Source: Halalkalicoccus tibetensis (GTDB lineage Archaea; Halobacteriota; Halobacteria; Halobacteriales; Halalkalicoccaceae). From it: a DNA stretch of 64,000 nucleotides. Shown in pieces: positions 1 through 64,000 of this stretch. Both the position numbers and the translations under genes were made by a program. The stretch is taken from contig NZ_JBBMXV010000007.1 of the NCBI RefSeq assembly GCF_037996645.1, positions 94,973 to 158,972 of the forward strand, in the 5' to 3' direction. The notes beneath the pieces are model-generated. The model saw only the letters and a program-made list of their open reading frames with translations, searched no databases and was not told where the DNA came from. How positions within the stretch are numbered: the first letter of the stretch is position 1; the number at the start of each line of letters is the position of its first letter.

Positions 1-684
1 CGAATGCCACGCCCCACAGGACCGATCGAGACAGTGGCATACTGCGAGCGGGTCGTGGTCCAAGCAGGTTATTTGCTCGGTGAACTAGTCGGATTTACCC
101 ACTGTCAGAGTTCAGCAACGGGCTTTACTCGCGAAGCCTTCAACAGAGTCGGCGGGTACAGAGACATGCTGACCGAGGACATTTACTTCTCTCATCAGTG
201 CTACCGAGCGGGTCTAACCGTTACACGAAACAGCCGCTGTACGAGTACGATGGAAGCTCCACATACGTTTTGTGATCTCTGGGGACAGCGAAAACGATGG
301 CGAATCGGTCACGTACAGGTAGCCCACAGACGTATCTCCGAGGCCATGAGCGGAAACCGTAACGCCAGTGATCTCCTTACGGTCGGTCGATCGATCGGAG
401 CAGTCCTCGCGGGCGGCGTCTTGCTCGTTCTCACGGCTCATGTGTTGTTCCTATTCGTGGTTAGTACCGAGTCGGCGCTACTCCCGTTTGCCAGCATCTT
501 CGGGATGATTGCCGCTGTCTGGAGCCACGACGCCGCCGAAGGCCGGATCGGACGTCCGTCATGGTCGATCGTATTCGCACCCCTCGTCTATCTCGGACAC
601 GGTGTCTTGACGGTGAAGGCACTTTTCGAGTACACCTTGACGTGGAATGGTGAATGGTATCGTGTGGTAAAAGTCGGCACCTGA
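1..684 (+). CDS. Glycosyltransferase family 2, C-terminal part (5' end outside window)
   Basis: The reading frame is open at the left edge, so only the last ~227 residues are present. It shows the second half of a GT-A fold family 2 enzyme: GGYRDMLTED near residue 50 has the acidic acceptor-site motif, and QRKRWRIG near residue 95 is the Q-x-x-R-W motif of processive or membrane-linked GT2 enzymes. About three hydrophobic segments follow (residues ~125-215), so the catalytic domain is tethered to the cytoplasmic face of the membrane. It probably adds sugars to a lipid or polysaccharide. A flippase-like gene follows 36 nt downstream on the same strand, suggesting a glycan assembly operon. The substrate cannot be read from the sequence. 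Confidence 0.85.
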   Translation, partial: RMPRPTGPIETVAYCERVVVQAGYLLGELVGFTHCQSSATGFTREAFNRVGGYRDMLTEDIYFSHQCYRAGLTVTRNSRCTSTMEAPHTFCDLWGQRKRWRIGHVQVAHRRISEAMSGNRNASDLLTVGRSIGAVLAGGVLLVLTAHVLFLFVVSTESALLPFASIFGMIAAVWSHDAAEGRIGRPSWSIVFAPLVYLGHGVLTVKALFEYTLTWNGEWYRVVKVGT

Positions 685-720
685 ACATAGTGTCTCCTAG
701 CAACGTCGGTTTTTATTGAG

Positions 721-1779
721 GTGCTTATCGAAGAGCCGAAGCGAGAAATGCCCGAGCTCACGGGAGACAGTAGTGCGGGCTGGATCGATCGAAGAACGAT
801 AGCGAAGACCGCCGTTGGTTTCGCCATCGCGGTGGTGCTCGTCTACCTTCTTGGTGTCGGCATCGGATGGGATCGAACGATCGATCAGCTCCAGACATCA
901 CAGCTCGAATGGGTGCTCGCTGCTTGCGGGTCGACGGTGCTATGTCTCATTGTTTGGGGGAAAACGTGGCACGTCGTTTTAGAGCGAATCGGCATCTCGG
1001 TTCCATACCGGAAGCTCAGTGTGACGTTTTTCGCAGCAACGTTTGCAAATTACGTGACACCAATGGGACAAGCAGGTGGTGAACCATTTATCGCGTACAT
1101 ACTAGCCCGGGATACGGAGGCAACCTACGAGCAAGCCCTCGCAAGCGTTGCCACAACTGATCTCGTTCGGCTTCTCCCGTTTTTTACGATCGGTGGACTG
1201 GGGCTTGGATATTTACTGACCACGACACAGATCACCGGATCGATCGAGCTGTTCGCAATTGTGCTCATGGCACTCGCGGTGGTTCTGCCCTTCATCGCTG
1301 TCGTTGGATGGCAGTTTCGAGACAGGCTTCAGCGGACAGTACTTCGATGTATAGCCCCAATTGCTAAGCGGACGGACCGAATTACGCTCGACTCGATTCG
1401 TGACCGAATCGATCGTCTCTATTCGTCGATCGAGGTGATCGCAAGTTCTCCCCGTGCGCTACTCACAGCAGTCGCCTTCGCCTATATCGGCTGGATTCTG
1501 TTCGCCCTACCGCTGTATTTCGCGAGTCTGGCTCTAGGGACTCCGATTTCGCTTCTGCTCGTTTGCTTTATTGTCCCTATAAGTGTGATTGCCGGCTCAG
1601 TCCCCCTTCCTGGTGGGTTGGGAGCTATCGAAGGAGCACTGATCGTTCTTCTCACGACGCTTACACCATCGACGACAGCTATTGCACTCGCGATCGCAAC
1701 GATCTATCGATTGGCGAGCTACTGGCTCGTGATCAGTGTCGGTGGAATAGCGATGTTGTGGGTTGTCAAACGAGTGTGA
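721..1779 (+). CDS. UPF0104 / lysylphosphatidylglycerol synthase-type transmembrane protein
   Basis: The protein has about 352 residues and many hydrophobic segments. It carries MGQAGGEPFIAYIL near residues 115-128, a family signature of the UPF0104 / LPG-synthetase transmembrane domain, and a late PLPGGLGAIEGAL motif. In archaea, members of this family (for example AglD-associated proteins) occur in glycolipid assembly. Here the gene directly follows a family 2 glycosyltransferase, which supports a role in moving or modifying a lipid-linked sugar. The GTG at 721 gives the longest form; an ATG at 748 is an equally plausible start because the 9 extra residues are not hydrophobic. Catalytic activity is not established for this family. 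Confidence 0.8.
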   Translation: MLIEEPKREMPELTGDSSAGWIDRRTIAKTAVGFAIAVVLVYLLGVGIGWDRTIDQLQTSQLEWVLAACGSTVLCLIVWGKTWHVVLERIGISVPYRKLSVTFFAATFANYVTPMGQAGGEPFIAYILARDTEATYEQALASVATTDLVRLLPFFTIGGLGLGYLLTTTQITGSIELFAIVLMALAVVLPFIAVVGWQFRDRLQRTVLRCIAPIAKRTDRITLDSIRDRIDRLYSSIEVIASSPRALLTAVAFAYIGWILFALPLYFASLALGTPISLLLVCFIVPISVIAGSVPLPGGLGAIEGALIVLLTTLTPSTTAIALAIATIYRLASYWLVISVGGIAMLWVVKRV

Positions 1780-1809
1780 ATAGAGTGGGAACGTACGGTC
1801 TTCCGGGGT

Positions 1810-2223
1810 TTAGATGACGAGGACAGGTAGTTCTGTAAGACGAACGACTCGGTCGGTAACGCTACCGAGCAAGGTCTCCGTGAGGCGATTACGATCGTGT
1901 TTTCGCATGACTAGCAAATCGATATCGTGTTCGTTCGCATAGGAAACGATCTCTTCGTGGGGAACACCCTGTACGACCGTCGTCTCGATCCCAACCGAGT
2001 AGTTGCGTCCGTTCTCGGCGAACTGCTCGACCGTAGCTGTGGCTTCGGTTTCTAACGTATCGACGACTTCAGTACCAAGGGTAGTCACGCTGTCACGGTT
2101 GGTATCGGCGACAGAGAGCACCACGAGCGTTGCTCCATGGTGTTCTGCAAGAGAATAGACGGATTCGTACCGTTCATCGGGTGACGCATCTTGCGCGACG
2201 GGAAGCAAGATCCGATCGTACAT
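1810..2223 (-). CDS. Universal stress protein (UspA family)
   Basis: A single Usp domain of 137 residues. It begins MYDRILLPV, the usual first beta strand, and ends with GSVTDRVVRLTELPVLVI, which contains the GS-x-T/S phosphate-binding segment of ATP-binding Usp proteins. A longer frame runs upstream to 2343, but those 40 residues have no Usp similarity, so the ATG at 2223 is chosen. It is a soluble cytoplasmic protein. It is convergent with the flippase-like gene and has no operon partner. It is more typical of Usp than the three Usp genes further along, which have a SPTGK-type loop. Confidence 0.85.
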   Translation of the reverse strand: MYDRILLPVAQDASPDERYESVYSLAEHHGATLVVLSVADTNRDSVTTLGTEVVDTLETEATATVEQFAENGRNYSVGIETTVVQGVPHEEIVSYANEHDIDLLVMRKHDRNRLTETLLGSVTDRVVRLTELPVLVI

Positions 2224-2608
2224 TAACGAATGAACTATCTGCAGGCACATAGTTTTGTGTGTAGTCATTCGAGAAGGACCAAGAACATCCTCCTGTTCAA
2301 TCTTGATACTGTACCGGAACCCTCGCGGTCTGGCAAGAAACACGATGGCTCGTGTTCGTTCACGAACCCGGCCTTGAACAACTGTGGGCGTCGGTTGGGA
2401 GTCCCACTAACCCGTGAACGATTCCAGATTACTCAGAAGTGAAAACAAATGAACCGCGCTGCTGAGCAGGTCGAACAGTACGATATCGAGATCGGCGGAG
2501 GTCCTCTACTGCTGGTGAAAACTCACCACAATAAGCGCCACTCTCGCATTACTAACGGAGGGTTTCCAACGAGGTCAACCGTTTCATTCGAGTCTTGACA
2601 AGCAGAAG

Positions 2609-2994
2609 TCAATACGTTCGTACGTCGAGACCGTCAATACGTTCGAAATGGTCTACGTTCCGGGTGACAATGGGCTCGTCATGGAGAAGAGCGGTAGCGG
2701 CAATAATGCAGTCTTCACGGTCGATTTCTTGGCCGGATGTGATGAGTTCGCCTGAGAGTTTCCCGGCCTTTCGCATCACCTTCGCATCGTCTGGGATGGC
2801 GTGGCGGGAGTCGAGGACAGCGAGTATCTTCTGGCGGCGCTCTTGGGGGCATTCAACTGCGGTAGGGCCTCGTATAGTTCGAGTACGGTGATGCTGGCAA
2901 GGCGTTCTGGCCGCTGTCTCCCAGCGGATTCTCTGGGCTGTCGTTCGACCCGGCAACGTACCCGTCCAGCGAGGTCGATTGTTTTCTTGCTCAT
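2609..2994 (-). pseudogene. Broken VapC-like PIN gene with a RibD/DHFR-like fragment at its 5' end
   Basis: The C-terminal half of a PIN-domain toxin is readable in one frame: REDCIIAATALLHDEP, then VTRNVDHFERIDGLDV, which closely resembles the end of the neighbouring intact VapC. The preceding PIN segment ITVLELYEALPQLN is in another frame, with a one-base shift near 2850. The normal N-terminal acidic strand (MILDSTF in the neighbour) is absent. Instead, a third frame at about 2915-2990 reads TSLDGYVAGSNDSPENPLGD, which matches the start of RibD/dihydrofolate-reductase-type proteins. The locus is therefore a chimera of two gene fragments and cannot make a working toxin. Confidence 0.75.
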
Positions 2995-2996
2995 CC

Positions 2997-3386
2997 TCAG
3001 TAGCCTCTAACGTCGAGACCATCGACCCGCGCGAATTCGTCGACGTTCCGGGTAAGAACCCGCGGATCCGGACTGCCAACCGCAGTCCCTGCGATGAGAA
3101 CGTCGCGAGCACCGATGCGTTGACCCTGATCAAGCAAGTCATGCTGGATCGCGATCGCGCGTCGAGCGACCGTCTCCGTAACCGGGAGCACAACAAGCTC
3201 ATCGACACGCTCGTCGAACTCCGCGCGGTATTGTGCGCTCTCCCCGCGAAGACCGACACTGACCTCGAAAACAGTGAGTGCCGAGAGAGCAACCGGTGTC
3301 TCAGAATCGCGGAGCTCGACTAATCGTTCGATCGCCTCACTATCATCACGCAGAACGTCATGAACAAAGGTCGAATCGAGGATCAT
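2997..3386 (-). CDS. vapC: VapC-type PIN-domain ribonuclease toxin
   Basis: A 129-residue PIN domain with the expected acidic residues: D4 in MILDSTF, E41 in LTVFEVSVGL, D95 in GARDVLIAG, and the final TRNVDEF segment. Such proteins are Mg-dependent endoribonucleases that cleave tRNA or rRNA when released from their antitoxin. The gene starts 7 nt after the stop of the upstream winged-helix gene, so the two form a toxin-antitoxin operon transcribed leftward. A broken paralogue lies immediately downstream. The RNA target cannot be inferred from the sequence. Confidence 0.88.
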   Translation of the reverse strand: MILDSTFVHDVLRDDSEAIERLVELRDSETPVALSALTVFEVSVGLRGESAQYRAEFDERVDELVVLPVTETVARRAIAIQHDLLDQGQRIGARDVLIAGTAVGSPDPRVLTRNVDEFARVDGLDVRGY

Positions 3387-3393
3387 CGAGCGC

Positions 3394-3783
3394 TTACGCC
3401 TCGTCGATCCCGCTCATCATCTGTTGATCGAACTCCTCGCCCCACTCCTCAGAGCGCTTGCGAGAGCGTTCGGCCGCCTCGTCGTCGTCTCCGAACAGAC
3501 CGACGAGGTCAAAGAGTGGACCGACGGGGCCGCCACGGGCGCGTTGCTCGTCGGAGAGCCACCAAACGACGGCACCAGCTCCGACCTTCTTTCGTTCGAC
3601 GTTGCCCTTCTCCTCGAGCGAATTGAGTTTATCGAGCGCGGATCGATTCGATATTCCGAGTACTTCACCCACCTCTTTGCCGGTGAGCGGCTCGTCACGC
3701 TCGATGAGTACCGCGATCACGTCATCAATCGTCGTCTTCTCGATATACTTCCCATCGTCTCCGCGGCTTCGACTCATGCGCAT
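3394..3783 (-). CDS. Winged-helix antitoxin-like regulator paired with VapC
   Basis: A 129-residue protein with a winged helix-turn-helix at about residues 16-75 (IDDVIAVLIERDEPLTGKEV, then GISNRSALDKLNSLEEKG) and an acidic, charged tail (GDDDEAAERSRKRSEEWGEEF) that could bind the toxin. It directly precedes vapC with 7 nt between them, the usual antitoxin-first order. Haloarchaeal VapC partners are often of this wHTH type rather than AbrB or RHH. It probably represses its own promoter, an AT-rich stretch at 3790-3860. The ATG at 3783 is used; an ATG at 3777 is also possible. Confidence 0.75.
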   Translation of the reverse strand: MRMSRSRGDDGKYIEKTTIDDVIAVLIERDEPLTGKEVGEVLGISNRSALDKLNSLEEKGNVERKKVGAGAVVWWLSDEQRARGGPVGPLFDLVGLFGDDDEAAERSRKRSEEWGEEFDQQMMSGIDEA

Positions 3784-3971
3784 GAATTGGAACCACTGCT
3801 AGTTAACCATTTCGTCCGTATGAGAACGGTATTTTCATTACCATCTCATACATATGAGGTGGTAGAGACAAACCCTGTTTACGAGACCATCGAAGTGGAT
3901 ACCAGCGCCATCATAACGCCCGAGTCGCTCACACACAGTATAACAACGTGGATATCTGCTTGTGATGGTAT

Positions 3972-4892
3972 CTATTCGTCTGCGCCATTCCCTCCTGGGA
4001 ACCGGGCCTCGATTCCGCTCGCGAGCAAGCCTCCATCCCCACCAAGCGAGAGTACCTGCCAGCCATCATCGACGAACTCCTCCTCGTCTTCGTCGCCAAC
4101 CCAATAACCCGGTGCGACCCCATGGCGTTGGGAGGCGTCAAGGACGTCTTGGATAGCCTGTTGGAGCTCTGGATTGTCGAAGTTACCGGGATCATTCAAC
4201 TGATAGGAGAGGTCGTACGGTCCGACCAATAAACAATCGAGCCCATCTATCTGGGCGATCTCATCGATATTGTCGATCATCTCTCGCGTTTCCACCTGCA
4301 ACATTACGAACACGCGGTCGTTGATGGTCTCGAAGTACTCGTCGGCCTCCAGTCCGAACTGGGCACCGGCTTGGAGACCGGAGGCACCTCGATTGCCATC
4401 GGGTGGATAGTAGGCTGCCTCGACGAACATGCGACAGTCCTCGACGACACCGGGCCCGTCGATTCGCGGAAGAAACGGGATGATGACCCCGTCGGCCCCC
4501 GCGTCGAGTGCGCGGTCGACCTCCCGTGGATGGTGTCCCGGGATGCGTACCAGTGCTGCAGTATCATCGGGGATCACCGAGACGATCTGCCGGATGACTT
4601 CGAAATCAAACGAGCCGTGTTCGCCGTCGATCCAAACCCAATCGACCGCAGGGTGATTCCCAACGACTGTCGCCGAGTCCATACTCGCAAACACCGTCGC
4701 CATTCCATAGACCGTCTCTCCGTCCTCGACCCGATCGGTGAACTCCTCAGAACCGCCGATCAGGGGTTCGTCGGTCGCGTGTGCGCTTGCCCCGCCAATA
4801 CCTGCTAGTCCGACACCTGATGCGGCTGTTCCCTGCATATAGCGTCGTCGCGTGATCTCTGGACCGATGCCTTGATTGTTATTATCTCCCAT
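3972..4892 (-). CDS. HpcH/HpaI-family aldolase with a Tat signal peptide
   Basis: The 306-residue protein begins with a twin-arginine leader (ITRRRYMQG at residues 13-21, then a glycine/alanine-rich stretch ending AHA). An HpcH/HpaI TIM barrel follows: WVWIDGEHGSFDFE carries the conserved DGEHG, LVRIPGHHPREV the carboxylate-binding Arg, VMLQVET the metal-binding Glu, and LLVGPYDLSYQL the metal-binding Asp. These class II enzymes split 2-keto-3-deoxy acids into pyruvate and an aldehyde. Family members are normally cytoplasmic, so the export signal is unusual. The gene stands alone. The motifs look intact, so activity is plausible, but the substrate is unknown. Confidence 0.85.
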   Translation of the reverse strand: MGDNNNQGIGPEITRRRYMQGTAASGVGLAGIGGASAHATDEPLIGGSEEFTDRVEDGETVYGMATVFASMDSATVVGNHPAVDWVWIDGEHGSFDFEVIRQIVSVIPDDTAALVRIPGHHPREVDRALDAGADGVIIPFLPRIDGPGVVEDCRMFVEAAYYPPDGNRGASGLQAGAQFGLEADEYFETINDRVFVMLQVETREMIDNIDEIAQIDGLDCLLVGPYDLSYQLNDPGNFDNPELQQAIQDVLDASQRHGVAPGYWVGDEDEEEFVDDGWQVLSLGGDGGLLASGIEARFPGGNGADE

Positions 4893-5449
4893 AACTCGCT
4901 CACGTATTCACCCCAATTAGATAACTATTATTGATGATTTGAGAGTATAATATGTATGACTATAATCCCCCTTGTGTAACCCACCCAACAGTCAGACAGT
5001 CTGTTGGACAAGACACAGACTCGATTACTAGGGACTGAACTTCTCCTCCTCGACTGCAAGCCCAGTTATCTGAACCTCCGTGTTCGCTATCTTTCCACTA
5101 ATCACTGCATGTCTATAGCTGTTCGATGAGATCTGGACATTGATTACGAATAGCGGGATTGTAACCTACGTACAGGTCTATCGGAAGAGTATCTTACTTT
5201 TATTGTCGCTGGTTTACCCTCGTGAGTTCATAGACCTTGGCAGTGGAACGGGCGGGTCGGACCAATAGAAGGGCGTTCATACGCTGTATGAAAGCGAGTA
5301 CTCCACCAATATTGGCGAGTCCCGCGTGCCGCAGTTTGTGTGTAAGGATTCCTCTCCTCATAGCTATCAACAGAGTGTTCTCCTCACTACCGAATCAACC
5401 CGAACGGCTTCGGGCATACCTTTATTCCACGCCCACACCGACCGTCCCG
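4893..5449. other. Intergenic region between the aldolase gene and the norB fragment
   Basis: About 560 nt with no convincing gene. The left part (4915-4960) is AT-rich and fits the promoter of the leftward aldolase gene. Base composition rises sharply at about 5410, where the norB fragment begins. Short frames here show no recognisable motif. Confidence 0.5.
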
Positions 5450-6150
5450 GGTCGGAGCACTCCTATACGAACGACTGGCCGTACGTGCCCGGAACCGGCA
5501 ACCGGCCGACCGGCCAGGTGATGGTCTGGAGCACGATCGGTCTGGTGTTGCTCGTCGGCGGCGGCGGCCTCGGGGTCTAGGCGTACCACAGCCTCGACTT
5601 CGCCGAACCGACGACCGAGCTCGTCGACGTGCCCTCGCCCGAGTCGGTCTCGGCCACGCCGGCACAGTACGCCGCCGCGTGGTACGTCCCGGTCGCCGGC
5701 GCGCTGTTCGTCCTCCAGGCGCTCACCGGGGCGCTGTTGGCCCACTATTACGTCGAGTGCACCGGCTTCTTCGGCCTCTTCGACGCCTTTGGAGTCGACG
5801 TCGTCTCGTGGCTCCCGTTCGCCACGGTCCGGACCTGGCACATCAACCTCGCGGTGCTCTGGATCACGACGCTCTGGCTCGCGGGCGGACTCTTCCTGCC
5901 GGGGCTGTTCAGCGACGAGGATCCGCCGGGGCAGGCAGCAGGAACGACCGCCCTGCTTGGCCTGCTGGTCGTGGCGACCCTCGGCGCGTTCGCCGGCGTC
6001 TGGCTCGGCACACATGGAAAGCTCGGCTCGCCCGAGGACGGCGAGCTCTGGTGGTGGCTCGGCTCGGAGGGGCTCGAATACCTCGAGGATCTCGACGTCG
6101 GTGGGGAAGCGCTGACCGAGCGCTACCCCAAGCTCACCTATCTGCTGGGG
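5450..6150 (+). pseudogene. norB: Internal fragment of quinol-type nitric oxide reductase (norB)
   Basis: The frame reads SYTNDWPYVPGTGNRPTG, the hallmark N-terminal periplasmic segment of single-subunit qNOR. A transmembrane helix follows, then an in-frame TAG at 5578-5580. The same frame continues with WYVPVAGALFVLQALTGALL, the segment TVRTWHINLAVLWITTLWLA with its heme-ligand-type His, and GSEGLEYLEDLD. It stops matching near ITYLLG/GRIPPQ at about 6150, before the large catalytic part. The gene therefore lacks both its start and more than half of its length and also has an internal stop. It is much more GC-rich than its flanks, so it looks like a transferred or deleted remnant. Confidence 0.85.
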
Positions 6151-6275
6151 AGAATTCCGCCTCAGCGATCTATTTTAAGTACTTCTCGCGATAAGGAGTG
6201 GAGTAAGCGGGATTCTTCGGTCGATCACTACTCCTCAGCAGTGCCATTCTGACGGCTACCGCAGCAAGGACGGTT

Positions 6276-6695
6276 CTACTCGTGGTGCTCGTAGCGTTCG
6301 ACGACCTCAGCGAAGGCCACCGTTTCCGCCACGCTCGTGATCTCGATCTCGACGCGTTCGTGCGGGTCGGTATCGGGAACGATGACCACGTATCCTCGCT
6401 CGACTCGTGCGATCCCGTCACCCTGATCGCCGATCGTCTCGATCTCGACGGTTCGGTGATCGCCCTCAGTAACGGGCGGATTGGGCTCAGTAGTTGCCTG
6501 AGTCGATTTTTGACTGGTAGTAGTGTCCGAGTCGGTCTGGGGCCGAGCCTGTGGGACGAGAGCGATACGATACGAACCGTCCGGCTCGAGGTCGCCGAGC
6601 TCCACCTCGCGTTCGGGAATCTCGATCGTGTAAGACCCATTTCGGCGATCGATCTCACCACTAAACAGACACAGTAGATCGTCTGAGAGTTCCAT
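6276..6695 (-). CDS. TRAM-domain protein
   Basis: A 139-residue protein. The C-terminal ~60 residues form a TRAM RNA-binding beta barrel: VEIETIGDQGDGIARVERGYVVIVPD, then ERVEIEITSVAETVAFAEVV. The N-terminal ~50 residues (MELSDDLLCLFSGEIDRRNG, with IEIPEREVELGDLEPDGSYR) are typical of haloarchaeal paralogues, in which a short basic/acidic strand precedes TRAM. A low-complexity T/Q/S linker joins the two parts. Archaeal TRAM proteins act as RNA chaperones, for example in the cold. The gene is monocistronic. Confidence 0.85.
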   Translation of the reverse strand: MELSDDLLCLFSGEIDRRNGSYTIEIPEREVELGDLEPDGSYRIALVPQARPQTDSDTTTSQKSTQATTEPNPPVTEGDHRTVEIETIGDQGDGIARVERGYVVIVPDTDPHERVEIEITSVAETVAFAEVVERYEHHE

Positions 6696-6860
6696 TTGAA
6701 ATACTCAGTTGATGAAGCCGTGGTCAATGTGCATGATAGTACTGGTAGCAGCTGATATGCCCGAGAGATCTCCTCCATCAGTTCCTCAACGAGAGTGTCA
6801 GTAGTGCTTTATGTTCACCACATATATAACGGAGGAGTTTCAACTAACAACAGATTCCAA

Positions 6861-7010
6861 ATGAAGGAGTGTAAGCGGTGTGGAAAAGCGTTCCTGACAG
6901 ATCGGGCGGCGAACGGACACCAGGCGGTCTGTCCCGAGAATCCCGACCGTGTCGTCCCTGACGGCTGGGCGCCCGAGACACATGGTCGTTGGGGAGATAC
7001 TACAGAGTGA
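6861..7010 (+). CDS. 49-residue C2H2-like zinc-finger miniprotein, copy 1
   Basis: A 49-residue protein with CKRCGKAFLTDRAANGHQAVC: two Cys (C4, C7), then His and Cys at the spacing of a single zinc finger, followed by DGWAPETHGRWG. The upstream frame is longer, but the ATG at 6861 matches the start of the second copy at 19818 and follows the same upstream bases. It ends 29 nt before the end of a convergent DUF6788 gene. The two-gene block recurs at 19.8 kb. A DNA- or protein-binding role is likely; nothing more specific is supported. Confidence 0.75.
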   Translation: MKECKRCGKAFLTDRAANGHQAVCPENPDRVVPDGWAPETHGRWGDTTE

Positions 7011-7038
7011 ACGTATGGGCTGACCAAAGGAGATAGTG

Positions 7039-7389
7039 TCAGTCAGTGTCACTGCCGGTTGCTTTTCCTAGATATTTCCGCCGAACAGTGTCTCCATCAC
7101 GATAGGCCCGATATTTATAGGGGCCATGTTCCCCGCCGCCACTCATGCACGAGCAGCTCTCATCACCACAGGTGCGATACTCGAGATAGACCGCACCACC
7201 TGATTCGTTCTCGAGAAGTTGGGTTTCATCCGGCAGTTCGTCTTCGGTGACTGGCTCTTGGCGACGTTCTTCGCGAGCCGCAAGCAGCTTATCGATATAT
7301 TCGCTGGCGTCCCGAAGCGACTCGTCATCCTGCTTAGGAAGGCCCTCCGCAAGGTAATTCGGAAGGGAGGGAGGTGCAGTCGGTGGCAT
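7039..7389 (-). CDS. DUF6788 family protein, intact copy
   Basis: A 116-residue protein. The N-terminal half is helical and charged (PKQDDESLRDASEYIDKLLA); the C-terminal half has YLEYRTCGDESCSCMSGGGE followed by HGPYKYRAYRDGDTVRRKYLG, a small Cys-containing domain typical of DUF6788. The start at 7389 lies 5 nt from a 9-bp-arm inverted repeat that covers its promoter, which suggests direct control at that site. Upstream of the promoter lies an ORB-type origin and a divergent orc1/cdc6 gene. A second copy at 20 kb is broken. The family's function is unknown; the location suggests a role tied to replication. Confidence 0.75.
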   Translation of the reverse strand: MPPTAPPSLPNYLAEGLPKQDDESLRDASEYIDKLLAAREERRQEPVTEDELPDETQLLENESGGAVYLEYRTCGDESCSCMSGGGEHGPYKYRAYRDGDTVRRKYLGKATGSDTD

Positions 7390-7394
7390 TTTCC

Positions 7395-7438
7395 TTGTGC
7401 AACGTATAGGGAGAACCGATATAGTATTTGTTGCACAA
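7395..7438. promoter_or_regulatory. Inverted repeat TTGTGCAAC-N26-GTTGCACAA, DUF6788 promoter
   Basis: Perfect 9-bp arms at 7395-7403 and 7430-7438 enclose an AT-rich spacer that can hold the TATA box of the leftward DUF6788 gene (start at 7389). Each arm is itself nearly palindromic (TTG-TG/CA-CAA). The same arms recur at 17911, 20363 and 44663 with 23-24 nt spacers. This is a probable operator for an autoregulator or a replication-linked protein. Confidence 0.75.
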
Positions 7439-7554
7439 GACGCCCGGTAGGTCATCTCTCTCAGAGGTGATTCCGTCCGCCATATGTCAGACACCGTTAT
7501 TTCCACTAATACGATGACAGGAGTAGGGACGCCCAGAACAGGCCATCACTCTCC

Positions 7555-8133
7555 CCCCACTGTTTCCAGTAAACGCGAGATCGAGTGGGGAGGCGTCTGC
7601 TCCTAGCGTGAAGTAACCCCCTAGTTCCCTATCTCTCTAGCCGACTTTTTCGACGCTACGGACCAACTAGTGACTATCCATAATAAAGATTCTCGCTAGA
7701 TAACTACCTTTCCCAGAACCGCTCCTGCTTCTTCTACTCTTTACTGGAAATAGTGGGGTGGGGGTGTTGGTCTTCTTCTCTCCATGCTTCCCCCTCGCCG
7801 TGCGCTGGTTCTTCCGTAGCGCCCAATTACTGGAAACAGTGGGGTGCTCCTTACTTATAAAAGACCCTTTACTGGAAATACTGGAACACGGTGGTTCGAT
7901 TCCTCTCCTCAATTTTCCCAGAGACACTTCCAATTACCAAGAATAATGGTGTCTGGAGTATGCGATCGATCACACTTTACTGGAAACGGTGGGGTAGCTC
8001 GTGAGGGCTAGTAGGGGGTAGTTCGCCATCGACAGACAAGGAACTAGTCTCGATTCCCTAGAGTTTACTGGAAACGGTGGGGTGGTAGTCCGGCTATTCG
8101 AAGTGGTTATACTGGAAATACTGGAAACGATGG
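7555..8133. other. Replication origin 1: array of ORB-type repeats
   Basis: At least seven copies of a repeat with core TTTACTGGAAA-(C/T)-(A/G)GTGGGG occur: one inverted (7555-7573) and direct copies at 7740, 7827, 7868, 7976, 8065 and 8109. The copies at 7868 and 8109 contain a doubled ACTGGAAATACTGGAA core. The GGAAAC...GGGG pattern is that of haloarchaeal origin recognition boxes bound by Orc1/Cdc6. The array lies directly upstream of an orc1/cdc6 gene, the normal arrangement of an archaeal origin. The stretches between repeats are AT-rich enough to serve as unwinding element. Confidence 0.85.
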
Positions 8134-8175
8134 TCGAAACTATTATCATGGTAGGTTGACTCAGTCACTCCTATC

Positions 8176-9417
8176 ATGGGCCCCCGGTTCCAGCCGGACG
8201 ATACTCTCTATAAGCGACGGAACACACTCAAGGTAGAGTACGTTCCTGACGAAATCGTCGGACGGGACAACGAGATCGAGGAGTACGAGGCTGCACTTCA
8301 GCCCGTCATCAACGGGGAGTATCCCGATAACGTCTTCATCTATGGAAAGACTGGCGTCGGGAAAACGGCAGTAACGAACTTCCTGCGCAACGAACTGCTG
8401 GAGTCGGCTGCTCATTTCGACGTGGACATCTCGTTTATAACGCTCAACTGTGACGGCCTGAGCACGAGCTATCAGGCTGCGATCAGCCTCATCAACAAGC
8501 TCCGGGAACCCGAACACTACATCGCTGAGACGGGCCATCCTCAATCCAAAGTCTATCGCCTCCTCTGGAACGAACTCAACAGCCTCTCGGGGACCGTTAT
8601 CATCGTCCTCGACGAGATCGATCACATCACGGACGACACCTTCCTCTATCAGATCACGCGCGCAGACAACAACGGGTACATCGAGAACATCCAACTGGGT
8701 CTCATCGGGATCAGCAACGACTCGACGTTCCGTGAGCAACTCGACGCGAAGGTTCAATCATCGCTCTGTGAAACCGAGATCTCGTTCCCGCCGTATGGCA
8801 CCGAAGAACTCCAAAAAGTCCTCGAACAACGAGCGGACATCGCGTTCCACCAGAACGCGCTTGAGGACGGTGTGATCTCACTGTGTGCTGCACTTGGCCG
8901 TCAAGACGGGGGCGATGCACGACGAGCGATTACACTGCTTCGGAAGGCTGGTGACCTCGCCAGAACGGAAAACGCAACGAGAGTCACGACCGATCACGTC
9001 GAGCGAGCCCAAGAAAAGCTCGAGGCCCAACAGAGCATGGACATCATGCGTGATCTCACCGAACACGAACAGCTTACCCTGTATGCTCTTACGACCCTTG
9101 CCGCCGAGGACGCGACTCCTGCCCGGTCGCGTGTCGTCTACCAGCGATACAAGAAACTCTGTACTACTCAGGACCGTAATCCCCGCACAGCCCGCCGAAT
9201 GCGGAGTTTTCTCTCCGACTTCGAAATCCTCAACCTGACACTCTCCCATATGGAACATCGAGGTCAGGACGGCGGCACGTATCGTGAACACGAAATCAAC
9301 CGGGACATCGCGACGATCATCGACGCGTTGCAGACCGTGATCACGGAGTTCGGTGCTCACCGAAGTATCACGGAGTATCTCCCGGACTCGGGCGAAGAGT
9401 TCGCCACGATAGCGTAG
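8176..9417 (+). CDS. orc1: Orc1/Cdc6 replication initiator 1
   Basis: A 413-residue AAA+ protein. Walker A is GKTGVGKT at residues 57-64, Walker B VLDEID at 144-149, and sensor 1 GISND at 178-182; GGDARRAI near residue 249 carries the sensor 2 Arg. A C-terminal winged-helix domain from about residue 305 binds origin DNA. The protein binds ORB repeats and recruits MCM. Length and motifs are complete. The gene starts 42 nt after the last ORB repeat of origin 1, so it is its probable cognate initiator. It differs strongly from the second initiator at 18.6 kb, in step with the different repeat sequences. Confidence 0.95.
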   Translation: MGPRFQPDDTLYKRRNTLKVEYVPDEIVGRDNEIEEYEAALQPVINGEYPDNVFIYGKTGVGKTAVTNFLRNELLESAAHFDVDISFITLNCDGLSTSYQAAISLINKLREPEHYIAETGHPQSKVYRLLWNELNSLSGTVIIVLDEIDHITDDTFLYQITRADNNGYIENIQLGLIGISNDSTFREQLDAKVQSSLCETEISFPPYGTEELQKVLEQRADIAFHQNALEDGVISLCAALGRQDGGDARRAITLLRKAGDLARTENATRVTTDHVERAQEKLEAQQSMDIMRDLTEHEQLTLYALTTLAAEDATPARSRVVYQRYKKLCTTQDRNPRTARRMRSFLSDFEILNLTLSHMEHRGQDGGTYREHEINRDIATIIDALQTVITEFGAHRSITEYLPDSGEEFATIA

Positions 9418-9590
9418 CTGTCCGTGCTCATCTCCTCGTCTCCTCTACTTACCTAGAAGTAGCGTCAAAGAGACGCGACAGTTTCGGTCAAGATTGTTGC
9501 CGTTATCTGCAGAACTGCAGCTAGTCTTCGAAGCATGGATCTCTGAGTGCGTATCTTCAGCGTCGTGATCCCTCCTACTGATTAGAACGT

Positions 9591-11096
9591 TTAGAACGTG
9601 ATCTGGGATTTGGTTTCGGCTTGGAGCGCCCAGATTTCCTTCATCCGGGCTCGAATACCTACGTACTGCTCGTGGAGACGATCATACGTCTCACCACGAG
9701 CAGCAGTCGGGTGATACCGATCGGCATTTGAACGGACCTGTTTGACTCCTGCTGGCGCGTTCGAGTAGCAGCCAGCACCGACCCCGGCGAGTACCGCCGC
9801 TCCAAGCGCGGTCGGCTCAGCACTGTCCGGGATGACGATTTCGACGCCCATACAGTCGGCAACGAGCTGATTCCAGAACGCAGATTGCGTTGGTCCGCCA
9901 GTGAGATAGAGCTGAGAGACCGTATTTGGGACCGCTTCGTAACAGTCCCGAAGCGCCAAGGCAAGCCCCTCGTACACTGCTCGAACGATGTGGGCAGTTG
10001 TATGCGACGGTTCCAAACCCAGTAGCTGTGCTCGTGCATTGGGATCAACGAAGGGGCCTCGTTCGCCAGTCGAGCTGAGATACGGCAGATAAACAAGCCC
10101 GTCTGCTCCGGCTGAAACCGAGCGAGCAGCGGCCTCGAGATCCGAATAGTCGGTCTTACAATTGTTTACAATCTCATCGCGCACCCACTCGATGCTCCGG
10201 GTGCCTACATTCGATCCGATTGCTTCCGTATAGAGACCGTCCCAGAGGGCAACTTGGATCGTCGTCGAATCGACACGTGGTGTCGAAGCTAGCGACTGGT
10301 TGACGACCGACGTCCCGACCGAAGACACCGAATCTCCCTCGGAGACGGCGCCACAACCGATGGCGGACGCGGCAACGTCGAACAGTCCCATCACGACCGG
10401 CGTCCCAGCGGGTAGACCAGTCTCCACTGTCGCCGATTCAGTTATTGATCCAACGACCGAGCCTGCGGTCTGTAGCTCCGGGCGCAGGTGCTTGTGCTCG
10501 GACACTCCCGTGGCCTTCCAGACGGCATCCGAATACGATTGACTGTGAATATCCAAGAGGGGCAGCGAACCGTCGCTCAAGTCCGTCGCCCGCTCTCCGG
10601 TCAGCTTGTAGGTAAGCCAGTCTTTGCAGAACAGAAGCGTCGCCGCCGTCTCAAGCTGTTGAGGGCGTTCATCGGACAGCCATGCGAGAAGCGGAAGGAC
10701 GGTGCCAGGAAAGAGCTCCGAGCCACAGATAGAAGCGATCTCTTCGAGCGTGCCGTTGGTGCGCCACTGCTCGACGTACTCGTTTGCCCGACTGTCCGAC
10801 CAAAGAATAGCGCTGCGAACGGGCTCGCCGTCCCCATCGATCAACCAACATCCATCGCCTTGGCCTGCGATACTGACGCCGAGAACAGTGGCTTCCGGTG
10901 GAAGCTGCTCAACGAGCTCCGCGAGACAGGCAGCGGTCTGTTCCCAGACGGTATTCATGTCTTGATGAGCCCACTGTGAACGTGGATGGTCCGTCGTGAG
11001 CTCTCGGGTAGCCAGTGCCTGCTCACGTCCAGTCGGCGTGATGGCGATTGCCTTGATCACTGACGTGCCGGCATCGATACCCACGAGAATGTCCAT
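9591..11096 (-). CDS. FGGY-family carbohydrate kinase
   Basis: A 501-residue two-domain kinase of the actin/hexokinase fold. The N-terminal VGIDAGTSVIKAIA is the first phosphate loop; GQGDGCWLIDGDGEPVRSAI and LWSDSRAN carry substrate-binding residues; the C-terminal YLTGGPTQSAFWNQLVADCM is the FGGY adenosine motif. The GQGDGCW variant resembles erythritol and L-xylulose/3-keto-L-gulonate kinases more than glycerol kinase, but the exact sugar cannot be named. It phosphorylates a sugar or polyol with ATP in the cytoplasm. The gene stands alone, convergent with orc1, with no transporter nearby. Confidence 0.88.
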   Translation of the reverse strand: MDILVGIDAGTSVIKAIAITPTGREQALATRELTTDHPRSQWAHQDMNTVWEQTAACLAELVEQLPPEATVLGVSIAGQGDGCWLIDGDGEPVRSAILWSDSRANEYVEQWRTNGTLEEIASICGSELFPGTVLPLLAWLSDERPQQLETAATLLFCKDWLTYKLTGERATDLSDGSLPLLDIHSQSYSDAVWKATGVSEHKHLRPELQTAGSVVGSITESATVETGLPAGTPVVMGLFDVAASAIGCGAVSEGDSVSSVGTSVVNQSLASTPRVDSTTIQVALWDGLYTEAIGSNVGTRSIEWVRDEIVNNCKTDYSDLEAAARSVSAGADGLVYLPYLSSTGERGPFVDPNARAQLLGLEPSHTTAHIVRAVYEGLALALRDCYEAVPNTVSQLYLTGGPTQSAFWNQLVADCMGVEIVIPDSAEPTALGAAVLAGVGAGCYSNAPAGVKQVRSNADRYHPTAARGETYDRLHEQYVGIRARMKEIWALQAETKSQITF

Positions 11097-11329
11097 TGCC
11101 CAGTACGCCGTTGTCAGTCGAGTTAGTGGTTATGATAGGAAGTTATCATGAGACAGAAGGCCCTATCGAAACCAACGATCGTAGTAGGGAACTTCTTGCT
11201 GAGCAAGACGTACCGATGACATAGATCGCCCTTGCAGGGCCTCTCTGTAGTGTCTAGGTGGCCTGGCCCCTAGTCACCGGCTACGTCGAGGATGCCGTCG
11301 AAATTATTGCAGGGTTCAGACGAGTGCGA

Positions 11330-12664
11330 TTAGTCCAAAACTGCAGCTAGGGTATCGAGATAACCACCTCTCCCATAGTACTTGTTTTCGTATTCAGAGG
11401 GAGTTTCTGCGGTACGACGAAGTACGTTCATGACCTGGTTTGCATTGGAACGCTGACTAATACTGGCGACAAGTGCAACGGCACCGGCAACTTGTGGTGC
11501 AGCCATCGAGGTTCCAGCTAACCACCCATACCCATACTCCGCTCCCTGATACTCCCCATCATCGCTAAATATGGGCGTAGCAGTCACGTTCAGGACATCA
11601 TCGTATTCAGACTCTCCACCCTGTCCGCCAGGCGCAGCGAGATCGATTGCACCGACTCCGTGTGTCGTATACGTTGATGGCGCGTACGGTGGTTCATCGT
11701 ACTCGCCGGTACCAGGATCGAATCCGATAGGACCGGTTGCGCTCGTCGTGATTCCACCTGCAGTTTGAGACGAGTCGGTTTCATCCCGGTTGAACTGGAG
11801 ACTCTCTCCCCAGTTCCCAGAAGCGTGCGTATGAACCGTCCCGTTTCGCCGGGCGTAGTTTCCGATACGCTGGTGAACACTGCCCCAGAATCTACCCCAC
11901 CCCTCCTCGCGCATGTTCCACGTCCAACCAAGACTGAGATTCGCGGCATCACAGCCGATCTCAGCAGCGTAAACGAGGGCAGCCAAAACTGACCCATAGT
12001 ACGTATCTCCCCAGTAATCCGGCGGAAGGTCGTTGCGATCACTACTCGCCGGATTCGCGGTAGAGACACGAAGATCCACGAGCTCCGTACCGGGCGCAGA
12101 GCCGACAACACCGGTCTCATCCTCGTCATTGGCAGCAACGATTCCTGCCACGTGCGTCCCGTGGGTCCCTGCATAGGGCTCCCCGATTCCGTAGTCGTCC
12201 TCTGCGAAACTCCTCGAGAGATCGAGATTGACCTGGCCTTCCAGATCAGGATGACCCGATGCAATCCCGCTATCGATGATCGCTACTCGCGTTCCTTCAC
12301 CGCGAGTCGTCTCGTGAGCGTCCGGAATACCTTGGTCGTGTTTGTCCCACTGATATGCAGATAGGTCCTCGCTCTCCTGGAGATCATCAGCTCTGGTTTG
12401 GCGGACTGGGCGATGATCGCCGCGGCTGTGTCGTCTATCTGGCACGAAGTCCGCCCGGGATGCTTCGAGTGAGTCCTCAGATCCCTCGACAATGAGCAGA
12501 TCCACGGGCTGCATTTCGTGGATTATTTCGACGTCTTCACGGCCCTGAAAACCTCGACTATCAACGATAAATCGCTGGATCGGACTGGCTGTAGCGATTG
12601 AGGGGCCGAGAGTAAGTGCCCCGAGTGATACGCTGCCTGTTTTGATGAATGCGCGTCGTTTCAT
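11330..12664 (-). CDS. Subtilisin-like serine protease (S8, halolysin type) with Tat signal
   Basis: A 444-residue secreted protease. The leader MKRRAFIKTGSVSLGALTLG is a twin-arginine signal. An inhibitor-like pro-region follows to about residue 120. The triad is visible: D131 in VAIIDSGI, H168 in HGTHVAGI, and S386 in GTSMAAPQ; N284 in ASGNWG is the oxyanion residue. It is likely folded in the cytoplasm and exported to act outside the cell, as in other halolysins. There is no C-terminal extension domain, so it is shorter than halolysins R4 or 172P1. It has its own AT-rich promoter at 12720-12770. Confidence 0.93.
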   Translation of the reverse strand: MKRRAFIKTGSVSLGALTLGPSIATASPIQRFIVDSRGFQGREDVEIIHEMQPVDLLIVEGSEDSLEASRADFVPDRRHSRGDHRPVRQTRADDLQESEDLSAYQWDKHDQGIPDAHETTRGEGTRVAIIDSGIASGHPDLEGQVNLDLSRSFAEDDYGIGEPYAGTHGTHVAGIVAANDEDETGVVGSAPGTELVDLRVSTANPASSDRNDLPPDYWGDTYYGSVLAALVYAAEIGCDAANLSLGWTWNMREEGWGRFWGSVHQRIGNYARRNGTVHTHASGNWGESLQFNRDETDSSQTAGGITTSATGPIGFDPGTGEYDEPPYAPSTYTTHGVGAIDLAAPGGQGGESEYDDVLNVTATPIFSDDGEYQGAEYGYGWLAGTSMAAPQVAGAVALVASISQRSNANQVMNVLRRTAETPSEYENKYYGRGGYLDTLAAVLD

Positions 12665-12997
12665 GATGTGTGAGAAGAAACGGGGCCGGCTCTGCCCGCG
12701 TTGGATTTCCTCTCAAGAAATAACATGGGCTGGTTAAATAATAATTTATTTTAACCACGATTACACTAATACGGGCACGTACTTCTTCGGCATCGATTCC
12801 AACCTATCCACCAATTCGAATCCTATTATTGGTGATGGGTTGACAGCACGTAGCCACGATAACGAAGCAGGATATACAATAGTACGGAATTCTCATAGAG
12901 CACGTTCAATCTAACAAATATCGACAGAGGGTGGCCTGAGTCGTGACCTCGACCGGAATCCAACGGGTATATACAAACCACCAGTCTGGTGTGGGGT
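12665..12997. promoter_or_regulatory. Divergent promoter region between subtilase and BASS genes
   Basis: About 330 nt between divergent genes. An AT-rich block at about 12731-12760 (TAAATAATAATTTATTTTAA) can serve as TATA element for the leftward protease. No gene or repeat was seen in the rest. Confidence 0.45.
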
Positions 12998-13984
12998 ATG
13001 TCGACAGGAGGCGGGCTCCAGCGGATCAGCCGATTCATCAGCAAATACTTCGTCGTGTGGGTTCTGGCCGCTGCCGCTCTTGCCCTCCTCACGCCCGAGA
13101 CGTTCGCCTGGATCGGCGACTATATCTCGATTCTCCTCGGGGTCGTCATGCTCGGAATGGGGCTGACGCTCACTCCGGCGGATTTTCGACGTATCATCGA
13201 ACGGCCACGGGACGTCGCGATCGGCTCCTGTGCACAGTGGGTGATCATGCCCACGCTAGCATACGGTCTCGTCGTTGGCCTCGGACTCCCGACGGAAGTC
13301 GGAATCGGCCTGATTCTGTTGGGTGCGGCCCCGGGTGGGACGGCCTCGAACGTCATGACCTATCTCGGAAAAGGGGACGTCGCCCTCTCGGTAACGATCA
13401 CGTCTGTGACGACGATCGCAGCGCCGATCGTCATGCCTGCCTGGGTCGTCCTTCTGGCCGGCGAGCAGATCCAGGTGACGTTCGCCGAGATGTTCCAGGA
13501 GATCGTCCTGATCGTACTCATTCCCGTCGTCGCGGGCGTGGTGATCCGGCAAGTCCTGGATCGAACCGCGCCCACCGCAGCGGAAGTCGGTCTCACCGTC
13601 TTTCCGGCGATCAGCGTGCTCGCGATCGTCACGATCGTCGCTGCGATCGTCGGTCTCAACGTCGAGAACATCCTCGCCGCAAGCGGCGTCGCCCTCGTGG
13701 CTGTACTGGTTCACAATGCAGTGGGACTGGGCGCGGGCTACGGAGTCGGACACACCACGAGCATGCCGGAGGATCGAGCGCGGGCGTGTGCGTTCGAAGT
13801 CGGGATGCAAAACAGCGGGCTGGCCGTTGCCATCGCTGTCGCCTTCTTCAGTCCCCTGACGGCGCTCGTCCCGGCTCTGGCAAGTGTCTGGCACAACGTG
13901 ACGGGGCCTGCGCTCGCGACGTATTTCACCCGCCAAACGGACGAACACTCCGCGTCGGCGCCGAGTATCCACGAGTCCGACTGA
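12998..13984 (+). CDS. Bile acid:sodium symporter (BASS) family transporter
   Basis: A 328-residue polytopic protein with about nine or ten hydrophobic segments. LLGAAPGGTASNVMTYLGKGD (near residue 103) and CAFEVGMQNSGLAVAIAVAF (near residue 265) are the two sodium-binding crossover motifs of BASS carriers. Such carriers import organic anions with sodium. The ATG at 12998 is preferred to the GTG 9 nt earlier. A GlcD-type 2-hydroxyacid oxidase follows 94 nt downstream on the same strand, which suggests uptake of glycolate, lactate or a related acid. Substrate assignment is inference from that neighbour. Confidence 0.9.
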   Translation: MSTGGGLQRISRFISKYFVVWVLAAAALALLTPETFAWIGDYISILLGVVMLGMGLTLTPADFRRIIERPRDVAIGSCAQWVIMPTLAYGLVVGLGLPTEVGIGLILLGAAPGGTASNVMTYLGKGDVALSVTITSVTTIAAPIVMPAWVVLLAGEQIQVTFAEMFQEIVLIVLIPVVAGVVIRQVLDRTAPTAAEVGLTVFPAISVLAIVTIVAAIVGLNVENILAASGVALVAVLVHNAVGLGAGYGVGHTTSMPEDRARACAFEVGMQNSGLAVAIAVAFFSPLTALVPALASVWHNVTGPALATYFTRQTDEHSASAPSIHESD

Positions 13985-14078
13985 CGAGGTGTCGATACCA
14001 GGATCGACACCCTCCTCCCGGATGGACGGATGCAAACGCCTATCAGCTAGTCACCCACCACCAGATACCACACAGACG

Positions 14079-15470
14079 ATGGGACACGATCACGACTACG
14101 ACTGTTCGTTCGTTACCGACGTCGTTACTGAGGGCCGCGTTAGCACCGCCGAGGACGTTCTGGACGCCCACGCGAAAGACGAGGGACCTCACGAGGCCCA
14201 CCGACCCGACGTCGTCGTCTGGCCCGACTCCACACGGGAGATCGCGGCGCTGTTGGCCGAAGCGAACGACCGTACCGTACCCGTAACGCCATGGAGCGGG
14301 GGAACCAGCATCGAAGGCAATCCGATCCCCGTCGCCGGTGGGATCGTCCTCAACACCTCCGAGTTCGACGAGATCACTGTTCGCCACGACGATCTGCAAG
14401 CCGTCGTCGGTCCGGGCGTCGTTTATGATGATCTGAACGCGGCCCTCGCGTCCCATAACCTTCGGTTCGCACCGGGAATCGCTGCAGGCGATATCGCGAC
14501 GATCGGCGGCATGATCGCGAACAACGCCAGCGGTCTCAATGCCGTCCGATACGGCGTAACCGGCGACCACGTCCTACGCTTGGAGGTCGTACTCCCTGAT
14601 GGACGGATCATCGAATGCGGTCGCGACGTCCCGAAAAGCACGGCCGGCTACAACCTCAAGGACCTCTTCGTCGGCAGTGAAGGAACGCTCGGCGTGATCA
14701 CCGAGGCGACGCTCTCTCTGGAGGGAATCGCCCAGCACAGACACGCTGCGCTCGTAACGTTTCCCTCGAGTGTGGCTGCCAGTCAGGCCGTCTCGACGAT
14801 AATGGCATCAGGTTTGACACCAGGTGCACTCGAGTTCATGGATACACAGCTCGTCGAACTGCTCAACGACTACAACGATGACGCCGACTTTCCAGCTGCA
14901 CCGCTCTTGTTGATCGAACTCCACGGCAACAGCGGCGATCTCAGCACACAGATGGATCGCGTTCGGACGATCTGTGAGGACCATGACGCCATCGAGTGGT
15001 CGGAAGCCGATACTGACGACATCGAGACGATCTGGCGTGCACGCCGAGACGCGTATCCGGCAGCCTGTGAGTACTACGCGGATCAGACCGTCGGAGTCAT
15101 CGGCGACGTCGTCGTTCCGATTTCGAGATATCCCGACATCGTGAGCCGGATCGAAACGATCAGCGACGAGCTCGAACTACTGACGCCGTGTGTCGGGCAC
15201 GCTGGCGACGGAAACATCCACTTTCTGCCGGTGGTCGACACGGACGACCCGGCGGCCATGGATCGCGTACAGGAGCTGACTGACGCGATCGTAAGCGAAG
15301 CACTCGAACTCGGCGGGACCGCTACGGGCGAACACGGGATCGGAATCGGGAAACGAAAGTTCATGCGCCAGGAACACGGCGACGCCGTCGACGTCATGAG
15401 CGGTATCAAGGACGCGATCGATCCGAGGGGAATCATGAATCCCGGCAAGACGCTCCCCAACGACGATTGA
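14079..15470 (+). CDS. FAD-linked 2-hydroxyacid oxidase/dehydrogenase (GlcD / D-lactate dehydrogenase type)
   Basis: A 463-residue flavoprotein. The PCMH-type FAD domain shows PWSGGTSIEGN (near residue 68) and GGMIANNASGLNAVRYG. The C-terminal FAD-oxidase domain has GHAGDGNIHFLPV with the active-site His and ends in TGEHGIGIGKRKFM, typical of D-lactate and glycolate dehydrogenases. It oxidises a 2-hydroxyacid to the 2-oxoacid and passes electrons to a carrier. The start at 14079 (MGHDHDYD) is chosen because the longer upstream frame has no family similarity. It is likely co-transcribed with the BASS transporter. Confidence 0.9.
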   Translation: MGHDHDYDCSFVTDVVTEGRVSTAEDVLDAHAKDEGPHEAHRPDVVVWPDSTREIAALLAEANDRTVPVTPWSGGTSIEGNPIPVAGGIVLNTSEFDEITVRHDDLQAVVGPGVVYDDLNAALASHNLRFAPGIAAGDIATIGGMIANNASGLNAVRYGVTGDHVLRLEVVLPDGRIIECGRDVPKSTAGYNLKDLFVGSEGTLGVITEATLSLEGIAQHRHAALVTFPSSVAASQAVSTIMASGLTPGALEFMDTQLVELLNDYNDDADFPAAPLLLIELHGNSGDLSTQMDRVRTICEDHDAIEWSEADTDDIETIWRARRDAYPAACEYYADQTVGVIGDVVVPISRYPDIVSRIETISDELELLTPCVGHAGDGNIHFLPVVDTDDPAAMDRVQELTDAIVSEALELGGTATGEHGIGIGKRKFMRQEHGDAVDVMSGIKDAIDPRGIMNPGKTLPNDD

Positions 15471-15761
15471 GGTCCGATCAAGCACGACAGGCTGAGCTAC
15501 CGTAGTCCCGTTCGATCAGCCTGGTATTCCAGTAGTACCGTAGGAAGTTTCTTGGTAATAGCTAGCAAGTGGCCCCTAAATGCCAGATAATACCGCGCAT
15601 ATAGGAACGCGATTCAGACACACATCATCGTACGCTAATGAGATGAACGTTTGTTATGGCCCTCTTGTTGACCTACTGTTATATAATCGACAGTACATCC
15701 GCTGAATATTAGATAGAATACTATTCACTTAGTATATGTTTTAACCATCAAAATTGTTTAC

Positions 15762-17543
15762 ATGGATTCAGGCGGTACAACACGGCGCATGTCACACAGA
15801 CGCACGTTTCTGAAACAGCTCGGACTGGCAACGGCAGCAACGACGGCAGTTGGGACAGGTGCCGGAGCGGCCACCGGTACGAGCACGACTGATGAGGGAC
15901 TCAACATCGAGGGCGGTAGCGGCTCGGAGTTCGACTACCCATGGCAGTTCATTGGACGGCGTTCGGCCGTCATGGCCCAAAACGGCATGGTCGCAACGAG
16001 CCATCCTCTTGCTGCCCAGGTCGGAATTCAGACCCTCCAAAACGGCGGTAATGCCGCTGACGCTGCCGTCTCAACGGCAGCGATGCTCAATTTCGTCGAA
16101 CCACATATGACCTCGATCGCGGGGGATATGTTCGCGCTAACCCACTTCGATGGGGAGTTCAAAGCGTTGAACGGCAGTGGTCGTGCACCTGCCGCCGCGG
16201 ATATCGATACCTACTGTGAGCGTATCGACGAAAGCGAAGACGGCGAACCAACGATCCCAGCGGAGGGGGGCCTTCCCGTTACGATTCCAGGCGCTGTCGA
16301 TGGCTTTCATCAACTCATCGACCGATATGGTACCCAGGAACTCGCCGACGTGTTCCAACCGACCATCGAGTACGCCCGTCAAGGCGTACCGGTCACTGAG
16401 TACGTTGCAGCACAGTGGGAAGAGGCCGCACCGCGGGTCGAAGGATTCGATTCGTTCGCCGAGACCTTCCTGCCTGATGGGCGACCCCCACAGCCGGAAG
16501 AGGTGTTTTCGAACCCCGCGTTTGCCGATTCGCTCGAACGGATCGCCGAAGACGGAATCGAGACGTTCTACGGCGGCGATCTCGGACAAGAAATCGTCGA
16601 GATCGTCCAAGAGCACGACGGAGTGATGGAACTTTCCGATCTGGAAAACCACGAGAGTACGTGGGGAGACCCGATTTCCACCGAGTATCGTGGTGTGGAG
16701 GTACTCGAGCATCCACCGAACACACAGGGTGTCGTTGCTTTACAGGCACTCAACCTCCTCGAGAACTTCGACGTTAGTGACGACCCGACCGACCCTGAAC
16801 GTCTCCATCGGATGATCGAGGCGGTGAAAATCGCCTTTGCTGATGCCTACGAGTTCGTCACTGATCCAGAGGCCGAACAGATCCCGATAGAGACGATGCT
16901 CTCGAAGGAGTATGCGAACGATCGCGTAAGCGAAATCGGGTCCTCGGTAGGAGAGTACGAACCACGGGCCGACAGACAGAGTGATACCGTCTATCTCACC
17001 GTCGTGGATGGAGATGGTAACGCCGTTTCGTTGATCAACAGCGGCTACTACCCGTTCGCAAGCGGGCTCGTCGTCGGTGGGTTCGCCCTGCAGAACCGCG
17101 GCTTCTCGTTTAGCCTCGATCCTGACGATGCGAACGCACTCGAACCGGGGAAACGACCCTTCCATACACTCGTTCCAGCGATGCTTGCCGAAGACGGCGA
17201 GTTCCGTGGGTCCTTCGGCGTGATGGGGGGCGACATGCAACCCCAAGGCCACGCCCAAGTCGTCATGAACATGGTCGACTCCGGCTTGAATCCACAGGCA
17301 GCGATCGATGCGCCTCGATTCCGGTTTATGGGAGACCACGAGGTGACGCTTGAAACCTCACGACTTCCCGAAGGGACGGTCGACGACTTGCGGGAACGCG
17401 GCCATGACGTGATCACCGAAGAAGAGTACTTCGTCCCTGATGCAGGCCATTACGGGGGTGCACAGCTCATCTATCGCACTGAAGATGGGAAACTGATCGG
17501 TGGCTCGGAGCCTCGGCGGGACGGTCACGCAGTCGGGTTCTGA
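15762..17543 (+). CDS. Gamma-glutamyltransferase with Tat signal
   Basis: A 593-residue Ntn-hydrolase. A twin-arginine leader (MSHRRTFLKQLGLATAATT) suggests export; ATG 15789 would start directly at it, 27 nt inside the listed start. VATSHPLAAQVGIQTLQNGG begins the large subunit. The autocatalytic cleavage site is DTVYLTVVD, with T409 aligned to the catalytic Thr of E. coli GGT. GGDMQPQGHAQVVMN is the conserved C-terminal segment. The enzyme removes gamma-glutamyl groups from glutathione-like or gamma-glutamylcysteine substrates. The gene is preceded by a strongly AT-rich promoter stretch (15650-15760) and stands alone. Confidence 0.92.
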   Translation: MDSGGTTRRMSHRRTFLKQLGLATAATTAVGTGAGAATGTSTTDEGLNIEGGSGSEFDYPWQFIGRRSAVMAQNGMVATSHPLAAQVGIQTLQNGGNAADAAVSTAAMLNFVEPHMTSIAGDMFALTHFDGEFKALNGSGRAPAAADIDTYCERIDESEDGEPTIPAEGGLPVTIPGAVDGFHQLIDRYGTQELADVFQPTIEYARQGVPVTEYVAAQWEEAAPRVEGFDSFAETFLPDGRPPQPEEVFSNPAFADSLERIAEDGIETFYGGDLGQEIVEIVQEHDGVMELSDLENHESTWGDPISTEYRGVEVLEHPPNTQGVVALQALNLLENFDVSDDPTDPERLHRMIEAVKIAFADAYEFVTDPEAEQIPIETMLSKEYANDRVSEIGSSVGEYEPRADRQSDTVYLTVVDGDGNAVSLINSGYYPFASGLVVGGFALQNRGFSFSLDPDDANALEPGKRPFHTLVPAMLAEDGEFRGSFGVMGGDMQPQGHAQVVMNMVDSGLNPQAAIDAPRFRFMGDHEVTLETSRLPEGTVDDLRERGHDVITEEEYFVPDAGHYGGAQLIYRTEDGKLIGGSEPRRDGHAVGF

Positions 17544-17910
17544 CCTACTACCGATCCGCCGGAACTCACCATACATCACTAGGCTGATCGACGGACGTGA
17601 ATCGCGTATGCTCCGCTCCGTAACCATCATCGGTGGCTGGCTGAATATCCAGCTCCACCCCGAATAGTCAACAAGTGCAAATAGTGACATAGACGATATA
17701 TGACGAACGTGATCGTTACCCGGACCCACGTTGCGTTCCTACGCAACCCGTAATAGGTCCGCGACGATCTCAATGTAGGATTCACCGCCTCAAGCTCTGA
17801 AATGTCGCTCGGTGGACCATCAGACACATTTGGGACGGCACGGGGATAAGTCCTGAAGAAGAGCATTTGAGGCGTATCTCAAAGGGGTAGACAGTAGGTG
17901 GCATACTACC
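17544..17910. other. Intergenic region left of origin 2, with a DUF6788 start remnant
   Basis: About 370 nt without an intact gene. On the minus strand, 17893-17904 reads ATG-CCA-CCT-ACT (MPPT), identical to the first codons of the intact DUF6788 gene, after which similarity ends. This places a DUF6788 start at the same position relative to the origin as in module 1. The rest shows only short frames without motifs. Confidence 0.45.
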
Positions 17911-17952
17911 TTGTGCAACAACTGGCTCTTTCCGACCAATATTGTTGCACAA
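17911..17952. promoter_or_regulatory. Inverted repeat TTGTGCAACAA-N20-TTGTTGCACAA beside origin 2
   Basis: Perfect 11-bp arms, 42 bp in total. It sits 6 nt from the DUF6788 start remnant and 37 nt before the first ORB repeat of origin 2, as its homologue at 7395 sits before origin 1. The sequence is nearly the same as at 20363. The repeat is retained here although the gene it once controlled is gone, so it may have a role of its own. Confidence 0.75.
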
Positions 17953-17989
17953 GGTTGACGAAAACAGCTCAGCTTCTCTTGTAGGGGAG

Positions 17990-18550
17990 CCCCGGATTGC
18001 CGCTGTAAGATCTCAATAAGACCCGTCCCGTTTCTGGACCAGCACCCCTCGTTGCCGCTGTAAACAGATAGGTAGTGGTCGGATACTCCCACCCCGGATT
18101 GCCGCTGTAAAACTCTCTGATGTATCCGGTGGGAGGTCAGAACAGGAAGTATAGAGAGAAGCGTTTTCTATAGAATACATCTATCTGGCGACTATTAGCA
18201 ATACATTTATTAGGTAAGGTGTCGTTCGCTACCGTACTGCACTTTTGCCATACTGAGACGGCAATCGCTTTTGCCGTCGAAGAATCGAAAAGGAGGCTCA
18301 CCTCTCCCACTAGCTGAGGGCTGTATATGGGGTCTTACCATGTCAGTCCGTCTGTTGTCCTTCTGTTCTGGTGGCGGTCCCTTCCGAATCTTTACAGCGG
18401 CAATCCGGGGTGGGTGTGTCCAGGTGTTTACAGCGGCAACGAGGGGTCCTAACCAGTGGAATTGGTATCAACCCGTTCTATATCTCTCGTGAGTAGTGTT
18501 TTTACTGTACTCTCTAATTCGTGAACTCTCTTACAGCGGCATTGTGGTGG
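17990..18550. other. Replication origin 2: inverted and direct ORB-type repeats
   Basis: Six copies of a repeat with core TTTACAGCGGCAA-(TCC or CGA)-GGGG occur. Three are inverted on the left (17990-18008, 18044-18064, 18090-18111) and three direct on the right (18391-18412, 18427-18447, 18530-18550, the last degenerate). They enclose an AT-rich core (about 18165-18225, e.g. ATACATTTATTAGG) suited to unwinding. The order of the variants is mirrored: CCGGGG and CGAGGGG types occur on both sides. This is a classic archaeal origin layout. The second orc1/cdc6 gene follows at once. Confidence 0.88.
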
Positions 18551-18587
18551 GCAAAGGTTCATAACCCATCCCTGAGAGAAACCCCCT

Positions 18588-19784
18588 ATGAGCGAATCAA
18601 CGTCATTCTTCGGTAATCCCGATCCGATTTTCGCCGACAAAGAGCTTCTCCGCGTTAGCCACCTCCCCGAAGGTGATCGAATCATCGGACGGGACGACGA
18701 ACTCCGAAGCCTCGCCAAAGCGATCAAGGACGCACAGCGAGGCGGAACACCGAACAACGTTTTGATCTACGGAAAAACTGGAACCGGCAAGAGTCTTTGT
18801 TCGAAATACATCACGCGTGATCTTGCCGACGCTGCCGCCGAAAACGGCGTGAGAATCGGTATCGCGTACGTTGATTGTTTCCAAGAGTCGACCGAAACAC
18901 AGACAGTTCGAACTATCGCTGAATCGCTCAACGACCCGGAAGAAACGGACATAACTGTCCCCCACTCCGGAGTAAGCACGTCTGACTACTACCGGCGCCT
19001 GTGGGACATACTTGATGCCCGCCTGGACGTCGGCATTATCATTCTCGACGAAATCGACAAACTTGAGGACGACAACGTTCTGATGCAGCTCTCACGTGCA
19101 GCGGAAGCAGGCAAAGTCGATGACTCTACGCTCGGTATCATCGGGATTAGCAACAAGATTCGCTACAAAGACACACTGAACGAGCGCGTGAAATCGAGCC
19201 TTTCAGAGCGTGATTTCGTTTTCCCTCCATACGATGCATCCCAACTCCAGGCGATTCTTCAGTCACGTGCGGATGCGTTTCGCGAGAACGTCCTTGAGGG
19301 GGACGTAATCCCAAAGGTGGCCGCGCTCGCTGCTCGCGAACACGGTGACGCCCGCAAGGCAATCGATATTCTTCGGTATGCAGGTGAAATTGCTGACGAA
19401 CACGGTGATGATTCTGTCCGTATCAAGTACGTCGATGAAGCGCATGACCGTGAGGAACAGGCTCGACTCTCGGAACTGATTTCGAAACAGCCGACACATT
19501 CAAAATATCTGATGCTGGCTCTTGCTCTTCGAATGCAGGAATCTTCTGAGGACGAACCACCGATCCCTACGAAGCAGATTCACTCTGCCTATCAGATCGT
19601 CTGTGAGCGCGAAGGAACTGAACCGCTGAAGATGCGTCGAGTTCGTGACCTCCTCTCCGAACTCGCATTTCTCTCGCTCATCGAGCAGGAACGCAAAGGA
19701 CGCGGGAAAGGAAAGGGCGCTCATACCGTCAATGAACTCGTTGACGATCCCGAGATCGTCGTTGAAGCGTGTCAATCCGCTTGA
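18588..19784 (+). CDS. orc1: Orc1/Cdc6 replication initiator 2
   Basis: A 398-residue AAA+ initiator. Walker A is GKTGTGKS at residues 62-69, Walker B ILDEID at 152-157, sensor 1 GISNK, sensor 2 in EHGDARKAIDIL; a C-terminal winged helix follows from about residue 295 (SKYLMLALALRMQ onward). All core motifs are intact. It begins 37 nt after the last repeat of origin 2, which it probably recognises. Similarity to initiator 1 is limited to the AAA+ core, so the two belong to different Orc1/Cdc6 lineages. A C2H2-like miniprotein gene follows 33 nt downstream and may be co-transcribed. Confidence 0.95.
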   Translation: MSESTSFFGNPDPIFADKELLRVSHLPEGDRIIGRDDELRSLAKAIKDAQRGGTPNNVLIYGKTGTGKSLCSKYITRDLADAAAENGVRIGIAYVDCFQESTETQTVRTIAESLNDPEETDITVPHSGVSTSDYYRRLWDILDARLDVGIIILDEIDKLEDDNVLMQLSRAAEAGKVDDSTLGIIGISNKIRYKDTLNERVKSSLSERDFVFPPYDASQLQAILQSRADAFRENVLEGDVIPKVAALAAREHGDARKAIDILRYAGEIADEHGDDSVRIKYVDEAHDREEQARLSELISKQPTHSKYLMLALALRMQESSEDEPPIPTKQIHSAYQIVCEREGTEPLKMRRVRDLLSELAFLSLIEQERKGRGKGKGAHTVNELVDDPEIVVEACQSA

Positions 19785-19817
19785 AATGGATGGGCTTCAA
19801 CTATCAGCGGATTCCAT

Positions 19818-19967
19818 ATGACGGAGTGTGAACGGTGTGGGAAAGCATTCCTGACAGATCGGGCGGCGAACGGACACCAGGCGGTCTGTCCCATGAATTC
19901 GGATCGTGTCATTCCTGACGACTGGGCGCCCGAAGCGCACGGTCGCTGGGGGAACAATACGAAGTAG
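19818..19967 (+). CDS. 49-residue C2H2-like zinc-finger miniprotein, copy 2
   Basis: Closely similar to the miniprotein at 6861, with the same length and the finger CERCGKAFLTDRAANGHQAV, then DDWAPEAHGRWG. At DNA level long runs are identical between the copies. It starts 33 nt after orc1/cdc6-2 on the same strand and is convergent with the broken DUF6788 copy. Substitutions are mostly conservative, so it looks functional. Confidence 0.75.
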   Translation: MTECERCGKAFLTDRAANGHQAVCPMNSDRVIPDDWAPEAHGRWGNNTK

Positions 19968-19987
19968 ATTCCGTAGGCAATGTCAAC

Positions 19988-20356
19988 TCACCAATTGGTG
20001 ATAGCCGAGTCAGTCCGTATCACTGCCGGATGCTTTGCCGAGATCCTCTCGCCGCACGGTGTCTCCGTCGCGATAGGCCCGATATTTGTAGGGCCATGTT
20101 TCTCGCCGCTCATACACGAGCAGCTCTCATCACCGCACGTTCGATATTCGAGATACACAGCACCATCTGATTCGTTCTCAAGCACCTAGGCATCCCCGGG
20201 GAGCTCGTCTTCGGTGACTGGCTCACTTTGACGCTGTTCACGAGTGGTAAGCAACTCGTCCACGTACTCTTGGACCTTCCGCAGGGTTTCGTCGTCCTGT
20301 TTGGGAAGCCCGTCGGCAAGGTAGTTCGGAAGCGATGACGGTGCAGTCGGGGACAT
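19988..20356 (-). pseudogene. DUF6788 family gene, copy 2, with stop and frameshift
   Basis: The start (MSPTAPSSLPNYLADGLPKQ) matches the intact copy at 7039-7389. The codon that is CAG (Gln) in the intact copy is TAG here, at about 20186-20188, after ELPGDA. The frame then continues as LENESDGAVYLEYRTCGDES, but after MSGEKHG the reading frame shifts and the HGPYKYRAYRDGD segment is lost. The gene is therefore inactive, while its upstream inverted repeat is fully preserved. Confidence 0.85.
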
Positions 20357-20362
20357 TCTACC

Positions 20363-20404
20363 TTGTGCAACAATGAGCGCCCTTTTATTAATATTGTTGC
20401 ACAA
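20363..20404. promoter_or_regulatory. Inverted repeat TTGTGCAACAA-N20-TTGTTGCACAA upstream of DUF6788 copy 2
   Basis: Perfect 11-bp arms, total 42 bp. The spacer holds TTTTATTAATA, which on the minus strand supplies a TATA box about 25-35 nt before the ATG at 20356, so the arms flank the promoter core. The divergent SMC-related gene starts 187 nt to the right and might also be affected. Confidence 0.75.
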
Positions 20405-20590
20405 GGAGTCCAGAGTAGTCGCTATCCCCTGGAGGGGAACGAAACGTACATCCGAAGTGTCACCAAGCGAGGGCGAGCAAAGCGGCGTACGTAGATGGTG
20501 TCTCCTATTCAAAACGGAGTTCAGTTGAATTCGCTGGAAAACGGGCATCTGAACCCTTATTGAAGACTAGCCCAAAAGAAGGACTATACG

Positions 20591-22507
20591 ATGCCTTCGC
20601 TTCAAAATATGACCGCTGACGTCGAGGTCGAGAATATCGGTGGTATCGACACTGCTTCAGTCGAGTTCACTCCTGGTGTCACGATCCTCGCGGGACGAAA
20701 CGCAACTAACCGAACGTCGTTTCTGCGATCGCTGATGGCGGCCCTCGGTAGCGACCGGGCATCGCTCAAAGGGGACGCCGACCACGGCACGGTTTCGCTT
20801 GCGCTCGATGAGGAGACCTATACTCGCGAGCTGACGCGTACGAGCGGTGGCGTTACGTTCGCCGGCGATCCCTACCTCGACGATCCACAACTGGCCGATC
20901 TGTTTGCCTTCCTGCTTGAGTCCAATCCGGCCCGCCGCGCCGTCGTCCACAACGACGATCTCCGCGAGCTCATTCTCCGGCCAGTCGACATTGATGCGAT
21001 CGAAGCCCGAATCAGCCAATTCCAGGCCGAAAAGCGCAGCATCGATAACCAACTCTCGGAACTGTCCGAAGCCGAGCGTGAACACGGTTCGCTGGAAGAA
21101 GAGCACGTACGCGTCACAACGCAGCTCGAGGACGCCGAAACGGATCTCGAAGACGCACGTGAAACGCTACGGACTGCCCAGCAATCCGATTCGGAGAGTA
21201 CGGATTCGGATCAACTCGATGAACTGCAGGAAACACAGTCCCAGCTCGAGGACGTCACCTATAACCTCGAAACTGAACGGGAAAGCGTCTCTTCGCTCGA
21301 GGACGAACACACCGATCTCGAAACGGAGCTTGAGGAGCTCCCGACGATTGATGAGGACGAGCTCGACGATCTGGCCAGTGAGATCGAACGGATTCGGGGT
21401 CGGAAACGCGAACTCGATGAGATCATCTCCCAGCTCCAAACAGTCATCCAGTTCAACGAACAGATCACAGACGACGGAGTCACTGATCTTCTCGGCAACG
21501 AAGAGGCAACCCAGCCGGAAGCGGATGGTGGGTCAGTAACTGATCAGTTGGTCGCAGACCAATCGGACGAGGTCACCTGCTGGACCTGCGGCTCAGAGGT
21601 CGACACCGATCAGATCGAGTTGACGGTTTCGCGTCTTCAGGATTTGCGCCAAGAGAAAGTCGAACGGCGCAACGAACTCAACCGAGAGCTTGAGGAGCTC
21701 AAAGCTCAGCGCAAAGACCACGCCACAACGAGAGACAAGCGTGCCGAACTCGAACGGACACTCGAGACGACCGAATCGGAACTCGCCGATCGAACCGATC
21801 GGATCGACGAGCTCGAATCACAACGAGAGGAGCTGATCGAGGAGATCGGTGATTTAGAATCAGCCGTCGAAGCCGACGAGAACGACGAGGAGCTCCTGGC
21901 AGCCCAAAAGGAAGTTACCCAACTCGAGCTCAAGCGGGATCGACTCGAACGCCAGCGCGATGCACTTGAGGATGATATCGCCGAGCTTGAATCCCAACTC
22001 GAGAAGCGCGGGCAGCTCGAGGCTCGCCGCGAGGAGATCAACGCGGAACTCGAGGAGCTTCGAACGCGCATCGAGCGTGTCGAGCGCGAGGCGATCGAGG
22101 CGTTCAACGAGCATATGGAGACCGTCGTTGAACTCCTCGATTACGGGAATCTCGCGCGAATTTGGCTCGAATACCGTCATCCAGAAGGAACTGATGATGC
22201 GAGCTTCGAGTTGCACGTGACACGCCAAACGGATGATGGGACGACCTACGAGGACTCCGTCACGCATCTAAGCGAGAGCGAGCGTGAGGTGACTGGACTG
22301 GTGCTCGCACTGGCGGGCTATCTCGTCCACGACGTCCACGAGGAGATGCCGTTCATCCTGCTGGATTCTTTGGAGGCGATCGACTCTGAGCGTATTGCAC
22401 AGTTAGTCGAGTATCTCGAAGAGTACGCCTCCTATATCGTGGTTGCACTACTGCCTGAGGACGCGAATGCGCTCGATGACGACTACCAACGGGTTGCAGA
22501 GATCTGA
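20591..22507 (+). CDS. Archaea-specific SMC-related ATPase (ASRP)
   Basis: A 638-residue Rad50/SMC-like protein. The N-terminal ATPase half has TILAGRNATNRTSFLRSLMA (residues 31-50), where the P-loop reads GRNATNRTS: the usual GxxGxGKS has lost its second Gly and its Lys is replaced by Arg. Long coiled coils (about 140-290 and 345-500) flank a zinc-hook CWTCG (C330, C333). The C-terminal half has HLSESEREVTGLVLALAGYL, the ABC signature region, and FILLDSLEAID, the Walker B and D-loop. The variant P-loop is typical of this haloarchaeal family as I recall it. A role in chromosome or plasmid structure is likely but unproven. Confidence 0.85.
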   Translation: MPSLQNMTADVEVENIGGIDTASVEFTPGVTILAGRNATNRTSFLRSLMAALGSDRASLKGDADHGTVSLALDEETYTRELTRTSGGVTFAGDPYLDDPQLADLFAFLLESNPARRAVVHNDDLRELILRPVDIDAIEARISQFQAEKRSIDNQLSELSEAEREHGSLEEEHVRVTTQLEDAETDLEDARETLRTAQQSDSESTDSDQLDELQETQSQLEDVTYNLETERESVSSLEDEHTDLETELEELPTIDEDELDDLASEIERIRGRKRELDEIISQLQTVIQFNEQITDDGVTDLLGNEEATQPEADGGSVTDQLVADQSDEVTCWTCGSEVDTDQIELTVSRLQDLRQEKVERRNELNRELEELKAQRKDHATTRDKRAELERTLETTESELADRTDRIDELESQREELIEEIGDLESAVEADENDEELLAAQKEVTQLELKRDRLERQRDALEDDIAELESQLEKRGQLEARREEINAELEELRTRIERVEREAIEAFNEHMETVVELLDYGNLARIWLEYRHPEGTDDASFELHVTRQTDDGTTYEDSVTHLSESEREVTGLVLALAGYLVHDVHEEMPFILLDSLEAIDSERIAQLVEYLEEYASYIVVALLPEDANALDDDYQRVAEI

Positions 22508-22760
22508 CCCATTGGCCTTCGTAGAGCTCCTCAAAGAGGTTCTGTGGAGCTCTCCCGACCTTCCGATCTTGACGGATGCTTTCAGTGAAATGCTAGCCGT
22601 ACCTCTACCGAATGCGTATCTATAGCCGTTATCAGTATATGCCCGACCACTTAACAAGCTACCATGTCTATCAGCCCCTCTGAGGCTGGCTGCTTTCTTT
22701 TTCAGTGAAGGTGTGGTGACTTATTGGCGTGTTGTAATTTGGGCACCTCCATTACAGAGG

Positions 22761-23125
22761 AAACGAATGGAATGAGTGAAACGATAGTAACGACTTAGCT
22801 CTGGCTGACCTTGGAACTCCATCTATACTCTGTAGCCCAACTAGCAAAACGAAGGAAACGAACTCGATGAAGGTAATGAACTACACGAAGAGAGCCTATC
22901 ACTACTCCCTATACCCACTCCGCTTCGTATAGATAAACGAATGGAACGAACACAACGAATAGAATGAATGGGGTGAATAAAACGATGTAGTTCACATCGA
23001 TGAGGGTAACGAGCAGTAATTTTAAGTCCTCGGTCGCTCTCTGTGCCGACGAAATACTTCACTGAACGAACCGAACGAAGTGATAGAAACGAAAGAAACG
23101 AATGCATTTACCAAAACGAACTAAA
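22761..23125. repeat. AACGAA short-repeat region upstream of parA (candidate centromere)
   Basis: In the 625-nt gap before parA, the hexamer AACGAA and close variants (AATGAA, AACGAT) recur in clusters at about 22761-22795, 22846-22885, 22935-22985 and 23046-23120, often 8-10 bp apart. No gene is visible. Clustered short direct repeats beside a parA operon are the usual form of a plasmid partition site. Similar repeats continue inside the downstream partner gene at about 24085-24135. Confidence 0.6.
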
Positions 23126-23133
23126 CAACTTCA

Positions 23134-23970
23134 ATGAGCAAAGCGAACGATACAGCCGAGAGGGGTGTTGCACGAGTTACCGTAGCGAATCAGAAAGGTG
23201 GTGCGGGAAAAACCACTGACGTGATCCACACCGGTGGCGCGCTTTCCGCACGTGGTCACGATGTTCTCCTCGTCGATATCGATTACCATGGCGGACTCAC
23301 GTGTTCGCTTGGGTACAGTGATCTATACTACGATACCGATCGAACTACTCTCTTCGATGTTTTGGACTTCGACCAGATGGATCTCGTTAACGACATTCTC
23401 GTCGAACACGAAGAGTTCGATATCCTGCCTGCCAGCGAGAAGCTCGCGAACAACAAGAACATCCAGACGTTACTCGAGGCACCGAAGAGCCGAGAACGGC
23501 TAGGAATGGTACTCGACGAACTCGATACGGATTACGACTATATTATCGTCGATACACCTCCGTCTCTCAACGTCCTCACCGACAATGCACTCGTTGCTAC
23601 CGGAAACGTGGTCATTCCAGTCATCCCCGAGAAACTCAACGCTAACAGCCTCCAGATCTTTGCAAAACAGCTGGGATCGCTTGAACCAGCCTACGGCGAT
23701 ATCAACCGCCTCGCTATTATCTGTAATCGCGTCGAACAGAACGGAGAGCACCGAGATACGATTCAGGAGATCCAGTCAGCGTATTCACTCCCCGTCTTCG
23801 AGATACCGAAACGGACGGATCTCTCCCAATCTATCGGCGACGGGGTCTCCGTTTTCGGGTTCAGCAAAGACAATAAGCGTGTTCAGGATGCCCGGCAGCT
23901 CTTCAACGATATCGCTGATCTCTTCGATGAAACCTTCGAGAAGACTGCTCCCGTGGAGGTAGAAGCATGA
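23134..23970 (+). CDS. parA: ParA-family partition ATPase
   Basis: A 278-residue deviant-Walker ATPase. Walker A is KGGAGKTT at residues 21-28, with the signature Lys near the start. The A' motif reads VDIDYHGG where DxDPQG is usual, and Walker B is YIIVDTPPS. The family binds non-specific DNA as an ATP dimer and moves plasmids with a centromere-binding partner. The next gene overlaps by 4 nt (ATGA), so the two are co-translated. The protein lacks an N-terminal HTH, which fits small ParA (type Ib) or Soj-like proteins. It supports plasmid-type maintenance of this region. Confidence 0.92.
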   Translation: MSKANDTAERGVARVTVANQKGGAGKTTDVIHTGGALSARGHDVLLVDIDYHGGLTCSLGYSDLYYDTDRTTLFDVLDFDQMDLVNDILVEHEEFDILPASEKLANNKNIQTLLEAPKSRERLGMVLDELDTDYDYIIVDTPPSLNVLTDNALVATGNVVIPVIPEKLNANSLQIFAKQLGSLEPAYGDINRLAIICNRVEQNGEHRDTIQEIQSAYSLPVFEIPKRTDLSQSIGDGVSVFGFSKDNKRVQDARQLFNDIADLFDETFEKTAPVEVEA

Positions 23971-24365
23971 GCGATGGCTGGGGTGATGCCTCCGGAATTG
24001 AAGGCAACTACGGGGACGACCAGACCGAAGAGGAGGATTTTTCTACAGAAGAAACGGGTTCACCGAGCGAAACTCAAGAGGCGAACGAAACTACCGAAAC
24101 GAACGAAACGAAAACAACGAAGGAAACGAGGACGAATATCAAAGAGGAGTGGAACGGGCGAACGATCTACATTCCCGACGAGGTTCTTGACGATATGGAG
24201 GATACGTATCTCGAGTCCCAGCTGAAACTTCGAAAGATCGACCATAACGACTTCAAGAAAAATCGGCATTTCTACCCCCTCCTCGTACAGTTCGGCCTCG
24301 AGGCACTCTCCGATGCCGATGCAGAGGATATCCGTGCTCGTCTTTCAGAAATCGGTGATGCATAA
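23967..24365 (+). CDS. Small ParA partner, probable centromere-binding protein
   Basis: A 132-residue protein without a recognised domain name. The first ~60 residues are acidic and then Thr/Glu/Asn-rich (EANETTETNETKTTKETRTN). The rest (NGRTIYIPDEVLDDMEDTYLE, then DFKKNRHFYPLLVQFGLEAL) is folded and helical, and IYIPDEVLDDM resembles the first strand and helix of a ribbon-helix-helix fold. It overlaps parA by 4 nt. In type I partition operons the gene after parA encodes the centromere binder. The DNA for the TETNETK segment is itself made of AACGAA repeats like those upstream of parA. Confidence 0.65.
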   Translation: MSDGWGDASGIEGNYGDDQTEEEDFSTEETGSPSETQEANETTETNETKTTKETRTNIKEEWNGRTIYIPDEVLDDMEDTYLESQLKLRKIDHNDFKKNRHFYPLLVQFGLEALSDADAEDIRARLSEIGDA

Positions 24366-24833
24366 CGCTTGCTCTAATAGCAAAGCGATAGTTCGCTAGT
24401 GGATTTTCCGTGTTCTCGCGGGTAGTCAGCGTGTAGTTCCTCGTCGTAGCAGTGCACCGTGTCACCCAATTCGTCCTCAGCCATGTCCTGACTAACCGCT
24501 GGTGTCGTTTCGCCCGGTTCATCACGCCCCTCCGGATCACGGGTTCCAGAGCGCTCACGCGTCTGTGATTCGATCTCTAACTACCTTCTCGCTCTCCTCC
24601 GAGCTTATTGTGTCAAACGCTATCGCTGCACACGCCGGTGGATACTATGGCTACTTTTTCTATAGCACTGTTCACAGCCCTCCCCGATCGTTATCGCTTC
24701 TTATTTTATACTAATTTATGACAAACAAATATACCTGAGATTCCGAACGAGTCTCTTGTTCGGTCCATTCACATTAGTAGCCGCAGACTCAAGACCATAG
24801 CCGCTGTAGGGGTTATAGCGACCAACATCTACT
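24366..24833. other. Intergenic region between the partition locus and the mrfB-like gene
   Basis: About 470 nt. Short frames show no recognisable protein. The right end (24700-24730, TTATTTTATACTAATTTATG) is AT-rich but lies about 110 nt from the next start. No repeat or RNA gene was recognised. Confidence 0.4.
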
Positions 24834-26282
24834 ATGGTATCTTCGGTTGCAGCCGCCCGGATCGCATGCACATCACCGCTCTTCGTCGAGCAGGCAACGG
24901 CAACCGAGCTCGACGACTGGCTCACATACACTGATCCACATCTCGTCTTGCTTTCAGGTACGTCCTCAGCGCCCCGTGCTGCGAGCGTTCTCCGGCGCTG
25001 CACCGAGGCGGACACCATGATCTTCCAGCCAGCAGGGCGAACGCCCACGACCGGTCCACAGCTCCTCAACGACGTTCAGCTCGTTCTCGCGCCGACAGTA
25101 GAGGCGCTCGAACGACTGCCGGAATACGAACAGGAGGTCTTTGATACGGAGGAACCGATCTACGTCCTCAGTAACTTACTCGAGTTGAACATCGATACGA
25201 CGACGCTCTCGACAACACTCGTTGGCCACAACGGGTACAGCAAGCCCTTCACTCACGAGCAGCTGCATGGTGACTATCGGCATATCTCAACCCAGCTCCC
25301 GGCCAACTATCGACGCGAATGGAATGACCTAACGATCATCGGCAGTGGTGGCGACGCTGGCCACGCAGGAACGCCATTAACCACGCTTCACTGTCGCACT
25401 GATGGACGCGTTCTCACAGAGCAGCTACAGCCCACTCGACTCGGATTACAGGCACTCGATGGCGTTGGTAGCACACGCGCCCGACACCTTCGAGAGGCGG
25501 GGTTCACAGAGCGTGCTGAAGTCGCTAATGCCGAACCCAGTACGCTCACTGATGTCCAGGGTCTTGGCCGGGCTACCGCAGAACGGATCCAGAAGAGTGC
25601 ACAAGCTATCGCTCGCGGTGAAATCGTTCGTGAGTCCGAAGAGACGTTACCCCATGGTGAGCCAGTCTATATCGATATCGAGACCGATGGTCTGAGTCCG
25701 ACGATCACGTGGCTGATCGGTATGCTTGACGGATCAGCACAGGACGGGGAGTATCTCTCATTCATTCAGACGGATCCTGACGCACCGGGACAGGCGATTG
25801 AGGACTTCATGCTCTGGTATCTAGCAAACGCGAGCCATCGACCGCTTGTCGCGTACAACGGCTGGACGTTCGATTTCCAGGTCATTCATGACCACATCAT
25901 CGAGTACTGCCCGCAGTACGAAGACGACTGGCAGCGTACCTATCGGTTCGATCCATATCAGTGGACCGTTGAGGACGGCAACGCGATTTTCCCCGGTCGA
26001 ACGAACAAGCTCGAGGACGTTGCAGCCGCTCTCGGCTATGAACGTACTGAGACCGGATTGACCGGCGCTGCAGTCGCCCGCGCGTATCAACAGTGGATGA
26101 GAGACCGGTCACCAGCGGCGGAACCTGATTGGGGGCAGTTCAAAGCCTACTGCGAAGACGACGTGAGAGCACTCGCTACCATTTACGAAGCACTCGAAGC
26201 AAGTAGCCGGATCGTCTCAACTGGATCGCACTCACGCGATATCGACGAATCGACGACCCAAGGAACACTCTCGGATTGGTGA
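24834..26282 (+). CDS. MrfB/YprB-like 3'-5' exonuclease (RNase H-like)
   Basis: A 482-residue protein. The N-terminal ~200 residues are of unknown fold. A helix-hairpin-helix follows near residues 205-265 (LDGVGSTRARHLREAGF). The C-terminal exonuclease domain is DnaQ/YprB-like, with acidic residues D281 and E283 in YIDIETDGLSP, D347 in YNGWTFDF, and D442/D443 in AYCEDDVRAL. In Bacillus subtilis MrfB works with the helicase MrfA in mitomycin-lesion repair. Here the helicase gene follows after 7 nt, giving the same pairing. The function is inferred from that pairing; the N-terminal part is not found in bacterial YprB as I know it. Confidence 0.82.
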   Translation: MVSSVAAARIACTSPLFVEQATATELDDWLTYTDPHLVLLSGTSSAPRAASVLRRCTEADTMIFQPAGRTPTTGPQLLNDVQLVLAPTVEALERLPEYEQEVFDTEEPIYVLSNLLELNIDTTTLSTTLVGHNGYSKPFTHEQLHGDYRHISTQLPANYRREWNDLTIIGSGGDAGHAGTPLTTLHCRTDGRVLTEQLQPTRLGLQALDGVGSTRARHLREAGFTERAEVANAEPSTLTDVQGLGRATAERIQKSAQAIARGEIVRESEETLPHGEPVYIDIETDGLSPTITWLIGMLDGSAQDGEYLSFIQTDPDAPGQAIEDFMLWYLANASHRPLVAYNGWTFDFQVIHDHIIEYCPQYEDDWQRTYRFDPYQWTVEDGNAIFPGRTNKLEDVAAALGYERTETGLTGAAVARAYQQWMRDRSPAAEPDWGQFKAYCEDDVRALATIYEALEASSRIVSTGSHSRDIDESTTQGTLSDW

Positions 26283-26289
26283 TACAGAG

Positions 26290-28689
26290 ATGAGTCCAGA
26301 CTCAAACACATCGGAACACCCGATCACGGCACACGGGCTTGCCCAAACGGTCCCCCAGTATCAGGACCAGCTGGAACATGCGGAAACGATCCGTGCTGTC
26401 GACGGCGAGTACGTTGATCCGTCTACAGTCCTCCGTGACGATTTCGCGGCCCGGTTTCGTGAAGCGGTCGGTGAGCTGTTCGTACATCAGGCACAGGCGC
26501 TTGAGCATCTCACCGCAGGCGAGAACGTCTGCGTTGCAACGTCAACGTCGTCCGGGAAGACCTTCGTGTACGCGTTACAAGCCGCGAGAAACCACCTCAC
26601 CAACCCAGACGCAACAGCGCTCCTGGTCTATCCGACGAAAGCACTCTCACGAGATCAAGAGCAGGAGCTCACCGCGTTCTTCAGCGATCTCGGCCTCGAC
26701 ATCTCGGTACGGGTGTATGACGGTGATACCCCACAGGATCACCGCAAGCAGATCCGCGAGACCGCGGATGTCATCATCACGAACTTCGCTGGCGTGAACG
26801 TCTATCTCGGTCAGCATCCCCGCTGGAAATCGTTCTTAGCGAACTGTGAGCTCATCGCGATAGACGAATCCCATACGTACACGGGCGTTCATGGGATGCA
26901 CGTCGCGTGGACGATTCGCCGACTTCGGCGGATCCTTGCGTATTATGAGCAGGATCCACGGCTCGTCTGTACGTCCGCAACAATCGGCAATCCTGCCGAG
27001 CACTCCGAACGCCTCACCGGAGCACCGTTCACAGTCGTCGATGGCGACGGGTCGCCACAGGCGAAGCGGGACATCGCCTTCTGGAAGCCTCCGGTCGATG
27101 AAGAGGAGATCGATCCGGATGCTGATATCGAGGATTTCTATTCGGCACAGACGAATCCTGTCCGAGAGGCGAGTTCGCTCCTTGCTCATCTCGGGCTGCA
27201 CGGCATCCAGACCCTGATGTTCACGCGCAGCCGGAAGAACGCGGAACTCGGCGCGAAGTACGCCGACTCTGCTGTACGTACCCATCCGCAATCCGGACAT
27301 CTGCGTACGGAGGCGTATCATGCAGGGCTCGGAAAGAAGACCCGTCGCAGCACGGAGTACCAGTTCAAAAGCGGGCAACTGGACGGACTGACGTCCACAA
27401 ACGCGTTGGAACTGGGTATCGATATCGGGTCGATGGACGCGACGATCCTGACGGGGTATCCCGGAACCCGCCAGTCGTTCTGGCAGCAGGTGGGTCGGTC
27501 GGGTCGTGAAGACGCCGATGCGTTGTCCGTGTTCGTCGCTCGGGCTGACGCTATCGACCAGTACATCCTCGATCATCCCGACTACGTCCTCGCAGATGCA
27601 ATCGAGGATGCCGTTATCGGCCTCGAGAACAACCCCGTGTACGCTCAACATATTCTCTGCGCTGCCGACGAACAGCCGTTAACGGCTGCGGATCGGGACT
27701 GGTTCGATGGAGAGCGGCTCGACCGTGCTGTGAAGATGTGGTCGGACGCTGGAAGGCTAGCTGGCGACCTTTCGCGTAGCGTCCGATACACCGGCCGGCC
27801 TCGGCCTCAGTCGGATATTTCGATGTACACGACATCGAACACGCAGTTCGATGTTCGGTGCTCTGGTGGTGAGATCGATATGGAACCGCTCGATAGGGAG
27901 CGAGCGTACCGTGATCACCACGAGGGTGCATTATTCCTTCATAGCGGTGTTCAGTACGAGGTCGTCGAATTCGTCGAGGACGTTCCGAATCCGTATATCA
28001 CCGTCCAGGAGGTGCAGACAAACGAGTATACGGAGACGAGCTCCGAGAAAACGATTCGAGACCTGCGGCCCGAAGCTACGCGTGATCTCGGAAACGGCTA
28101 TCGGCTCTCGTGGGGGATGGGAACGGTTGAGATACACTATACGCACTATCAGCGCAAGGAGATCCAGACAGGTACTGCGAGCACTCCGCTACAGCCCACT
28201 GGTTTACCCCCAATCGAATTGAATACGCATCTCGTGTGGATCGAGCTACCCTCGGAGTTCCAAACAACGATTCTCGAGGGAGTTGCGGATGTGGACGCAG
28301 CCTCGATGACCGACGGGGAGATCATGGAGGTGTTCGGTGGTGGGTTGCATGGTGCCGAGCATGGCATGATCAAACTCACGCCGTTGGAGTTGCGGATGGA
28401 TAAGTCGGATCTTGGGGGATTGAGCACGCCCGTTCATGCGACGACTGGTGTGCCGACCTGGTTTATTCATGACGCGGTGGAAGGTGGACTCGGATTCAGC
28501 AAACGTATTTACGAGCAATTTGATACAATTGCTAGCCGGACTCGGGATCGAGTTGTACAGTGTGAGTGTGAGGGTACGAATGGGTGTCCGGCCTGCATCA
28601 TGGATTCACAGTGTGGAAACCGAAACCAGTATCTGCATTCTGAGGCAACCACACTGGTCTTGGACAAAGTCCTTGACCAGTTTGTGTGA
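26290..28689 (+). CDS. MrfA/YprA-like DEAD/DEAH helicase with C-terminal zinc-binding DUF1998
   Basis: A 799-residue superfamily 2 helicase. Walker A is STSSGKTF (K90), motif II IAIDESHTY near residue 192, motif III TSATIGNP, motif V STNALELGIDIG, motif VI QQVGRSGRED. The C-terminal DUF1998 region has the four-Cys zinc site C758, C766, C769, C775 (CECEGTNGCPACIMDSQC). This matches B. subtilis MrfA, a 3'-5' helicase in a UvrA-independent excision pathway for interstrand crosslinks. It is co-transcribed with the MrfB-like exonuclease. All helicase motifs are intact. Confidence 0.9.
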   Translation: MSPDSNTSEHPITAHGLAQTVPQYQDQLEHAETIRAVDGEYVDPSTVLRDDFAARFREAVGELFVHQAQALEHLTAGENVCVATSTSSGKTFVYALQAARNHLTNPDATALLVYPTKALSRDQEQELTAFFSDLGLDISVRVYDGDTPQDHRKQIRETADVIITNFAGVNVYLGQHPRWKSFLANCELIAIDESHTYTGVHGMHVAWTIRRLRRILAYYEQDPRLVCTSATIGNPAEHSERLTGAPFTVVDGDGSPQAKRDIAFWKPPVDEEEIDPDADIEDFYSAQTNPVREASSLLAHLGLHGIQTLMFTRSRKNAELGAKYADSAVRTHPQSGHLRTEAYHAGLGKKTRRSTEYQFKSGQLDGLTSTNALELGIDIGSMDATILTGYPGTRQSFWQQVGRSGREDADALSVFVARADAIDQYILDHPDYVLADAIEDAVIGLENNPVYAQHILCAADEQPLTAADRDWFDGERLDRAVKMWSDAGRLAGDLSRSVRYTGRPRPQSDISMYTTSNTQFDVRCSGGEIDMEPLDRERAYRDHHEGALFLHSGVQYEVVEFVEDVPNPYITVQEVQTNEYTETSSEKTIRDLRPEATRDLGNGYRLSWGMGTVEIHYTHYQRKEIQTGTASTPLQPTGLPPIELNTHLVWIELPSEFQTTILEGVADVDAASMTDGEIMEVFGGGLHGAEHGMIKLTPLELRMDKSDLGGLSTPVHATTGVPTWFIHDAVEGGLGFSKRIYEQFDTIASRTRDRVVQCECEGTNGCPACIMDSQCGNRNQYLHSEATTLVLDKVLDQFV

Positions 28690-28797
28690 TCGAGGGATCG
28701 GCGTCTTCCCCGGATATTGGGATCTCACAATTGCATTCGCCTATCACCGATTGCGAAGAGAGAACTCTTTTTACTGAGGTAGCGAGAAACTGCTAGT

Positions 28798-28871
28798 GCC
28801 GGGGTAGCTCAGCCTGGCAGAGCAACTCCTTTGTAAGGAGTCTGTCAAGAGTTCAAATCTCTTTCCCGGCT
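28798..28871 (+). tRNA. tRNA-Thr (anticodon TGT)
   Basis: A full cloverleaf can be folded. The acceptor stem pairs GCCGGGG with TCCCGGC (one G-U), the D-arm is GCTC/GAGC, the anticodon stem ACTCC/GGAGT has loop TTTGTAA with anticodon TGT at 28832-28834, and the T-arm is AAGAG-TTCAAAT-CTCTT. The discriminator base is T, as expected for archaeal tRNA-Thr, and no intron is present. It sits about 108 nt after the helicase gene. tRNA genes on accessory replicons are often integration sites; no second copy of its 3' end was noticed in this window. Confidence 0.97.
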
Positions 28872-29024
28872 CGTTACAGCCGTTTCAAACTCTGAAGCGG
28901 ACGCATTCGCTCCACATCCTTTCAACCTAATTCCCTACTAGAGACGAGTAGTAACCACCAAACTACCTTTGAACAGCTGTCCCTCGATTCAGAAGTAGAG
29001 CATCTATAGAAACGAGTTCATCGA

Positions 29025-29924
29025 TTAGATGTACCGGCCCTCGGATTCGTAGACCGACGGGTCGTCTTTGTACTTGTGTGCGATATCTTCGAGAGTTCTG
29101 AACTCTGCGTTCTCATGCCCTTTAACGTACTTGATGAAGTCCTCTAAGTGCGGGATCATATGCGGGAGTCCATGCAGATCCGGATGAATCGTGAACGTAT
29201 AGACGCCGGCACCCCGCCGATTGTACAGGTAGTCGAACTGCTTCTTGTAGTACTGTTCATACATCATCTCCGGATCCTTATAGCCAGCATGATAGGTCGG
29301 CTGCTTGATGAACAACATCGCGGGAATATCGTCACGGTACCAGCTGATCGGGATTTCAACGATATCGGTCTCCTCCCCGTACTGATAGGGTTCCGTCCAC
29401 GTCTCGGGATCCTGGTCGTATTTGATCTTCTCCCAGCTATCGCCTTTGCGCATCCAGCCCGGTTCGAACTCGCGTTCCATCAGGCTGCTATCATAGAGAA
29501 AACCATGCTCTTCGACGAGCTCCGGAGTATTCTCGCTGAACTCCCACCAACTCGCTCGATGGCCGACCGGCTCCTGTCCGGTTACGTCCTCGACCAGCTC
29601 CTTCGAGAGCTGGAGGATTTCGTCTTCCTGCTCTCGAGAAAGGTCAGTCGGATTCTCGTGAGAATAGCCGTGCACACCGATCTCATGGCCGGCGTCCGCG
29701 ACAGCTTGCACTTCCTCACGGAACGTCTCGATTGTGTGTCCAGGGATATACCACGAGGTATCGATATCCTCATCCTCGAATAGTTGCACCATTCGAGGAA
29801 TTCCTTCGTTCCCAGCGGACAAGCCCCGCGACAGATCCGCTGGCGAATCTTCGCCCCCGTACGAGCCTAGCCAACCAGCGACACAGTCAGCATCGACACC
29901 GATGGCTACGTCAATATCTCCCAT
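29025..29924 (-). CDS. Polysaccharide deacetylase-family hydrolase (HpPgdA/PuuE-like)
   Basis: A 299-residue NodB-fold hydrolase. The first metal motif is VDADCVAGWL (D11, D13), the second EIGVHGYSHENP with H85 and H89; VGHRASWW follows, and the C-terminal TFTIHPDLHG supplies the last catalytic His. The opening GVDADC and the GEDSPADLSRG segment resemble the HpPgdA and cyclic-imidase/allantoinase-type (PuuE) subgroup rather than chitin deacetylases. It may hydrolyse an amide or imide in the cytoplasm, as no signal peptide is present. The gene is monocistronic, and the substrate is unknown. Confidence 0.85.
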   Translation of the reverse strand: MGDIDVAIGVDADCVAGWLGSYGGEDSPADLSRGLSAGNEGIPRMVQLFEDEDIDTSWYIPGHTIETFREEVQAVADAGHEIGVHGYSHENPTDLSREQEDEILQLSKELVEDVTGQEPVGHRASWWEFSENTPELVEEHGFLYDSSLMEREFEPGWMRKGDSWEKIKYDQDPETWTEPYQYGEETDIVEIPISWYRDDIPAMLFIKQPTYHAGYKDPEMMYEQYYKKQFDYLYNRRGAGVYTFTIHPDLHGLPHMIPHLEDFIKYVKGHENAEFRTLEDIAHKYKDDPSVYESEGRYI

Positions 29925-30360
29925 GATCCACGGCGTACTACTCTCTCCAGGGGAATAGGTGTATGTCTACCAGAATTTTTTGATCCGAGTGTATAGTGAC
30001 CAGAGGAGTTCCATAGCGCCTCTATGCCCCTTCCATAGCGACAGCTAAGTCCCTATTGGCAATTGGCATTCTGTCTGTAGTGACCGCCTCGCCGAAATAG
30101 GTGCGGAAAAGAAAGGATACACCCCATGCTGGCGCTGTACCAGTGGTAGTCACCAATTGTTTTCACTCATACACCTCCCTCTGAGCAGGCAGAGACAAAT
30201 GGCTTGTAATGCCTCATCGATGCGGCTGGATACAGATCTCGGACCGAGTCGAACGTGGTTCCCTACAACGGGACAATAATCGATATTGAACCAGAGGAAG
30301 CCGCGCGGTTCATACTATCTTATTCAACGGCAATATCCTGCCAGTAGAACTCGATATTGA
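29925..30360. other. Intergenic region between deacetylase and archaeal ATPase genes
   Basis: About 435 nt. The left end is the promoter side of the leftward deacetylase gene. No gene, RNA or repeat was recognised. Confidence 0.4.
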
Positions 30361-31734
30361 TTATACAACAGAGAGTACATCAGACAGATCGTAGAGATAG
30401 ACATCGTTTCGAGATTTAGCTGCACGTGTGAGATCATCGGTGTACCCAGAGCGGCTAAATAAGACGTACAGCGGTTGAGTGTTCGCTGGTTCATCTGCCC
30501 ACCGTACTTCCGACGTCGTTTGCTCGAGGTTCGAAAGTACACCTTCACTCACCGGTTGTGACGTGAACTTACACTCACCAGCCACGAGGCCCTCCTCACT
30601 CAGCCCAAGGACATCCAGCTCGTGCTGTTTGAACCACCACTGACCGACATTGGAGAACCGTCGGTCGACAAGCCGTGGCAGCGCGCGCTGACAGAGCCGC
30701 TCGAACAACGGGCTCACATGATCCGCAAGCTCCGGTGCGACGAACTCGTCATACGCGTTCTCTCCGAGAATTCGAAGTCGATCTTGATTCCCGTATACGA
30801 ACCGGAACCAGAAACGGAACAACGGTGCAGCGATACGATATCGACCCCGTTTCGATGCAGTCGGTGATGCTGTTACAGGAATATGTCGTTCAACGAGACG
30901 CAGCCGACGGAGCTTCTGGAGATACGTACTAAGCGATTGGGACTCCACACCGGCCATGCCTGCGATCTCGTTCGGTGTTCGGCGGCCGTGTGCTAGCGCC
31001 CGAAGGATACTGAAATACGTGTTCGGTTGCCGGAGTTCAGTTCGAAGCAGGAATTCCGGTTCCGTATACAGGAGCCCGCGCTCGGAGAGAATCGACTGTT
31101 GAACGTTCGTTGCTAATGGCTGATCAGGATCAATGGTCTGGAGATAATGCGGTGTTCCTCCATAGATCGCCCATGCCGTGATCGCCGTCTCGGGGTTATA
31201 TTCCGGGAAAAATCGACGTGCATCACTGGCCGAGAGCGGTTTCAAATCAATCGTCGCGGTCCGACGGCCATACAGCGGTGCACTCCCGGACAGAACTTTC
31301 TCTTCCATGACGCTGATCGATGAGCCGACGAGAACGAGCGTCATGCCGGTCTCTTGTAACTGCGTGTCCCAGACGCGCTGAATTCTCGAGGGGAGGGACT
31401 CGTCTTCCTCGAGGAGGAACGGGAACTCGTCAATAACGACGATAGCATCCTCCTCACCAAGCGCTTCGAACAGTGCTTCCCAGTCTCGACGAACGTTCCG
31501 TAGTGACGGGAACTGCGCGGTTGCAGTGTCGACGAACTGCTCGAGTTGATTCTGCGCAGTGGATTCGACCGCCTGATAGTAGATCGCATTGTTCCGATCC
31601 GCGATGGATTGTCGGACTAACTCGCTCTTCCCGAGCCGACGACGTCCGTAAATTACGACGAATTCCGCCGTCTCGGACTCGTAACACTCTGTAAGTTGAT
31701 CGAGTTCCTCGTCTCGATCAACAAATCCGACCAT
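30361..31734 (-). CDS. Archaeal AAA ATPase with DUF234-type nuclease-like domain
   Basis: A 457-residue protein of the archaeal ATPase family. Walker A is GRRRLGKSE (residues 30-38), Walker B IVVIDEFPFLLEE, and the arginine-finger region is in GSSISVMEEKVLSGSAPLYG. A winged helix follows (TPNEIAGMAGVESQSLSTYL), then the DUF234 domain with FRFWFRFVYGNQDR and WWFKQHELDVLGL...GECKFT, which has the E-x-K spacing of PD-(D/E)XK nucleases. Such proteins are often plasmid- or virus-borne; the function is unknown. The gene is monocistronic with an AT-rich promoter at 31740-31810. Confidence 0.88.
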   Translation of the reverse strand: MVGFVDRDEELDQLTECYESETAEFVVIYGRRRLGKSELVRQSIADRNNAIYYQAVESTAQNQLEQFVDTATAQFPSLRNVRRDWEALFEALGEEDAIVVIDEFPFLLEEDESLPSRIQRVWDTQLQETGMTLVLVGSSISVMEEKVLSGSAPLYGRRTATIDLKPLSASDARRFFPEYNPETAITAWAIYGGTPHYLQTIDPDQPLATNVQQSILSERGLLYTEPEFLLRTELRQPNTYFSILRALAHGRRTPNEIAGMAGVESQSLSTYLQKLRRLRLVERHIPVTASPTASKRGRYRIAAPLFRFWFRFVYGNQDRLRILGENAYDEFVAPELADHVSPLFERLCQRALPRLVDRRFSNVGQWWFKQHELDVLGLSEEGLVAGECKFTSQPVSEGVLSNLEQTTSEVRWADEPANTQPLYVLFSRSGYTDDLTRAAKSRNDVYLYDLSDVLSVV

Positions 31735-31892
31735 GCAACACTGTGACTCTATACTCGTATAGAACTATCGAATTTGGAAATCTAGATTTATGAAATCTAG
31801 ATTTCTTCTCTCGAAGATCGGTTCTCGATGAGCATTGCCCTCTTTGCAGGTACCCTGATCGTTATTATGACTACTGTTCCCATGACTCATGG

Positions 31893-32990
31893 ATGGCTTC
31901 ATATGACTTCAAACGACGATCATTCATGCAAATGATGGGGATTACCGGTGGCGCAGGACTCACAAGCAGTACTGCTGGAGGGACCGAAGACGAGGCGGAA
32001 GAGGCCGAACTATCGGAATATGATGGGACCGTCGTGCAAGTACTGAGTATGGGCGGGACGATTGCAAGCACCCCTGGAGAGGGAGGGGCATCCCCGTCTC
32101 AAAGTGGTGACGCGCTGATCGAATCAGTGCCCGAGCTAAACGATTATGCTGACGAGATCCTCGTTGATCAAGTCACGCAACTGGGGAGCTTTAATCTCGA
32201 GCAGAGTGACGTCGCCGATCTCGGCGAGGCCGCTCGCGACGTTGAGGACATCGCTGACGGTATCGTCGTAACTCACGGTACCGATACGATGGAAGAATCG
32301 GCGTACCACCTGGATTTAGCGTTAGATCTCGACATCCCGGTTGTCTTCACTGGTGCCCAGCGTCGGCCGGATGAAGTGAGTACAGATGGGCCTGCGAATC
32401 TCATAACCTCGTTCCGGGCTGCGACACACGGGGAGATTCGTAGCGGTGTCTACATCGCTTTCAACGAGGAACTGCATGCAGCCCGCGATGTAACGAAGAC
32501 GCACTCGAGCAAGCTAGAGACATTCGAATCACCGGACAAAGGCCCGGTTGCGGTATTTACACGCGACGACGCGCGACTATTCCGCGAGCCGAGGAGCTAC
32601 TCTGCGTCGCTTCCCGCGCTCCGTCCAAATAAAACGGTGTCAATCGCTTCCTCCGGACAGGGAATGGATGACCGGCAGATCCGGGTTGCAATCGAACAAG
32701 GCGATGATGGACTCGTTCTCGATGGGTTCGGCCTCGGGAATACCAGCGAAACGTTGAGTGATGCTGTCCGGGATGCAGTCGATAGTGGCATACCCGTCGT
32801 TGTGACGTCGCGGACGTATGCAGGCACACTTAACGCGATCTACGGAGATGGTGGTGGGCAAACACTGCAGGATCACGGTGCGCTCAGTGGCGAGGATTTA
32901 CCCGCTCACAAGGCACGAATCAAGCTCCTGTTGGCGCTGGAGGCAACGGAGAGCATGACGGAACTTCGCGAATACTTCGGCTCGTGGTGA
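31893..32990 (+). CDS. L-asparaginase with Tat-like leader
   Basis: A 365-residue type I/II asparaginase. The N-terminus FKRRSFMQMMGITGGAGLTS is a twin-arginine-type signal and is followed by an acidic linker. The catalytic motifs are SMGGTIASTP (first Thr) and VVTHGTDTMEESAYHL (second Thr, Asp), with VVFTGAQRRPDE next to them. It hydrolyses asparagine to aspartate and ammonia, probably outside the cell or at its surface. An M20 peptidase gene follows 50 nt downstream on the same strand, and SHMT and transporter genes lie beyond. The start at 31893 places the leader at residue 8. Confidence 0.9.
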   Translation: MASYDFKRRSFMQMMGITGGAGLTSSTAGGTEDEAEEAELSEYDGTVVQVLSMGGTIASTPGEGGASPSQSGDALIESVPELNDYADEILVDQVTQLGSFNLEQSDVADLGEAARDVEDIADGIVVTHGTDTMEESAYHLDLALDLDIPVVFTGAQRRPDEVSTDGPANLITSFRAATHGEIRSGVYIAFNEELHAARDVTKTHSSKLETFESPDKGPVAVFTRDDARLFREPRSYSASLPALRPNKTVSIASSGQGMDDRQIRVAIEQGDDGLVLDGFGLGNTSETLSDAVRDAVDSGIPVVVTSRTYAGTLNAIYGDGGGQTLQDHGALSGEDLPAHKARIKLLLALEATESMTELREYFGSW

Positions 32991-33040
32991 GCGCTTCGAG
33001 AACTGATGTTATAATGGAAGCGTGAGAACTGGTGGTACGC

Positions 33041-34099
33041 ATGGATCCGATCACGCTTCTGGAACAGCTCATCAAAATTGAAAGTGATTCGGAGATCGCC
33101 CGTATTCAGGACTTCATTCTGGATCAACTCAGTGACGCTGACCTCGATTCTACCGGCTGTATCATTGCTCGGAAGGAAGGCGATGAACCGGGACCATCAC
33201 TCCTGCTCAACACGCATATGGACGTCGTCTCTCCTCATCTCGAGTTTGAACGGGATGGTGGTCGTATCAAAGGACGTGGAGCAGCCGATGCGAAAGGGAG
33301 TCTCGCAGCGATGATGAGTGCATTCTCCGCAGTGGAACCGACAGCCGGTAGCGTCGAGCTCGTGATCTCACCGGATGAAGAGACTACCCAGCAAGGCCTC
33401 TACAACTACCTCTCCGAAGGGATCGATATCGACTTTGCAATCGTTGGTGAACCGACCGGGTTAGATGTGTGTCCGGCAGCTCGCGGGCACTATGACCTTC
33501 TTGTCACCCTTACTGGTGAATCTGCCCATGGTGCAACACCTGAAAGCGGTGTCAATGCAACTCGCTGTGCTGCAGCTGCAATTGCTCGTATCGAACGTCT
33601 CCCACAGCTAACCGATGATCTACTGGGGACGAACAGTTTCACGCCAACGATCATTCGCGGTGGGAACCGTCCAAACCAGGTCCCAGATCACGCGGAATTC
33701 GTCGTCGATTACCGAACCGTCCCCGCTGAATCGCGTGAGGAAGCCATTTCGACCATCGAGCAAGCTCTCGATGGTATCCGCTGTGAGTATACCGTAGACC
33801 TCTACGAGAACGGATCTTCGCTAGCCGCGTTCAAAACAGACTCTTCGGATCCGTTCGTCGCTTCGTTCCAGTCTCATACCGAAGCTGAAACCGGATTCAC
33901 GCCGGCGATCAAACCGTTTGACGCGGCGACAGAGGCAGCCTTTTTCGCTCCGTACGCCCCGGTCGTTGTCTTTGGACCGGGACGGATTAGCGACGGTGAT
34001 CAGCCAATCGCGCATTCAGCACGCGAATTCGTTCCGGTCGCTGACGTTGAGAATGCGGCTCACGTGCTAACGGAATACCTCACAACCCAGCTCGATTGA
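33041..34099 (+). CDS. M20-family metallopeptidase (ArgE/DapE/CPG2 type)
   Basis: A 352-residue dinuclear zinc hydrolase. The metal ligands appear in order: H and D in NTHMDVV, D in GRGAADAKGSL, the catalytic and bridging Glu pair in SPDEETTQQG, a ligand in VGEPTG, and His in PIAHSAREF. The dimerisation lid domain sits between about 165 and 275 (HYDLLVTLTGESAHGATPES). Such enzymes deacylate N-acyl amino acids or cleave dipeptides. ATG 33041 is preferred to an upstream GTG. With asparaginase and an SHMT-like gene beside it, it probably helps release free amino acids. Confidence 0.88.
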   Translation: MDPITLLEQLIKIESDSEIARIQDFILDQLSDADLDSTGCIIARKEGDEPGPSLLLNTHMDVVSPHLEFERDGGRIKGRGAADAKGSLAAMMSAFSAVEPTAGSVELVISPDEETTQQGLYNYLSEGIDIDFAIVGEPTGLDVCPAARGHYDLLVTLTGESAHGATPESGVNATRCAAAAIARIERLPQLTDDLLGTNSFTPTIIRGGNRPNQVPDHAEFVVDYRTVPAESREEAISTIEQALDGIRCEYTVDLYENGSSLAAFKTDSSDPFVASFQSHTEAETGFTPAIKPFDAATEAAFFAPYAPVVVFGPGRISDGDQPIAHSAREFVPVADVENAAHVLTEYLTTQLD

Positions 34100-34109
34100 C
34101 GCCCATTAC

Positions 34110-35348
34110 TCACTGGTATGTCTGACACAGGGATTCGATTTCGGTTGCGATCAGCTCCAATTCGTGTTCCTCTCGAATATTATCGAGGGCGCGGACAATC
34201 CATTCTGCGATGGCTTCCATATCGCTCTCGGTGAACCCCTGCGCTGTGAGGTTCGTCGTCCCGAATCGAAGACCGCTTGCGTCGGATGGCTGCCGTGGAT
34301 CGTTCGGAACTGACGCTTTGTTCGCGATCACACCTGCTGCTTCTAGAGCCTGTTCAGCCTCAGATCCAGCGATGTTGTGGTGGGACTCCTGCAGATCGAT
34401 CAGTACGATATGTGTGTCCGTTCCATCGGTCATAACACGTATTCCGTGATCCGAGAGAGACGCTGCGAGTGAACGCGCATTCGCGATGACACGGTCGATA
34501 TACTCGGTGAACGTCGGTTTGAGTGCTTCTGCGAAGCCGACTGCTTTCCCAGCAATATTCGGCATCGCCGCCCCACCCTGTAATCGCGGGAACAATGCTG
34601 TATCGATTGCTTCTGCGTACTCTTCGTCGCTGAGTATGAACCCGCCCCGTCCCGTTCGGATCGTTTTGTATGTCGAACCGGTACAGAAATCCGCGACACC
34701 AACCGGGGATGGATAGCGATCTGCAGCGATCAACCCGGACAGGTGAGCGATATCCGCCAGATGGTATGCATCAGCTGTATCCGCAGTTTCTTGGATTTGC
34801 TGCCAATCGATCTCGCGTGGGTACGTTGAGTACCCTGAAATAATCATATCCGGGTCGACTGTTTCGGCTCGTTGTGCGATCTCATCGTAATTGAGACGTC
34901 CGGTATCAGTATCCAAGTGATAGTACTCTGTGTCGTAGAGATCACCGCTCACATGAAGATCGGATCCGTGCGTAATATGGCCGCCGTCACTCGGATCAAG
35001 GGAGAGGATCGTATCGCCCGGTTCCAGCACTGCGAGATAGACAGCAAGGTTCGCGAGCGAACCGCTGTGTGGCTGAACGTTGACGTGATCTGCCCCCCAA
35101 AGGTCTTTCGCGTACTCGATTGCTAGCGATTCAATCTCGTCGATGTTCTCGGCGCCAGGATAGAGACGTGAACCCGGATATCCAAGTGCATTCCTGTTCG
35201 TCAGAACGCTTCCTTGCGCTTCCTGAACAGCAGGGGTGGCGATATTCTCAGAAGCGATCATCATAAGACTCGTTTGTTGGAGCTCTTCTTCGTGCTCGAT
35301 AGCTTGGTTGGTATCTGGGTCGGCTGATCGAACGTGCTCGTCTGGCAT
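34110..35348 (-). CDS. Serine hydroxymethyltransferase-like PLP enzyme (divergent)
   Basis: A 412-residue fold-type I PLP enzyme of the SHMT family. Typical segments are MMIASENIATPAVQEAQGS, HVNVQPHSGSLANLAVY, DIAHLSGLIAADRYPSPVGV (D199, H202) and the PLP-lysine motif TGSTYKTIRTGRGG (K228). Canonical SHMT has T-H-K before the Lys and PRGG after it; here they are T-Y-K and GRGG, and the substrate-side segment reads YPGSRLYPGAENIDEIE. This suggests changed specificity, for instance another beta-hydroxy amino acid. It is convergent with the M20 gene (10 nt apart) and transcribed away from the membrane pair. Confidence 0.85.
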   Translation of the reverse strand: MPDEHVRSADPDTNQAIEHEEELQQTSLMMIASENIATPAVQEAQGSVLTNRNALGYPGSRLYPGAENIDEIESLAIEYAKDLWGADHVNVQPHSGSLANLAVYLAVLEPGDTILSLDPSDGGHITHGSDLHVSGDLYDTEYYHLDTDTGRLNYDEIAQRAETVDPDMIISGYSTYPREIDWQQIQETADTADAYHLADIAHLSGLIAADRYPSPVGVADFCTGSTYKTIRTGRGGFILSDEEYAEAIDTALFPRLQGGAAMPNIAGKAVGFAEALKPTFTEYIDRVIANARSLAASLSDHGIRVMTDGTDTHIVLIDLQESHHNIAGSEAEQALEAAGVIANKASVPNDPRQPSDASGLRFGTTNLTAQGFTESDMEAIAEWIVRALDNIREEHELELIATEIESLCQTYQ

Positions 35349-35456
35349 TCTATGTAGTCAGTTCCGACGTAGTGAAATTAGTATGCCGGTATAACATACC
35401 ACGAACTCTGAATAGGTAATTCGGAAACGTACGATAACGGTAACTGAGAGCTAGTG

Positions 35457-35927
35457 TTAGATGATTCCTTGCATGTCAAGGATGAGTTCTGCAATGAGTG
35501 CGGACCCAACGAACGTCCCGAACATTGCAATCACCGTGATAATTACTAGTTTCCAGCTGATCTGCTTCAATCGATCTGCTTGCATTGCGACGGAGAGGCC
35601 TGCATACGCCAGAATTGGAGTGGCTGTCGCCAAGAAGTCGATCCGTTCAGTGTACTCCAAGAACGGGCCTTGGACCGGTGAGAACGGGAGGGCTAAGATG
35701 GTTGCAATGAGAATCGCCCACGCAATTCCAGGAAAGTTGACTGGGACTTCTCGTGCTAGCACTAACGATACTAGTCCAATTGCGATGATCATGATCATGC
35801 CTGGAATCGCTTCGATGATGCCGATCCCATAGCCAACGGTGTTCCCGATGATCGTGATAATGCCGACGATGATCAGCATCTTCAGTGACTCAATCGCGTA
35901 GGTCGCTCGATCCATGTCAGTCATCAC
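35457..35927 (-). CDS. Small multipass membrane protein, partner of the DUF3100-like protein
   Basis: A 156-residue protein with about five hydrophobic segments (LKMLIIVGIITIIGNTVGYG, then MIMIIAIGLVSLVLA, and others to the C-terminus). It overlaps the end of the upstream gene by 11 nt, so the two are translationally coupled and likely form one complex. I do not recognise it by name. Location and size suggest the smaller subunit of a transporter. Confidence 0.7.
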   Translation of the reverse strand: MMTDMDRATYAIESLKMLIIVGIITIIGNTVGYGIGIIEAIPGMIMIIAIGLVSLVLAREVPVNFPGIAWAILIATILALPFSPVQGPFLEYTERIDFLATATPILAYAGLSVAMQADRLKQISWKLVIITVIAMFGTFVGSALIAELILDMQGII

Positions 35928-36810
35928 CTCCGAGGATCGGGTAGAGTTTCGCGTAGAGCACGTTGATCAACGGCAGTCCGATGAACAGAACGACCCATAG
36001 GCCGGTGAAGCTGGTGAGGAGATTGCTTGTGGCTGCGAACGAGAGGATCTGTTCTTCGGCGACCGTTGTCGAGACTTGGGCGAGCGAGGCAGAGCAAGCA
36101 GTCATCATACTTGCACTCCCCATCCCACATGCCATCGAGAGCGATAGCGGATGTAGACCTGTGAGTGGTGCGAGTCCGCCGAGAATCCCGAAAAAGATCG
36201 TTCCAATGAACGTTCCGATCAGATAATTACCTAGAACACCGATCCCTTCCGGTGAATCCGGACCGTACCGCTCTGTGACGATACCGTATACCGGTTCTCG
36301 AGCGACGCTGACAGCTGCGCCAATCGCTTCACGCTTGAGGCCGATAAGCAACGCGACTGGAAGCCCGATGAAGATCGTTAGGAGGTTGCCGATCTCTTGG
36401 AGGAGGAACGCGGGTCCGGCTTCGATGATGTCCCAGAATGCTGGGGCGACTAACGTTCCGTAGCGCACCCCGAGTGGCATGAGGCTGATCAGAATCAGTG
36501 GTGTACTGATGGCACTGACTTCTTTCGGGGCAATTCGGCGGAGGGATGTGATGTAGGCGCCGAGGACCCTGAAACTGATCAGCATCCCGAATATAACGGC
36601 ATACAACATCGGTAGCACGATCACCGCAGCTGGTCCGACTGGGTATTCGAGTGTCCCGATAGCTTCCGAGGCGATGACGATACCGAGAACTAGTAGATGA
36701 GCTTTCAGGTGAAACGTCCATCGGCCAGTTGTGCGTATCGGGTCCCACTCATCCGTTTCAGTACTGTCCATGCTCTCTGAGATCTCTGCGTCAGTTTGGC
36801 TGTTCGACAT
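35917..36810 (-). CDS. DUF3100-like multipass membrane protein
   Basis: A 297-residue protein with an acidic N-terminal ~35 residues and then eight or nine hydrophobic segments. The segment HPLSLSMACGMGSASMMTACSAS is a glycine/serine-rich re-entrant-type motif seen in secondary transporters, and AVLGNYLIGTFIGTIFFG precedes it. It resembles DUF3100 proteins as I know them; the assignment is moderate. It is coupled to a small membrane partner and transcribed together with the SHMT-like gene on the same strand, separated by ~108 nt from the latter. Amino-acid or dicarboxylate transport is a reasonable guess. Confidence 0.65.
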   Translation of the reverse strand: MSNSQTDAEISESMDSTETDEWDPIRTTGRWTFHLKAHLLVLGIVIASEAIGTLEYPVGPAAVIVLPMLYAVIFGMLISFRVLGAYITSLRRIAPKEVSAISTPLILISLMPLGVRYGTLVAPAFWDIIEAGPAFLLQEIGNLLTIFIGLPVALLIGLKREAIGAAVSVAREPVYGIVTERYGPDSPEGIGVLGNYLIGTFIGTIFFGILGGLAPLTGLHPLSLSMACGMGSASMMTACSASLAQVSTTVAEEQILSFAATSNLLTSFTGLWVVLFIGLPLINVLYAKLYPILGGDD

Positions 36811-36926
36811 TCTCTATCACGGCTGAGTTGAACTCAGAAAGAACCATACATATAGTTGGCTGTTCGCCCTTCTATCAGCTCGCTCGCATCCGATTTCCGC
36901 CCACGTACCTACAATTGACTCGGAAC

Positions 36927-37145
36927 TACGCGTCAGCAAAACAGTTACATTCGACGTGGGACGACCCCTCATTCCAGCCACAGATCCTCGGTCAGCTTCC
37001 AAGTACTCTCACTGATCTCGGCATTCTACGAGTACATACTTATCGAAGCGACCGGAATCGATACGATCTCGCTGCGTACAACACAACTCGGATGGACCAA
37101 TTCTTGTTGATGTCTACCGACGAGACAGAGTCTATGTGGGATTAA
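36927..37145 (+). pseudogene. C-terminal fragment of a winged-helix regulator (tentative)
   Basis: The frame reads SFQPQILGQLPSTLTDLGIL, then RVHTYRSDRNRYDLAAYNTT and a final MDQFLLMSTDE. The L-x-x-LTDLGILRV...RSDRNRYDL pattern resembles the C-terminal wing of haloarchaeal HTH proteins, but no start codon or N-terminal HTH is present upstream. It is more likely a relic than a gene. The rest of the 36811-37643 gap shows nothing else apart from the Usp promoter. Confidence 0.35.
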
Positions 37146-37609
37146 CGCCTTTCTGAACGTTGCTTCTCAAGACTAGGTTGCGCTGAGAGTATCGTGTAGC
37201 TATTATGGTTCCTACTCTTAATGAGCGTCGAGTTTCAAGAAGCGCTACTTGAGCTCCGAGAGATTCCAGAGAGAACATTGAGTTATACGTCTCACCGGCG
37301 GGAGCTATTCTGGGCTGAGTCTATTTATTATCGGTTGGTGTTCATAGCCATATCGTAGACGTAGCACTCAGAGACTTGAGACTTAGACGGTATCATGTCC
37401 AGATTGCCTTGCGAAATGATCGATATTGGAATGTTGTATAATTATCAGAATTCGCTTTGAATCAGGGGTGCGCTCTCCGATATTGTGACTAATTATCATA
37501 ATCTGTATTTGTAGATCCGATCTTCTATTACATTATATCATTCATCAGAGGGAACACTATCTATAGAGATAGACTCCTCGATCGCATCGTAGATATTTCG
37601 AATTCCCAG

Positions 37610-37621
37610 TTAGATATATAT
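37610..37621 (+). promoter_or_regulatory. TATA box of the TRAP-linked Usp gene
   Basis: TTAGATATATAT ends 22 nt before the ATG at 37644, the distance expected for a leaderless or nearly leaderless haloarchaeal transcript. Confidence 0.6.
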
Positions 37622-37643
37622 ACGAGGTATAATTAGCATTTGT

Positions 37644-38087
37644 ATGGAACGTGCTCTTGTCGTAGCGGAGGATTCAGAAGTGGGTCGACAGCTATTAAAA
37701 GAAGCGGCTACTCTCGCTGCAGGAATTGATGCGGAGCTAGTTGTCTTGCAGGTCCTTGATGAGAAACGGTATGATGGCAGCCTGGAAAGAAAGGTTCAGA
37801 GTGGAAACAGTAATCAAATAGATAGTATTGACGACATTACAGAAGAATTGCGGCTTACAGCTGATGCTCTTGCTTCAGATATCGTTGATGGTGTCAGTTA
37901 TCAATCGATAGGAAGAGTAGGAAAACTACCAGATATTATTATAGACACTGCGGTTAATATGGATTGTGATCATATATTTATCGTCGGTGAGCGCCGATCT
38001 CCAACGGGGAAAGTTGTGTTTGGTGACAACGCTCAATCGGTTATCCTTCAGTTTGATGGTCCCGTAACGACATTGATCGATAACTGA
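37644..38087 (+). CDS. TRAP-associated universal stress protein
   Basis: A 147-residue Usp domain. It starts MERALVVAEDSEVGRQLLKE and ends with HIFIVGERRSPTGKVVFGDN, where the nucleotide loop has the SPTGK variant shared by the Usp genes at 47.9 and 59.4 kb. It precedes a complete TRAP transporter operon on the same strand by 147 nt. In Halomonas elongata the Usp protein TeaD binds ATP and tunes the TRAP transporter TeaABC, so a similar role is likely here. The coding sequence is AT-rich relative to the genes before 37 kb. Confidence 0.88.
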   Translation: MERALVVAEDSEVGRQLLKEAATLAAGIDAELVVLQVLDEKRYDGSLERKVQSGNSNQIDSIDDITEELRLTADALASDIVDGVSYQSIGRVGKLPDIIIDTAVNMDCDHIFIVGERRSPTGKVVFGDNAQSVILQFDGPVTTLIDN

Positions 38088-38234
38088 TTTAGTTTATATA
38101 TTTTCATCATTACTGGTGAGTTCGGGTAGAGAATAACATATTACTATAACTAGTAGAAATGAGTAACGAGTTCCGTCATCCATGGTTTTATTTAATGGTA
38201 GATCATCGCGTTCAGTGTCGAGGTAACAAGACGC

Positions 38235-39245
38235 ATGAAAGAGAAGATCACGCGAAGAGGAGTTCTTGCAAAATCCGGTATAGCAGCAGTAACCACAACA
38301 GGGCTGGCAGGCTGTTTAGGTGATGTGACAGATGACACGACTAGCATAACACTGGCTAGTTCATTTGAGCCAGGTCATATCAACGTTGAAGCTGCCGAAA
38401 TTTTCGGGGACTTAGTCGAGGAAGAGTCGGATGGAAACATTGAGGTAGACGTCTCTGCCGGCGGTTCGTATGGCGCTGAGGATGAAATTGCGGAATTGGT
38501 TAGTGAAGGTAGCGTAGAGGGGTCCGCTGGAGGGGCTCTACCTCATACAATCTATATTCCGGAGTATTCCTTCTTTATGGGGGGACCGTATGTGATCGAG
38601 GACTTCGATCACATGCTTCGTGTAATGGATTCTGATCTCATGGATGGTGAGAATGAAGAATTGATCGAAGCAGGTAACCAGCGCCGCATAGGTAATGTTA
38701 TCTATAGAGGGTGGCGGCAGTTTACGTCGAACGTCCCCGTTCGTACACCTGATGACTTAGGTGGTATCAATCTCAGATATGATGGAATTGACTCGCGTGG
38801 AGACATCTTCGAGGCTGTTGGAGTTGATCCAGTACCGGTTCCTCTCGATGAGTTGTATAGCGCTCTTCAACAAGGAACCGTTGATGCATCTGAGGGAGAC
38901 GTGGAACAGATATACTCGTTCAATTTATTCGAGGTTCAAGATTACCTCAGCCTCACTGAACACTTGTTAGAGGTGGGCTTATTGTACCTCAACGAAGATG
39001 TGTTCCAAGGACTGGATGAATCAGAACAGGACCTGATTCTCGAACTCGCCGAAGAAGCAACAGATGAGGCGAGTGAGATTGCAGAAGACCGGGAAGAGGA
39101 TCGCATGGATGAACTAGCAGATGAAGGGATGGAGATAGTTGAGGATGTGGAAGTAGAGGCATTTAGGGAAAATGCACAACCTGCGATAGAAGACTGGTTT
39201 GAAAGTGCCTGGGTTGGCTCGTATGACGAAGTTCAGGATATATAG
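38235..39245 (+). CDS. dctP: TRAP transporter substrate-binding protein (DctP), Tat lipoprotein
   Basis: A 336-residue binding protein. The leader has twin arginines (KITRRGVLAKSG) and a lipobox LAGC with C27, so it is exported by Tat and anchored by lipid outside the membrane. The mature part shows DctP features: ITLASSFEPGHINVEAAEIF at the start, GGSYGAEDEIAELV, GWRQFTSNVPVRTPDDLGGI with the carboxylate-binding Arg, and ALQQGTVDASEGDVEQI. DctQ and DctM genes follow at once. The ligand is probably an organic or sugar acid, in line with the downstream UxaA-family genes. Confidence 0.92.
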   Translation: MKEKITRRGVLAKSGIAAVTTTGLAGCLGDVTDDTTSITLASSFEPGHINVEAAEIFGDLVEEESDGNIEVDVSAGGSYGAEDEIAELVSEGSVEGSAGGALPHTIYIPEYSFFMGGPYVIEDFDHMLRVMDSDLMDGENEELIEAGNQRRIGNVIYRGWRQFTSNVPVRTPDDLGGINLRYDGIDSRGDIFEAVGVDPVPVPLDELYSALQQGTVDASEGDVEQIYSFNLFEVQDYLSLTEHLLEVGLLYLNEDVFQGLDESEQDLILELAEEATDEASEIAEDREEDRMDELADEGMEIVEDVEVEAFRENAQPAIEDWFESAWVGSYDEVQDI

Positions 39246-39256
39246 ATCAATCTTCC

Positions 39257-39799
39257 ATGGATATTGATCAATCATTAGGTCTGGAAAAATCTAGCGTATT
39301 TGATAGGTTAGTGCTATATTCTGGAACATTATTTTTCATTTCGACAGTTGTCTTAGCATCAATACAAGTCTTTGTGCGAGTAATTGATTTCGGGATTGCG
39401 TTAAGATGGACTGAGGCGCTAGCTCGATTTGTCTTAATCGTTGGTACTTACTTCGGTGCTGCTGTTGCATCCCGGAATCGAGAACATATCCGTATACGGT
39501 TTGTCTTGGAAAAGTTAGAGGTAAAAAATCATACAGCACACTTAGTACTTAAGATAGCCATACAGCTAATCATTATCGTGTTTGTGTTAGTTGCAGTATG
39601 GGCAACAGGAGCTGCTGCAATAAGCAATATCAACACTGGTCTACCAGGGACTACATTTGTTACATCGGGCATGATTTACGCAGGAATTTGCATCGGATTC
39701 CTCTGCATGGGCGCATATGAAATCTCAATAACTAGGTATGATCTAGAAGAATTGGTCGATAATCGTTCAAGGACAACGAAAGAGGTAAAAGATGATTGA
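39257..39799 (+). CDS. dctQ: TRAP transporter small membrane subunit (DctQ)
   Basis: A 180-residue protein with four hydrophobic segments, the DctQ topology. The motif FIRW-like stretch ALRWTEALARFVLIVGTYFG, followed by AAVASRNREHIRI, is the family signature near the second helix. It starts 11 nt after dctP and overlaps dctM by 8 nt, so the three are co-translated. It couples the binding protein to the large permease. Confidence 0.88.
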   Translation: MDIDQSLGLEKSSVFDRLVLYSGTLFFISTVVLASIQVFVRVIDFGIALRWTEALARFVLIVGTYFGAAVASRNREHIRIRFVLEKLEVKNHTAHLVLKIAIQLIIIVFVLVAVWATGAAAISNINTGLPGTTFVTSGMIYAGICIGFLCMGAYEISITRYDLEELVDNRSRTTKEVKDD

Positions 39800-41081
39800 A
39801 TTAGTAGTAGTAGCGACGCTCTTCCTTGGAGTGCTACTTGCACTATATGCAGTTGGTGTCCCCGTCGCAGTCGCAATGGGTATAACCAGTATTATTGTAA
39901 TGGTTTCCCCTCTCGGGGGAGGATTTAATCTAGGAACTATTAGCAACCAATTGTTGTTTGGTCTCAATAGCTTCTCTTTGTTAGCTATTCCGTTTTACCT
40001 TCTCCTTGGCCGATTGATGAATTATATCGGTGTTACTGAACGTATTTTTCGATTTGCTAACGCCCTTGTAGGGCAATTTCGCGGAGGAATTGCTCACGTG
40101 AACGTTGTTGCGAGTGTGATTTTTTCAGGCATGTCTGGTGCTGCGGTAGCTGACGCAGCTGGTCTAGGCCGAGTTGAATATACCGCCATGAGGGACCATG
40201 GATACGACAAGAAATTCTCTCTGGGAGTTACTGGAGCATCCACAATTATAGGACCGCTGGTGCCGCCGAGTATTCCATTGATTATGTATGGTGTACTAGC
40301 TGAAGAGTCAATCGGGGATCTATTCTTGGGCGGTATATTCCCCGGTCTCTTGTTAGCACTCATTCTGGTCATTATGATTGTGATCCTCTCAAAAGTCAGA
40401 GGGTATGAGCCAGACGCAACTTTTGACAAACGAGAATTCTGGGAGAGCTTTAAAGGCGCATTTCTGGCAATTATGGTTCCGATACTGATTGTTGGCGGGA
40501 TCCTCTCTGGCCTGTTCACCGCAACTGAAGCAGGAGCCGTCGCGGTAATATACACTCTATGTTTGGGTATGTTGTACGGTGAGATGACCTTAGGTGGATT
40601 AGCACAGGAATTGCAGGAAAGTATGGTAGAGACATTCGCACTTACGTTTATTATCGGTGTCGCAGCTCTTTATGGACTGGTCGCAGTCCAATTGCAGCTA
40701 CCGATAATGATGGCTGATGCGATAACCGCGATCTCGGATAACGAGCTAATCGTGATTTTGCTATTGGTTGCTCTTTTACTCGTTGTTGGGACGTTTATGG
40801 AAACGATTGCCGCAATCACGATCCTGGTTCCAGTTATAGTTCCAATTCTTGATCAAGTTGGGATTGATCCTCTCTATTTCGGAATTGTAATGGTGCTTAC
40901 CCTAATGATTGGGCTCCTCACGCCTCCCTTCGGAATCGTCCTGTTCGTGCTTGAGAAGGTAACTGACGCTTCATTAGAGGAAGTCATAAGAGGTATACTT
41001 TTATTCTATGTTCCAATGTTCTTGGTACTTCTTATCGTTATTCTATTTCCTGAGTTTGTTCTGTATATCCCTAACCTCTGA
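39792..41081 (+). CDS. dctM: TRAP transporter large permease (DctM)
   Basis: A 429-residue polytopic protein with about twelve hydrophobic segments. Family motifs are visible: SFSLLAIPFYLLLGRLMNYI, GMSGAAVADAAGLG, TGASTIIGPLVPPSIPLIMY, and GLLTPPFGIVLFV near the C-terminus. It is the sodium-coupled transport subunit. The operon continues with the split UxaA-family genes 115 nt further on, so transport and breakdown of the same acid are likely linked. Confidence 0.92.
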   Translation: MIELVVVATLFLGVLLALYAVGVPVAVAMGITSIIVMVSPLGGGFNLGTISNQLLFGLNSFSLLAIPFYLLLGRLMNYIGVTERIFRFANALVGQFRGGIAHVNVVASVIFSGMSGAAVADAAGLGRVEYTAMRDHGYDKKFSLGVTGASTIIGPLVPPSIPLIMYGVLAEESIGDLFLGGIFPGLLLALILVIMIVILSKVRGYEPDATFDKREFWESFKGAFLAIMVPILIVGGILSGLFTATEAGAVAVIYTLCLGMLYGEMTLGGLAQELQESMVETFALTFIIGVAALYGLVAVQLQLPIMMADAITAISDNELIVILLLVALLLVVGTFMETIAAITILVPVIVPILDQVGIDPLYFGIVMVLTLMIGLLTPPFGIVLFVLEKVTDASLEEVIRGILLFYVPMFLVLLIVILFPEFVLYIPNL

Positions 41082-41196
41082 AATCCTCTACCACTGTTTG
41101 GGAGTATTAGCTGTGTTTATACCGTCTCGTATGTGACAACGTGTCGGGATAACAATAACCAAAGACTATTAATGATAGAAGAGAAACAAGGTTACA

Positions 41197-42387
41197 ATGA
41201 GTGCAGAATTCACAGGCTATAGGCGTCCAGATGGTAGAATCGGGGTGCGTAATCATATAGCAGTTATACCAACTTCGGTGACAGCGAGTGCGGTTGCTAA
41301 TCAAATTGCAGCAGAATCCGATACACAGGTGCGAGCCACTCCCCATCAGATTGGTGCCAGTCAACCTCGTGTAGCTCGCAAACACACAGAAAGGGTTCTC
41401 TGTGGTATTGGACAGAACCCCAATGTCGCAGCAACCCTACTAGTTGAACTGGGTACAGAGGATTCAGACGCAAATGAGTTAGCTGATCAAATTAGCGAGT
41501 CCGGCAAGCCAACGAGCACTCTGACTATTCGTGAGGTAGGTAGTGTTGCTGAAAGTATAAAAAAAGGAACTGATAAAGTAAGTGACTTCCAAGAGCATGC
41601 TAAAAAAGCCCGTCAAGAAAGCGCAGATATCTCAGAAATCATATTCGGTGTTGAATGTGGAGGAAGTGATGCAACTAGCGGTATTGCCGCTAATCCTGCT
41701 GTTGGTAGTGCTTCGGAACAACTTGTCGAAGCAGGAGGAACCGCTTGTTTTAGCGAAACGCCGGAATTCATCGGTGCAGAACATATATTAGCTGAGCGGT
41801 GTGTCAATGATGAAGTTCGTGCTAAGTTGCTAGAGAAGGTGGACAAGAGAGAAAAATTGGCTGACCTGATGGGCGTGGATATGCGAGGGGCTCAGCCTTC
41901 ACCAGGTAACCAGGAAGGCGGACTAACAACCATCGAAGAAAAAAGTCTAGGCGCGATCTCGAAAGGAGGAAATGCACCTGTGCGTGGTATCGTTGATTAC
42001 GCTGAACGTCTCCCTACTGGAGGTGGTCTTGTCCTCATGGATACGCCGGGTTATGATGTTGAAAGTGTAGTTGGAAAGGTAGCAGGAGGTGCACAAGTTA
42101 TTGCATTCACTACTGGCCGGGGCAGCACTACTGGAAACCCGATAGCACCCGTCATCAAAGTAACTGGGAATCCGAACACCTGGTCGCGAATGAGCAACAA
42201 CATCGATGTGAACGCAAGTACAGTAGTTCAAGGCGAGTCGCTCAGTTCTGTTGGGACACGTCTTCTTGAGAAGATTGTAGCAGTTTCAGATGGAGAACTT
42301 ACTGAAGCAGAGCGGCGGGGTATGCAAGAGTTTGCAATCAATGAGTTGCAGCCAAAGGAACTTGCCTCTTTGGAGGAAATAGCATGA
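41197..42387 (+). CDS. UxaA-family lyase large subunit A (keeps CGGSD, lost HxxGC)
   Basis: A 396-residue protein of the altronate/galactarate dehydratase C-terminal family (UxaA, GarD, SuyB). It begins GYRRPDGRIGVRNHIAVIPT. The core motif GVECGGSDATSGIAANPAVG has C154 and the late motif MDTPGYDVESVVGKVAGGAQ is intact. However, the N-terminal HQHGCGQ motif of the family reads HQIGASQ (residues 50-56), and the GCE motif reads GTE (86-88), so two family cysteines are missing. The SAF gene overlaps its end by 4 nt. It probably works with the second large subunit downstream. Confidence 0.88.
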   Translation: MSAEFTGYRRPDGRIGVRNHIAVIPTSVTASAVANQIAAESDTQVRATPHQIGASQPRVARKHTERVLCGIGQNPNVAATLLVELGTEDSDANELADQISESGKPTSTLTIREVGSVAESIKKGTDKVSDFQEHAKKARQESADISEIIFGVECGGSDATSGIAANPAVGSASEQLVEAGGTACFSETPEFIGAEHILAERCVNDEVRAKLLEKVDKREKLADLMGVDMRGAQPSPGNQEGGLTTIEEKSLGAISKGGNAPVRGIVDYAERLPTGGGLVLMDTPGYDVESVVGKVAGGAQVIAFTTGRGSTTGNPIAPVIKVTGNPNTWSRMSNNIDVNASTVVQGESLSSVGTRLLEKIVAVSDGELTEAERRGMQEFAINELQPKELASLEEIA

Positions 42388-42707
42388 AAGGAAAGATACT
42401 AGATAATAAGGCTCTTGTCATGCATGCTGAAGATACTGTGGCAACCGCTCTCGAAGACTTGAAACCCGGACAGAAAATAAATAAGGATGACACTACTATC
42501 GAGATCAGCGACAGCATACCATTCGGTCATAAATTTGCTCTTTGCCCAGTGTCCGCTGGTGATCCTATCCAGAAGTATGGAGAAGTAATTGGTACCGCTG
42601 ACAAAGATATCCATTCTGGAGCATGGGTACATACCCATAATTGCCGAAGCACTCGTGGTCGTGGCGATCTTGCCGCTAACAACGCGGCTTCTGGAGGTAA
42701 AAGCTAA
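42384..42707 (+). CDS. UxaA-family small SAF-domain subunit
   Basis: A 107-residue SAF domain, the N-terminal part of UxaA split off as its own subunit, as in SuyA. Key features are PGQKINKDDTTIEISDSIPF, the lysine-rich KFALCPVSAGDPIQKYGEVIG, and GAWVHTHNCRSTRGRGDL with the conserved HTHN. It binds the substrate carboxylate and completes the active site of the large subunit. It overlaps the genes on both sides (4 nt and 1 nt), so all three are co-translated in a fixed ratio. Confidence 0.9.
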   Translation: MKGKILDNKALVMHAEDTVATALEDLKPGQKINKDDTTIEISDSIPFGHKFALCPVSAGDPIQKYGEVIGTADKDIHSGAWVHTHNCRSTRGRGDLAANNAASGGKS

Positions 42708-43819
42708 TGACCCTCCAGCAGGCTCATATCCAGTTCGATGGGTTTGAACGCTCAGCAGGTACTGTAGGGATTCGTAACCGGGTGCTCGTTCTTCCATCCG
42801 TCATCTGTTCGCATATTGTTGCTGAGAACATTGGAGAGCAAATCCAAAACGCGGTTGTTGCTCCGCATGACCATGGCTGTGCGCAGATCGGTTCGGATAA
42901 AGAACAAACCCAGCGAACCTACATCGGTATTGGAACTAACCCAAACATTGCAGGAGTGCTGGTCGTTGGTCTGGGATGTGAAGGGCTGCAGAGTGGAGAC
43001 GTAGCCGAGCTGCTGGATCAGGCTGGATGCGCGGTCAAAGAAATCTCTATCCAGGACGTTGGTGGGACAGATCCGTGTATAGAGCAGGGAACTCAGATTG
43101 CTAAGGAACTCGTTTCTGATGCACAAACTACCGGCCGTGTCCACGCAGACTTATCAGATCTTACTGTAGGGATAGTGGCGAGCGACTGTGATTCAAGCAG
43201 TCTTGACATTGCAGATCCGATAATCGGGAAAGCAGCCAAGAGTGTCACGGAGGCTGGCGGTAGAGTCCTCGTTGCAGGTAGTGAGCGGGTCCTTCCTCAT
43301 CGTGGTGCGCTGCAATCACGCCTTGATGCTACTGCACAGAATCAACTTGAAGAACTGTATGGGAGGCATGAAGGAAATGTATCGAGAACAGCACGTGTTG
43401 AGGAGAAGGCTAGACAAGTAGATTTTGAAGCACTTAGCCGGCTATGGGATGATCAGCCGATTGACGAGATCATACCGTACGGAGGGACACCGAACTTTAA
43501 AACAGGTGTAGGGCTTCTTGATGCTCCCAGTCGATTTTCCGAAGCAGCAACTGGGCTGGCGGCTGCTGGTGCACAGCTGGTTCTCCATTCGACAAGCGAA
43601 GGGATCCCCGCTGGTCATCCATTAGTGCCTATACTCAAAATAACAGGCGATGAAGATACGTACGCAGCTCTTCCCAACGATATTGATATTAATGCTAATG
43701 CTGCAAGCGCTGACGATGTCTTGCAAGCAATCGGGGAGACTGCGAACGGCGAGCAAACCTGTACAGAGAAACATGGTCTTACAACCTTCGCAATCACCCG
43801 CGTAGGCCCCTCTATGTAG
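42707..43819 (+). CDS. UxaA-family lyase large subunit B (keeps HxHGC, lost CGGSD)
   Basis: A 370-residue paralogue of subunit A. It keeps the N-terminal motif PHDHGCAQIGSD (H54, H56, C58) and GLGCEG (C91), which subunit A has lost. In turn the CGGSD motif reads ASDCDSSS (159-166), and MDTPGYD reads LDAPSRF, TTGRGS reads STSEGI. Each subunit thus carries one half of the family motifs. The simplest reading is an obligate A-B heteromer with shared sites, with one SAF subunit. It closes the operon. Confidence 0.85.
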   Translation: MTLQQAHIQFDGFERSAGTVGIRNRVLVLPSVICSHIVAENIGEQIQNAVVAPHDHGCAQIGSDKEQTQRTYIGIGTNPNIAGVLVVGLGCEGLQSGDVAELLDQAGCAVKEISIQDVGGTDPCIEQGTQIAKELVSDAQTTGRVHADLSDLTVGIVASDCDSSSLDIADPIIGKAAKSVTEAGGRVLVAGSERVLPHRGALQSRLDATAQNQLEELYGRHEGNVSRTARVEEKARQVDFEALSRLWDDQPIDEIIPYGGTPNFKTGVGLLDAPSRFSEAATGLAAAGAQLVLHSTSEGIPAGHPLVPILKITGDEDTYAALPNDIDINANAASADDVLQAIGETANGEQTCTEKHGLTTFAITRVGPSM

Positions 43820-45176
43820 CTACGTACCTTGTAGACTTCTGATTCATCGGAACTTCGGATTGGTGTGTTGGGTCCACACACGCTCTTTTTTGTACTCGCT
43901 ATTCTGCAGAGCCCTGTATCGATTTTCATGCTGCCTATGTCGGTGCTTTCGTAGCGATCAGTATGCAGTCTAAGAGACTGCTGATAGCGAGTAGGTGTTC
44001 TTCATGGAGTTTTCTCGGGTGTAGTAGCTTCAGTCGGCATTGCCTCAACGGCAACAGTCTGGTGAATTTATAAGGTACCCTCTCCTTAGCGGTTGATACA
44101 CGGCTGCTAACGCGTTCGAAGGTGCTGGTGATCCTCGTAGAACGAGGTGTCATTCAGACAGGAGGGGGTGCACTCTAACATAGTCAGAATCGGGACAAAT
44201 CCATCTTCTAATAGTACGACAGTTCCTCAACCAATTCCACTACCTGCACATTCACTTCCTCCACCCGATCCAACGCCTCACTCGCCTCCACAAACTCTTG
44301 CTCTACTTCCTAATACTCCCGCTGAATCAGCCATTGCGATCATGTCTTTGATCATCCCTGACGAAACAGAATCTACGACTAATTAGCGTCACTTAGAACG
44401 ATAGATATGGTGACTAGGCTGCAAGTTCACTGAGATCGGCGCAGAGATGATTAGACGGGTGGCATCGGCTTAATTGGTGGTCGGAGGTCCCATGGATGCA
44501 CGTTCACTATGTAAGTAGTAGATGAAGCAAGCTCGACGTTGTTTTTGATAGAGCAGCGAATCGGCCTGTAGCATCCTTAACCGGCGGCAGGTACTCCGCC
44601 AGCGTGTGTGATATGATGTGTCATGGTATAAGGATACTGGTAGGAGCTCTGATTATCACAGGTTGTGCAACAAGAAAGGGATATGATGGCAGATGTTGCA
44701 CAAAGTATTCTGCACCTCCTCTTTTGGAATCATTAGATTATTGCCTTGTCCCACTCCGAACGAGGGGTGTCTCCGGCTGTTTAGATCTCCGCGTTTGAGA
44801 TGGCTGGCTACCAGCACGTGGCTATGAATATCGCCAAGAGAGGCCGTGTAGATTAGTTTGAACATTCGAAAGAAGGGGTCTCGACGATTATGCGCAGTCG
44901 TCTTCCGTGTGCATGAGGAGTATGCTGACTCCCTTAGTCAGAGACTGACGTTTCATGGACCGGATGATGCTCTCTATGGAGCCTCTTTTAAGTATGGTTA
45001 GCTACAATCTGGATATATGAAGGGAGGAACGATACGTCGTTCCTACTGTTCTGCTGTGCACTGCTGCTTTCAGCGACGAAGCTATGAGCAGAGGGTAGTC
45101 CTTCTTCGGAGGATCGACCCTGAGCAGTAGGTATGATAGCCAGTTGTTCCTCTCGATAATAACAGAAGAAAGTATA
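43820..45176. other. Long intergenic region with decayed sequence and an orphan inverted repeat
   Basis: About 1.36 kb without an intact gene. The minus strand at about 44208-44310 reads a short coiled-coil-like relic (EVEQEFVEASEALDRVEEV, then ELVEELSYY and stop), directly preceded by an in-frame stop. An orphan copy of the TTGTGCAAC inverted repeat lies at 44663. Other frames show no motif. The region looks like a boundary of decayed accessory DNA. Confidence 0.45.
44663..44703. promoter_or_regulatory. Orphan inverted repeat TTGTGCAAC-N23-GTTGCACAA
   Basis: Perfect 9-bp arms at 44663-44671 and 44695-44703, the same as those at the DUF6788/origin sites. No DUF6788 start or ORB repeat is next to it here. 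It shows that the site can persist or act away from the origins. Confidence 0.7.
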
Positions 45177-45728
45177 ATGAGTAGGGGTAATTCGAACAGT
45201 AGGCCGCGTCCACCCTCTGTCTCTTGGGGAATGACTCTTCCAGGACGGACGCCTCATGACGATAGTATCGACGCGTCCTCAGAAAATCTTGGCAGAGGTC
45301 GTGATGGCCATGAGTATAGTGCAGGATACGATTCACAAATGGCGACCCGGATCGGCGATGAAGAAGATGGTGATCCTCGGGCTGAGCGACTCCGAGAATT
45401 GCATGAAGGGCGTCACCCCTCCGATGGAAACCCTAGTGTTCGTGAAAGCCAGCGAGATAAAAGACGTATTGCGCAGGCGATCTGCTCAGCATTGCCATTA
45501 GCAGACTATGAACGTGAGATTGTTGTCGAAAACGTTGAATGCGTCGATATGACGCGATTTGGGCATCAAAAATCGATTACACGCGTGACGCTGGGACCCG
45601 TTGCAGTCATCGTTGATCAGCGGCTCCGTAGCGATGTCCAGTGTTATGAGTATCTCGTCTCAAGATCCGATGAGTTTCGGTCACTTCAGGAGCATCACGA
45701 TATCTCGATGACGCTCTTTCAACAGTGA
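45177..45728 (+). CDS. Unrecognised haloarchaeal protein, first gene of a three-gene operon
   Basis: A 183-residue acidic protein. The first ~75 residues look disordered (RPRPPSVSWGMTLPGRTPHD and similar). The last ~95 residues appear folded: KRRIAQAICSALPLADYERE, then IVVENVECVDMTRFGHQKSI and RVTLGPVAVIVDQRLRSDVQ. The helical-core style loosely recalls haloarchaeal proteins labelled RNA polymerase subunit epsilon, but I cannot confirm this. ATG 45177 is used; the extra upstream residues lack support. Its stop overlaps the next start (GTGA), so the two are coupled. Confidence 0.6.
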   Translation: MSRGNSNSRPRPPSVSWGMTLPGRTPHDDSIDASSENLGRGRDGHEYSAGYDSQMATRIGDEEDGDPRAERLRELHEGRHPSDGNPSVRESQRDKRRIAQAICSALPLADYEREIVVENVECVDMTRFGHQKSITRVTLGPVAVIVDQRLRSDVQCYEYLVSRSDEFRSLQEHHDISMTLFQQ

Positions 45729-46096
45729 AAGACGGAGTCAAAGACGCTCTCGTAGATGGTAGTATATGTGTTGACCAGGGTGTACCAAACCGTGATTCCG
45801 GACTTCCTGCGCCAACACCAACGCACGAGTTACCAGACGAGTACTGGACAAGCAAATCTGCGGAGTACTGGACTGATATAGCTAAGGATTGGCAACGTAT
45901 CCCCGAAGAATGGAGAGACGGGGTTCCTGATGAGTACCAGACTCTCATTGGTCAGCTCCGTGACTGGGAACCCTGTGAAATTACTGAAAAACACTCTGAA
46001 GAAGACATCGAAGCTGAGGCCGAAGAGTTGGACATTGAAACTGAAGCCGAAAGACTAGTAGCTGAAATGGAAGCTGAGAGTAACGACTCTTCCTAA
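45725..46096 (+). CDS. Unrecognised acidic protein, second gene of the operon
   Basis: A 123-residue very acidic protein starting with GTG that overlaps the preceding stop by 3 nt. Its middle has repeated aromatic/acidic patches: LPDEYWTSKSAEYWTDIAKD, then WQRIPEEWRDGVPDEYQTLI. The C-terminal 40 residues are Glu-rich and likely helical. No known domain was recognised. A 45-residue membrane protein gene follows 7 nt downstream. Confidence 0.6.
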   Translation: MKDGVKDALVDGSICVDQGVPNRDSGLPAPTPTHELPDEYWTSKSAEYWTDIAKDWQRIPEEWRDGVPDEYQTLIGQLRDWEPCEITEKHSEEDIEAEAEELDIETEAERLVAEMEAESNDSS

Positions 46097-46103
46097 AATA
46101 ACA

Positions 46104-46241
46104 ATGATTCTATCAATAACTTCCGCCCCAGTAGCGACGCTTAGCGTATTCGTGGTGTTTGCTATTTTCCTCCTGGTGAGTTTCGCCGTAGGTTACGCGA
46201 AGCGTGATATGGAGATTCATATCACTTTGTTCGAGTTCTGA
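46104..46241 (+). CDS. 45-residue single-span membrane protein, third gene of the operon
   Basis: The frame starts with ATG 7 nt after the preceding stop and encodes 45 residues: a short N-terminus, one hydrophobic helix (ATLSVFVVFAIFLLVSFAVG, residues 11-30), then a short charged tail, AKRDMEIHITLFEF. The hydrophobic stretch is long and uniform, and spacing fits the operon. It could anchor the two soluble products at the membrane. It is small, so it may have been overlooked in automatic annotation. Confidence 0.55.
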   Translation: MILSITSAPVATLSVFVVFAIFLLVSFAVGYAKRDMEIHITLFEF

Positions 46242-46376
46242 CGCTGATAGTCAACTGAACTAATGATCTCATCAACGCTTAGATAAATCTATAGCGATGC
46301 AGTAGGCGGTGCCGCGGCACCGGTAACTGTAGTGAGTGTTGTATCAATTACAGTCCGACACGGCGTCTCAAGACGA

Positions 46377-47576
46377 TCACTGCTCGTCAGACTGACTGAG
46401 CATTTCACTCGCGCGTTTGGCTCCTTCAGTCGCATCGATATGCGAGTAGTGGTCTTTCGTCGTTTCGAGACTCTGGTGGCGCATCAAATCCTGCGCAGTC
46501 CCACGATCCATCCGGTAGAACGTGTCGCCAATCCCACGGCGAGCCCCGTGGAGCTGGAGATACCCGGGACCTTCGGGTGGTGTCGGAATATCGAGCTCTG
46601 CGGCCTCACAGAGCCGTTTCATCACGCTCCGGGCACCCGTCGTTGTGATCGCGGGTGGCGTGATGCAGTACTCTCGTAGCACCTCTTCGATCGGGTTTTC
46701 GTCGAGAATCGCTTCTATTGACTTTTCGTTTCCATCCTCTATTTCGCGAAGATGCGTGCGAGCACACTCGTAAAGTGATGGTGCGTGTCTCGTCGGAAAG
46801 ACGGGCCAGTCGTCCGATGGTGGATCGCTAATCGTTCGATAGCGTTCGACTGCGGGGATCGCTTGCTTGAGAAGCCACGCTGACTGGCGTTGTTGGTTCT
46901 TCCCGAGGACGGAGATCGTTTGCTCCTCGAGGTCGACGTCACGCCAGCGAATACCCTGACGACCGGTGCGGTTGTCGTGTTCGGAACGGAAGACTTCGGA
47001 TGCACGCATCCCTGTGAACGCGAGTACAGCGACGAGTGCGCGGTCTCGAGCTTCGACGTCGGCATCCATACCTTTCTCGTCGATGGCGTCGTGAGCACGT
47101 TTGTTGACGTAGTTGAGAATCTGGGTTCGTTGGTCTGGAGTCCAGAACTGCTGTTGGGACTGCTGTGAGGCGGATCGTTCGGGCATCGATTCTTGAGCGA
47201 GCCCGGATCGTGCGTAGTTCTCTTGGAGATAGCCCCATTTGGAGGCCCAGCCGAGAAAGGCCGAGATCGTGCTGTAGTAAGTCCAGGCAGTGGAGCGAGC
47301 GATTCCTCCATCCGTTGTTTCGGCTTCGTTCGCGGCGACACGACGGCGCAGATGTTCGGCGTAGTGAGCGAGGACGGTTTCATCGAGCTGTTCGAAGCTC
47401 TCGATGTCTCGTTGGTCGAGCCAGTCGATCCACTGACTGATGACGCGCTTGGCGTTGCGCCGGTAGTTTCCTGAGTCGTCGCCTTTGGCTTTCGCCTCGA
47501 GAAACTGCGTGAGTCCTTCTTGGAGTGTTGGAGGGCCTGCTGTGGTGGTTGAACCCTGGGGTTTCGGGTCGGGCAT
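46377..47576 (-). CDS. Tyrosine recombinase/integrase
   Basis: A 399-residue XerC/D-like recombinase. An N-terminal SAM-like core-binding domain (LQEGLTQFLEAKAK to about residue 130) precedes the catalytic domain with the active residues R191 (FTGMRASEV), K226 (LGKNQQR), H343 and R346 (LHGARRGI), H367 (MRHQSL) and Y377 (DHYSHID). All are intact. ATG 47576 is chosen over an upstream start at 47639. Such genes mobilise plasmids or resolve dimers in haloarchaea. No tRNA or repeat is adjacent; the nearest tRNA is at 28.8 kb. Confidence 0.92.
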   Translation of the reverse strand: MPDPKPQGSTTTAGPPTLQEGLTQFLEAKAKGDDSGNYRRNAKRVISQWIDWLDQRDIESFEQLDETVLAHYAEHLRRRVAANEAETTDGGIARSTAWTYYSTISAFLGWASKWGYLQENYARSGLAQESMPERSASQQSQQQFWTPDQRTQILNYVNKRAHDAIDEKGMDADVEARDRALVAVLAFTGMRASEVFRSEHDNRTGRQGIRWRDVDLEEQTISVLGKNQQRQSAWLLKQAIPAVERYRTISDPPSDDWPVFPTRHAPSLYECARTHLREIEDGNEKSIEAILDENPIEEVLREYCITPPAITTTGARSVMKRLCEAAELDIPTPPEGPGYLQLHGARRGIGDTFYRMDRGTAQDLMRHQSLETTKDHYSHIDATEGAKRASEMLSQSDEQ

Positions 47577-47891
47577 GGAGTTGGATGAGTAGAGGGCGTG
47601 GGGGGTAGTAAATCTACTTGTGACTTGTGACTTAATCAAAAGTGAATTGCCAGGCCGCTGAATCGGCTATATTTCGCAGATATAACGCTGCTAGCCCGAG
47701 AATGGCATTCTATAAACTGTATAGTACTACATAGAAACCTGAACTAAAGTTGCGAATCTTCTCAATACGTGCATGGGGATCTCCTGTTCTAGAGAGGATT
47801 AGTGGTGGTAGCTCCGGAAATCTTTTTAGATCACACATCGACCACAGTATCTGAAGGAAACAAAACTACAGCACAGTAAACAATGTTGATG
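47577..47891. other. Intergenic region between integrase and the second TRAP-linked usp
   Basis: About 315 nt. It contains the promoter of the leftward integrase near 47620-47650 and nothing else that could be recognised. Base composition falls from here on toward the AT-richer second catabolic island. Confidence 0.4.
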
Positions 47892-48335
47892 TTAATGGGT
47901 ATATACCGTCACAGGACCTTCAAAATTTAGAAGTACTGATTGAGCATCATCTCCAAATAAAATCTTTCCAGTTGGTGACTTTTCTGCCCCAGTAATGAAT
48001 ATATGGTCACAGTTATGTTTATCTGCTTCTGAAAGAACTACTTCTGAGGGCTCACCTGATGAAGTAATAATTTCATAAGATACAGTTAGATCCGATAACA
48101 CTTCGTTAACCAACGTTTGTACGCTATCTGCTGATTTTTCTATTATATTACTAATACTATCTAGATCGTGGCTTGCTTGGTTAGCTTGACGCCGAACTTC
48201 CGCGGAGTATGCTTCTTCATCAATCACATTTAGCACAATCAAACTTGCTTCAGTACTCGCTGCAAGCATACCTGCCTCTTTGAGTAAGCGTGTACCTACG
48301 TCTGATTCATCCACGACAGCGAGTGCTCGCTTCAT
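47892..48335 (-). CDS. TRAP-associated universal stress protein, second copy
   Basis: A 147-residue Usp domain (MKRALAVVDESDVGTRLLKE at the start; HIFITGAEKSPTGKILFGDD at the end) close to the Usp at 37.6 kb. It is divergent from the first iclR gene, with a degenerate 17-bp operator 91 bp upstream of its start and a perfect one beyond. A TATA-like AATTTATTTACG (minus strand) lies about 28-40 nt before the ATG. A TeaD-like role in tuning the second TRAP transporter is inferred. Confidence 0.88.
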   Translation of the reverse strand: MKRALAVVDESDVGTRLLKEAGMLAASTEASLIVLNVIDEEAYSAEVRRQANQASHDLDSISNIIEKSADSVQTLVNEVLSDLTVSYEIITSSGEPSEVVLSEADKHNCDHIFITGAEKSPTGKILFGDDAQSVLLNFEGPVTVYTH

Positions 48336-48425
48336 AATTAGTGCAATCTTACCTCTCCAATCGTAAATAAATTGTGCCCATCGAATACATGGTTCTAGTA
48401 CCTTGCAGATATCCTTTGGTAGACT

Positions 48426-48442
48426 GTTCCCCTATAGAAAAC
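48426..48442. promoter_or_regulatory. Degenerate copy of the 17-bp island operator
   Basis: GTTCCCCTATAGAAAAC keeps the left arm GTTCC but only AAC of the right arm. It starts 91 bp from the usp start at 48335, nearly the same distance at which related sites precede dapA1 (92) and dapA2 (90). Confidence 0.5.
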
Positions 48443-48533
48443 AGTGATTCTAATCTCACATAGGATTACATACATACGGATGTTATATAACGCGCCCTAA
48501 ATCATCGCCATTCACAAGAGGTCTTTATCAGTC

Positions 48534-48550
48534 GTTCCCAAGGAGGGAAC
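48534..48550. promoter_or_regulatory. 17-bp palindromic operator upstream of iclR1
   Basis: GTTCCCAAGGAGGGAAC has perfect 6-bp arms around a 5-bp centre. It ends directly before the TATA box (TTTATAA at 48554-48560) and 32 nt before the iclR1 ATG. The same spacing occurs at iclR2. It is a probable IclR binding site. Confidence 0.75.
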
Positions 48551-48553
48551 ATA

Positions 48554-48560
48554 TTTATAA
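48554..48560 (+). promoter_or_regulatory. TATA box of iclR1
   Basis: TTTATAA ends 22 nt before the ATG at 48583, consistent with a leaderless transcript. It abuts the palindromic operator, so a bound regulator would touch the TBP/TFB site. Confidence 0.6.
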
Positions 48561-48582
48561 TGGATTAGAGCTATTATGCCCT

Positions 48583-49353
48583 ATGAGCAGAGAAGAGAAG
48601 TACTCAGGAAGAACAATCCGGTCAGTACAGCTATCATTTAGACTTATTGAGGCACTTCAAGTACAGGGTGGGGTAGGAGTGAGTGATTTAGCAAGCAAGC
48701 TGGGTCATTCAAAGAGTACAATATACAGCCACTTACGGACACTCGAACAAGAGAACATCGTTGTCCAAGAGGAGAGTGGATACCGGTTGAGCCTTCGAAT
48801 GCTGGATATAGCAAACAGCGTGCGAAATCAGTTTGGCAATTATGAAGTAGTTCGCAAGGAGGTTAACAAACTAGCAAACGAGACAGGTGAAATAGCACAA
48901 TTTGGTATAGAAGAATATGGAAAAATCTCATATCTTCATAAATCAACTGGTGATCAGGCAGTTGAGACTGCATCTGATATTGGGAAACAACAGCCCCTGT
49001 ATTCTACAGCACTTGGAAAGACTATTTTGGCACACCTATCCAGACAAAAAATGTATGAGATCACAAGCAGAATAGACTACTCAAAAAAGACGCCTAATAC
49101 GATTACCAACACGAGTGATTTGCATGAGGAACTTGAACAGATCTCTGAACGAGGTTATGGGGTTGATGATGAAGAAAACATCGAGGGGCTTCGATGCGTC
49201 GCTGCCCCTGTAAAGAAAGGAGATACTGTCTTTGGCGCAGTTGGGATTACTGGCCCATCAAGCCGGTTCACTAAACAACGTATTGAAAACAGTCTCTCCG
49301 ACAAAGTCAAAAGCACCTCAAATATTATTGAGCTGAACACCAAGTTTTCATAG
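48583..49353 (+). CDS. IclR-family transcriptional regulator 1
   Basis: A 256-residue IclR protein. The winged helix is at residues ~13-75 (LSFRLIEALQVQGGVGVSDL, then GHSKSTIYSHLRTLEQENIV). The effector domain has IAQFGIEEYGKISYLHKSTG, YSTALGKTILAHL and EEN-IEGLRCVAAPVKKGDT with the typical substrate-pocket segments. It precedes the second TRAP operon and is divergent from usp2. It is closely related to the regulator at 58.6 kb. It likely binds the 17-bp palindrome just upstream of its own TATA box and senses the acid carried by the transporter. Confidence 0.93.
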   Translation: MSREEKYSGRTIRSVQLSFRLIEALQVQGGVGVSDLASKLGHSKSTIYSHLRTLEQENIVVQEESGYRLSLRMLDIANSVRNQFGNYEVVRKEVNKLANETGEIAQFGIEEYGKISYLHKSTGDQAVETASDIGKQQPLYSTALGKTILAHLSRQKMYEITSRIDYSKKTPNTITNTSDLHEELEQISERGYGVDDEENIEGLRCVAAPVKKGDTVFGAVGITGPSSRFTKQRIENSLSDKVKSTSNIIELNTKFS

Positions 49354-49455
49354 ATATTGTAAATGGCTATTATTATCTAGTTGTCTCCGAAATACTCTGC
49401 ATCAGTTGCTCATATATTTCTTCTATACGGCGCTGATCTTCGTCTAAAAATAACT

Positions 49456-49470
49456 TGACATATAATGTCA
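49456..49470. promoter_or_regulatory. 15-bp perfect palindrome upstream of dctP2
   Basis: TGACATATAATGTCA has 6-bp perfect arms around ATA. It lies 75 nt before the dctP2 ATG at 49546, unlike the 17-bp motif in sequence. It may be a further operator, or the TATA-containing core of this promoter. Confidence 0.4.
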
Positions 49471-49545
49471 TCATCATGTAAATATCAAATAGATGATATT
49501 ATGCCGAACATTTATACTATTTCATCTATTATGTGCTGGTGTAAC

Positions 49546-50661
49546 ATGGCACGAATTAGCCGCCGCCAGCTATTAGGAGCAGTTGGAGCTGGAGGAGTAG
49601 GCCTGGTAGCAGGGTGTACTGATTTAATTGCCGGTGAAGATGATGAAGCCGGTGAAACAGGATTGGATGGAGGAACTTTAGATGAGTTACCAGAGATCTC
49701 CGCAACGATAGGGTATGATGCTGCTGAAAGTCGTACTGCTGAGTCTCATGTGGCAGCTGTTGCCTTTCAGGAGTATGTTGAAGATGCTACTGATGGCCAG
49801 TTTGATATTGAACTAGCATCTGGTGGTTCCCTAGGTTCAGATTCTGAGATGGCTGAGCAGATTCAAGATGGTACCTTAGAACTGCAGTCAGGAGCTTCTG
49901 AAGGCCATCTAGGGCCGTTTTATCCGAACTTCAACGTCTACGCGATTCCATTCATATTTGAGTCTGTTGAGCTGGCAACCCACGTACTAGACCACGAATA
50001 TGGCGAAAGATTATTTGAAGATTTCCGCGAAAGTACCGGAATGCGTATTATTGGTCATTGGGACAATGGCGGCTTTCGCAGCTTTTCGTTCAATCAAGAA
50101 GTCACCTCAATGGAAGATTTCGAAGGACTTGATATTCGTATGCAGGAAATCGAGTCTCACAATGAATTAGTTAGGCAGTTAGGGGCGAATCCCACTCCAA
50201 TCGATTGGGGTGAAACGTATACAGCCCTTGATCAAGGAGTCGTTGATGGTCACGATAATGCAATCCCCACAATGCTAATGGGGGATATTCATGAGGTACA
50301 AGAATTCATATTGATGTCTCAACATTTCTACTCAGCTGGTCATATGTTATGCGGTGACGACTGGTACCAAGATCTAGAACCATTGTACCAATCACTTGTT
50401 CGTGAAGCTAGCACATTTGCTTCACTTGAAGCCCGGCGGCAAACGGCAGCGATCAGGGAAACTGGTCGTGAGTATATGGAAGAACAAGGGGTAGAGGTAT
50501 ATGATCCTTCAGAAGAGTTTCTCGAAGAACTGAGAAATGCTACGCAGGATCCTGTGGAAGATATAATTAGAGAGGAGGTTGAAGATGAATCATGGGTTGA
50601 TGATCTGTATGATGCTGTCGAAGAAAGTCGAGTGCAACTTGCAGAAGAGGAACTAAGCTAA
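49546..50661 (+). CDS. dctP: TRAP substrate-binding protein (DctP) 2, Tat lipoprotein
   Basis: A 371-residue binding protein. ATG 49546 gives a proper leader, RISRRQLLGAVGAGGVGLVA with lipobox VAGC (C24); the upstream 27 residues of the longer frame have no such feature. DctP hallmarks follow: GSDSEMAEQIQDGTLELQSG, then RSFSFNQEVTSMEDFEGLDI, and GETYTALDQGVVDGHDNA. It is exported and lipid-anchored. A 23-nt hairpin lies between it and dctQ. The likely ligand is a sugar acid used by the downstream enzymes. Confidence 0.92.
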   Translation: MARISRRQLLGAVGAGGVGLVAGCTDLIAGEDDEAGETGLDGGTLDELPEISATIGYDAAESRTAESHVAAVAFQEYVEDATDGQFDIELASGGSLGSDSEMAEQIQDGTLELQSGASEGHLGPFYPNFNVYAIPFIFESVELATHVLDHEYGERLFEDFRESTGMRIIGHWDNGGFRSFSFNQEVTSMEDFEGLDIRMQEIESHNELVRQLGANPTPIDWGETYTALDQGVVDGHDNAIPTMLMGDIHEVQEFILMSQHFYSAGHMLCGDDWYQDLEPLYQSLVREASTFASLEARRQTAAIRETGREYMEEQGVEVYDPSEEFLEELRNATQDPVEDIIREEVEDESWVDDLYDAVEESRVQLAEEELS

Positions 50662-50701
50662 CAGAATAGTCCTCCAAATATATAGAATATTCCAACATCG
50701 C

Positions 50702-50724
50702 TGCAATCTTAAGATAAGATTGCA
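50702..50724. terminator. Hairpin between dctP2 and dctQ2
   Basis: TGCAATCTTA, a 3-nt loop AGA, then TAAGATTGCA: a perfect 10-bp stem. It lies 41 nt after the dctP stop and 79 nt before dctQ. In many binding-protein operons such a stem stabilises the upstream mRNA or reduces read-through, raising binding protein over permease. No T-run follows, so a stabilising role is more likely than full termination. Confidence 0.55.
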
Positions 50725-50802
50725 AAACTATCCAGAGTTCCCATACCTCTTCGCATGAAAAATTATAAGTGGGGCCTCACTTTCTATTCTGTATAGAGGT
50801 TC

Positions 50803-51372
50803 ATGACACTCAGCGAAACCAAAACACAGTTGGCAGACAATTATATGAAATTTGCCGATCTAGTAGAGAAAGTTATACGAAACTTCACACAAGTATTGGG
50901 ATTCATACTCGTAGTATGGGTTACAACTATGGTCATTACTCGACATGGTTTTGAATATGTACCGGTATGGGGGTTAGAAATTTCTGCGTTTTTGATGGTT
51001 TGGATCGTTTTTCTCCTTATAGGGCCATTAGTATACACAGACAATCATTTGCAAATAAAAGTATTTTTTAACAAAATACCCATGCCATTCCAGTATTATT
51101 TCCGTATGATTCAGTTAAGCGGAATTTTCGTTCTTGGTGCCATCCTTCTAGAATACGGAGTTGGGTACGCTGTAAATAGTGGCTTGAATTCAGTATCCCC
51201 GGGATTAGGAATCTATCTGTTTTGGGCTTATCTAGTAATACCTATCTCGGGATGCCTAATTATGTTCTTCACGGTCGCACGAGCAATAGCAATCACACGA
51301 GATAAGACAGAAATGGAACCAAAAGAATTCGCCGATGACTCTGAACTGAATAGGTTAGAAGACAATGTCTGA
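50803..51372 (+). CDS. dctQ: TRAP small membrane subunit (DctQ) 2
   Basis: A 189-residue protein with four hydrophobic segments (QVLGFILVVWVTTMVITRHG first). The motif EISAFLMVWIVFLLIGPLVY followed by NHLQIKVFF is the DctQ signature. It overlaps dctM by 8 nt, exactly as in the first TRAP operon. It joins the binding protein and the permease. Confidence 0.88.
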   Translation: MTLSETKTQLADNYMKFADLVEKVIRNFTQVLGFILVVWVTTMVITRHGFEYVPVWGLEISAFLMVWIVFLLIGPLVYTDNHLQIKVFFNKIPMPFQYYFRMIQLSGIFVLGAILLEYGVGYAVNSGLNSVSPGLGIYLFWAYLVIPISGCLIMFFTVARAIAITRDKTEMEPKEFADDSELNRLEDNV

Positions 51373-52657
51373 GTTGCTTCTACTTGCAGCTCTGCTTATC
51401 TTCTTGATGTCCATGATATTTCTGCGACTAGAGATTGCTTTCGCAATTGGGATTACCGGTGTGATTTGGGTTCTTATAGCTGGAGAACCCCTTACAGTAG
51501 TTGCATCTCGATCTTTCTCAGGTATGAATTCCTTCACTTTGTTAGCCATACCCTTTTTTATCCTAGCGGGTGAACTAATGAACAAAGTAGGAATATCTGA
51601 CACACTAATAAAAATCGCTAATATGTCGTTGGGTCGTATGCGTGGAGGACTGGCACAAGCAAATATTGGATCTAGTATGCTATTCGCTGGTATCTCTGGG
51701 TCTGCTATTGCAGACGTGGCCGCCCTCGGAACAGTGTTTGTCCCACGAATGAGTGAAGAAGGATTTGATAGAGACTTTGCTGCAGCAGTGACTGCTGCTT
51801 CATCAGTCATTGGTCCAATAATTCCCCCAAGTAATAACCTGATTGTATACGGTGCCGTAACTGGTGTCTCAATTGGAGGCCTATTTGCTGGCGCCATTAT
51901 CCCCGGCATCCTATTGGGGGTTACACTAATGGTTATGGTATACATATTCTCGTATTGGGAGGAGTATCCGAAATACAAACCAACTACAGAAGAGGAAAAT
52001 TATCCAAAGTTAGTTGGAGAAGGAGTAGTTGCAATTACGATGCCAGTGATCATCATATATGGGATTATCGGTGGTTTCTTCACAGTGACCGAAGCAGCGG
52101 CAGTTGCCTGTGCTTACGCTATTCTTCTCGGAATATTCCTTCAGACACTCTCTATTAGTGATTTGTATTCTGCCCTATATGATTCGTTAGATATTACCGC
52201 ACAGATATTCACGATGATTGGATTCTCTTTGATACTCGCTTGGATGCTAGCTAGACGAAATTTCCCCACAATATTTGGACAATTTATTCAGGATCTTGGA
52301 GTTGGACAAGTTGGATTTCTATTGCTAATTGCAACACTTCTTTTATTTATTGGAACTTGGCTAAGCATTACTGCAACAATAATAATGCTTGCCCCTACAC
52401 TCGATCAGCTTGCTACAGCATTAGGTATCCATGAGCTACAATTCGGGGTAATAATGGTACTTGCGCTGGGCTATGGTCTAATAACACCACCGCTAGGAGT
52501 CAGTCTCTTCGCTGTTTCAAGCGTCGGTGATGTCAAAGTATGGCCAGTTGCCAAACGTGTCATACCATTTTATATTTGCTTTTTGATTGTCTTATTGCTG
52601 GTTATTCTTATCCCTGAGCTAACACTCTATTTACCACGGAGTTGGGGACTAGCTTGA
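51365..52657 (+). CDS. dctM: TRAP large permease (DctM) 2
   Basis: A 430-residue permease with about twelve hydrophobic segments. Motifs are SFTLLAIPFFILAGELMNKV, AGISGSAIADVAALG, TAASSVIGPIIPPSNNLIVY and GLITPPLGVSLFAVSSVGDV. It is the second complete TRAP permease of the window and only moderately like the first. It probably imports the acid catabolised by the genes that follow. Confidence 0.92.
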   Translation: MSELLLLAALLIFLMSMIFLRLEIAFAIGITGVIWVLIAGEPLTVVASRSFSGMNSFTLLAIPFFILAGELMNKVGISDTLIKIANMSLGRMRGGLAQANIGSSMLFAGISGSAIADVAALGTVFVPRMSEEGFDRDFAAAVTAASSVIGPIIPPSNNLIVYGAVTGVSIGGLFAGAIIPGILLGVTLMVMVYIFSYWEEYPKYKPTTEEENYPKLVGEGVVAITMPVIIIYGIIGGFFTVTEAAAVACAYAILLGIFLQTLSISDLYSALYDSLDITAQIFTMIGFSLILAWMLARRNFPTIFGQFIQDLGVGQVGFLLLIATLLLFIGTWLSITATIIMLAPTLDQLATALGIHELQFGVIMVLALGYGLITPPLGVSLFAVSSVGDVKVWPVAKRVIPFYICFLIVLLLVILIPELTLYLPRSWGLA

Positions 52658-52774
52658 ACGGAATTGAACCCATAGAAGGGGTTGGCCGTTGATACCCGTA
52701 TTATTTGATATTTCTGATAGACTGGTATTGGGGAGGTGATTAGTGAGACAGGAGAGTTAACGAACCCCATGTTA

Positions 52775-52781
52775 TTTATAA
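52775..52781 (+). promoter_or_regulatory. TATA box upstream of the ThDP enzyme gene
   Basis: TTTATAA ends 29 nt before the ATG at 52811. A start at any of the earlier ATGs (52736-52784) would place this element inside or after the start codon, which favours 52811. Confidence 0.5.
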
Positions 52782-52810
52782 TTATGCAACAAAAGGCAGA
52801 TAGAGAATCA

Positions 52811-54520
52811 ATGACAGAAAGAGATAACGCTGGAGAGAAACGTAGAGGGAGCGATTACTTATACGAGGCACTCGTGGATTCTGGAATCAAAATTCTGGTC
52901 GGATTACCTGGTACTCAAACTTTGCCGCTCGACCGAACCGTTGCAGAACGGGATGAAATGCAGTATGTCATGGCTCGCCATGAAACAGCAATCCCACATA
53001 TTGCATGGGGATACTATGAGTCTGGAGGAGATATAGCGGCGACAATAACAATTCCTGGACCTGGTGAAACCAATGCTATGCATGGCTTAAAGAATGCTTT
53101 CAATGATTGTGTTCCAATTGTACACATATCTGCTGATTCAGATCCAGATGATCGAGGGAAAAGCCCTATTCATGAGCTAGAACCAGAAACTTTTGATCAT
53201 GTTGTAAAGAGTAACTACAGAATTGAGCGTTCCGTTGATTTCTTAGGAAAGATTCGTGATGGAATTGAAACAGCCCAAACGCCACCTTTTGGTCCTATTC
53301 GTCTTGGTATACCAAGCAGTCTTCTTGACAGTGAATTTACGACGATGGACGGAATCGCTTCATCGTCAGGAACGTCAACGACATATGAAAACGAGTATCA
53401 GATGGCCGTAGAACGGCTCAACGATGCTGAACGGCCAGTTGTGTATATTGGTGGTGGAGCTCGACGTTCAACAGGAAGCAAATCCGCCATCAAAAATCTT
53501 GTTAATCATCTAAACTCTCCGGTAGTCAGTACCTACAAAGGAAAAGGTGTCTTTCCAGAAGATGATCCTCGATTCATGGGTGTCACAGGCAGTCATCTCC
53601 CAGCAGGTGCTAAAGACGTACTAAGATCTGCAGATACAGTGCTCGCTTTAGGAACTGATTTTGACGGTGTTACCACGTCAAATTGGGCACTTCCGTTAGG
53701 AGATACGCTTATCCATGTCAACATAGATATGTCCGATACTAATGTCGCTTATAGTACCGATATAACCCTTGTTGATGATGTAGCCAAGGCCGCTGAAAAA
53801 CTGTCTGATGCCGTAAGAGATAAGCAACAATCGCAGTTAGGATGGGATGGTGCAAATATTGCTACCGATGTTCGTAATGAGTACTTCAAGGAGCTCGACA
53901 AAAAAGGATTGTTTGCATCTGACGGGTTAATCAACACGCCGCAAGTACTTCAAACGCTTCGAGAAATTTTACCTCGGGAAACGATTGTCACGACTGATGT
54001 AGGTGGGTTCCGTTTATGGGCCGCTCAAGTGTTCGAATCCTATGACCAAAACACATATATCACTGCTGGTTCGTGGGGAGGAATGGGTGTAGGTCTTCCC
54101 GCCGCAATTGGTGCACAACTGGCAAATCCAGAACGGCCAGTTGTGGCATTGACAGGTGATGGTAGCTTAATGATGTGCATTCAAGAACTCCATACTGCTG
54201 TAGAATACGACTTAGATCTAACTACTATCGTATTCAATAATTCTGATTATGGTGTAATTAGTAAATCACCAGAAATTGATCAATATACTGAAGGTCACCA
54301 ATTTCAGTGGTCTTCACCTGATTTTGCAACGATTGCTGAAGGATTCGGATGCTGTAGTGATTCCGTAGAAACAATCTCTGAAGTCCGCGATCTAGTCACT
54401 GCTGCACTAACTCATAGAAGTGGTCCAGAATTAATCGATATTCAAGTGGATCCGTCTGAACCTACCGCTGCAGCAGCTGCAGAGTATACTTCTTCATTCG
54501 ATCCCCAGGAATATGAATAA
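52811..54520 (+). CDS. Thiamine-diphosphate-dependent enzyme (acetolactate synthase / benzoylformate decarboxylase type)
   Basis: About 569 residues in the three-domain layout of this superfamily. The N-terminal domain has VGLPGTQTLPL and the cofactor-activating Glu in MARHETAIPHIAWGYYESGG. The central domain has ERPVVYIGGGARRSTGS. The C-terminal domain has the ThDP-Mg motif LTGDGSLMMCIQELHTAVEY ending in FNNSDYG. It probably decarboxylates or ligates a 2-oxoacid. Between a TRAP transporter and two DapA-family genes it fits sugar-acid catabolism. No regulatory subunit gene (ilvN type) is nearby, so biosynthetic acetolactate synthase is less likely. Confidence 0.88.
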   Translation: MTERDNAGEKRRGSDYLYEALVDSGIKILVGLPGTQTLPLDRTVAERDEMQYVMARHETAIPHIAWGYYESGGDIAATITIPGPGETNAMHGLKNAFNDCVPIVHISADSDPDDRGKSPIHELEPETFDHVVKSNYRIERSVDFLGKIRDGIETAQTPPFGPIRLGIPSSLLDSEFTTMDGIASSSGTSTTYENEYQMAVERLNDAERPVVYIGGGARRSTGSKSAIKNLVNHLNSPVVSTYKGKGVFPEDDPRFMGVTGSHLPAGAKDVLRSADTVLALGTDFDGVTTSNWALPLGDTLIHVNIDMSDTNVAYSTDITLVDDVAKAAEKLSDAVRDKQQSQLGWDGANIATDVRNEYFKELDKKGLFASDGLINTPQVLQTLREILPRETIVTTDVGGFRLWAAQVFESYDQNTYITAGSWGGMGVGLPAAIGAQLANPERPVVALTGDGSLMMCIQELHTAVEYDLDLTTIVFNNSDYGVISKSPEIDQYTEGHQFQWSSPDFATIAEGFGCCSDSVETISEVRDLVTAALTHRSGPELIDIQVDPSEPTAAAAAEYTSSFDPQEYE

Positions 54521-54574
54521 TACATTATAATTGATGTATGGTTTATAGTTATATTTATTGAGTGACTTTTGTCG

Positions 54575-55510
54575 TCATTCAATAGGAATCGTACTATCCA
54601 TTATTTCTGAATAATACTTCTCAGCCCGCTGTCTATCTGAGCCAGAAAGATTTACTAGAGGCTCTCGAACTGGACCTCCTTCTAATCCGGCTAGGTCCAT
54701 TCCGTATTTTACAGCGGGTATATTATTTGCGGCAGAGATCCTATTATTGTCGCCTGATTCTGCACGAAGAGTTTCGTACGGTCGGGCGAGATTCCTTATT
54801 CGTCGGGCCTGCTCGAAATTATTATTTGATAGCGCACTATGCAGTTTCAGTGGCAGTTCTGGGACGAAGTTTCCGATACCAGTTGTGAAGCCTTCCGCTC
54901 CCTCTAATGCAAATGCGGGTGCGAATCTTTCCGCAATACCATTTACACAGACGAAGTCATTAGGTACACTCTCAACAATTTTTGAGAATCCCTCGATATC
55001 GTTCACCGCGTATTTTATACCAATAATGTTTTCTACACCTGCTAGTTTTGTTACCACCTTGTTACTGATCTCAGGACCGCGCTTGTAAAGAACTACAGGA
55101 AGATCAGTCGCTTTAGCTATATTTCGATAGTATTGTTCAATACCGGTCTCATGGAGATAAGTGTGATCAGGATGCATTATCATAATACCGTCTACACCCA
55201 AACTATTATACTCCTCGGATAATTTTTTGACCGTTTTGGTACTACCTGCTACTCCTGCAATGACAACACTATCAGTAGATACAGCCTCAACCGTTGATGA
55301 CGAGACATTCACGCGTTCGTCATGTGTCAATGAATAATATTCTCCAGTATTCCCACAGGGAATGTAGAGCTGGCCACCAGCATCTTCTATTGCTTGGAGA
55401 TTATTTTTATAATCTTCGTACTTAATATTTTTCTCACTGTTATCGGTGAATGGGATTGCGGTGGTAAATGCAACACCTTGCAGAGCTTTTCTTGTTGTCT
55501 GATAGTTCAT
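54575..55510 (-). CDS. DapA-family lyase/dehydratase 1
   Basis: A 311-residue DHDPS-superfamily barrel. The Schiff-base Lys is K166 in NIIGIKYAVND, and the proton-relay Tyr is Y142 in PVVLYKRG. The carboxylate-binding GNTGEYYSLT is at residues ~53-62. Members break or dehydrate 2-keto-3-deoxy sugar acids (for example 5-keto-4-deoxyglucarate dehydratase). It is divergent from the enolase-superfamily gene, and the shared gap carries two copies of the 17-bp operator. It is a paralogue of the gene at 57.4 kb, with the catalytic pair at identical positions. Confidence 0.88.
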   Translation of the reverse strand: MNYQTTRKALQGVAFTTAIPFTDNSEKNIKYEDYKNNLQAIEDAGGQLYIPCGNTGEYYSLTHDERVNVSSSTVEAVSTDSVVIAGVAGSTKTVKKLSEEYNSLGVDGIMIMHPDHTYLHETGIEQYYRNIAKATDLPVVLYKRGPEISNKVVTKLAGVENIIGIKYAVNDIEGFSKIVESVPNDFVCVNGIAERFAPAFALEGAEGFTTGIGNFVPELPLKLHSALSNNNFEQARRIRNLARPYETLRAESGDNNRISAANNIPAVKYGMDLAGLEGGPVREPLVNLSGSDRQRAEKYYSEIMDSTIPIE

Positions 55511-55601
55511 CTATTACTCCATACAAACTGCCACCTAATAGAATTTTGGGTGAATTTTCGATAAGTCATCAAGATGTGAGGCCAGCGTCGTTGGGAAAAA
55601 C

Positions 55602-55618
55602 GTTCCCGATGGACGAAC
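55602..55618. promoter_or_regulatory. Partial 17-bp operator upstream of dapA1
   Basis: GTTCCCGATGGACGAAC keeps GTTC and GAAC at the two ends with the correct 17-bp length but weak inner positions. It starts 92 bp from the dapA1 ATG at 55510, matching the related sites at usp2 and dapA2. Confidence 0.5.
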
Positions 55619-55711
55619 CGGAGGATTACAAGCATATGATTGTAACCATTGATATGGTATTGATTGTTTATACCACCCAATCTGATCTGCGAGAGAATAA
55701 CCGGTAAATTT

Positions 55712-55728
55712 GTTCCCTAGCCGGGAAT
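55712..55728. promoter_or_regulatory. 17-bp operator between dapA1 and the MR/MLE gene
   Basis: GTTCCCTAGCCGGGAAT is a palindrome with 6-bp arms and one end mismatch. It lies 118 nt before the start of the rightward dehydratase gene. The motif is the same as at the two iclR promoters. Confidence 0.65.
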
Positions 55729-55846
55729 GGACACACTCCAGTTACCTAGTATAGGTTGTTGATTATTGAATAGTAACTCTACAAACAACCACAGCAATAA
55801 TTGCCGGATCAATTTTACTTACTAATCTCCGGCTTAGGTATCGAAC

Positions 55847-57091
55847 ATGGAGATAGCAAAGGTAAGAGGATATGCACTGTCATCCCCAATCAACCCAGTT
55901 CAAAGCCGAGAATTTCACGGAGGAGTTCGCCGACTACTAAAACGAGACATCGTTCTTGTGGTTATTGAGACAAAAGATGGGGAACAAGGATTTGCCCCTG
56001 GCGGCGCGAGTAGTTCTGCTATGAGGGAGTACTTTGAGGATGAGTCGCAGATGCTATTTTCAGATCTTGTTAACGAAGAGATAGCACCAGCATTAGAAGG
56101 CACATCAATCCAGGAAGTTGAGGATGCACATGATATAATAGATAATACAGACCTTCCTGAACGAGTATGCCATGAAGCTGCATCTGCTGTCGATGTAGCA
56201 CTATACGACCTGAAAGGTAAGCGAACTGGCACTCCAATCTATGAATTACTCTCTGATCGGTTTGATACGGAGCCGACAACATCACTGCCAATGTATGCAA
56301 GTGCAGGAATGTACATGCCACCAGAGGGCTATGAAGAACAGGCACGTATCCTTGATGAATTAGGGTTCTTTGGATACAAATATCGTCCAGGTATTGGACC
56401 TGAAAAAGATCGTCATACAATCGATATCTTGAATGAGGTCACTGAAGACATTGAAATCATGCTTGATGCACACACATGGTGGAAGATGGGCAACCATTCA
56501 TACGGCTCAAGCACTATATCAGATCTCGTTGAATACGCAGGGTCCACTGGAGCCTACTGGATAGAAGAACCTGTTGAACCAGATGACCACGATGGATATC
56601 GAGAACTGAGTGAACTTGGCGCTTCATTAGCTGGTGGTGAAAGTAAGGAATCGCCACAGGATCTAATCGAACTCGCGCAGACTGGTGCAGTTGATTTTCT
56701 CCAAGGCGATGTTCGCCATCATCGCGGATTCACTGGTTGTTCAACAATTATTGAATTCTGTCAAGGAAAAAATATTGAATTTGTACCACATAATTTCGGT
56801 ACTTGGCTTGGGTTAGTGGCAAATGCTCACCTGGTTTCAGCAGCACCAGAAGTAAACCTCCTCGAATATCCAGTTTTCGAGAACGATCCGGCACTAGAGT
56901 CTAGTAAAGATCCAGGAATGTATCCTTTCGAACTTGCTTTCGACATAATTGAGGAAGATCTGGAAGTGAGCAATGGTCATATCGAAGTGCCAGATGGCCC
57001 CGGACTAGGTGTAACGGTCGATCTAGATATAGTAGAAGATTATCCGGCCACTGAAGGTCCCTGGACAGAATTTCACTACAAAGATGAATAG
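55847..57091 (+). CDS. Enolase-superfamily (mandelate racemase/muconate lactonizing) sugar-acid dehydratase
   Basis: A 414-residue enolase-superfamily protein. The capping domain is followed by a barrel with FGYKYRPGIG (catalytic Lys region), the metal ligands in IMLDAHTWW (Asp), YWIEEPVEP (Glu) and LAGGESKESP (Glu), then DFLQGDVRHHRG, and the His base in EFVPHNFGTW. VDVALYDLKGKRTGTPIYEL is a family signature. Such enzymes dehydrate aldonic or aldaric acids to 2-keto-3-deoxy acids. Its product would suit the neighbouring DapA-family enzymes. The exact sugar acid is not clear from sequence. Confidence 0.9.
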   Translation: MEIAKVRGYALSSPINPVQSREFHGGVRRLLKRDIVLVVIETKDGEQGFAPGGASSSAMREYFEDESQMLFSDLVNEEIAPALEGTSIQEVEDAHDIIDNTDLPERVCHEAASAVDVALYDLKGKRTGTPIYELLSDRFDTEPTTSLPMYASAGMYMPPEGYEEQARILDELGFFGYKYRPGIGPEKDRHTIDILNEVTEDIEIMLDAHTWWKMGNHSYGSSTISDLVEYAGSTGAYWIEEPVEPDDHDGYRELSELGASLAGGESKESPQDLIELAQTGAVDFLQGDVRHHRGFTGCSTIIEFCQGKNIEFVPHNFGTWLGLVANAHLVSAAPEVNLLEYPVFENDPALESSKDPGMYPFELAFDIIEEDLEVSNGHIEVPDGPGLGVTVDLDIVEDYPATEGPWTEFHYKDE

Positions 57092-57427
57092 AGGATAATA
57101 TAAATAGCTATATTTCAATCCCCCGGCTTCTGCAAACCGCGGTTCATCAATTGTTTATATAATTCATGCAGTTGCGCCGTGATAAATACCTCCCCGACCA
57201 ATTATTTAGTATCCTCTATCGGTCCGTCATTACTCATCACTTCAATTGGAAGTATGCAGCTCAGTTCTTGGTTAATAAGATCGAATGTATCTTCACATTG
57301 GGTTCATTTACTGTGACAAGTCACTGAATTATTCTTCGTAGGGATATACTTCCTCCCAACGTCGGCCTCGAGTGGGTAGTTAGGATTGGTTTTCTCCCAC
57401 CATTTCTATTAGCTGGCTACTTTCGTA
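57092..57427. other. Intergenic region between convergent MR/MLE and dapA2 genes
   Basis: About 335 nt between convergent genes. No coding frame, operator copy or RNA was recognised. Confidence 0.4.
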
Positions 57428-58366
57428 TCAACCTATAATTTGGTTAATTTTCACATCTAATTCTTCGTAGAGTCGTTCTGCTCGGTGTTCGTCCTCCTCA
57501 GAGAGAGAGCGAATGGGTTCACGAACATGGCCTCCATGTAATCCCGAAAGATCGAGCCCCTTCTTGACCACTGGAACACTAATAGCTCCTTCCAGGTTAT
57601 TGTCTTTTCCACGCTGCTCTCGGAGCCTTTGGTATGGCAAACATATATTTCGAAGCAACCGGGCGCGTTCCCAATTACCATCTGAAAGCGCATTGAACAA
57701 TTCGAGCCCTACTTCCGGACGGAAATTGCTTACACCTGCAGAGAATCCTTCGGCTCCCTCTGCCCAAAAAGCGACCGCGAACGGTTCAGCAAGTCCATTG
57801 ACCCAAACAACATCATCATCTCCTGCAGCGATACCTGCACCGAGTTTTGGGGCGTCTTTTAGTGCATATTTGACGCCAATTACGCTCTCAATTTGGGTTA
57901 GTTTTTCAAGATATTCGACTGAAGGATCGAATCCGCGCACGTATGGTATAAGTGGCCGTTCGGACGCCGTTGCAAGTTCACGATAGTACTGCAACAAGCC
58001 TTCCTCGTGAATATAGGTATGATCCGGGGGCATTATCATCATACCATCTATGTCGTTAGCGTCGTAACTTTCAATCAGCTCTTGTGCATCCGATGTACTC
58101 CCACCGACACCGGCCAGTATACACGCGTTGTCCGGAAGTGCTTCGACGGCAGTCTGCGCGACTTCGATCCGTTCTTTTTGCGAGAGAGAGTGGTATTCAC
58201 TAATATTCGCCGTTGCAAGGAACGTGCGAACTCCTTTGTTATGAAGCGTTTGAGCATTTTCCTGTATTTTCTTGTGTTGTATCATTCCCTCTTCATCAAA
58301 CGGCGTCAGAAGTCCAACTGCTACCCCTCGCAAGTGGTCTTGGATCTGATCTGCTGGCAGTACCAT
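57428..58366 (-). CDS. DapA-family lyase/dehydratase 2
   Basis: A 312-residue paralogue of the gene at 54.6 kb, with Y142 (LIPYVRG) and K166 (VIGVKYALKD) at the same positions and ATANISEYHSLS in place of GNTGEYYSLT. That change in the carboxylate-binding loop suggests a different substrate or reaction. The start at 58366 (MVLPADQ) is supported by a TATA box (58389-58396) 22 nt upstream; a longer start at 58402 would lie beyond it. It is divergent from iclR2, with two perfect operators between them. Confidence 0.88.
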   Translation of the reverse strand: MVLPADQIQDHLRGVAVGLLTPFDEEGMIQHKKIQENAQTLHNKGVRTFLATANISEYHSLSQKERIEVAQTAVEALPDNACILAGVGGSTSDAQELIESYDANDIDGMMIMPPDHTYIHEEGLLQYYRELATASERPLIPYVRGFDPSVEYLEKLTQIESVIGVKYALKDAPKLGAGIAAGDDDVVWVNGLAEPFAVAFWAEGAEGFSAGVSNFRPEVGLELFNALSDGNWERARLLRNICLPYQRLREQRGKDNNLEGAISVPVVKKGLDLSGLHGGHVREPIRSLSEEDEHRAERLYEELDVKINQIIG

Positions 58367-58388
58367 ATATTGCTGATGTTCAACCAAG

Positions 58389-58396
58389 TATATAAA
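58389..58396 (-). promoter_or_regulatory. TATA box of dapA2
   Basis: On the minus strand TTTATATA lies 22-30 nt before the ATG at 58366. This is the spacing for a leaderless transcript and decides the start of dapA2. Confidence 0.6.
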
Positions 58397-58455
58397 AACC
58401 ACTACCCTTAGAATGATCGATTCAAATATTTTATGTGAGTATTTAGTAGGGACGC

Positions 58456-58472
58456 GTTCCTAAGGGAGGAAC
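58456..58472. promoter_or_regulatory. 17-bp palindromic operator upstream of dapA2
   Basis: GTTCCTAAGGGAGGAAC has perfect 6-bp arms. It starts 90 bp from the dapA2 ATG at 58366, on the far side of its TATA box. Confidence 0.75.
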
Positions 58473-58600
58473 ATGAGATTACAGAAATACGGATGTAAAA
58501 TACTATTGAAAAGAATGAACTGGAAAGAGTGGGGAGATAATATGAGCCCTGATTCGCCAGTAACAGCGAGAAGAGAAGTATATCGATAGTAGGTATGATG

Positions 58601-58617
58601 GTTCCTCCACGAGGAAC
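58601..58617. promoter_or_regulatory. 17-bp palindromic operator upstream of iclR2
   Basis: GTTCCTCCACGAGGAAC has perfect 7-bp arms around CAC. It ends 32 nt before the iclR2 ATG, the same distance as at iclR1, and directly precedes an ATTTACG TATA-like element. Confidence 0.75.
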
Positions 58618-58649
58618 AGATTTACGTACTTGAAGTGAGAGAGGACATT

Positions 58650-59423
58650 ATGGTAGATACTCAGGAACGGTATACTACTCCAACACTCCGAACAGTAGAA
58701 ATTGCATTCAATATTATCGATACTCTGCGAGAGCAGGACCAACTTGGAATAACTGAATTAGCTAAAGAACTCGGCCATTCAAAAAGTACGATTCATAGCC
58801 ATCTCCAAACACTCGAGAACAGAGAAATAGTCGTAAATGAGGCAGGGAAATACCGTCTGAGCCTGCGTATTCTGGATATGGCTAATGATGTTCGGAACCA
58901 AGTAGGGAATTATGATGTTATCAAAGAAGAAGCAGACACATTAGCCAATGAAACCGGTGAAATAGCACAGTTCGGCCTTAAGGAACACAGTTTAATTACA
59001 TATCTCTATAAAGCGAAAGGGGAGAGGGGAGTGGAAACAGCTTCTTCAGTCGGGCGAAGGCAGCCCATGCACTCAACCTCTCTCGGAAAAGCCATTCTGG
59101 CTTATCTTCCTCACGAACGACGAGAAGAGATGATTAATTCAATGACGTTAGAACGGCAGACTCCTCAGACGATCACAGATCCCGAGCAGCTCCGTGCCGA
59201 ACTTGATAAAATCACTGAGCGAGGGTATGCAATTGATGACGAAGAAAACCTCGAAGGACTCCGATGCGTAGCTGCACCAGTCAGAAATGGCAAAATAGTG
59301 CTTGGAGCCATCAGTATTACTGGACCTGCCAGTCGAATCACAGATGACGATCTCCATAACGATCTGGCTAAAGCCGTACAGCGAGCTGCAAATATTATCG
59401 AAGTGAATACAAAGTTCGCGTAA
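58650..59423 (+). CDS. IclR-family transcriptional regulator 2
   Basis: A 257-residue paralogue of iclR1. The winged helix (VEIAFNIIDTLREQDQLGIT, then GHSKSTIHSHLQTLENREIV) has nearly the same recognition helix as iclR1 (GHSKSTIYSHLRTLEQENIV), so both may read the same operator. The effector domain differs more. ATG 58650 is preferred to 58635 because it restores the 32-nt operator-to-start distance seen at iclR1. The gene is convergent with usp3; the stop codons abut. Confidence 0.93.
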   Translation: MVDTQERYTTPTLRTVEIAFNIIDTLREQDQLGITELAKELGHSKSTIHSHLQTLENREIVVNEAGKYRLSLRILDMANDVRNQVGNYDVIKEEADTLANETGEIAQFGLKEHSLITYLYKAKGERGVETASSVGRRQPMHSTSLGKAILAYLPHERREEMINSMTLERQTPQTITDPEQLRAELDKITERGYAIDDEENLEGLRCVAAPVRNGKIVLGAISITGPASRITDDDLHNDLAKAVQRAANIIEVNTKFA

Positions 59424-59837
59424 TTAGAACCGATCAACCTGAACAGTTACTGGCCCTTCGAAGTTCAGAATTATTGACTGAGCTGTATCCCCAAATACAG
59501 CTTTTCCAGTTGGAGAACGTTTCTCTCCAGTGACGAATATATGGTCACAGTTTCGCTTGTTCGCCTCTGTCAATATAATATCTGGAATATCCCCAAAGAC
59601 GCTATCAACCTCTACTTGCTTTTGTGCACTCTTAAGTTCAGAGACGCTAGGAATTGCATTATGGACTACTTCTACTGTTATTTCTTTAGACCGATCAATG
59701 AATTCATCTGGTTCCTCGTCGGTATCTGCGTGGTCAATGAAAACGTCTGTCGCTCCGAGTTGACGAATATAGCTGAGCCGCGCCTCCGAGAGGGAACGTG
59801 TCCGTACTCCTACGCGAATACCTGCTTCATACGCCAT
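59424..59837 (-). CDS. Chimeric Usp: sugar-acid-enzyme-like N-terminus joined to a Usp C-terminal half
   Basis: A 137-residue protein. The C-terminal ~85 residues (IDRSKEITVEVVHNAIPSVS to the end, with HIFVTGEKRSPTGKAVFGDT) match the other TRAP-linked Usp proteins. The first ~50 residues (AYEAGIRVGVRTRSLSEARL, then SYIRQLGATDVFIDHADT) lack the Usp first strand and resemble the start of mannonate-dehydratase-type TIM-barrel proteins. A TATA element (59862-59870, minus TTTTATTTA) lies 24-33 nt before the ATG, so it seems to be expressed. It may no longer fold as a normal Usp. Confidence 0.65.
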   Translation of the reverse strand: MAYEAGIRVGVRTRSLSEARLSYIRQLGATDVFIDHADTDEEPDEFIDRSKEITVEVVHNAIPSVSELKSAQKQVEVDSVFGDIPDIILTEANKRNCDHIFVTGEKRSPTGKAVFGDTAQSIILNFEGPVTVQVDRF

Positions 59838-59973
59838 GGCAATTACACATAGATAGCGCACTAAATAAAAGTTGGTGCAGATAAAAGCATACGTTTCATA
59901 TAAGTCAAATAGGATAAACTATCGAAATATTGATATCATTTAGTTGATCGTCACCTAGATCGAACTCAAGTGA

Positions 59974-60099
59974 GATCGTCTCGAACACGAGCGTGACACG
60001 CTTGAAGATGATATCCTGAAGCTCGAATCTCGACTTGAGGAAAACATTGAAACAGGGGCTGTCTATGATCTCCTTTCGGGATCATTCGCAGTCATCTGA
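59974..60099 (+). pseudogene. C-terminal coiled-coil relic
   Basis: Between two stops the frame reads DRLEHERDTLEDDILKLESR, then LEENIETGAVYDLLSGSFAV and a stop. It looks like the final coiled coil of a larger protein, but there is no start codon and nothing upstream continues it. The parent gene is not recognised. Confidence 0.35.
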
Positions 60100-60124
60100 T
60101 AATGGGATGACTAGTAATCTGTAG

Positions 60125-61588
60125 TCAATAGCTCTCGTAGATAGTTTTGATGATCGTAAAGTAGTCCATTCCTTCTTCACCCTGCTCGCGGTACGTTTCG
60201 CTCGAAGAAGCGTTCATCCCACCAAAGGGAACGTGCAGGTCCAGTCCCGACGTCGCTTCGTTTATCTTTACGATACCGAAATCAACATCCCCGATGAACT
60301 GGTTGGCTTCGGTGTGATCTTGAGTGGCAATCCCTGCTGTAAGACCAAATTCGACGTCGTTTGCGATCTCGACGGCCTCCTCGTAGTCGCTGTAGGAGGC
60401 AATGCCTGCGAAGGGACCGAAGACCTCCTCCTGCATGATAGTCATATCAGACTCGGCATCAGTGACGATTGTTGGCTCAATGAAATATCCATTCTCGTAT
60501 TCCTCGCCTTCGGGCTGGCCGCCGCCATACGCGAGGGTTGCACCCTCTTGTTGGGCTGTTTCGATGTAATCAAGGGTACTTTCGAGTTCGCGCTCGCTTA
60601 CCTGCGGACCCATGCCAGGGTCGTCGAGGCCGGGGCCGATCTCGATGGAATCAACGTAGTCGATTAGTTGTTCGACGAACTCGTCGTGGATCGACTCATG
60701 AACGATGACGCGCTCGGTCGCCGTACACGCTTGACCAGTGACGCTACAGATGCCCCCGCCAACGACCTCGACAGCCTTCTTGATATCGGCATTCTCAGAG
60801 ACGACTGTGGGATTTTTCGAGCCCATTTCGGTCTGGATGCGCTTTCGGTTGTCGGTGGCCTGCTGGTAGATCATGTCACCGACCTCGCGGCTACCGGTGA
60901 AGGAAACTGCATCGACCTCGTCATGCTCGACAATGGGCTGGCCGACTTCCTCGCCACCGCCCGTGAGGACGTTAACGACGCCGTCGGGAGCACCGATTTC
61001 CTCTGCGGTTTCGGCGAGACACTTCGTGACCTCTAGGAACACTGTCGGCGCGTCTTTGGAGAGCTTACAGACAACGGTGTTGCCTGTCGCTAGTGCGGGA
61101 GCCATCTTCCAGGCAGGGATGGCGATAGGGTAGTTCCACGGGACGATCAACCCAGCGACGCCCATGGGCTCACGCACCGTATAGAGGTTCTGATCGTCGG
61201 TGGTTGTAGGCTTGCGATCACCGCCGTAATCCACCGCGTGAGAGGCATAGTAATAGAAAATGTCGATCGCCCGGCCGACCTCACCGCTTGCTTCGGTGAG
61301 CGTTTTGCCTTCCTCGCGACAGAGGGTTTCAGCGAGTTCCTGGGACCGCTCGTCGATACGCTTTGCGGTGCCGCGTAATAACGCCTGATAAGTAGCACCG
61401 GGCTCCGCCGCCCATTCCTCTTGGGCGGCTGCTGCAGCCTCAACTGCGTCCTTGGCGTCTTCTGCGCTTGAGTCCTGTACGGTGGCAACGACCTCGTTAG
61501 GATCCGCCGGGTTGTGGGTGTCGAACGTCTCCCCAGTTTCGGAGGCGCACCACTCGCCGTCGATGTAGTTCTCGTACGTTTGAGCCAT
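60125..61588 (-). CDS. NAD(P)-dependent aldehyde dehydrogenase (2-oxoglutarate-semialdehyde type, tentative)
   Basis: A 487-residue ALDH. The nucleotide-binding VPWNYP has N152, VCKLSKDAP has K175, FTGSREVG is the NAD-fold turn, QTEMGSKNP has the general base E254, and GQACTATERV has the nucleophile C288. It is complete. Haloarchaeal enzymes of this type oxidise 2-oxoglutarate semialdehyde in pentose and sugar-acid breakdown, and the nearby enolase-superfamily and DapA-family genes fit that last step. It is visibly GC-richer than the genes at 48-59 kb, so it may have joined the island separately. Confidence 0.85.
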   Translation of the reverse strand: MAQTYENYIDGEWCASETGETFDTHNPADPNEVVATVQDSSAEDAKDAVEAAAAAQEEWAAEPGATYQALLRGTAKRIDERSQELAETLCREEGKTLTEASGEVGRAIDIFYYYASHAVDYGGDRKPTTTDDQNLYTVREPMGVAGLIVPWNYPIAIPAWKMAPALATGNTVVCKLSKDAPTVFLEVTKCLAETAEEIGAPDGVVNVLTGGGEEVGQPIVEHDEVDAVSFTGSREVGDMIYQQATDNRKRIQTEMGSKNPTVVSENADIKKAVEVVGGGICSVTGQACTATERVIVHESIHDEFVEQLIDYVDSIEIGPGLDDPGMGPQVSERELESTLDYIETAQQEGATLAYGGGQPEGEEYENGYFIEPTIVTDAESDMTIMQEEVFGPFAGIASYSDYEEAVEIANDVEFGLTAGIATQDHTEANQFIGDVDFGIVKINEATSGLDLHVPFGGMNASSSETYREQGEEGMDYFTIIKTIYESY

Positions 61589-62348
61589 CACTGCTATTGT
61601 ATCTATCCGAGGTACACCATTCTTTTGGTTTGCGATTGTGGGTGCGATAATCCTCCCTCTACAATTATGGATCTTAGGATCCAGTTGTCACCGTTACTGG
61701 TTCATCAAATTCAAGTGAGACCCTTGACCAATCTCACCGAAAGATCCTTCTCAAACTTTCTGGTCTGCTTACGGTTATCTCTCTATCTTCGAGTGTTCAG
61801 AGATGACTGTGAATCGTACTCTTTGGATGTCCGAGTCTGTCATCTAGTTCTGTTACTGCAAATGGGTTTTGCTCTTGAAAGGTTTCGATAATATTGAATG
61901 TGATCTCTACTGACTGGAGTGTTTGTGTAGGACATTCTTCATGTACGATTCCCTACTGGAGCTTTCTCTTTTCGGCTATGTAGATCTGTTCCTTCTAGAG
62001 GAGCTACTAGATATAAGTTTGTATTCGTCTATTCTCGGTATTACTGGTGAGCCCCGGGTGAATATTCTGTTTTCTACTTTATAGTTAATTCACCCAACTA
62101 ATTTATTACAACCATACTCTTGTAATTCTCTGTTCCCCTCTGAAGAACAGCGCTAGATGAAAGACCATTAACAATACCAGTTATTATATAATTCCGTAAC
62201 TATGTATTGTGAACTTGTTGCAACTTCAACTGATTTATGAAGGGAAACTGCTCTAAGTAACTTTCTAAACAGATAATTTTGATAAATCGTTATTATAAGA
62301 TATTTCCGAGCTTTCCAGAATTTTGTCTCTTTTTACTATTAACAAGTT
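61589..62348. other. AT-rich intergenic region left of the ISH3 relic
   Basis: About 760 nt, clearly AT-rich from 62030 onward. Short frames show no motif. The left end is the promoter side of the leftward aldehyde dehydrogenase gene. The IS terminal inverted repeat that might lie near 62340 could not be identified. Confidence 0.4.
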
Positions 62349-63490
62349 TTATGTTCGATAGTTGATTACATCTATACGAGAAAATCGGTTATCCAACAAA
62401 TCGGATACGAGAAACATACAAGCGCAAAATAAAAGAATCGTAGTCCGAAATTCGTCGGGGGTCGTGACGGTTATAAAATCCCCTGATCGATTTGTAGCCG
62501 CTCTCGATCCCCAGCGGTAGTTGTACTCTTTGACCGCTCCAGCCGGAGCGTTCGTCATGAACACGACGTACTGACGGTAGTCTGTCCGCTTAGAGTCCTC
62601 GTTGCGTATATACACTGCCGTCGTCGGCAGCCACTCGTCGTTGCCGAGGTAGAGTTTCCGATCCGTCCTGTAGTAATCTTGATCCCGGTTCAGTAGGCGT
62701 TTTGCTTGGGCCTTCTTGCTGGTCTGCATCTGCTTTGGAGCGACGTATCTCAACCCATGTTCGGCAGCTGCTTTGAGAACGTGTTGGTTGAACCCCCAAT
62801 CCATTAGTGCCTCGTCGACGTGAACAAACTCTTGAACCGAGGCCAGCAGATCCTCGACGATCTCCCTGCGTGTCTCGTCCTTTCACACGGGGCGAACGTC
62901 CAAGACGATCGACACAGCGTTACCTACTAATTGAATCGTCGCCTATTGATAGGCGTACTCGTCAGTGTTCTCTTTTGTTCCGATAATCTCGTCCTCGTGA
63001 CGGCTTCGGTCATCTGTGAACGGCTCTGCCTCGGTGATGTCGGTCGCGACGATTTCTGCTTGGAAGAACTTCTCTGTTTCTGCTACCTTGTTTAGCAGGC
63101 GGCCTACTGCCTGTCGGTACATCGCTCGAATTTGCCCGATAGAGAGGTTGCGAAGATGCTCACGATGTGCACAACCCAGTGGGATTCGGTCACGAGTGGA
63201 CTCGTGGATAAACTGCGAGCACCCTTATTGGCAGCGAGATTCTCTCGCAGGTCAAACTAGGTCTGTAAATCTCTGTGTAATCTCGTGGATTTCACAACCT
63301 TTGCCCCACTCCAACGAAAATGTGGGGAAAACAACTCGGCTGACGTACTGAGTGATCTTCGCCGCCTATTCCACCACAGTCGTGTCATTTGGTCTGCTTC
63401 TCCAGATCCGTCGTCATGGTAGCAGAGCGCCCATTCTAGTTTACGCGGAATCGTGACGCCAGTATTCTGGGCTCTAATAAGGGTCATCCG
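62349..63490 (-). pseudogene. Decayed ISH3-family transposase
   Basis: The frame on the minus strand reads DITEAEPFTDDRSRHEDEII (first catalytic Asp region), a TAG where YQW is expected, then ATIQLVGNAVSIVLDVRPV, a TGA, then EIVEDLLASVQEFVHVDEAL and RYVAPKQMQTSKKAQAKRLL. These are ISH3-type DDE transposase segments. The final IESGYKSIRGF block, with the catalytic Glu, is out of frame near 62490, and the C-terminus is truncated. The N-terminal ~130 residues up to about 63490 are only faintly readable. The element is dead. Confidence 0.8.
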
Positions 63491-63902
63491 ACCAGCCCTC
63501 TCAACTGTTTCGTGCAGGTCAGCTGTGAAGCGTTTGTGCCAACTGCGCTATAGCGTCAACTGGTCAGAGATCGTCTCTAAATATAGCTGATTGCATAGTG
63601 AGAAATCTGATATGAATACTCGTGAGTACGGTTTCGTGATCACACCCGTGGAGTTCTTTGACCAGAAACACACCGACTAGCGACTCAATATCATACTGTA
63701 TTGATCCAGTATATCGGTCATGAGATCAAAATTGACGTGCGCAAGCGGTACGCTATTCTACAACTCTAAAGATACGGCCAACAGCCATCAGACGTTTGAA
63801 CTTGAACCAAGTATAGTGAATCGTACTTCGGAATATGATGGAGTGTCATCATAGTAGCGAAAATATTATAATCATTACTGCCAATCGTTAACGGTGGTCA
63901 GA
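63491..63902. other. Intergenic region right of the ISH3 relic
   Basis: About 410 nt with no recognisable gene or repeat. It becomes AT-rich toward the start of the last gene. Confidence 0.35.
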
Positions 63903-64000
63903 ATGAAACGTCGAGATAGTTTCGACAATACCGATACAGATCGACTCGAAAAGTTAGTCTCATCGCACACTTCGAACACTCGATGGGTATGGGCCGGCAA
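63903..64000 (+). CDS. Start of an unidentified gene (cut by window end)
   Basis: ATG 63903 opens a frame of 32 residues to the window edge: MKRRDSFDNTDTDRLEKLVS, then SHTSNTRWVWAG. The hydrophilic start followed by TRWVWAG would fit a soluble region before a membrane segment. An AT-rich stretch (63860-63880, AAAATATTATAATC) about 25-40 nt upstream could hold its TATA box. The family is not recognisable. Confidence 0.45.
   Translation, partial: MKRRDSFDNTDTDRLEKLVSSHTSNTRWVWAG

Follow-up and report, generated by a model that had tools for sequence, protein, structure and literature searches.

The window, a stretch of 64 kb from Halalkalicoccus tibetensis, contains two genes for Orc1/Cdc6 proteins, both of them on the + strand and both matching the Pfam families Cdc6_lid and Cdc6_C, viz. 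orc1/cdc6 at 8176..9417 and a second orc1/cdc6 (orc2) at 18588..19784. An ORB-like repeat array lies ahead of each of them, of the TTTACTGGAAACGGTGGGGT family in the first case (7555..8135) and of the ACCCCGGATTGCCGCTGTAAA family in the second (17990..18550). To the left of the first array is an intact gene on the - strand (7039..7389) for a protein of 116 aa, our candidate site-binding autoregulator, which belongs to the Pfam family DUF6788 (PF20586; E 7e-8, 33 bits vs. a gathering cut-off of 27.2) and also matches PHROG 22659 (E 6e-16). Convergent with it is a gene for a C2H2/C2HC miniprotein (6861..7010, + strand; sub-threshold PF13913). The predicted order of a DUF6788 start, an inverted repeat, an ORB-like array and a rightward orc1/cdc6 was confirmed at both 7.4 and 17.9 kb, as was a third copy of the block after orc2, where a second copy of the miniprotein (19818..19967, + strand) begins 33 nt past the orc2 stop codon and is followed by a DUF6788 pseudogene (19988..20356, - strand) with an in-frame stop and a shifted frame.

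All four positions that had been given for the inverted repeat are exact matches, the core pair TTGTGCAAC/GTTGCACAA being present at 7395/7430, 17911/17944, 20363/20396, and 44663/44695. The conserved arms are 11–12 bp in length (CCTTGTGCAACA) and thus longer than this core pair, and the full site is a two-armed palindrome of the form CCTTGTGCAAC-N17..27-GTTGCACAAGG. The first of these sites (7393..7440) is located at the DUF6788 promoter, with a TATA-like box between its 11–12 bp arms, and it adjoins the first ORB-like array and orc1. The second (17909..17954), which adjoins the second array and orc2, has on its left only an MPPT... remnant, which is all that survives of DUF6788 at this locus; the repeat, as predicted, persists where the gene has been lost. 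The third (20361..20406) lies between the DUF6788 pseudogene and a gene for an SMC-like ATPase (20591..22507, + strand; SMC_N below cut-off) that is recurrently found opposite DUF6788 across the site. The fourth (44661..44705) is isolated, the nearest called genes being 0.8–1.0 kb and a tyrosine recombinase gene (46377..47576, - strand) about 1.7 kb away, and a degenerate fifth site with 3 mismatches is present at 4970..5013. At the DUF6788 starts in the window, the TATA-like sequence AATATTAATA is inside the spacer and the near arm is 3–5 bp ahead of the ATG.

Distribution and conservation of the sites

The source genome contains 39 exact sites, compared to 0 matches for a reversed control pattern, and a de novo scan for inverted repeats across 2.46 Mb of plasmid sequence gave 112 copies of the site word, the next unrelated word having at most 4. 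The repeat is far beyond chance. All 39 sites belong to plasmid-like contigs, the four large contigs of this genome being free of them, and in H. jeotgali, whose plasmids are named replicons, 25 of the 26 exact sites are on plasmids. The survey of plasmid sites, which covered four species and 2.46 Mb of sequence (the replicons of H. paucihalophilus (P) being incomplete), yielded 167 sites, 163 of which are intergenic. When regular spacing was sought in this set, the CV of the gaps was near 1, i.e. random, and no promoter bias was observed, the orientation of the flanking genes being that of the intergenic background; a promoter regulon was dropped from consideration for this reason. In Halalkalicoccus, most of the sites lie between tandem or convergent genes, as often as the length of this intergenic DNA would lead one to expect, and they occur at a density of about 1 per 15 kb over whole plasmids, with up to about 25 on a single plasmid. 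Several gene families retain a site 16–154 bp past the stop codon, and many Halalkalicoccus sites have no evident tie to maintenance genes. Wherever homologous DNA spans a site, the site is retained (159/159 cases), and the identity in these homologues is 98.4% for the arms, 72.3% for the spacer and 79.1% for the flanks. As judged from these alignments, the arms are under strong purifying selection.

The original prediction viewed the module as a replication-control cassette, in which both small proteins act at an operator next to the origins. The operator-like repeat and its enrichment near orc genes are upheld by our results: for 14 of the 23 orc genes a site is found at most 1 kb away, compared to 15% of random genes, and DUF6788 is present within 3 kb of 13/23 (comparison level, 3.6%). 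Confinement of the cassette to origins is not upheld, as 152 of the 167 sites are away from any DUF6788 promoter and are scattered across whole plasmids, and most sites are far from any orc gene. The joint role for the C2H2 protein also did not hold: it accompanies DUF6788 in the source genome only (6 of 10 copies), no copy of it comes closer than 3.9 kb to DUF6788 in the three other Halalkalicoccus genomes examined, and it is a local passenger.

DUF6788 promoters, arm types, and viruses

The repeat was predicted to serve DUF6788 as a dedicated operator, and the promoter layout agrees with this, with one arm directly next to the start codon and the TATA box enclosed by the two arms. A fixed spacing of 4–6 bp between gene and 5' site is seen in no gene family other than DUF6788, where the site is present in 12 of 13 cases; no repeat was visible at the DUF6788 relative M3:188081. 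The TATA-flanking repeat is also found, with three types of arms, in all 12 further plasmid DUF6788 genes, one of which is from Halalkalicoccus sp. CGA53 and the others from different genera. DUF6788 genes with the same layout and other arms are present in five viruses, and two arm types beyond the three from plasmids are contributed by viral sequences and one paralogue, making five types in all across plasmids of several genera and five viruses. The arm type follows the DUF6788 subfamily and not the host (Mantel r 0.737, 0/5000). The two DUF6788 paralogues on plasmid 1 of H. jeotgali differ in their arms, and the odd one shares its arm core with that of virus ChaoS9; the divergent J2 paralogue has no Pfam DUF6788 match and was assigned by its N-terminal motif, alignment and locus only. 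Saliphagus and G256 have the same arms as Halalkalicoccus, and DUF6788 is 66–73% identical in Saliphagus and 70% in CGA53 (G256 appears to be the same as CGA53, since their site spacer is identical). Matches of the type A pattern in bacteria and viral contigs, most of them without the CC..GG extension and many of them full hairpins, were taken as unrelated.

The viruses phiH1 and phiCh1 contain three sites each: one at the promoter of DUF6788, one ahead of parA, and one next to repH. Transcript T8 of phiH1 has its annotated start within the near arm. Sites upstream of parA are also present in virus L354 and at the second H. jeotgali locus, the distance in the three viruses being 50–120 bp; none was seen upstream of parA in ChaoS9. 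The parA gene is within about 2.6 kb of DUF6788 in phiH1, phiCh1, L354, ChaoS9 and the J2 second locus, and this linkage is looser in the Halalkalicoccus type A loci. A search of viral contigs with a single DUF6788 sequence gave no match, and a search of them with another arm type led to two viruses. The L-region of phiH1 and phiCh1, which replicates as a plasmid, holds the DUF6788 genes PhiH1_250 and PhiCh1_230 with the three sites of each virus. This region is described as encoding RepR, ParA, and RepH (PMC6210493). In the papers examined, PhiH1_250 is listed as an uncharacterized protein, and a term search of them did not find the two-armed repeats (PMC6210493).

A first fold of DUF6788 from four sequences was poor, and the second was usable (AlphaFold pLDDT 80 for the best of five models and 55–62 for the rest). 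No confident fold match was obtained for the model with Foldseek and VIA-align; the arm-binding domain of a P4-like integrase appeared at Z 3.3 among unrelated matches and is not counted as evidence. A PDB profile search gave weak, scattered matches only, and the Pfam search found DUF6788 alone, with no ParB match.

Possible role of DUF6788 and other explanations

The interpretation that we favor, with a probability of about 0.6, is that DUF6788 is a sequence-specific DNA-binding autoregulator that serves the maintenance of plasmids and proviruses together with ParA and Orc/RepH. It would recognize the two-armed palindrome, with arms of roughly NYTT-R-NNN-AACA that are 17–27 bp apart. The sequences strongly suggest such binding, and the layout expected of an autoregulated gene was found, its promoter carrying a conserved palindrome that varies in step with the protein. 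Since the TATA box is between the two arms and the start site is covered by them, DUF6788 would repress its own promoter. Since the same sites occur upstream of parA and beside rep/orc genes, the maintenance of the replicon would be a joint task of DUF6788, ParA and Orc/RepH. The most probable part of DUF6788 in it would be that of a partition-type (centromere-binding) or plasmid-organizing factor, whose sites in Halalkalicoccus would have multiplied over whole plasmids. A partition-type role is moderately indicated: as in ParABS systems, a ParA-type ATPase gene is linked to that of the candidate site-binding protein, and the replicon has repeated, putatively centromere-like sites, some of them at the par promoter. 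However, a small gene downstream of parA in its operon (J2 399168, phiCh1 ORF47) is already a possible classical partner, and DUF6788 therefore need not be the centromere-binding protein. The co-variation of arms and protein could also come from another factor of the same lineage that binds the site.

Two known systems invite comparison. KorB of RK2/RA3, a ParB-type protein, is autoregulated and has many near-identical palindromic operators dispersed over the plasmid, including those of its own gene and of partition/replication genes. The DUF6788 sites are similarly numerous, near-identical and placed; in contrast to KorB, DUF6788 lacks a ParB match in Pfam, and its site is two-armed with a long variable spacer and occurs up to about 25 times on a plasmid. 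The phage-plasmid N15 has dispersed centromere sites for SopB, a small number of inverted repeats close to its genes for replication, regulation, and partition. The candidate partition sites of phiH1 and phiCh1 are arranged in a similar way; SopB is unrelated to DUF6788.

A different and rather unlikely, though still appreciable, possibility is that DUF6788 is a KorA-like regulator of transcription or copy number, acting on orc, parA and itself without any partition role, and that the additional sites serve as decoys or insulate locally. The sites at the DUF6788 promoter and upstream of viral parA, and the orc linkage, fit such a global regulator. However, the tandem or convergent setting of most Halalkalicoccus sites, away from promoters, and those retained past stop codons are not accounted for, and decoys should not show such strong purifying selection. 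It is very improbable that the site is bound by another plasmid protein, such as the SMC-like ATPase or the product of the small gene after parA, with DUF6788 merely its regulatory target. Four copies of the DUF6788 site do have the SMC-like gene on the opposite side; however, in the loci examined DUF6788 alone is always adjacent to the site, the regions examined of phiH1, phiCh1 and ChaoS9 contain no annotated SMC gene, and the arm types go with the DUF6788 subfamilies even where a single plasmid has two paralogues.

The sites could also be crossover points at which a tyrosine recombinase shuffles plasmid modules, as in pdif (Xer-dif) modules and integron attC, which likewise consist of short paired arms repeated over plasmids. 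This reading was strong at first: BLAST homology ends cluster at site edges far above random intergenic points, and a 399-aa tyrosine recombinase family, to which the gene in the window belongs, occurs in each of the six Halalkalicoccus genomes that have sites and is found beside parA and orc in several. However, for homologies of at least 85% identity the excess vanishes (16 ends at sites vs. 12.4 expected), as it does at 90% or more (3 vs. 3.8), which indicates that the ends are those of conserved blocks within diverged DNA. The insertions surveyed between two sites were mostly diverged cases, and no recent exchanges bounded by the site were found. Further, the variable spacer of 17–27 bp is too long for a tyrosine-recombinase core and departs from the Xer/pdif layout of two 11-bp arms and a 6–8 bp core. 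The plasmid recombinase was also rejected as the cognate enzyme, its best match in Saliphagus and G256 being only 40–42% identical, compared to the 66–73% (Saliphagus) and 70% (CGA53) of DUF6788, despite the shared arms. We therefore rejected module shuffling and consider it most improbable. A functionless spread of mobile palindromic repeats (REP/MITE-like) is scarcely credible, for although the copies are many and intergenic with variable spacers, invariant arms with spacers unrelated between most copies are the opposite of copy-and-paste, and the unfailing retention and the one precise position at DUF6788 promoters across genera also speak against it.

To our knowledge, the upkeep and sorting of haloarchaeal megaplasmids are poorly understood, as are those of proviruses that resemble plasmids, among them phiH1 and phiCh1. 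We tentatively suggest, with somewhat more doubt than confidence, that haloarchaeal plasmids and plasmid-like viruses may share a hitherto unrecognized maintenance system, in which the small, probably Zn-binding DUF6788 would mark extrachromosomal DNA at dispersed two-armed sites, as a distributed centromere or a plasmid-specific chromatin, with lineage-specific site codes giving replicon identity and incompatibility. A function is thus proposed for an unannotated family, and a specific protein with its likely binding sites can be named for plasmid and provirus maintenance in haloarchaea. The comparison of the five arm types predicts specificity residues of DUF6788, and the sites in the model viruses open binding, promoter repression, and provirus stability to direct test. 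In Halalkalicoccus assemblies, the palindrome also provides a sequence marker to distinguish plasmid from chromosomal DNA.

The repeat and its distribution over replicons

The original prediction placed an inverted repeat with arms of 9-11 bp at positions 7395, 17911, 20363 and 44663 of the window. The repeat was found at exactly these positions, but its arms are 11-12 bp in length (CCTTGTGCAACA), and a degenerate fifth copy is present at 4970-5013. The proposed order of a DUF6788 start, the repeat, an ORB-like array and a rightward orc1/cdc6 gene was also observed at two places. The additional block after orc2 is present as described, but the DUF6788 gene within it is a pseudogene, and the window thus contains a single intact gene of this family.

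An exact-pattern search of the source genome identified 39 copies of this site, all on contigs C5, C6, C7 (the window's contig), C13, C14, and C15; the large contigs C1-C4 (four contigs of 572-926 kb) had none, and a reversed control pattern gave 0 matches. Contigs C14 and C15 are each exactly 31,359 bp long with mirror-image site positions and are probably one contig present twice in opposite orientation; hence, two of the 39 copies may be assembly duplicates. Based upon their size and GC content (65-67% in their first 20 kb vs. 52-54% on the site-bearing contigs), C1-C4 appear to be chromosomal. In H. jeotgali B3, where the replicons are named, plasmids carry 25 of the 26 exact sites and the chromosome carries one. 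Class-wide, only 7 of 292 genomes contained the pattern, all from the same family; it is also found in Saliphagus. A 44.5 kb contig of the H. jeotgali genome (C5 of G060) is ~100% identical to a part of plasmid 2 (C3) in circularly permuted form, and represents either a cointegrate or an assembly duplication.

Placement of the sites and selection on their arms

To examine the placement of the sites, genes were called in plasmid DNA of four species (2.46 Mb in total), and the calls were checked by eye against the annotation publicly available for H. jeotgali plasmid 1. Among the inverted-repeat words detected de novo, the site word had 112 copies vs. at most 4 for unrelated words. The spacer length ranged from 17 to 27 (mode 24). 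With up to 3 mismatches allowed, 163 of 167 sites were intergenic; the orientation of the genes around them matched the intergenic background, which rules out a promoter regulon. In all of the 159 homologous pairs spanning a site (159/159), the partner retained it, and the identity was 98.4% for the arms, 72.3% for the spacer and 79.1% for the flanks; the arm value is somewhat inflated, as query sites were picked by arm match, whereas the retention count is free of this choice. Each site is thus maintained through selection on its arms.

Homologies between plasmids had their ends at the edges of sites much more frequently than at randomly chosen intergenic positions, which suggested site-specific recombination. 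However, this excess disappeared at identities of at least 85% (16 ends vs. 12.4 expected) and at least 90% (3 vs. 3.8), and this explanation was abandoned for the plasmid sites; the clustering reflects a conserved block within diverged intergenic DNA. The plasmid tyrosine recombinase was likewise rejected as a partner of the sites, as across genera it does not follow the arms.

Several small gene families have a site at a family-specific distance past the stop codon (16-24, 25-35, 52-58, or 152-154 bp), with examples at J2 317826, C6 19143, P12 44039, and C7 64482. An element end, ...CACACCACGGTGTGATCAGTCAGAC, is located 4-8 bp from many sites (J2 242847, J3 250296, P13a 66824, and others), with other copies elsewhere; an insertion sequence with this end may favor the surroundings of sites.

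DUF6788 genes and co-variation with arm type

No gene family other than DUF6788 had the site at its 5' end. Such a site was present in 12 of 13 genes in a family survey and in 18 copies in a survey of site flanks; it precedes the start codon by 4-6 bp in almost every copy and contains a TATA-like AATATTAATA in its spacer. If the protein binds its own operator, a repeat, possibly with different arms, is predicted at the same place in other DUF6788 genes. It was found there in 12/12 plasmid genes examined. The arms were the same as the Halalkalicoccus type (type A) in Halalkalicoccus sp. CGA53, CCTTATGTAACA in Halococcus, Halovenus, Halocatena, Halobacterium, Halorubrum, Haloquadratum, and Salinigranum, and TCTTACCAAACA in Natrinema, Haloterrigena, and Halopenitus, the latter two types in some cases with a mismatch. 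Of 194 genomes, 9 and 11, respectively, contain these two patterns in 1-4 exact copies, often several per contig. H. jeotgali plasmid 1 also encodes a divergent paralogue, with 25-31% identity to the protein of type A and no Pfam match, which adjoins orc and parA and has arms of a further type, TTAACCAAC; DUF6788 genes on virus contigs L354 and L356 have TTACCAAAC arms.

Relatives are also encoded by the viruses phiH1 (PhiH1_250), phiCh1 (PhiCh1_230), and ChaoS9 (ChaoS9_240). In the genome parts examined, phiH1 and phiCh1 each contain three sites with CCTTATCAAACA arms. One is at the promoter of the DUF6788 operon, another precedes parA by 50-120 bp, and the third lies between repH and imm. 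The constitutive phiH1 transcript T8 has its annotated start inside the near arm of the DUF6788-promoter site, and the phiH1 parA transcript T7 starts ~50 bp downstream of the parA site. The L region, which holds these genes and sites, is capable of replicating as a plasmid; plasmid pNMAG03 is the provirus of phiCh1 (PMC6210493). The phiH1 parA-upstream site (34078-34125; 11131-11178 on contig L360), with int2 nearby, ends where the right end of phiH1/phiCh1 inversion 2 is located (nt 34,126; PMC6210493), and recombination at sites in viruses is conceivable. At the ChaoS9 DUF6788 start, TCTTAACCAACA shares its core with the arms of the H. jeotgali plasmid 1 paralogue. Among the proteins compared, that of ChaoS9 is the closest to this paralogue (46%). 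For ChaoS9 parA, no upstream site was seen.

For 21 DUF6788 proteins, protein and arm distances were correlated (Mantel r 0.737, 0/5000 permutations), with mean identities of 59% for same-arm and 40% for different-arm pairs. Two paralogues on one plasmid each follow their own arm type, and one of them has an arm core in common with a virus from a different genus, which argues that the site is set by the protein subfamily and not by the host. The C-terminal strand varies with arm type (YRAYRD, YRYYRE, Y-V-R...WEY, YYYYQWRE) and is a natural candidate for arm specificity. A zinc site is suggested by a C-x4-C-x-C...H group that is conserved but missing from the fifth type.

Two other repeats were met in these searches. 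About 14 viral contigs (L336-L352, about 45-56% GC) share a palindrome near TTTCTTATGTAAC-N-GTTACATAAGAAA, which is a different repeat family, and no DUF6788 gene was detected on them. Actinobacterial MAGs (Jatrophihabitans, Frankiales; L084, L090, L092, L094, L104, L121, and similar) contain many 43-bp hairpins, TTGTGCAAC...GTTGCACAA, with inner stems; these look like REP-type elements unrelated to the haloarchaeal sites.

Linkage to orc genes and a proposed role in replicon maintenance

The expectation that sites lie near orc1/cdc6 genes more often than by chance was borne out: 14 of 23 orc genes have a site within 1 kb, compared with 15.5% of genes picked at random (p about 1e-6, genes taken as independent), and 11 of 23 vs. 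14.4% (p about 1e-4) when DUF6788-promoter sites are omitted. A DUF6788 gene is within 3 kb of 13 of the 23 orc genes (vs. 3.6%), and parA genes are close in some cases. A plasmid survival region made up of a tyrosine recombinase, parA, orc, (an SMC-like gene), and DUF6788 is found repeatedly in several Halalkalicoccus plasmids (M3 72018-79774; J2 64017-70067; C6 1-8699; J3 140795-147363).

Beyond the documented layout, distribution, selection, co-variation, and linkage of the sites, DUF6788 would bind the site arms, repress its own promoter and, together with ParA and Orc/RepH, serve in replicon maintenance. The main rival is that it is purely a copy-number or expression regulator. The spread of the sites over whole plasmids, and the selection on those away from any promoter, fit a partition-type or plasmid-organizing role. 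DUF6788 should be called the ParB of this system only with caution, because another small gene follows parA in both plasmids and viruses.

Autoregulated plasmid DNA-binding proteins with dispersed sites are a kind of system known from bacteria. In the literature searched, which covered sources accessible without subscription, no mention of DUF6788 by name was found, and the locus tag Nmag_4297 was found in no more than two genome papers, which list PhiH1_250 and related proteins as uncharacterized. The protein family, a site code with two arms and the spread of this code across whole archaeal plasmids appear to be new.

Follow-up and report, generated by a model that had tools for sequence, protein, structure and literature searches.

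A Halalkalicoccus tibetensis plasmid that very probably carries two orc1/cdc6-origin modules of different families with separate predicted specificities

Passages of PMC4595724 describe pHM500 of Haloferax mediterranei as carrying two origins, oriP1-cdc6L and oriP2-cdc6M, both of which are ARS-positive with only one firing in the wild type: cdc6M, 98% identical to H. volcanii orc3, belongs to the active origin of the plasmid, and the cdc6L origin is dormant, ARS-positive and required once oriP2-cdc6M has been deleted. The H. hispanica minichromosome, according to parts of PMC3936714 and PMC3528665, has oriC6-cdc6I and oriC7-cdc6J, which are both ARS-active and either of which suffices, and each origin tested in H. 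hispanica needs its own cdc6 (PMC3936714, in the part cited). A link between Orc family and ORB type has already been published for haloarchaea in PMC3528665, the cited section of which also sets out the idea of a 'pool of origins'; a related model is found in a section of PMC4441112.

The window analysed here, a stretch of 64,000 nucleotides from Halalkalicoccus tibetensis, is part of contig C7 (163,577 bp), which is likely a closed circle; its ends overlap by 77 bp, and a third copy of the 77-bp sequence lies at 3466. The features around the two origins are as follows (positions are those of the window unless a contig is named).

7039-7392, minus strand: intact DUF6788 gene (Pfam PF20586), directly before origin 1 and within repeat copy Ya (6828-7403)
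7393-7440, no strand: paired element CCTTGTGCAACA..TGTTGCACAAGG (2 mismatches), where the DUF6788 gene begins
7491-8133, no strand: origin 1 (type A), ORB array with AT peak at 7662-7711, spacing kept in orthologous loci
8176-9417, plus strand: orc1/cdc6 gene A (P0001, 413 aa; Pfam Cdc6_lid, Cdc6_C, AAA), directly after origin 1
17909-17954, no strand: the same paired element, perfect, just before origin 2 and next to the opening codons of a third remnant of DUF6788
17990-18549, no strand: origin 2 (type B), ORB array with AT peak at about 18163-18213
18588-19784, plus strand: orc1/cdc6 gene B (P0002, 398 aa; Pfam Cdc6_lid, Cdc6_C, AAA), directly after origin 2
19785-20371, minus strand: repeat copy Yb, its DUF6788 frame broken, beginning right after the orc B stop codon
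20361-20406, no strand: the same paired element, perfect, after orc B and Yb
20591-22507, plus strand: SMC-related archaeal protein (SMC_N below cutoff), adjoining orc B here and origin 1 in the plasmid of Halalkalicoccus sp. FCH27
23134-23970, plus strand: ParA-type partition ATPase (domain search)

An earlier note on this DNA had claimed two origins with different ORBs within 11 kb, each directly before its own, clearly different orc1/cdc6 gene, and both points were borne out: the two origins lie 10.6 kb apart from core to core, have distinct ORB arrays and directly precede genes whose products are about 33% identical. Both frames are intact, with AAA+, lid and winged-helix domains present (Pfam), and both products are, in the terms of Wu et al. 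2012 (PMC3528665), intact Orc1/Cdc6 proteins of more than 300 aa with AAA+ and winged helix. Both origins likewise have the inverted ORBs with a G-string in the adjoining intergenic region that Wu et al. 2012 looked for, the GGGG end occurring in all perfect copies.

The type A ORB, the 18-mer TTACTGGAAANNGTGGGG, occurs in five perfect copies in origin 1, at 7555-7572 on the minus strand and at 7741-7758, 7827-7844, 7977-7994 and 8065-8082 on the plus strand, together with degenerate copies at 7869-7886 (3 mismatches) and, weaker, at 7491-7509 (minus) and 8101-8133. That these repeats run mostly in one direction, as had been noted, holds for the four perfect copies on the plus strand but conceals that the inner pair (7555 minus, 7741 plus) is inverted and flanks the 50-bp AT peak at 7662. 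Origin 2 has five perfect copies of the type B ORB, TTACAGCGGCAANNNGGGG, and one with 2 mismatches; its description as three inverted and three direct repeats around an AT-rich core is right as to the ORBs, of which three lie on the minus strand (17990-18008, 18045-18063, 18092-18110) and three on the plus strand (18392-18410, 18428-18446, 18531-18549), but the AT richness is modest. As to the AT-rich unwinding region between inverted ORBs that Wu et al. 2012 also looked for, the best 50-bp window reaches 66% AT in origin 1 and 72% in origin 2, and the whole stretch between the inner ORBs 50% and 52%, respectively. Origin 1 and origin 2 are built to one common plan, with inner ORBs inverted around an AT peak.

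In the 1500 bp upstream of each orc gene, the largest repeat family had 8 members at origin 1 and 6 at origin 2, against a maximum of 2 in six dinucleotide shuffles of either region. At up to 2 mismatches, motif A has six sites in the 3.6-Mb assembly, five in origin 1 and a 2-mismatch site at C7:153489, which is no more than the reversed-pattern control yields (1); a search of the whole 3.6-Mb genome found no site with fewer than 2 mismatches outside origin 1. Motif B has six sites at the same threshold, all in origin 2 (reversed-pattern control, 3). The whole genome (15 contigs, 3.6 Mb) has about 13 Orc1/Cdc6-like genes, with two clear ones each also on C5 and C6. On another contig of the same genome, four orc-like genes lie within about 70 kb (G000:C3 585741-657271), and a search for upstream repeats found no ORB-like G-string repeats before these four.

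The earlier note had offered two explanations, the first being that two independent replicons were fused here. In its fullest form, recombination between DUF6788 copies would have joined two whole replicons into a two-origin cointegrate, and the layout lends this some colour: Ya and Yb form a direct repeat of about 590 bp (76.7% identical) that brackets the two-origin segment, and the neighbours of the repeat are found joined to DUF6788 on separate plasmids. The FCH27 plasmid has the order SMC, DUF6788, origin 1, orc A; G002:C3 has orc B, then a homolog of 6276-6761, then DUF6788; and G006:C78 has DUF6788 and SMC joined. Genes for an FGGY kinase and a subtilase, homologous to those at 9603-12378, adjoin orc B in G003:C13. 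Against this, the SMC gene lies on opposite sides of DUF6788 in the FCH27 plasmid and in the window, where one copy of the DUF6788 repeat precedes origin 1 and the other lies between orc B and SMC, an order that a single crossover cannot yield; the FGGY gene is placed elsewhere in G006:C78; and only 7.5-15.5 kb of the 163.6 kb of C7 aligns to any one of four related plasmids, in short, scattered matches, so that no long block from either candidate parent replicon appears in these alignments. A simple whole-replicon fusion was therefore not adopted and the claim was not borne out, C7 being a mosaic plasmid; we regard such a fusion as unlikely. Since the DNA flanking the two origins matches several different plasmids, acquisition of modules would appear to explain the mosaic at least as well as a single fusion, and we read the history of C7 as one in which modules were probably reassorted many times over, in agreement with the cited sections of PMC3528665 and PMC4441112.

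Other parts of the plasmids also drew attention. A tyrosine recombinase gene at 46377-47639 on the minus strand (Phage_integrase and SAM-like domain) has copies 80-85% identical on all four related plasmids, and few other genes are common to all five. From 37000 to 60000 of the window, G+C drops from about 55% to mostly 40-50%, GC skew is positive and a TRAP transporter (DctP, DctM) is encoded; this region looks like foreign DNA. The record of the FCH27 plasmid (NZ_CP144463.1; loci L140/L136) has the same proteins annotated at both ends over about 21 kb, which suggests an untrimmed circular overlap.

The family-specific paired element is a more unusual thing than the two origins themselves. 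It is about 45 bp long and consists of 12-bp inverted arms, CCTTGTGCAACA and TGTTGCACAAGG, around a spacer of mostly 18-25 nt that is varied in sequence and fairly constant in length. Allowing up to 3 mismatches in all, 80 pairs were found in five plasmids and none with six shuffled-arm controls. Of 391 Halobacteria genomes searched, 7 have exact pairs, at 2-37 per genome, and these 7 all belong to the host's family (10 genomes in the comparison set); the other 384 have none; in G001, 21 of 22 elements lie off the largest-coordinate contig, C1. The elements often adjoin DUF6788 genes or sit between short cassettes, and alignments end within 15 bp of 31 of the 80, against 9.2 expected for random non-ORF places. 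As a link to module borders this excess is only a lead, because the elements and the genes next to them are both conserved, which would give a like excess. It is improbable, in our judgement, that the element is a recombination site at module borders by which plasmids of the Halalkalicoccus family shuffle origins as cassettes and which brought both modules together. A role as the operator of a regulator suits those DUF6788 copies whose start lies a few bases beyond the element, but it does not suit the two copies that stand just after SprT-like genes in FCH27. The element may be an operator, a partition site or a recombination site; an integron attC site was considered as well. By title, a text search of the literature gave no related paper on the arms among the matches listed, and DUF6788 occurred in none.

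That one of the origins is a decaying remnant, unable to fire, would have a parallel in oriC4 and oriC5, the ARS-inactive origin-like loci of H. hispanica (PMC3528665, in the section cited), and some origin 1 sites of the orthologs are missing or weak in the window, where the neighbouring DUF6788 copy Yb is also broken. The orc genes themselves tell against such decay. Orc A is 98.5% identical in amino acids to its ortholog on the FCH27 plasmid, with dN/dS for gene A of 0.008 in that comparison (dS 0.76) and of 0.029 and 0.033 with two orthologs that are less closely related; for gene B the ratio is 0.019-0.023 (three orthologs). Judged from these sequences, this shows both genes to have been under strong purifying selection over most of the period since they parted from these orthologs. 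With both genes intact, dN/dS at or below 0.033 and five perfect ORBs at each origin, we think a remnant quite unlikely. The selection would speak for past maintenance, apart from any present-day firing of both origins.

We searched 391 Halobacteria genomes with Orc A and Orc B and scanned the 1500 bp before each gene found for ORBs, allowing up to 3 mismatches. Family A has close members in 21 genomes and family B in 24; both families occur in four (G000, the genome studied here, G217, G332 and G380), and in G000 and G217 they share one contig. Type A sites lie at all 21 A loci (4-10 per locus) and type B sites at none of these, and type B sites lie at all 24 B loci (1-10 per locus), one of which has a single additional A-like site. 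ORB type thus matches Orc family in 45 of 45 loci, which share ancestry, so that each genome is not an independent case; three of these loci (L060, L092, L093), offset through a contig edge or a frameshift, are still consistent with the rule, and ORB positions upstream are largely kept within each family. Each family also occurs alone: Orc B is 95% identical in amino acids to an ortholog on G002:C3 and 92% to one on G003:C13, genomes that have family B with no close A, and three plasmids, 101-142 kb in size, have family A as their sole orc place (H2, H5 and H11, among the matches listed). This partition agrees with the published family-ORB link and with the dependence on own cdc6 in the cited parts of PMC3528665 and PMC3936714. 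An alignment of 41 of the 45 proteins shows fixed residue differences between the families in 105 of 387 columns, including 25 in the winged-helix region. Cross-talk, with one Orc serving both arrays or both Orcs acting jointly at one origin, could be read from the common frame TTAC..GG.AA...GGGG of the two ORBs and from the alignment of both Orcs to the archaeal Orc1/Cdc6 structures 2qby and 2v1u, but elsewhere each family carries its own ORB type in the absence of the other and the winged-helix residues differ between families, and we consider it highly improbable.

The second explanation of the earlier note, one replicon with two non-cross-reacting origins, fared better than the first and appears well supported: because ORB types sort by family and both orc genes are under purifying selection, two origins with separate specificities are indicated. 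We hold it very probable that two complete orc1/cdc6-origin modules, differing in family and in predicted specificity, reside on one large plasmid. Each Orc would use its winged helix and AAA+ domain to bind the ORBs of its own array, open its own AT-rich core and load MCM there, with little or no recognition of ORB B by Orc A or of ORB A by Orc B, and small origin modules acquired onto a mosaic plasmid may have brought the two together. Going by the recorded cases, one origin is probably the main one and the other a dormant backup. The cumulative GC skew of C7 has no turning point at either origin, its minimum lying at C7:125500, near 30.5 kb of the window.

The arrangement would offer a small natural setting in which to test how origins with separate initiators coexist on a replicon when they are about 10 kb apart, a distance at which forks from one origin would presumably soon cross the other. 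The choice between main and spare could be tested, one family probably having a published dormant member; otherwise, the locus is a well-documented addition to the known pattern of multi-origin haloarchaeal plasmids.

That dormant member is on pHM500. Plasmid pHME505 of H. mediterranei, which its name and size suggest is pHM500 sequenced anew, has two orc genes: one at 101916, 91% identical to gene A with type A ORBs upstream, and one at 334763, 48% identical to A, with no A or B ORBs in the upstream region searched. Other Haloferax plasmids carry orcs that match the one at 334763 at 98% identity, and only one Haloferax stands among the 16 plasmid records with a family A Orc of at least 80% identity (among the matches listed). 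As the 98% identity fits cdc6M, the A ortholog is left as cdc6L, and gene A most likely belongs with oriP1-cdc6L. Under the grouping rule of PMC3528665, by which Orcs are at least 80% identical and the ORB type is the same, origin 1 (91%, type A) goes with the A-type pHM500 origin. Since its probable pHM500 ortholog is the dormant one, origin 1 may be the backup; and a single replication peak would leave two functional origins possible, both pHM500 origins being ARS-positive with one firing in the wild type. Like C7, pHM500 thus combines orc-origin modules of two families, one with an Orc close to Orc A, type A ORBs and similar spacing, but its modules are about 230 kb apart and its second Orc is outside family B.

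The H. hispanica pair oriC6/oriC7 is alike, by its description in the cited passages, in having two ARS-active origins on one secondary replicon that depend on their own cdc6. On Natrinema versiforme pNVE414, a segment of 10.7 kb (336411-347140) holds three orc genes, and an ORB array of its own belongs to each, the three distinct repeat families having 6, 6 and 8 copies and the third module the type B repeat ACAGCGGCAACGAGGGG; this plasmid differs in having three modules in mixed orientation, and its Orcs reach no more than 49% (A-like) and 61% (B-like) identity. Families A and B occur together on Haloarcula sinaiiensis pHsi540, but about 230 kb apart, and on one contig of G217 (C12), but 29 kb apart and with no DNA in common with the window outside the origin modules; a reading of this contig as a circular 41.7-kb plasmid with the same 10-kb arrangement was rejected, its ends being an inverted repeat and not an overlap. 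A plasmid of Haloarcula sp. CBA1115 has two orcs 14 kb apart, and of the 22 plasmid records whose A or B Orc is at least 80% identical (16 A, 7 B, one with both; among the matches listed), 19 have two or more orc places. At 10.6 kb the two origins are close, yet not unique in this, and to the multi-origin plasmids with differing orc/ORB families already known in haloarchaea this plasmid adds one more.
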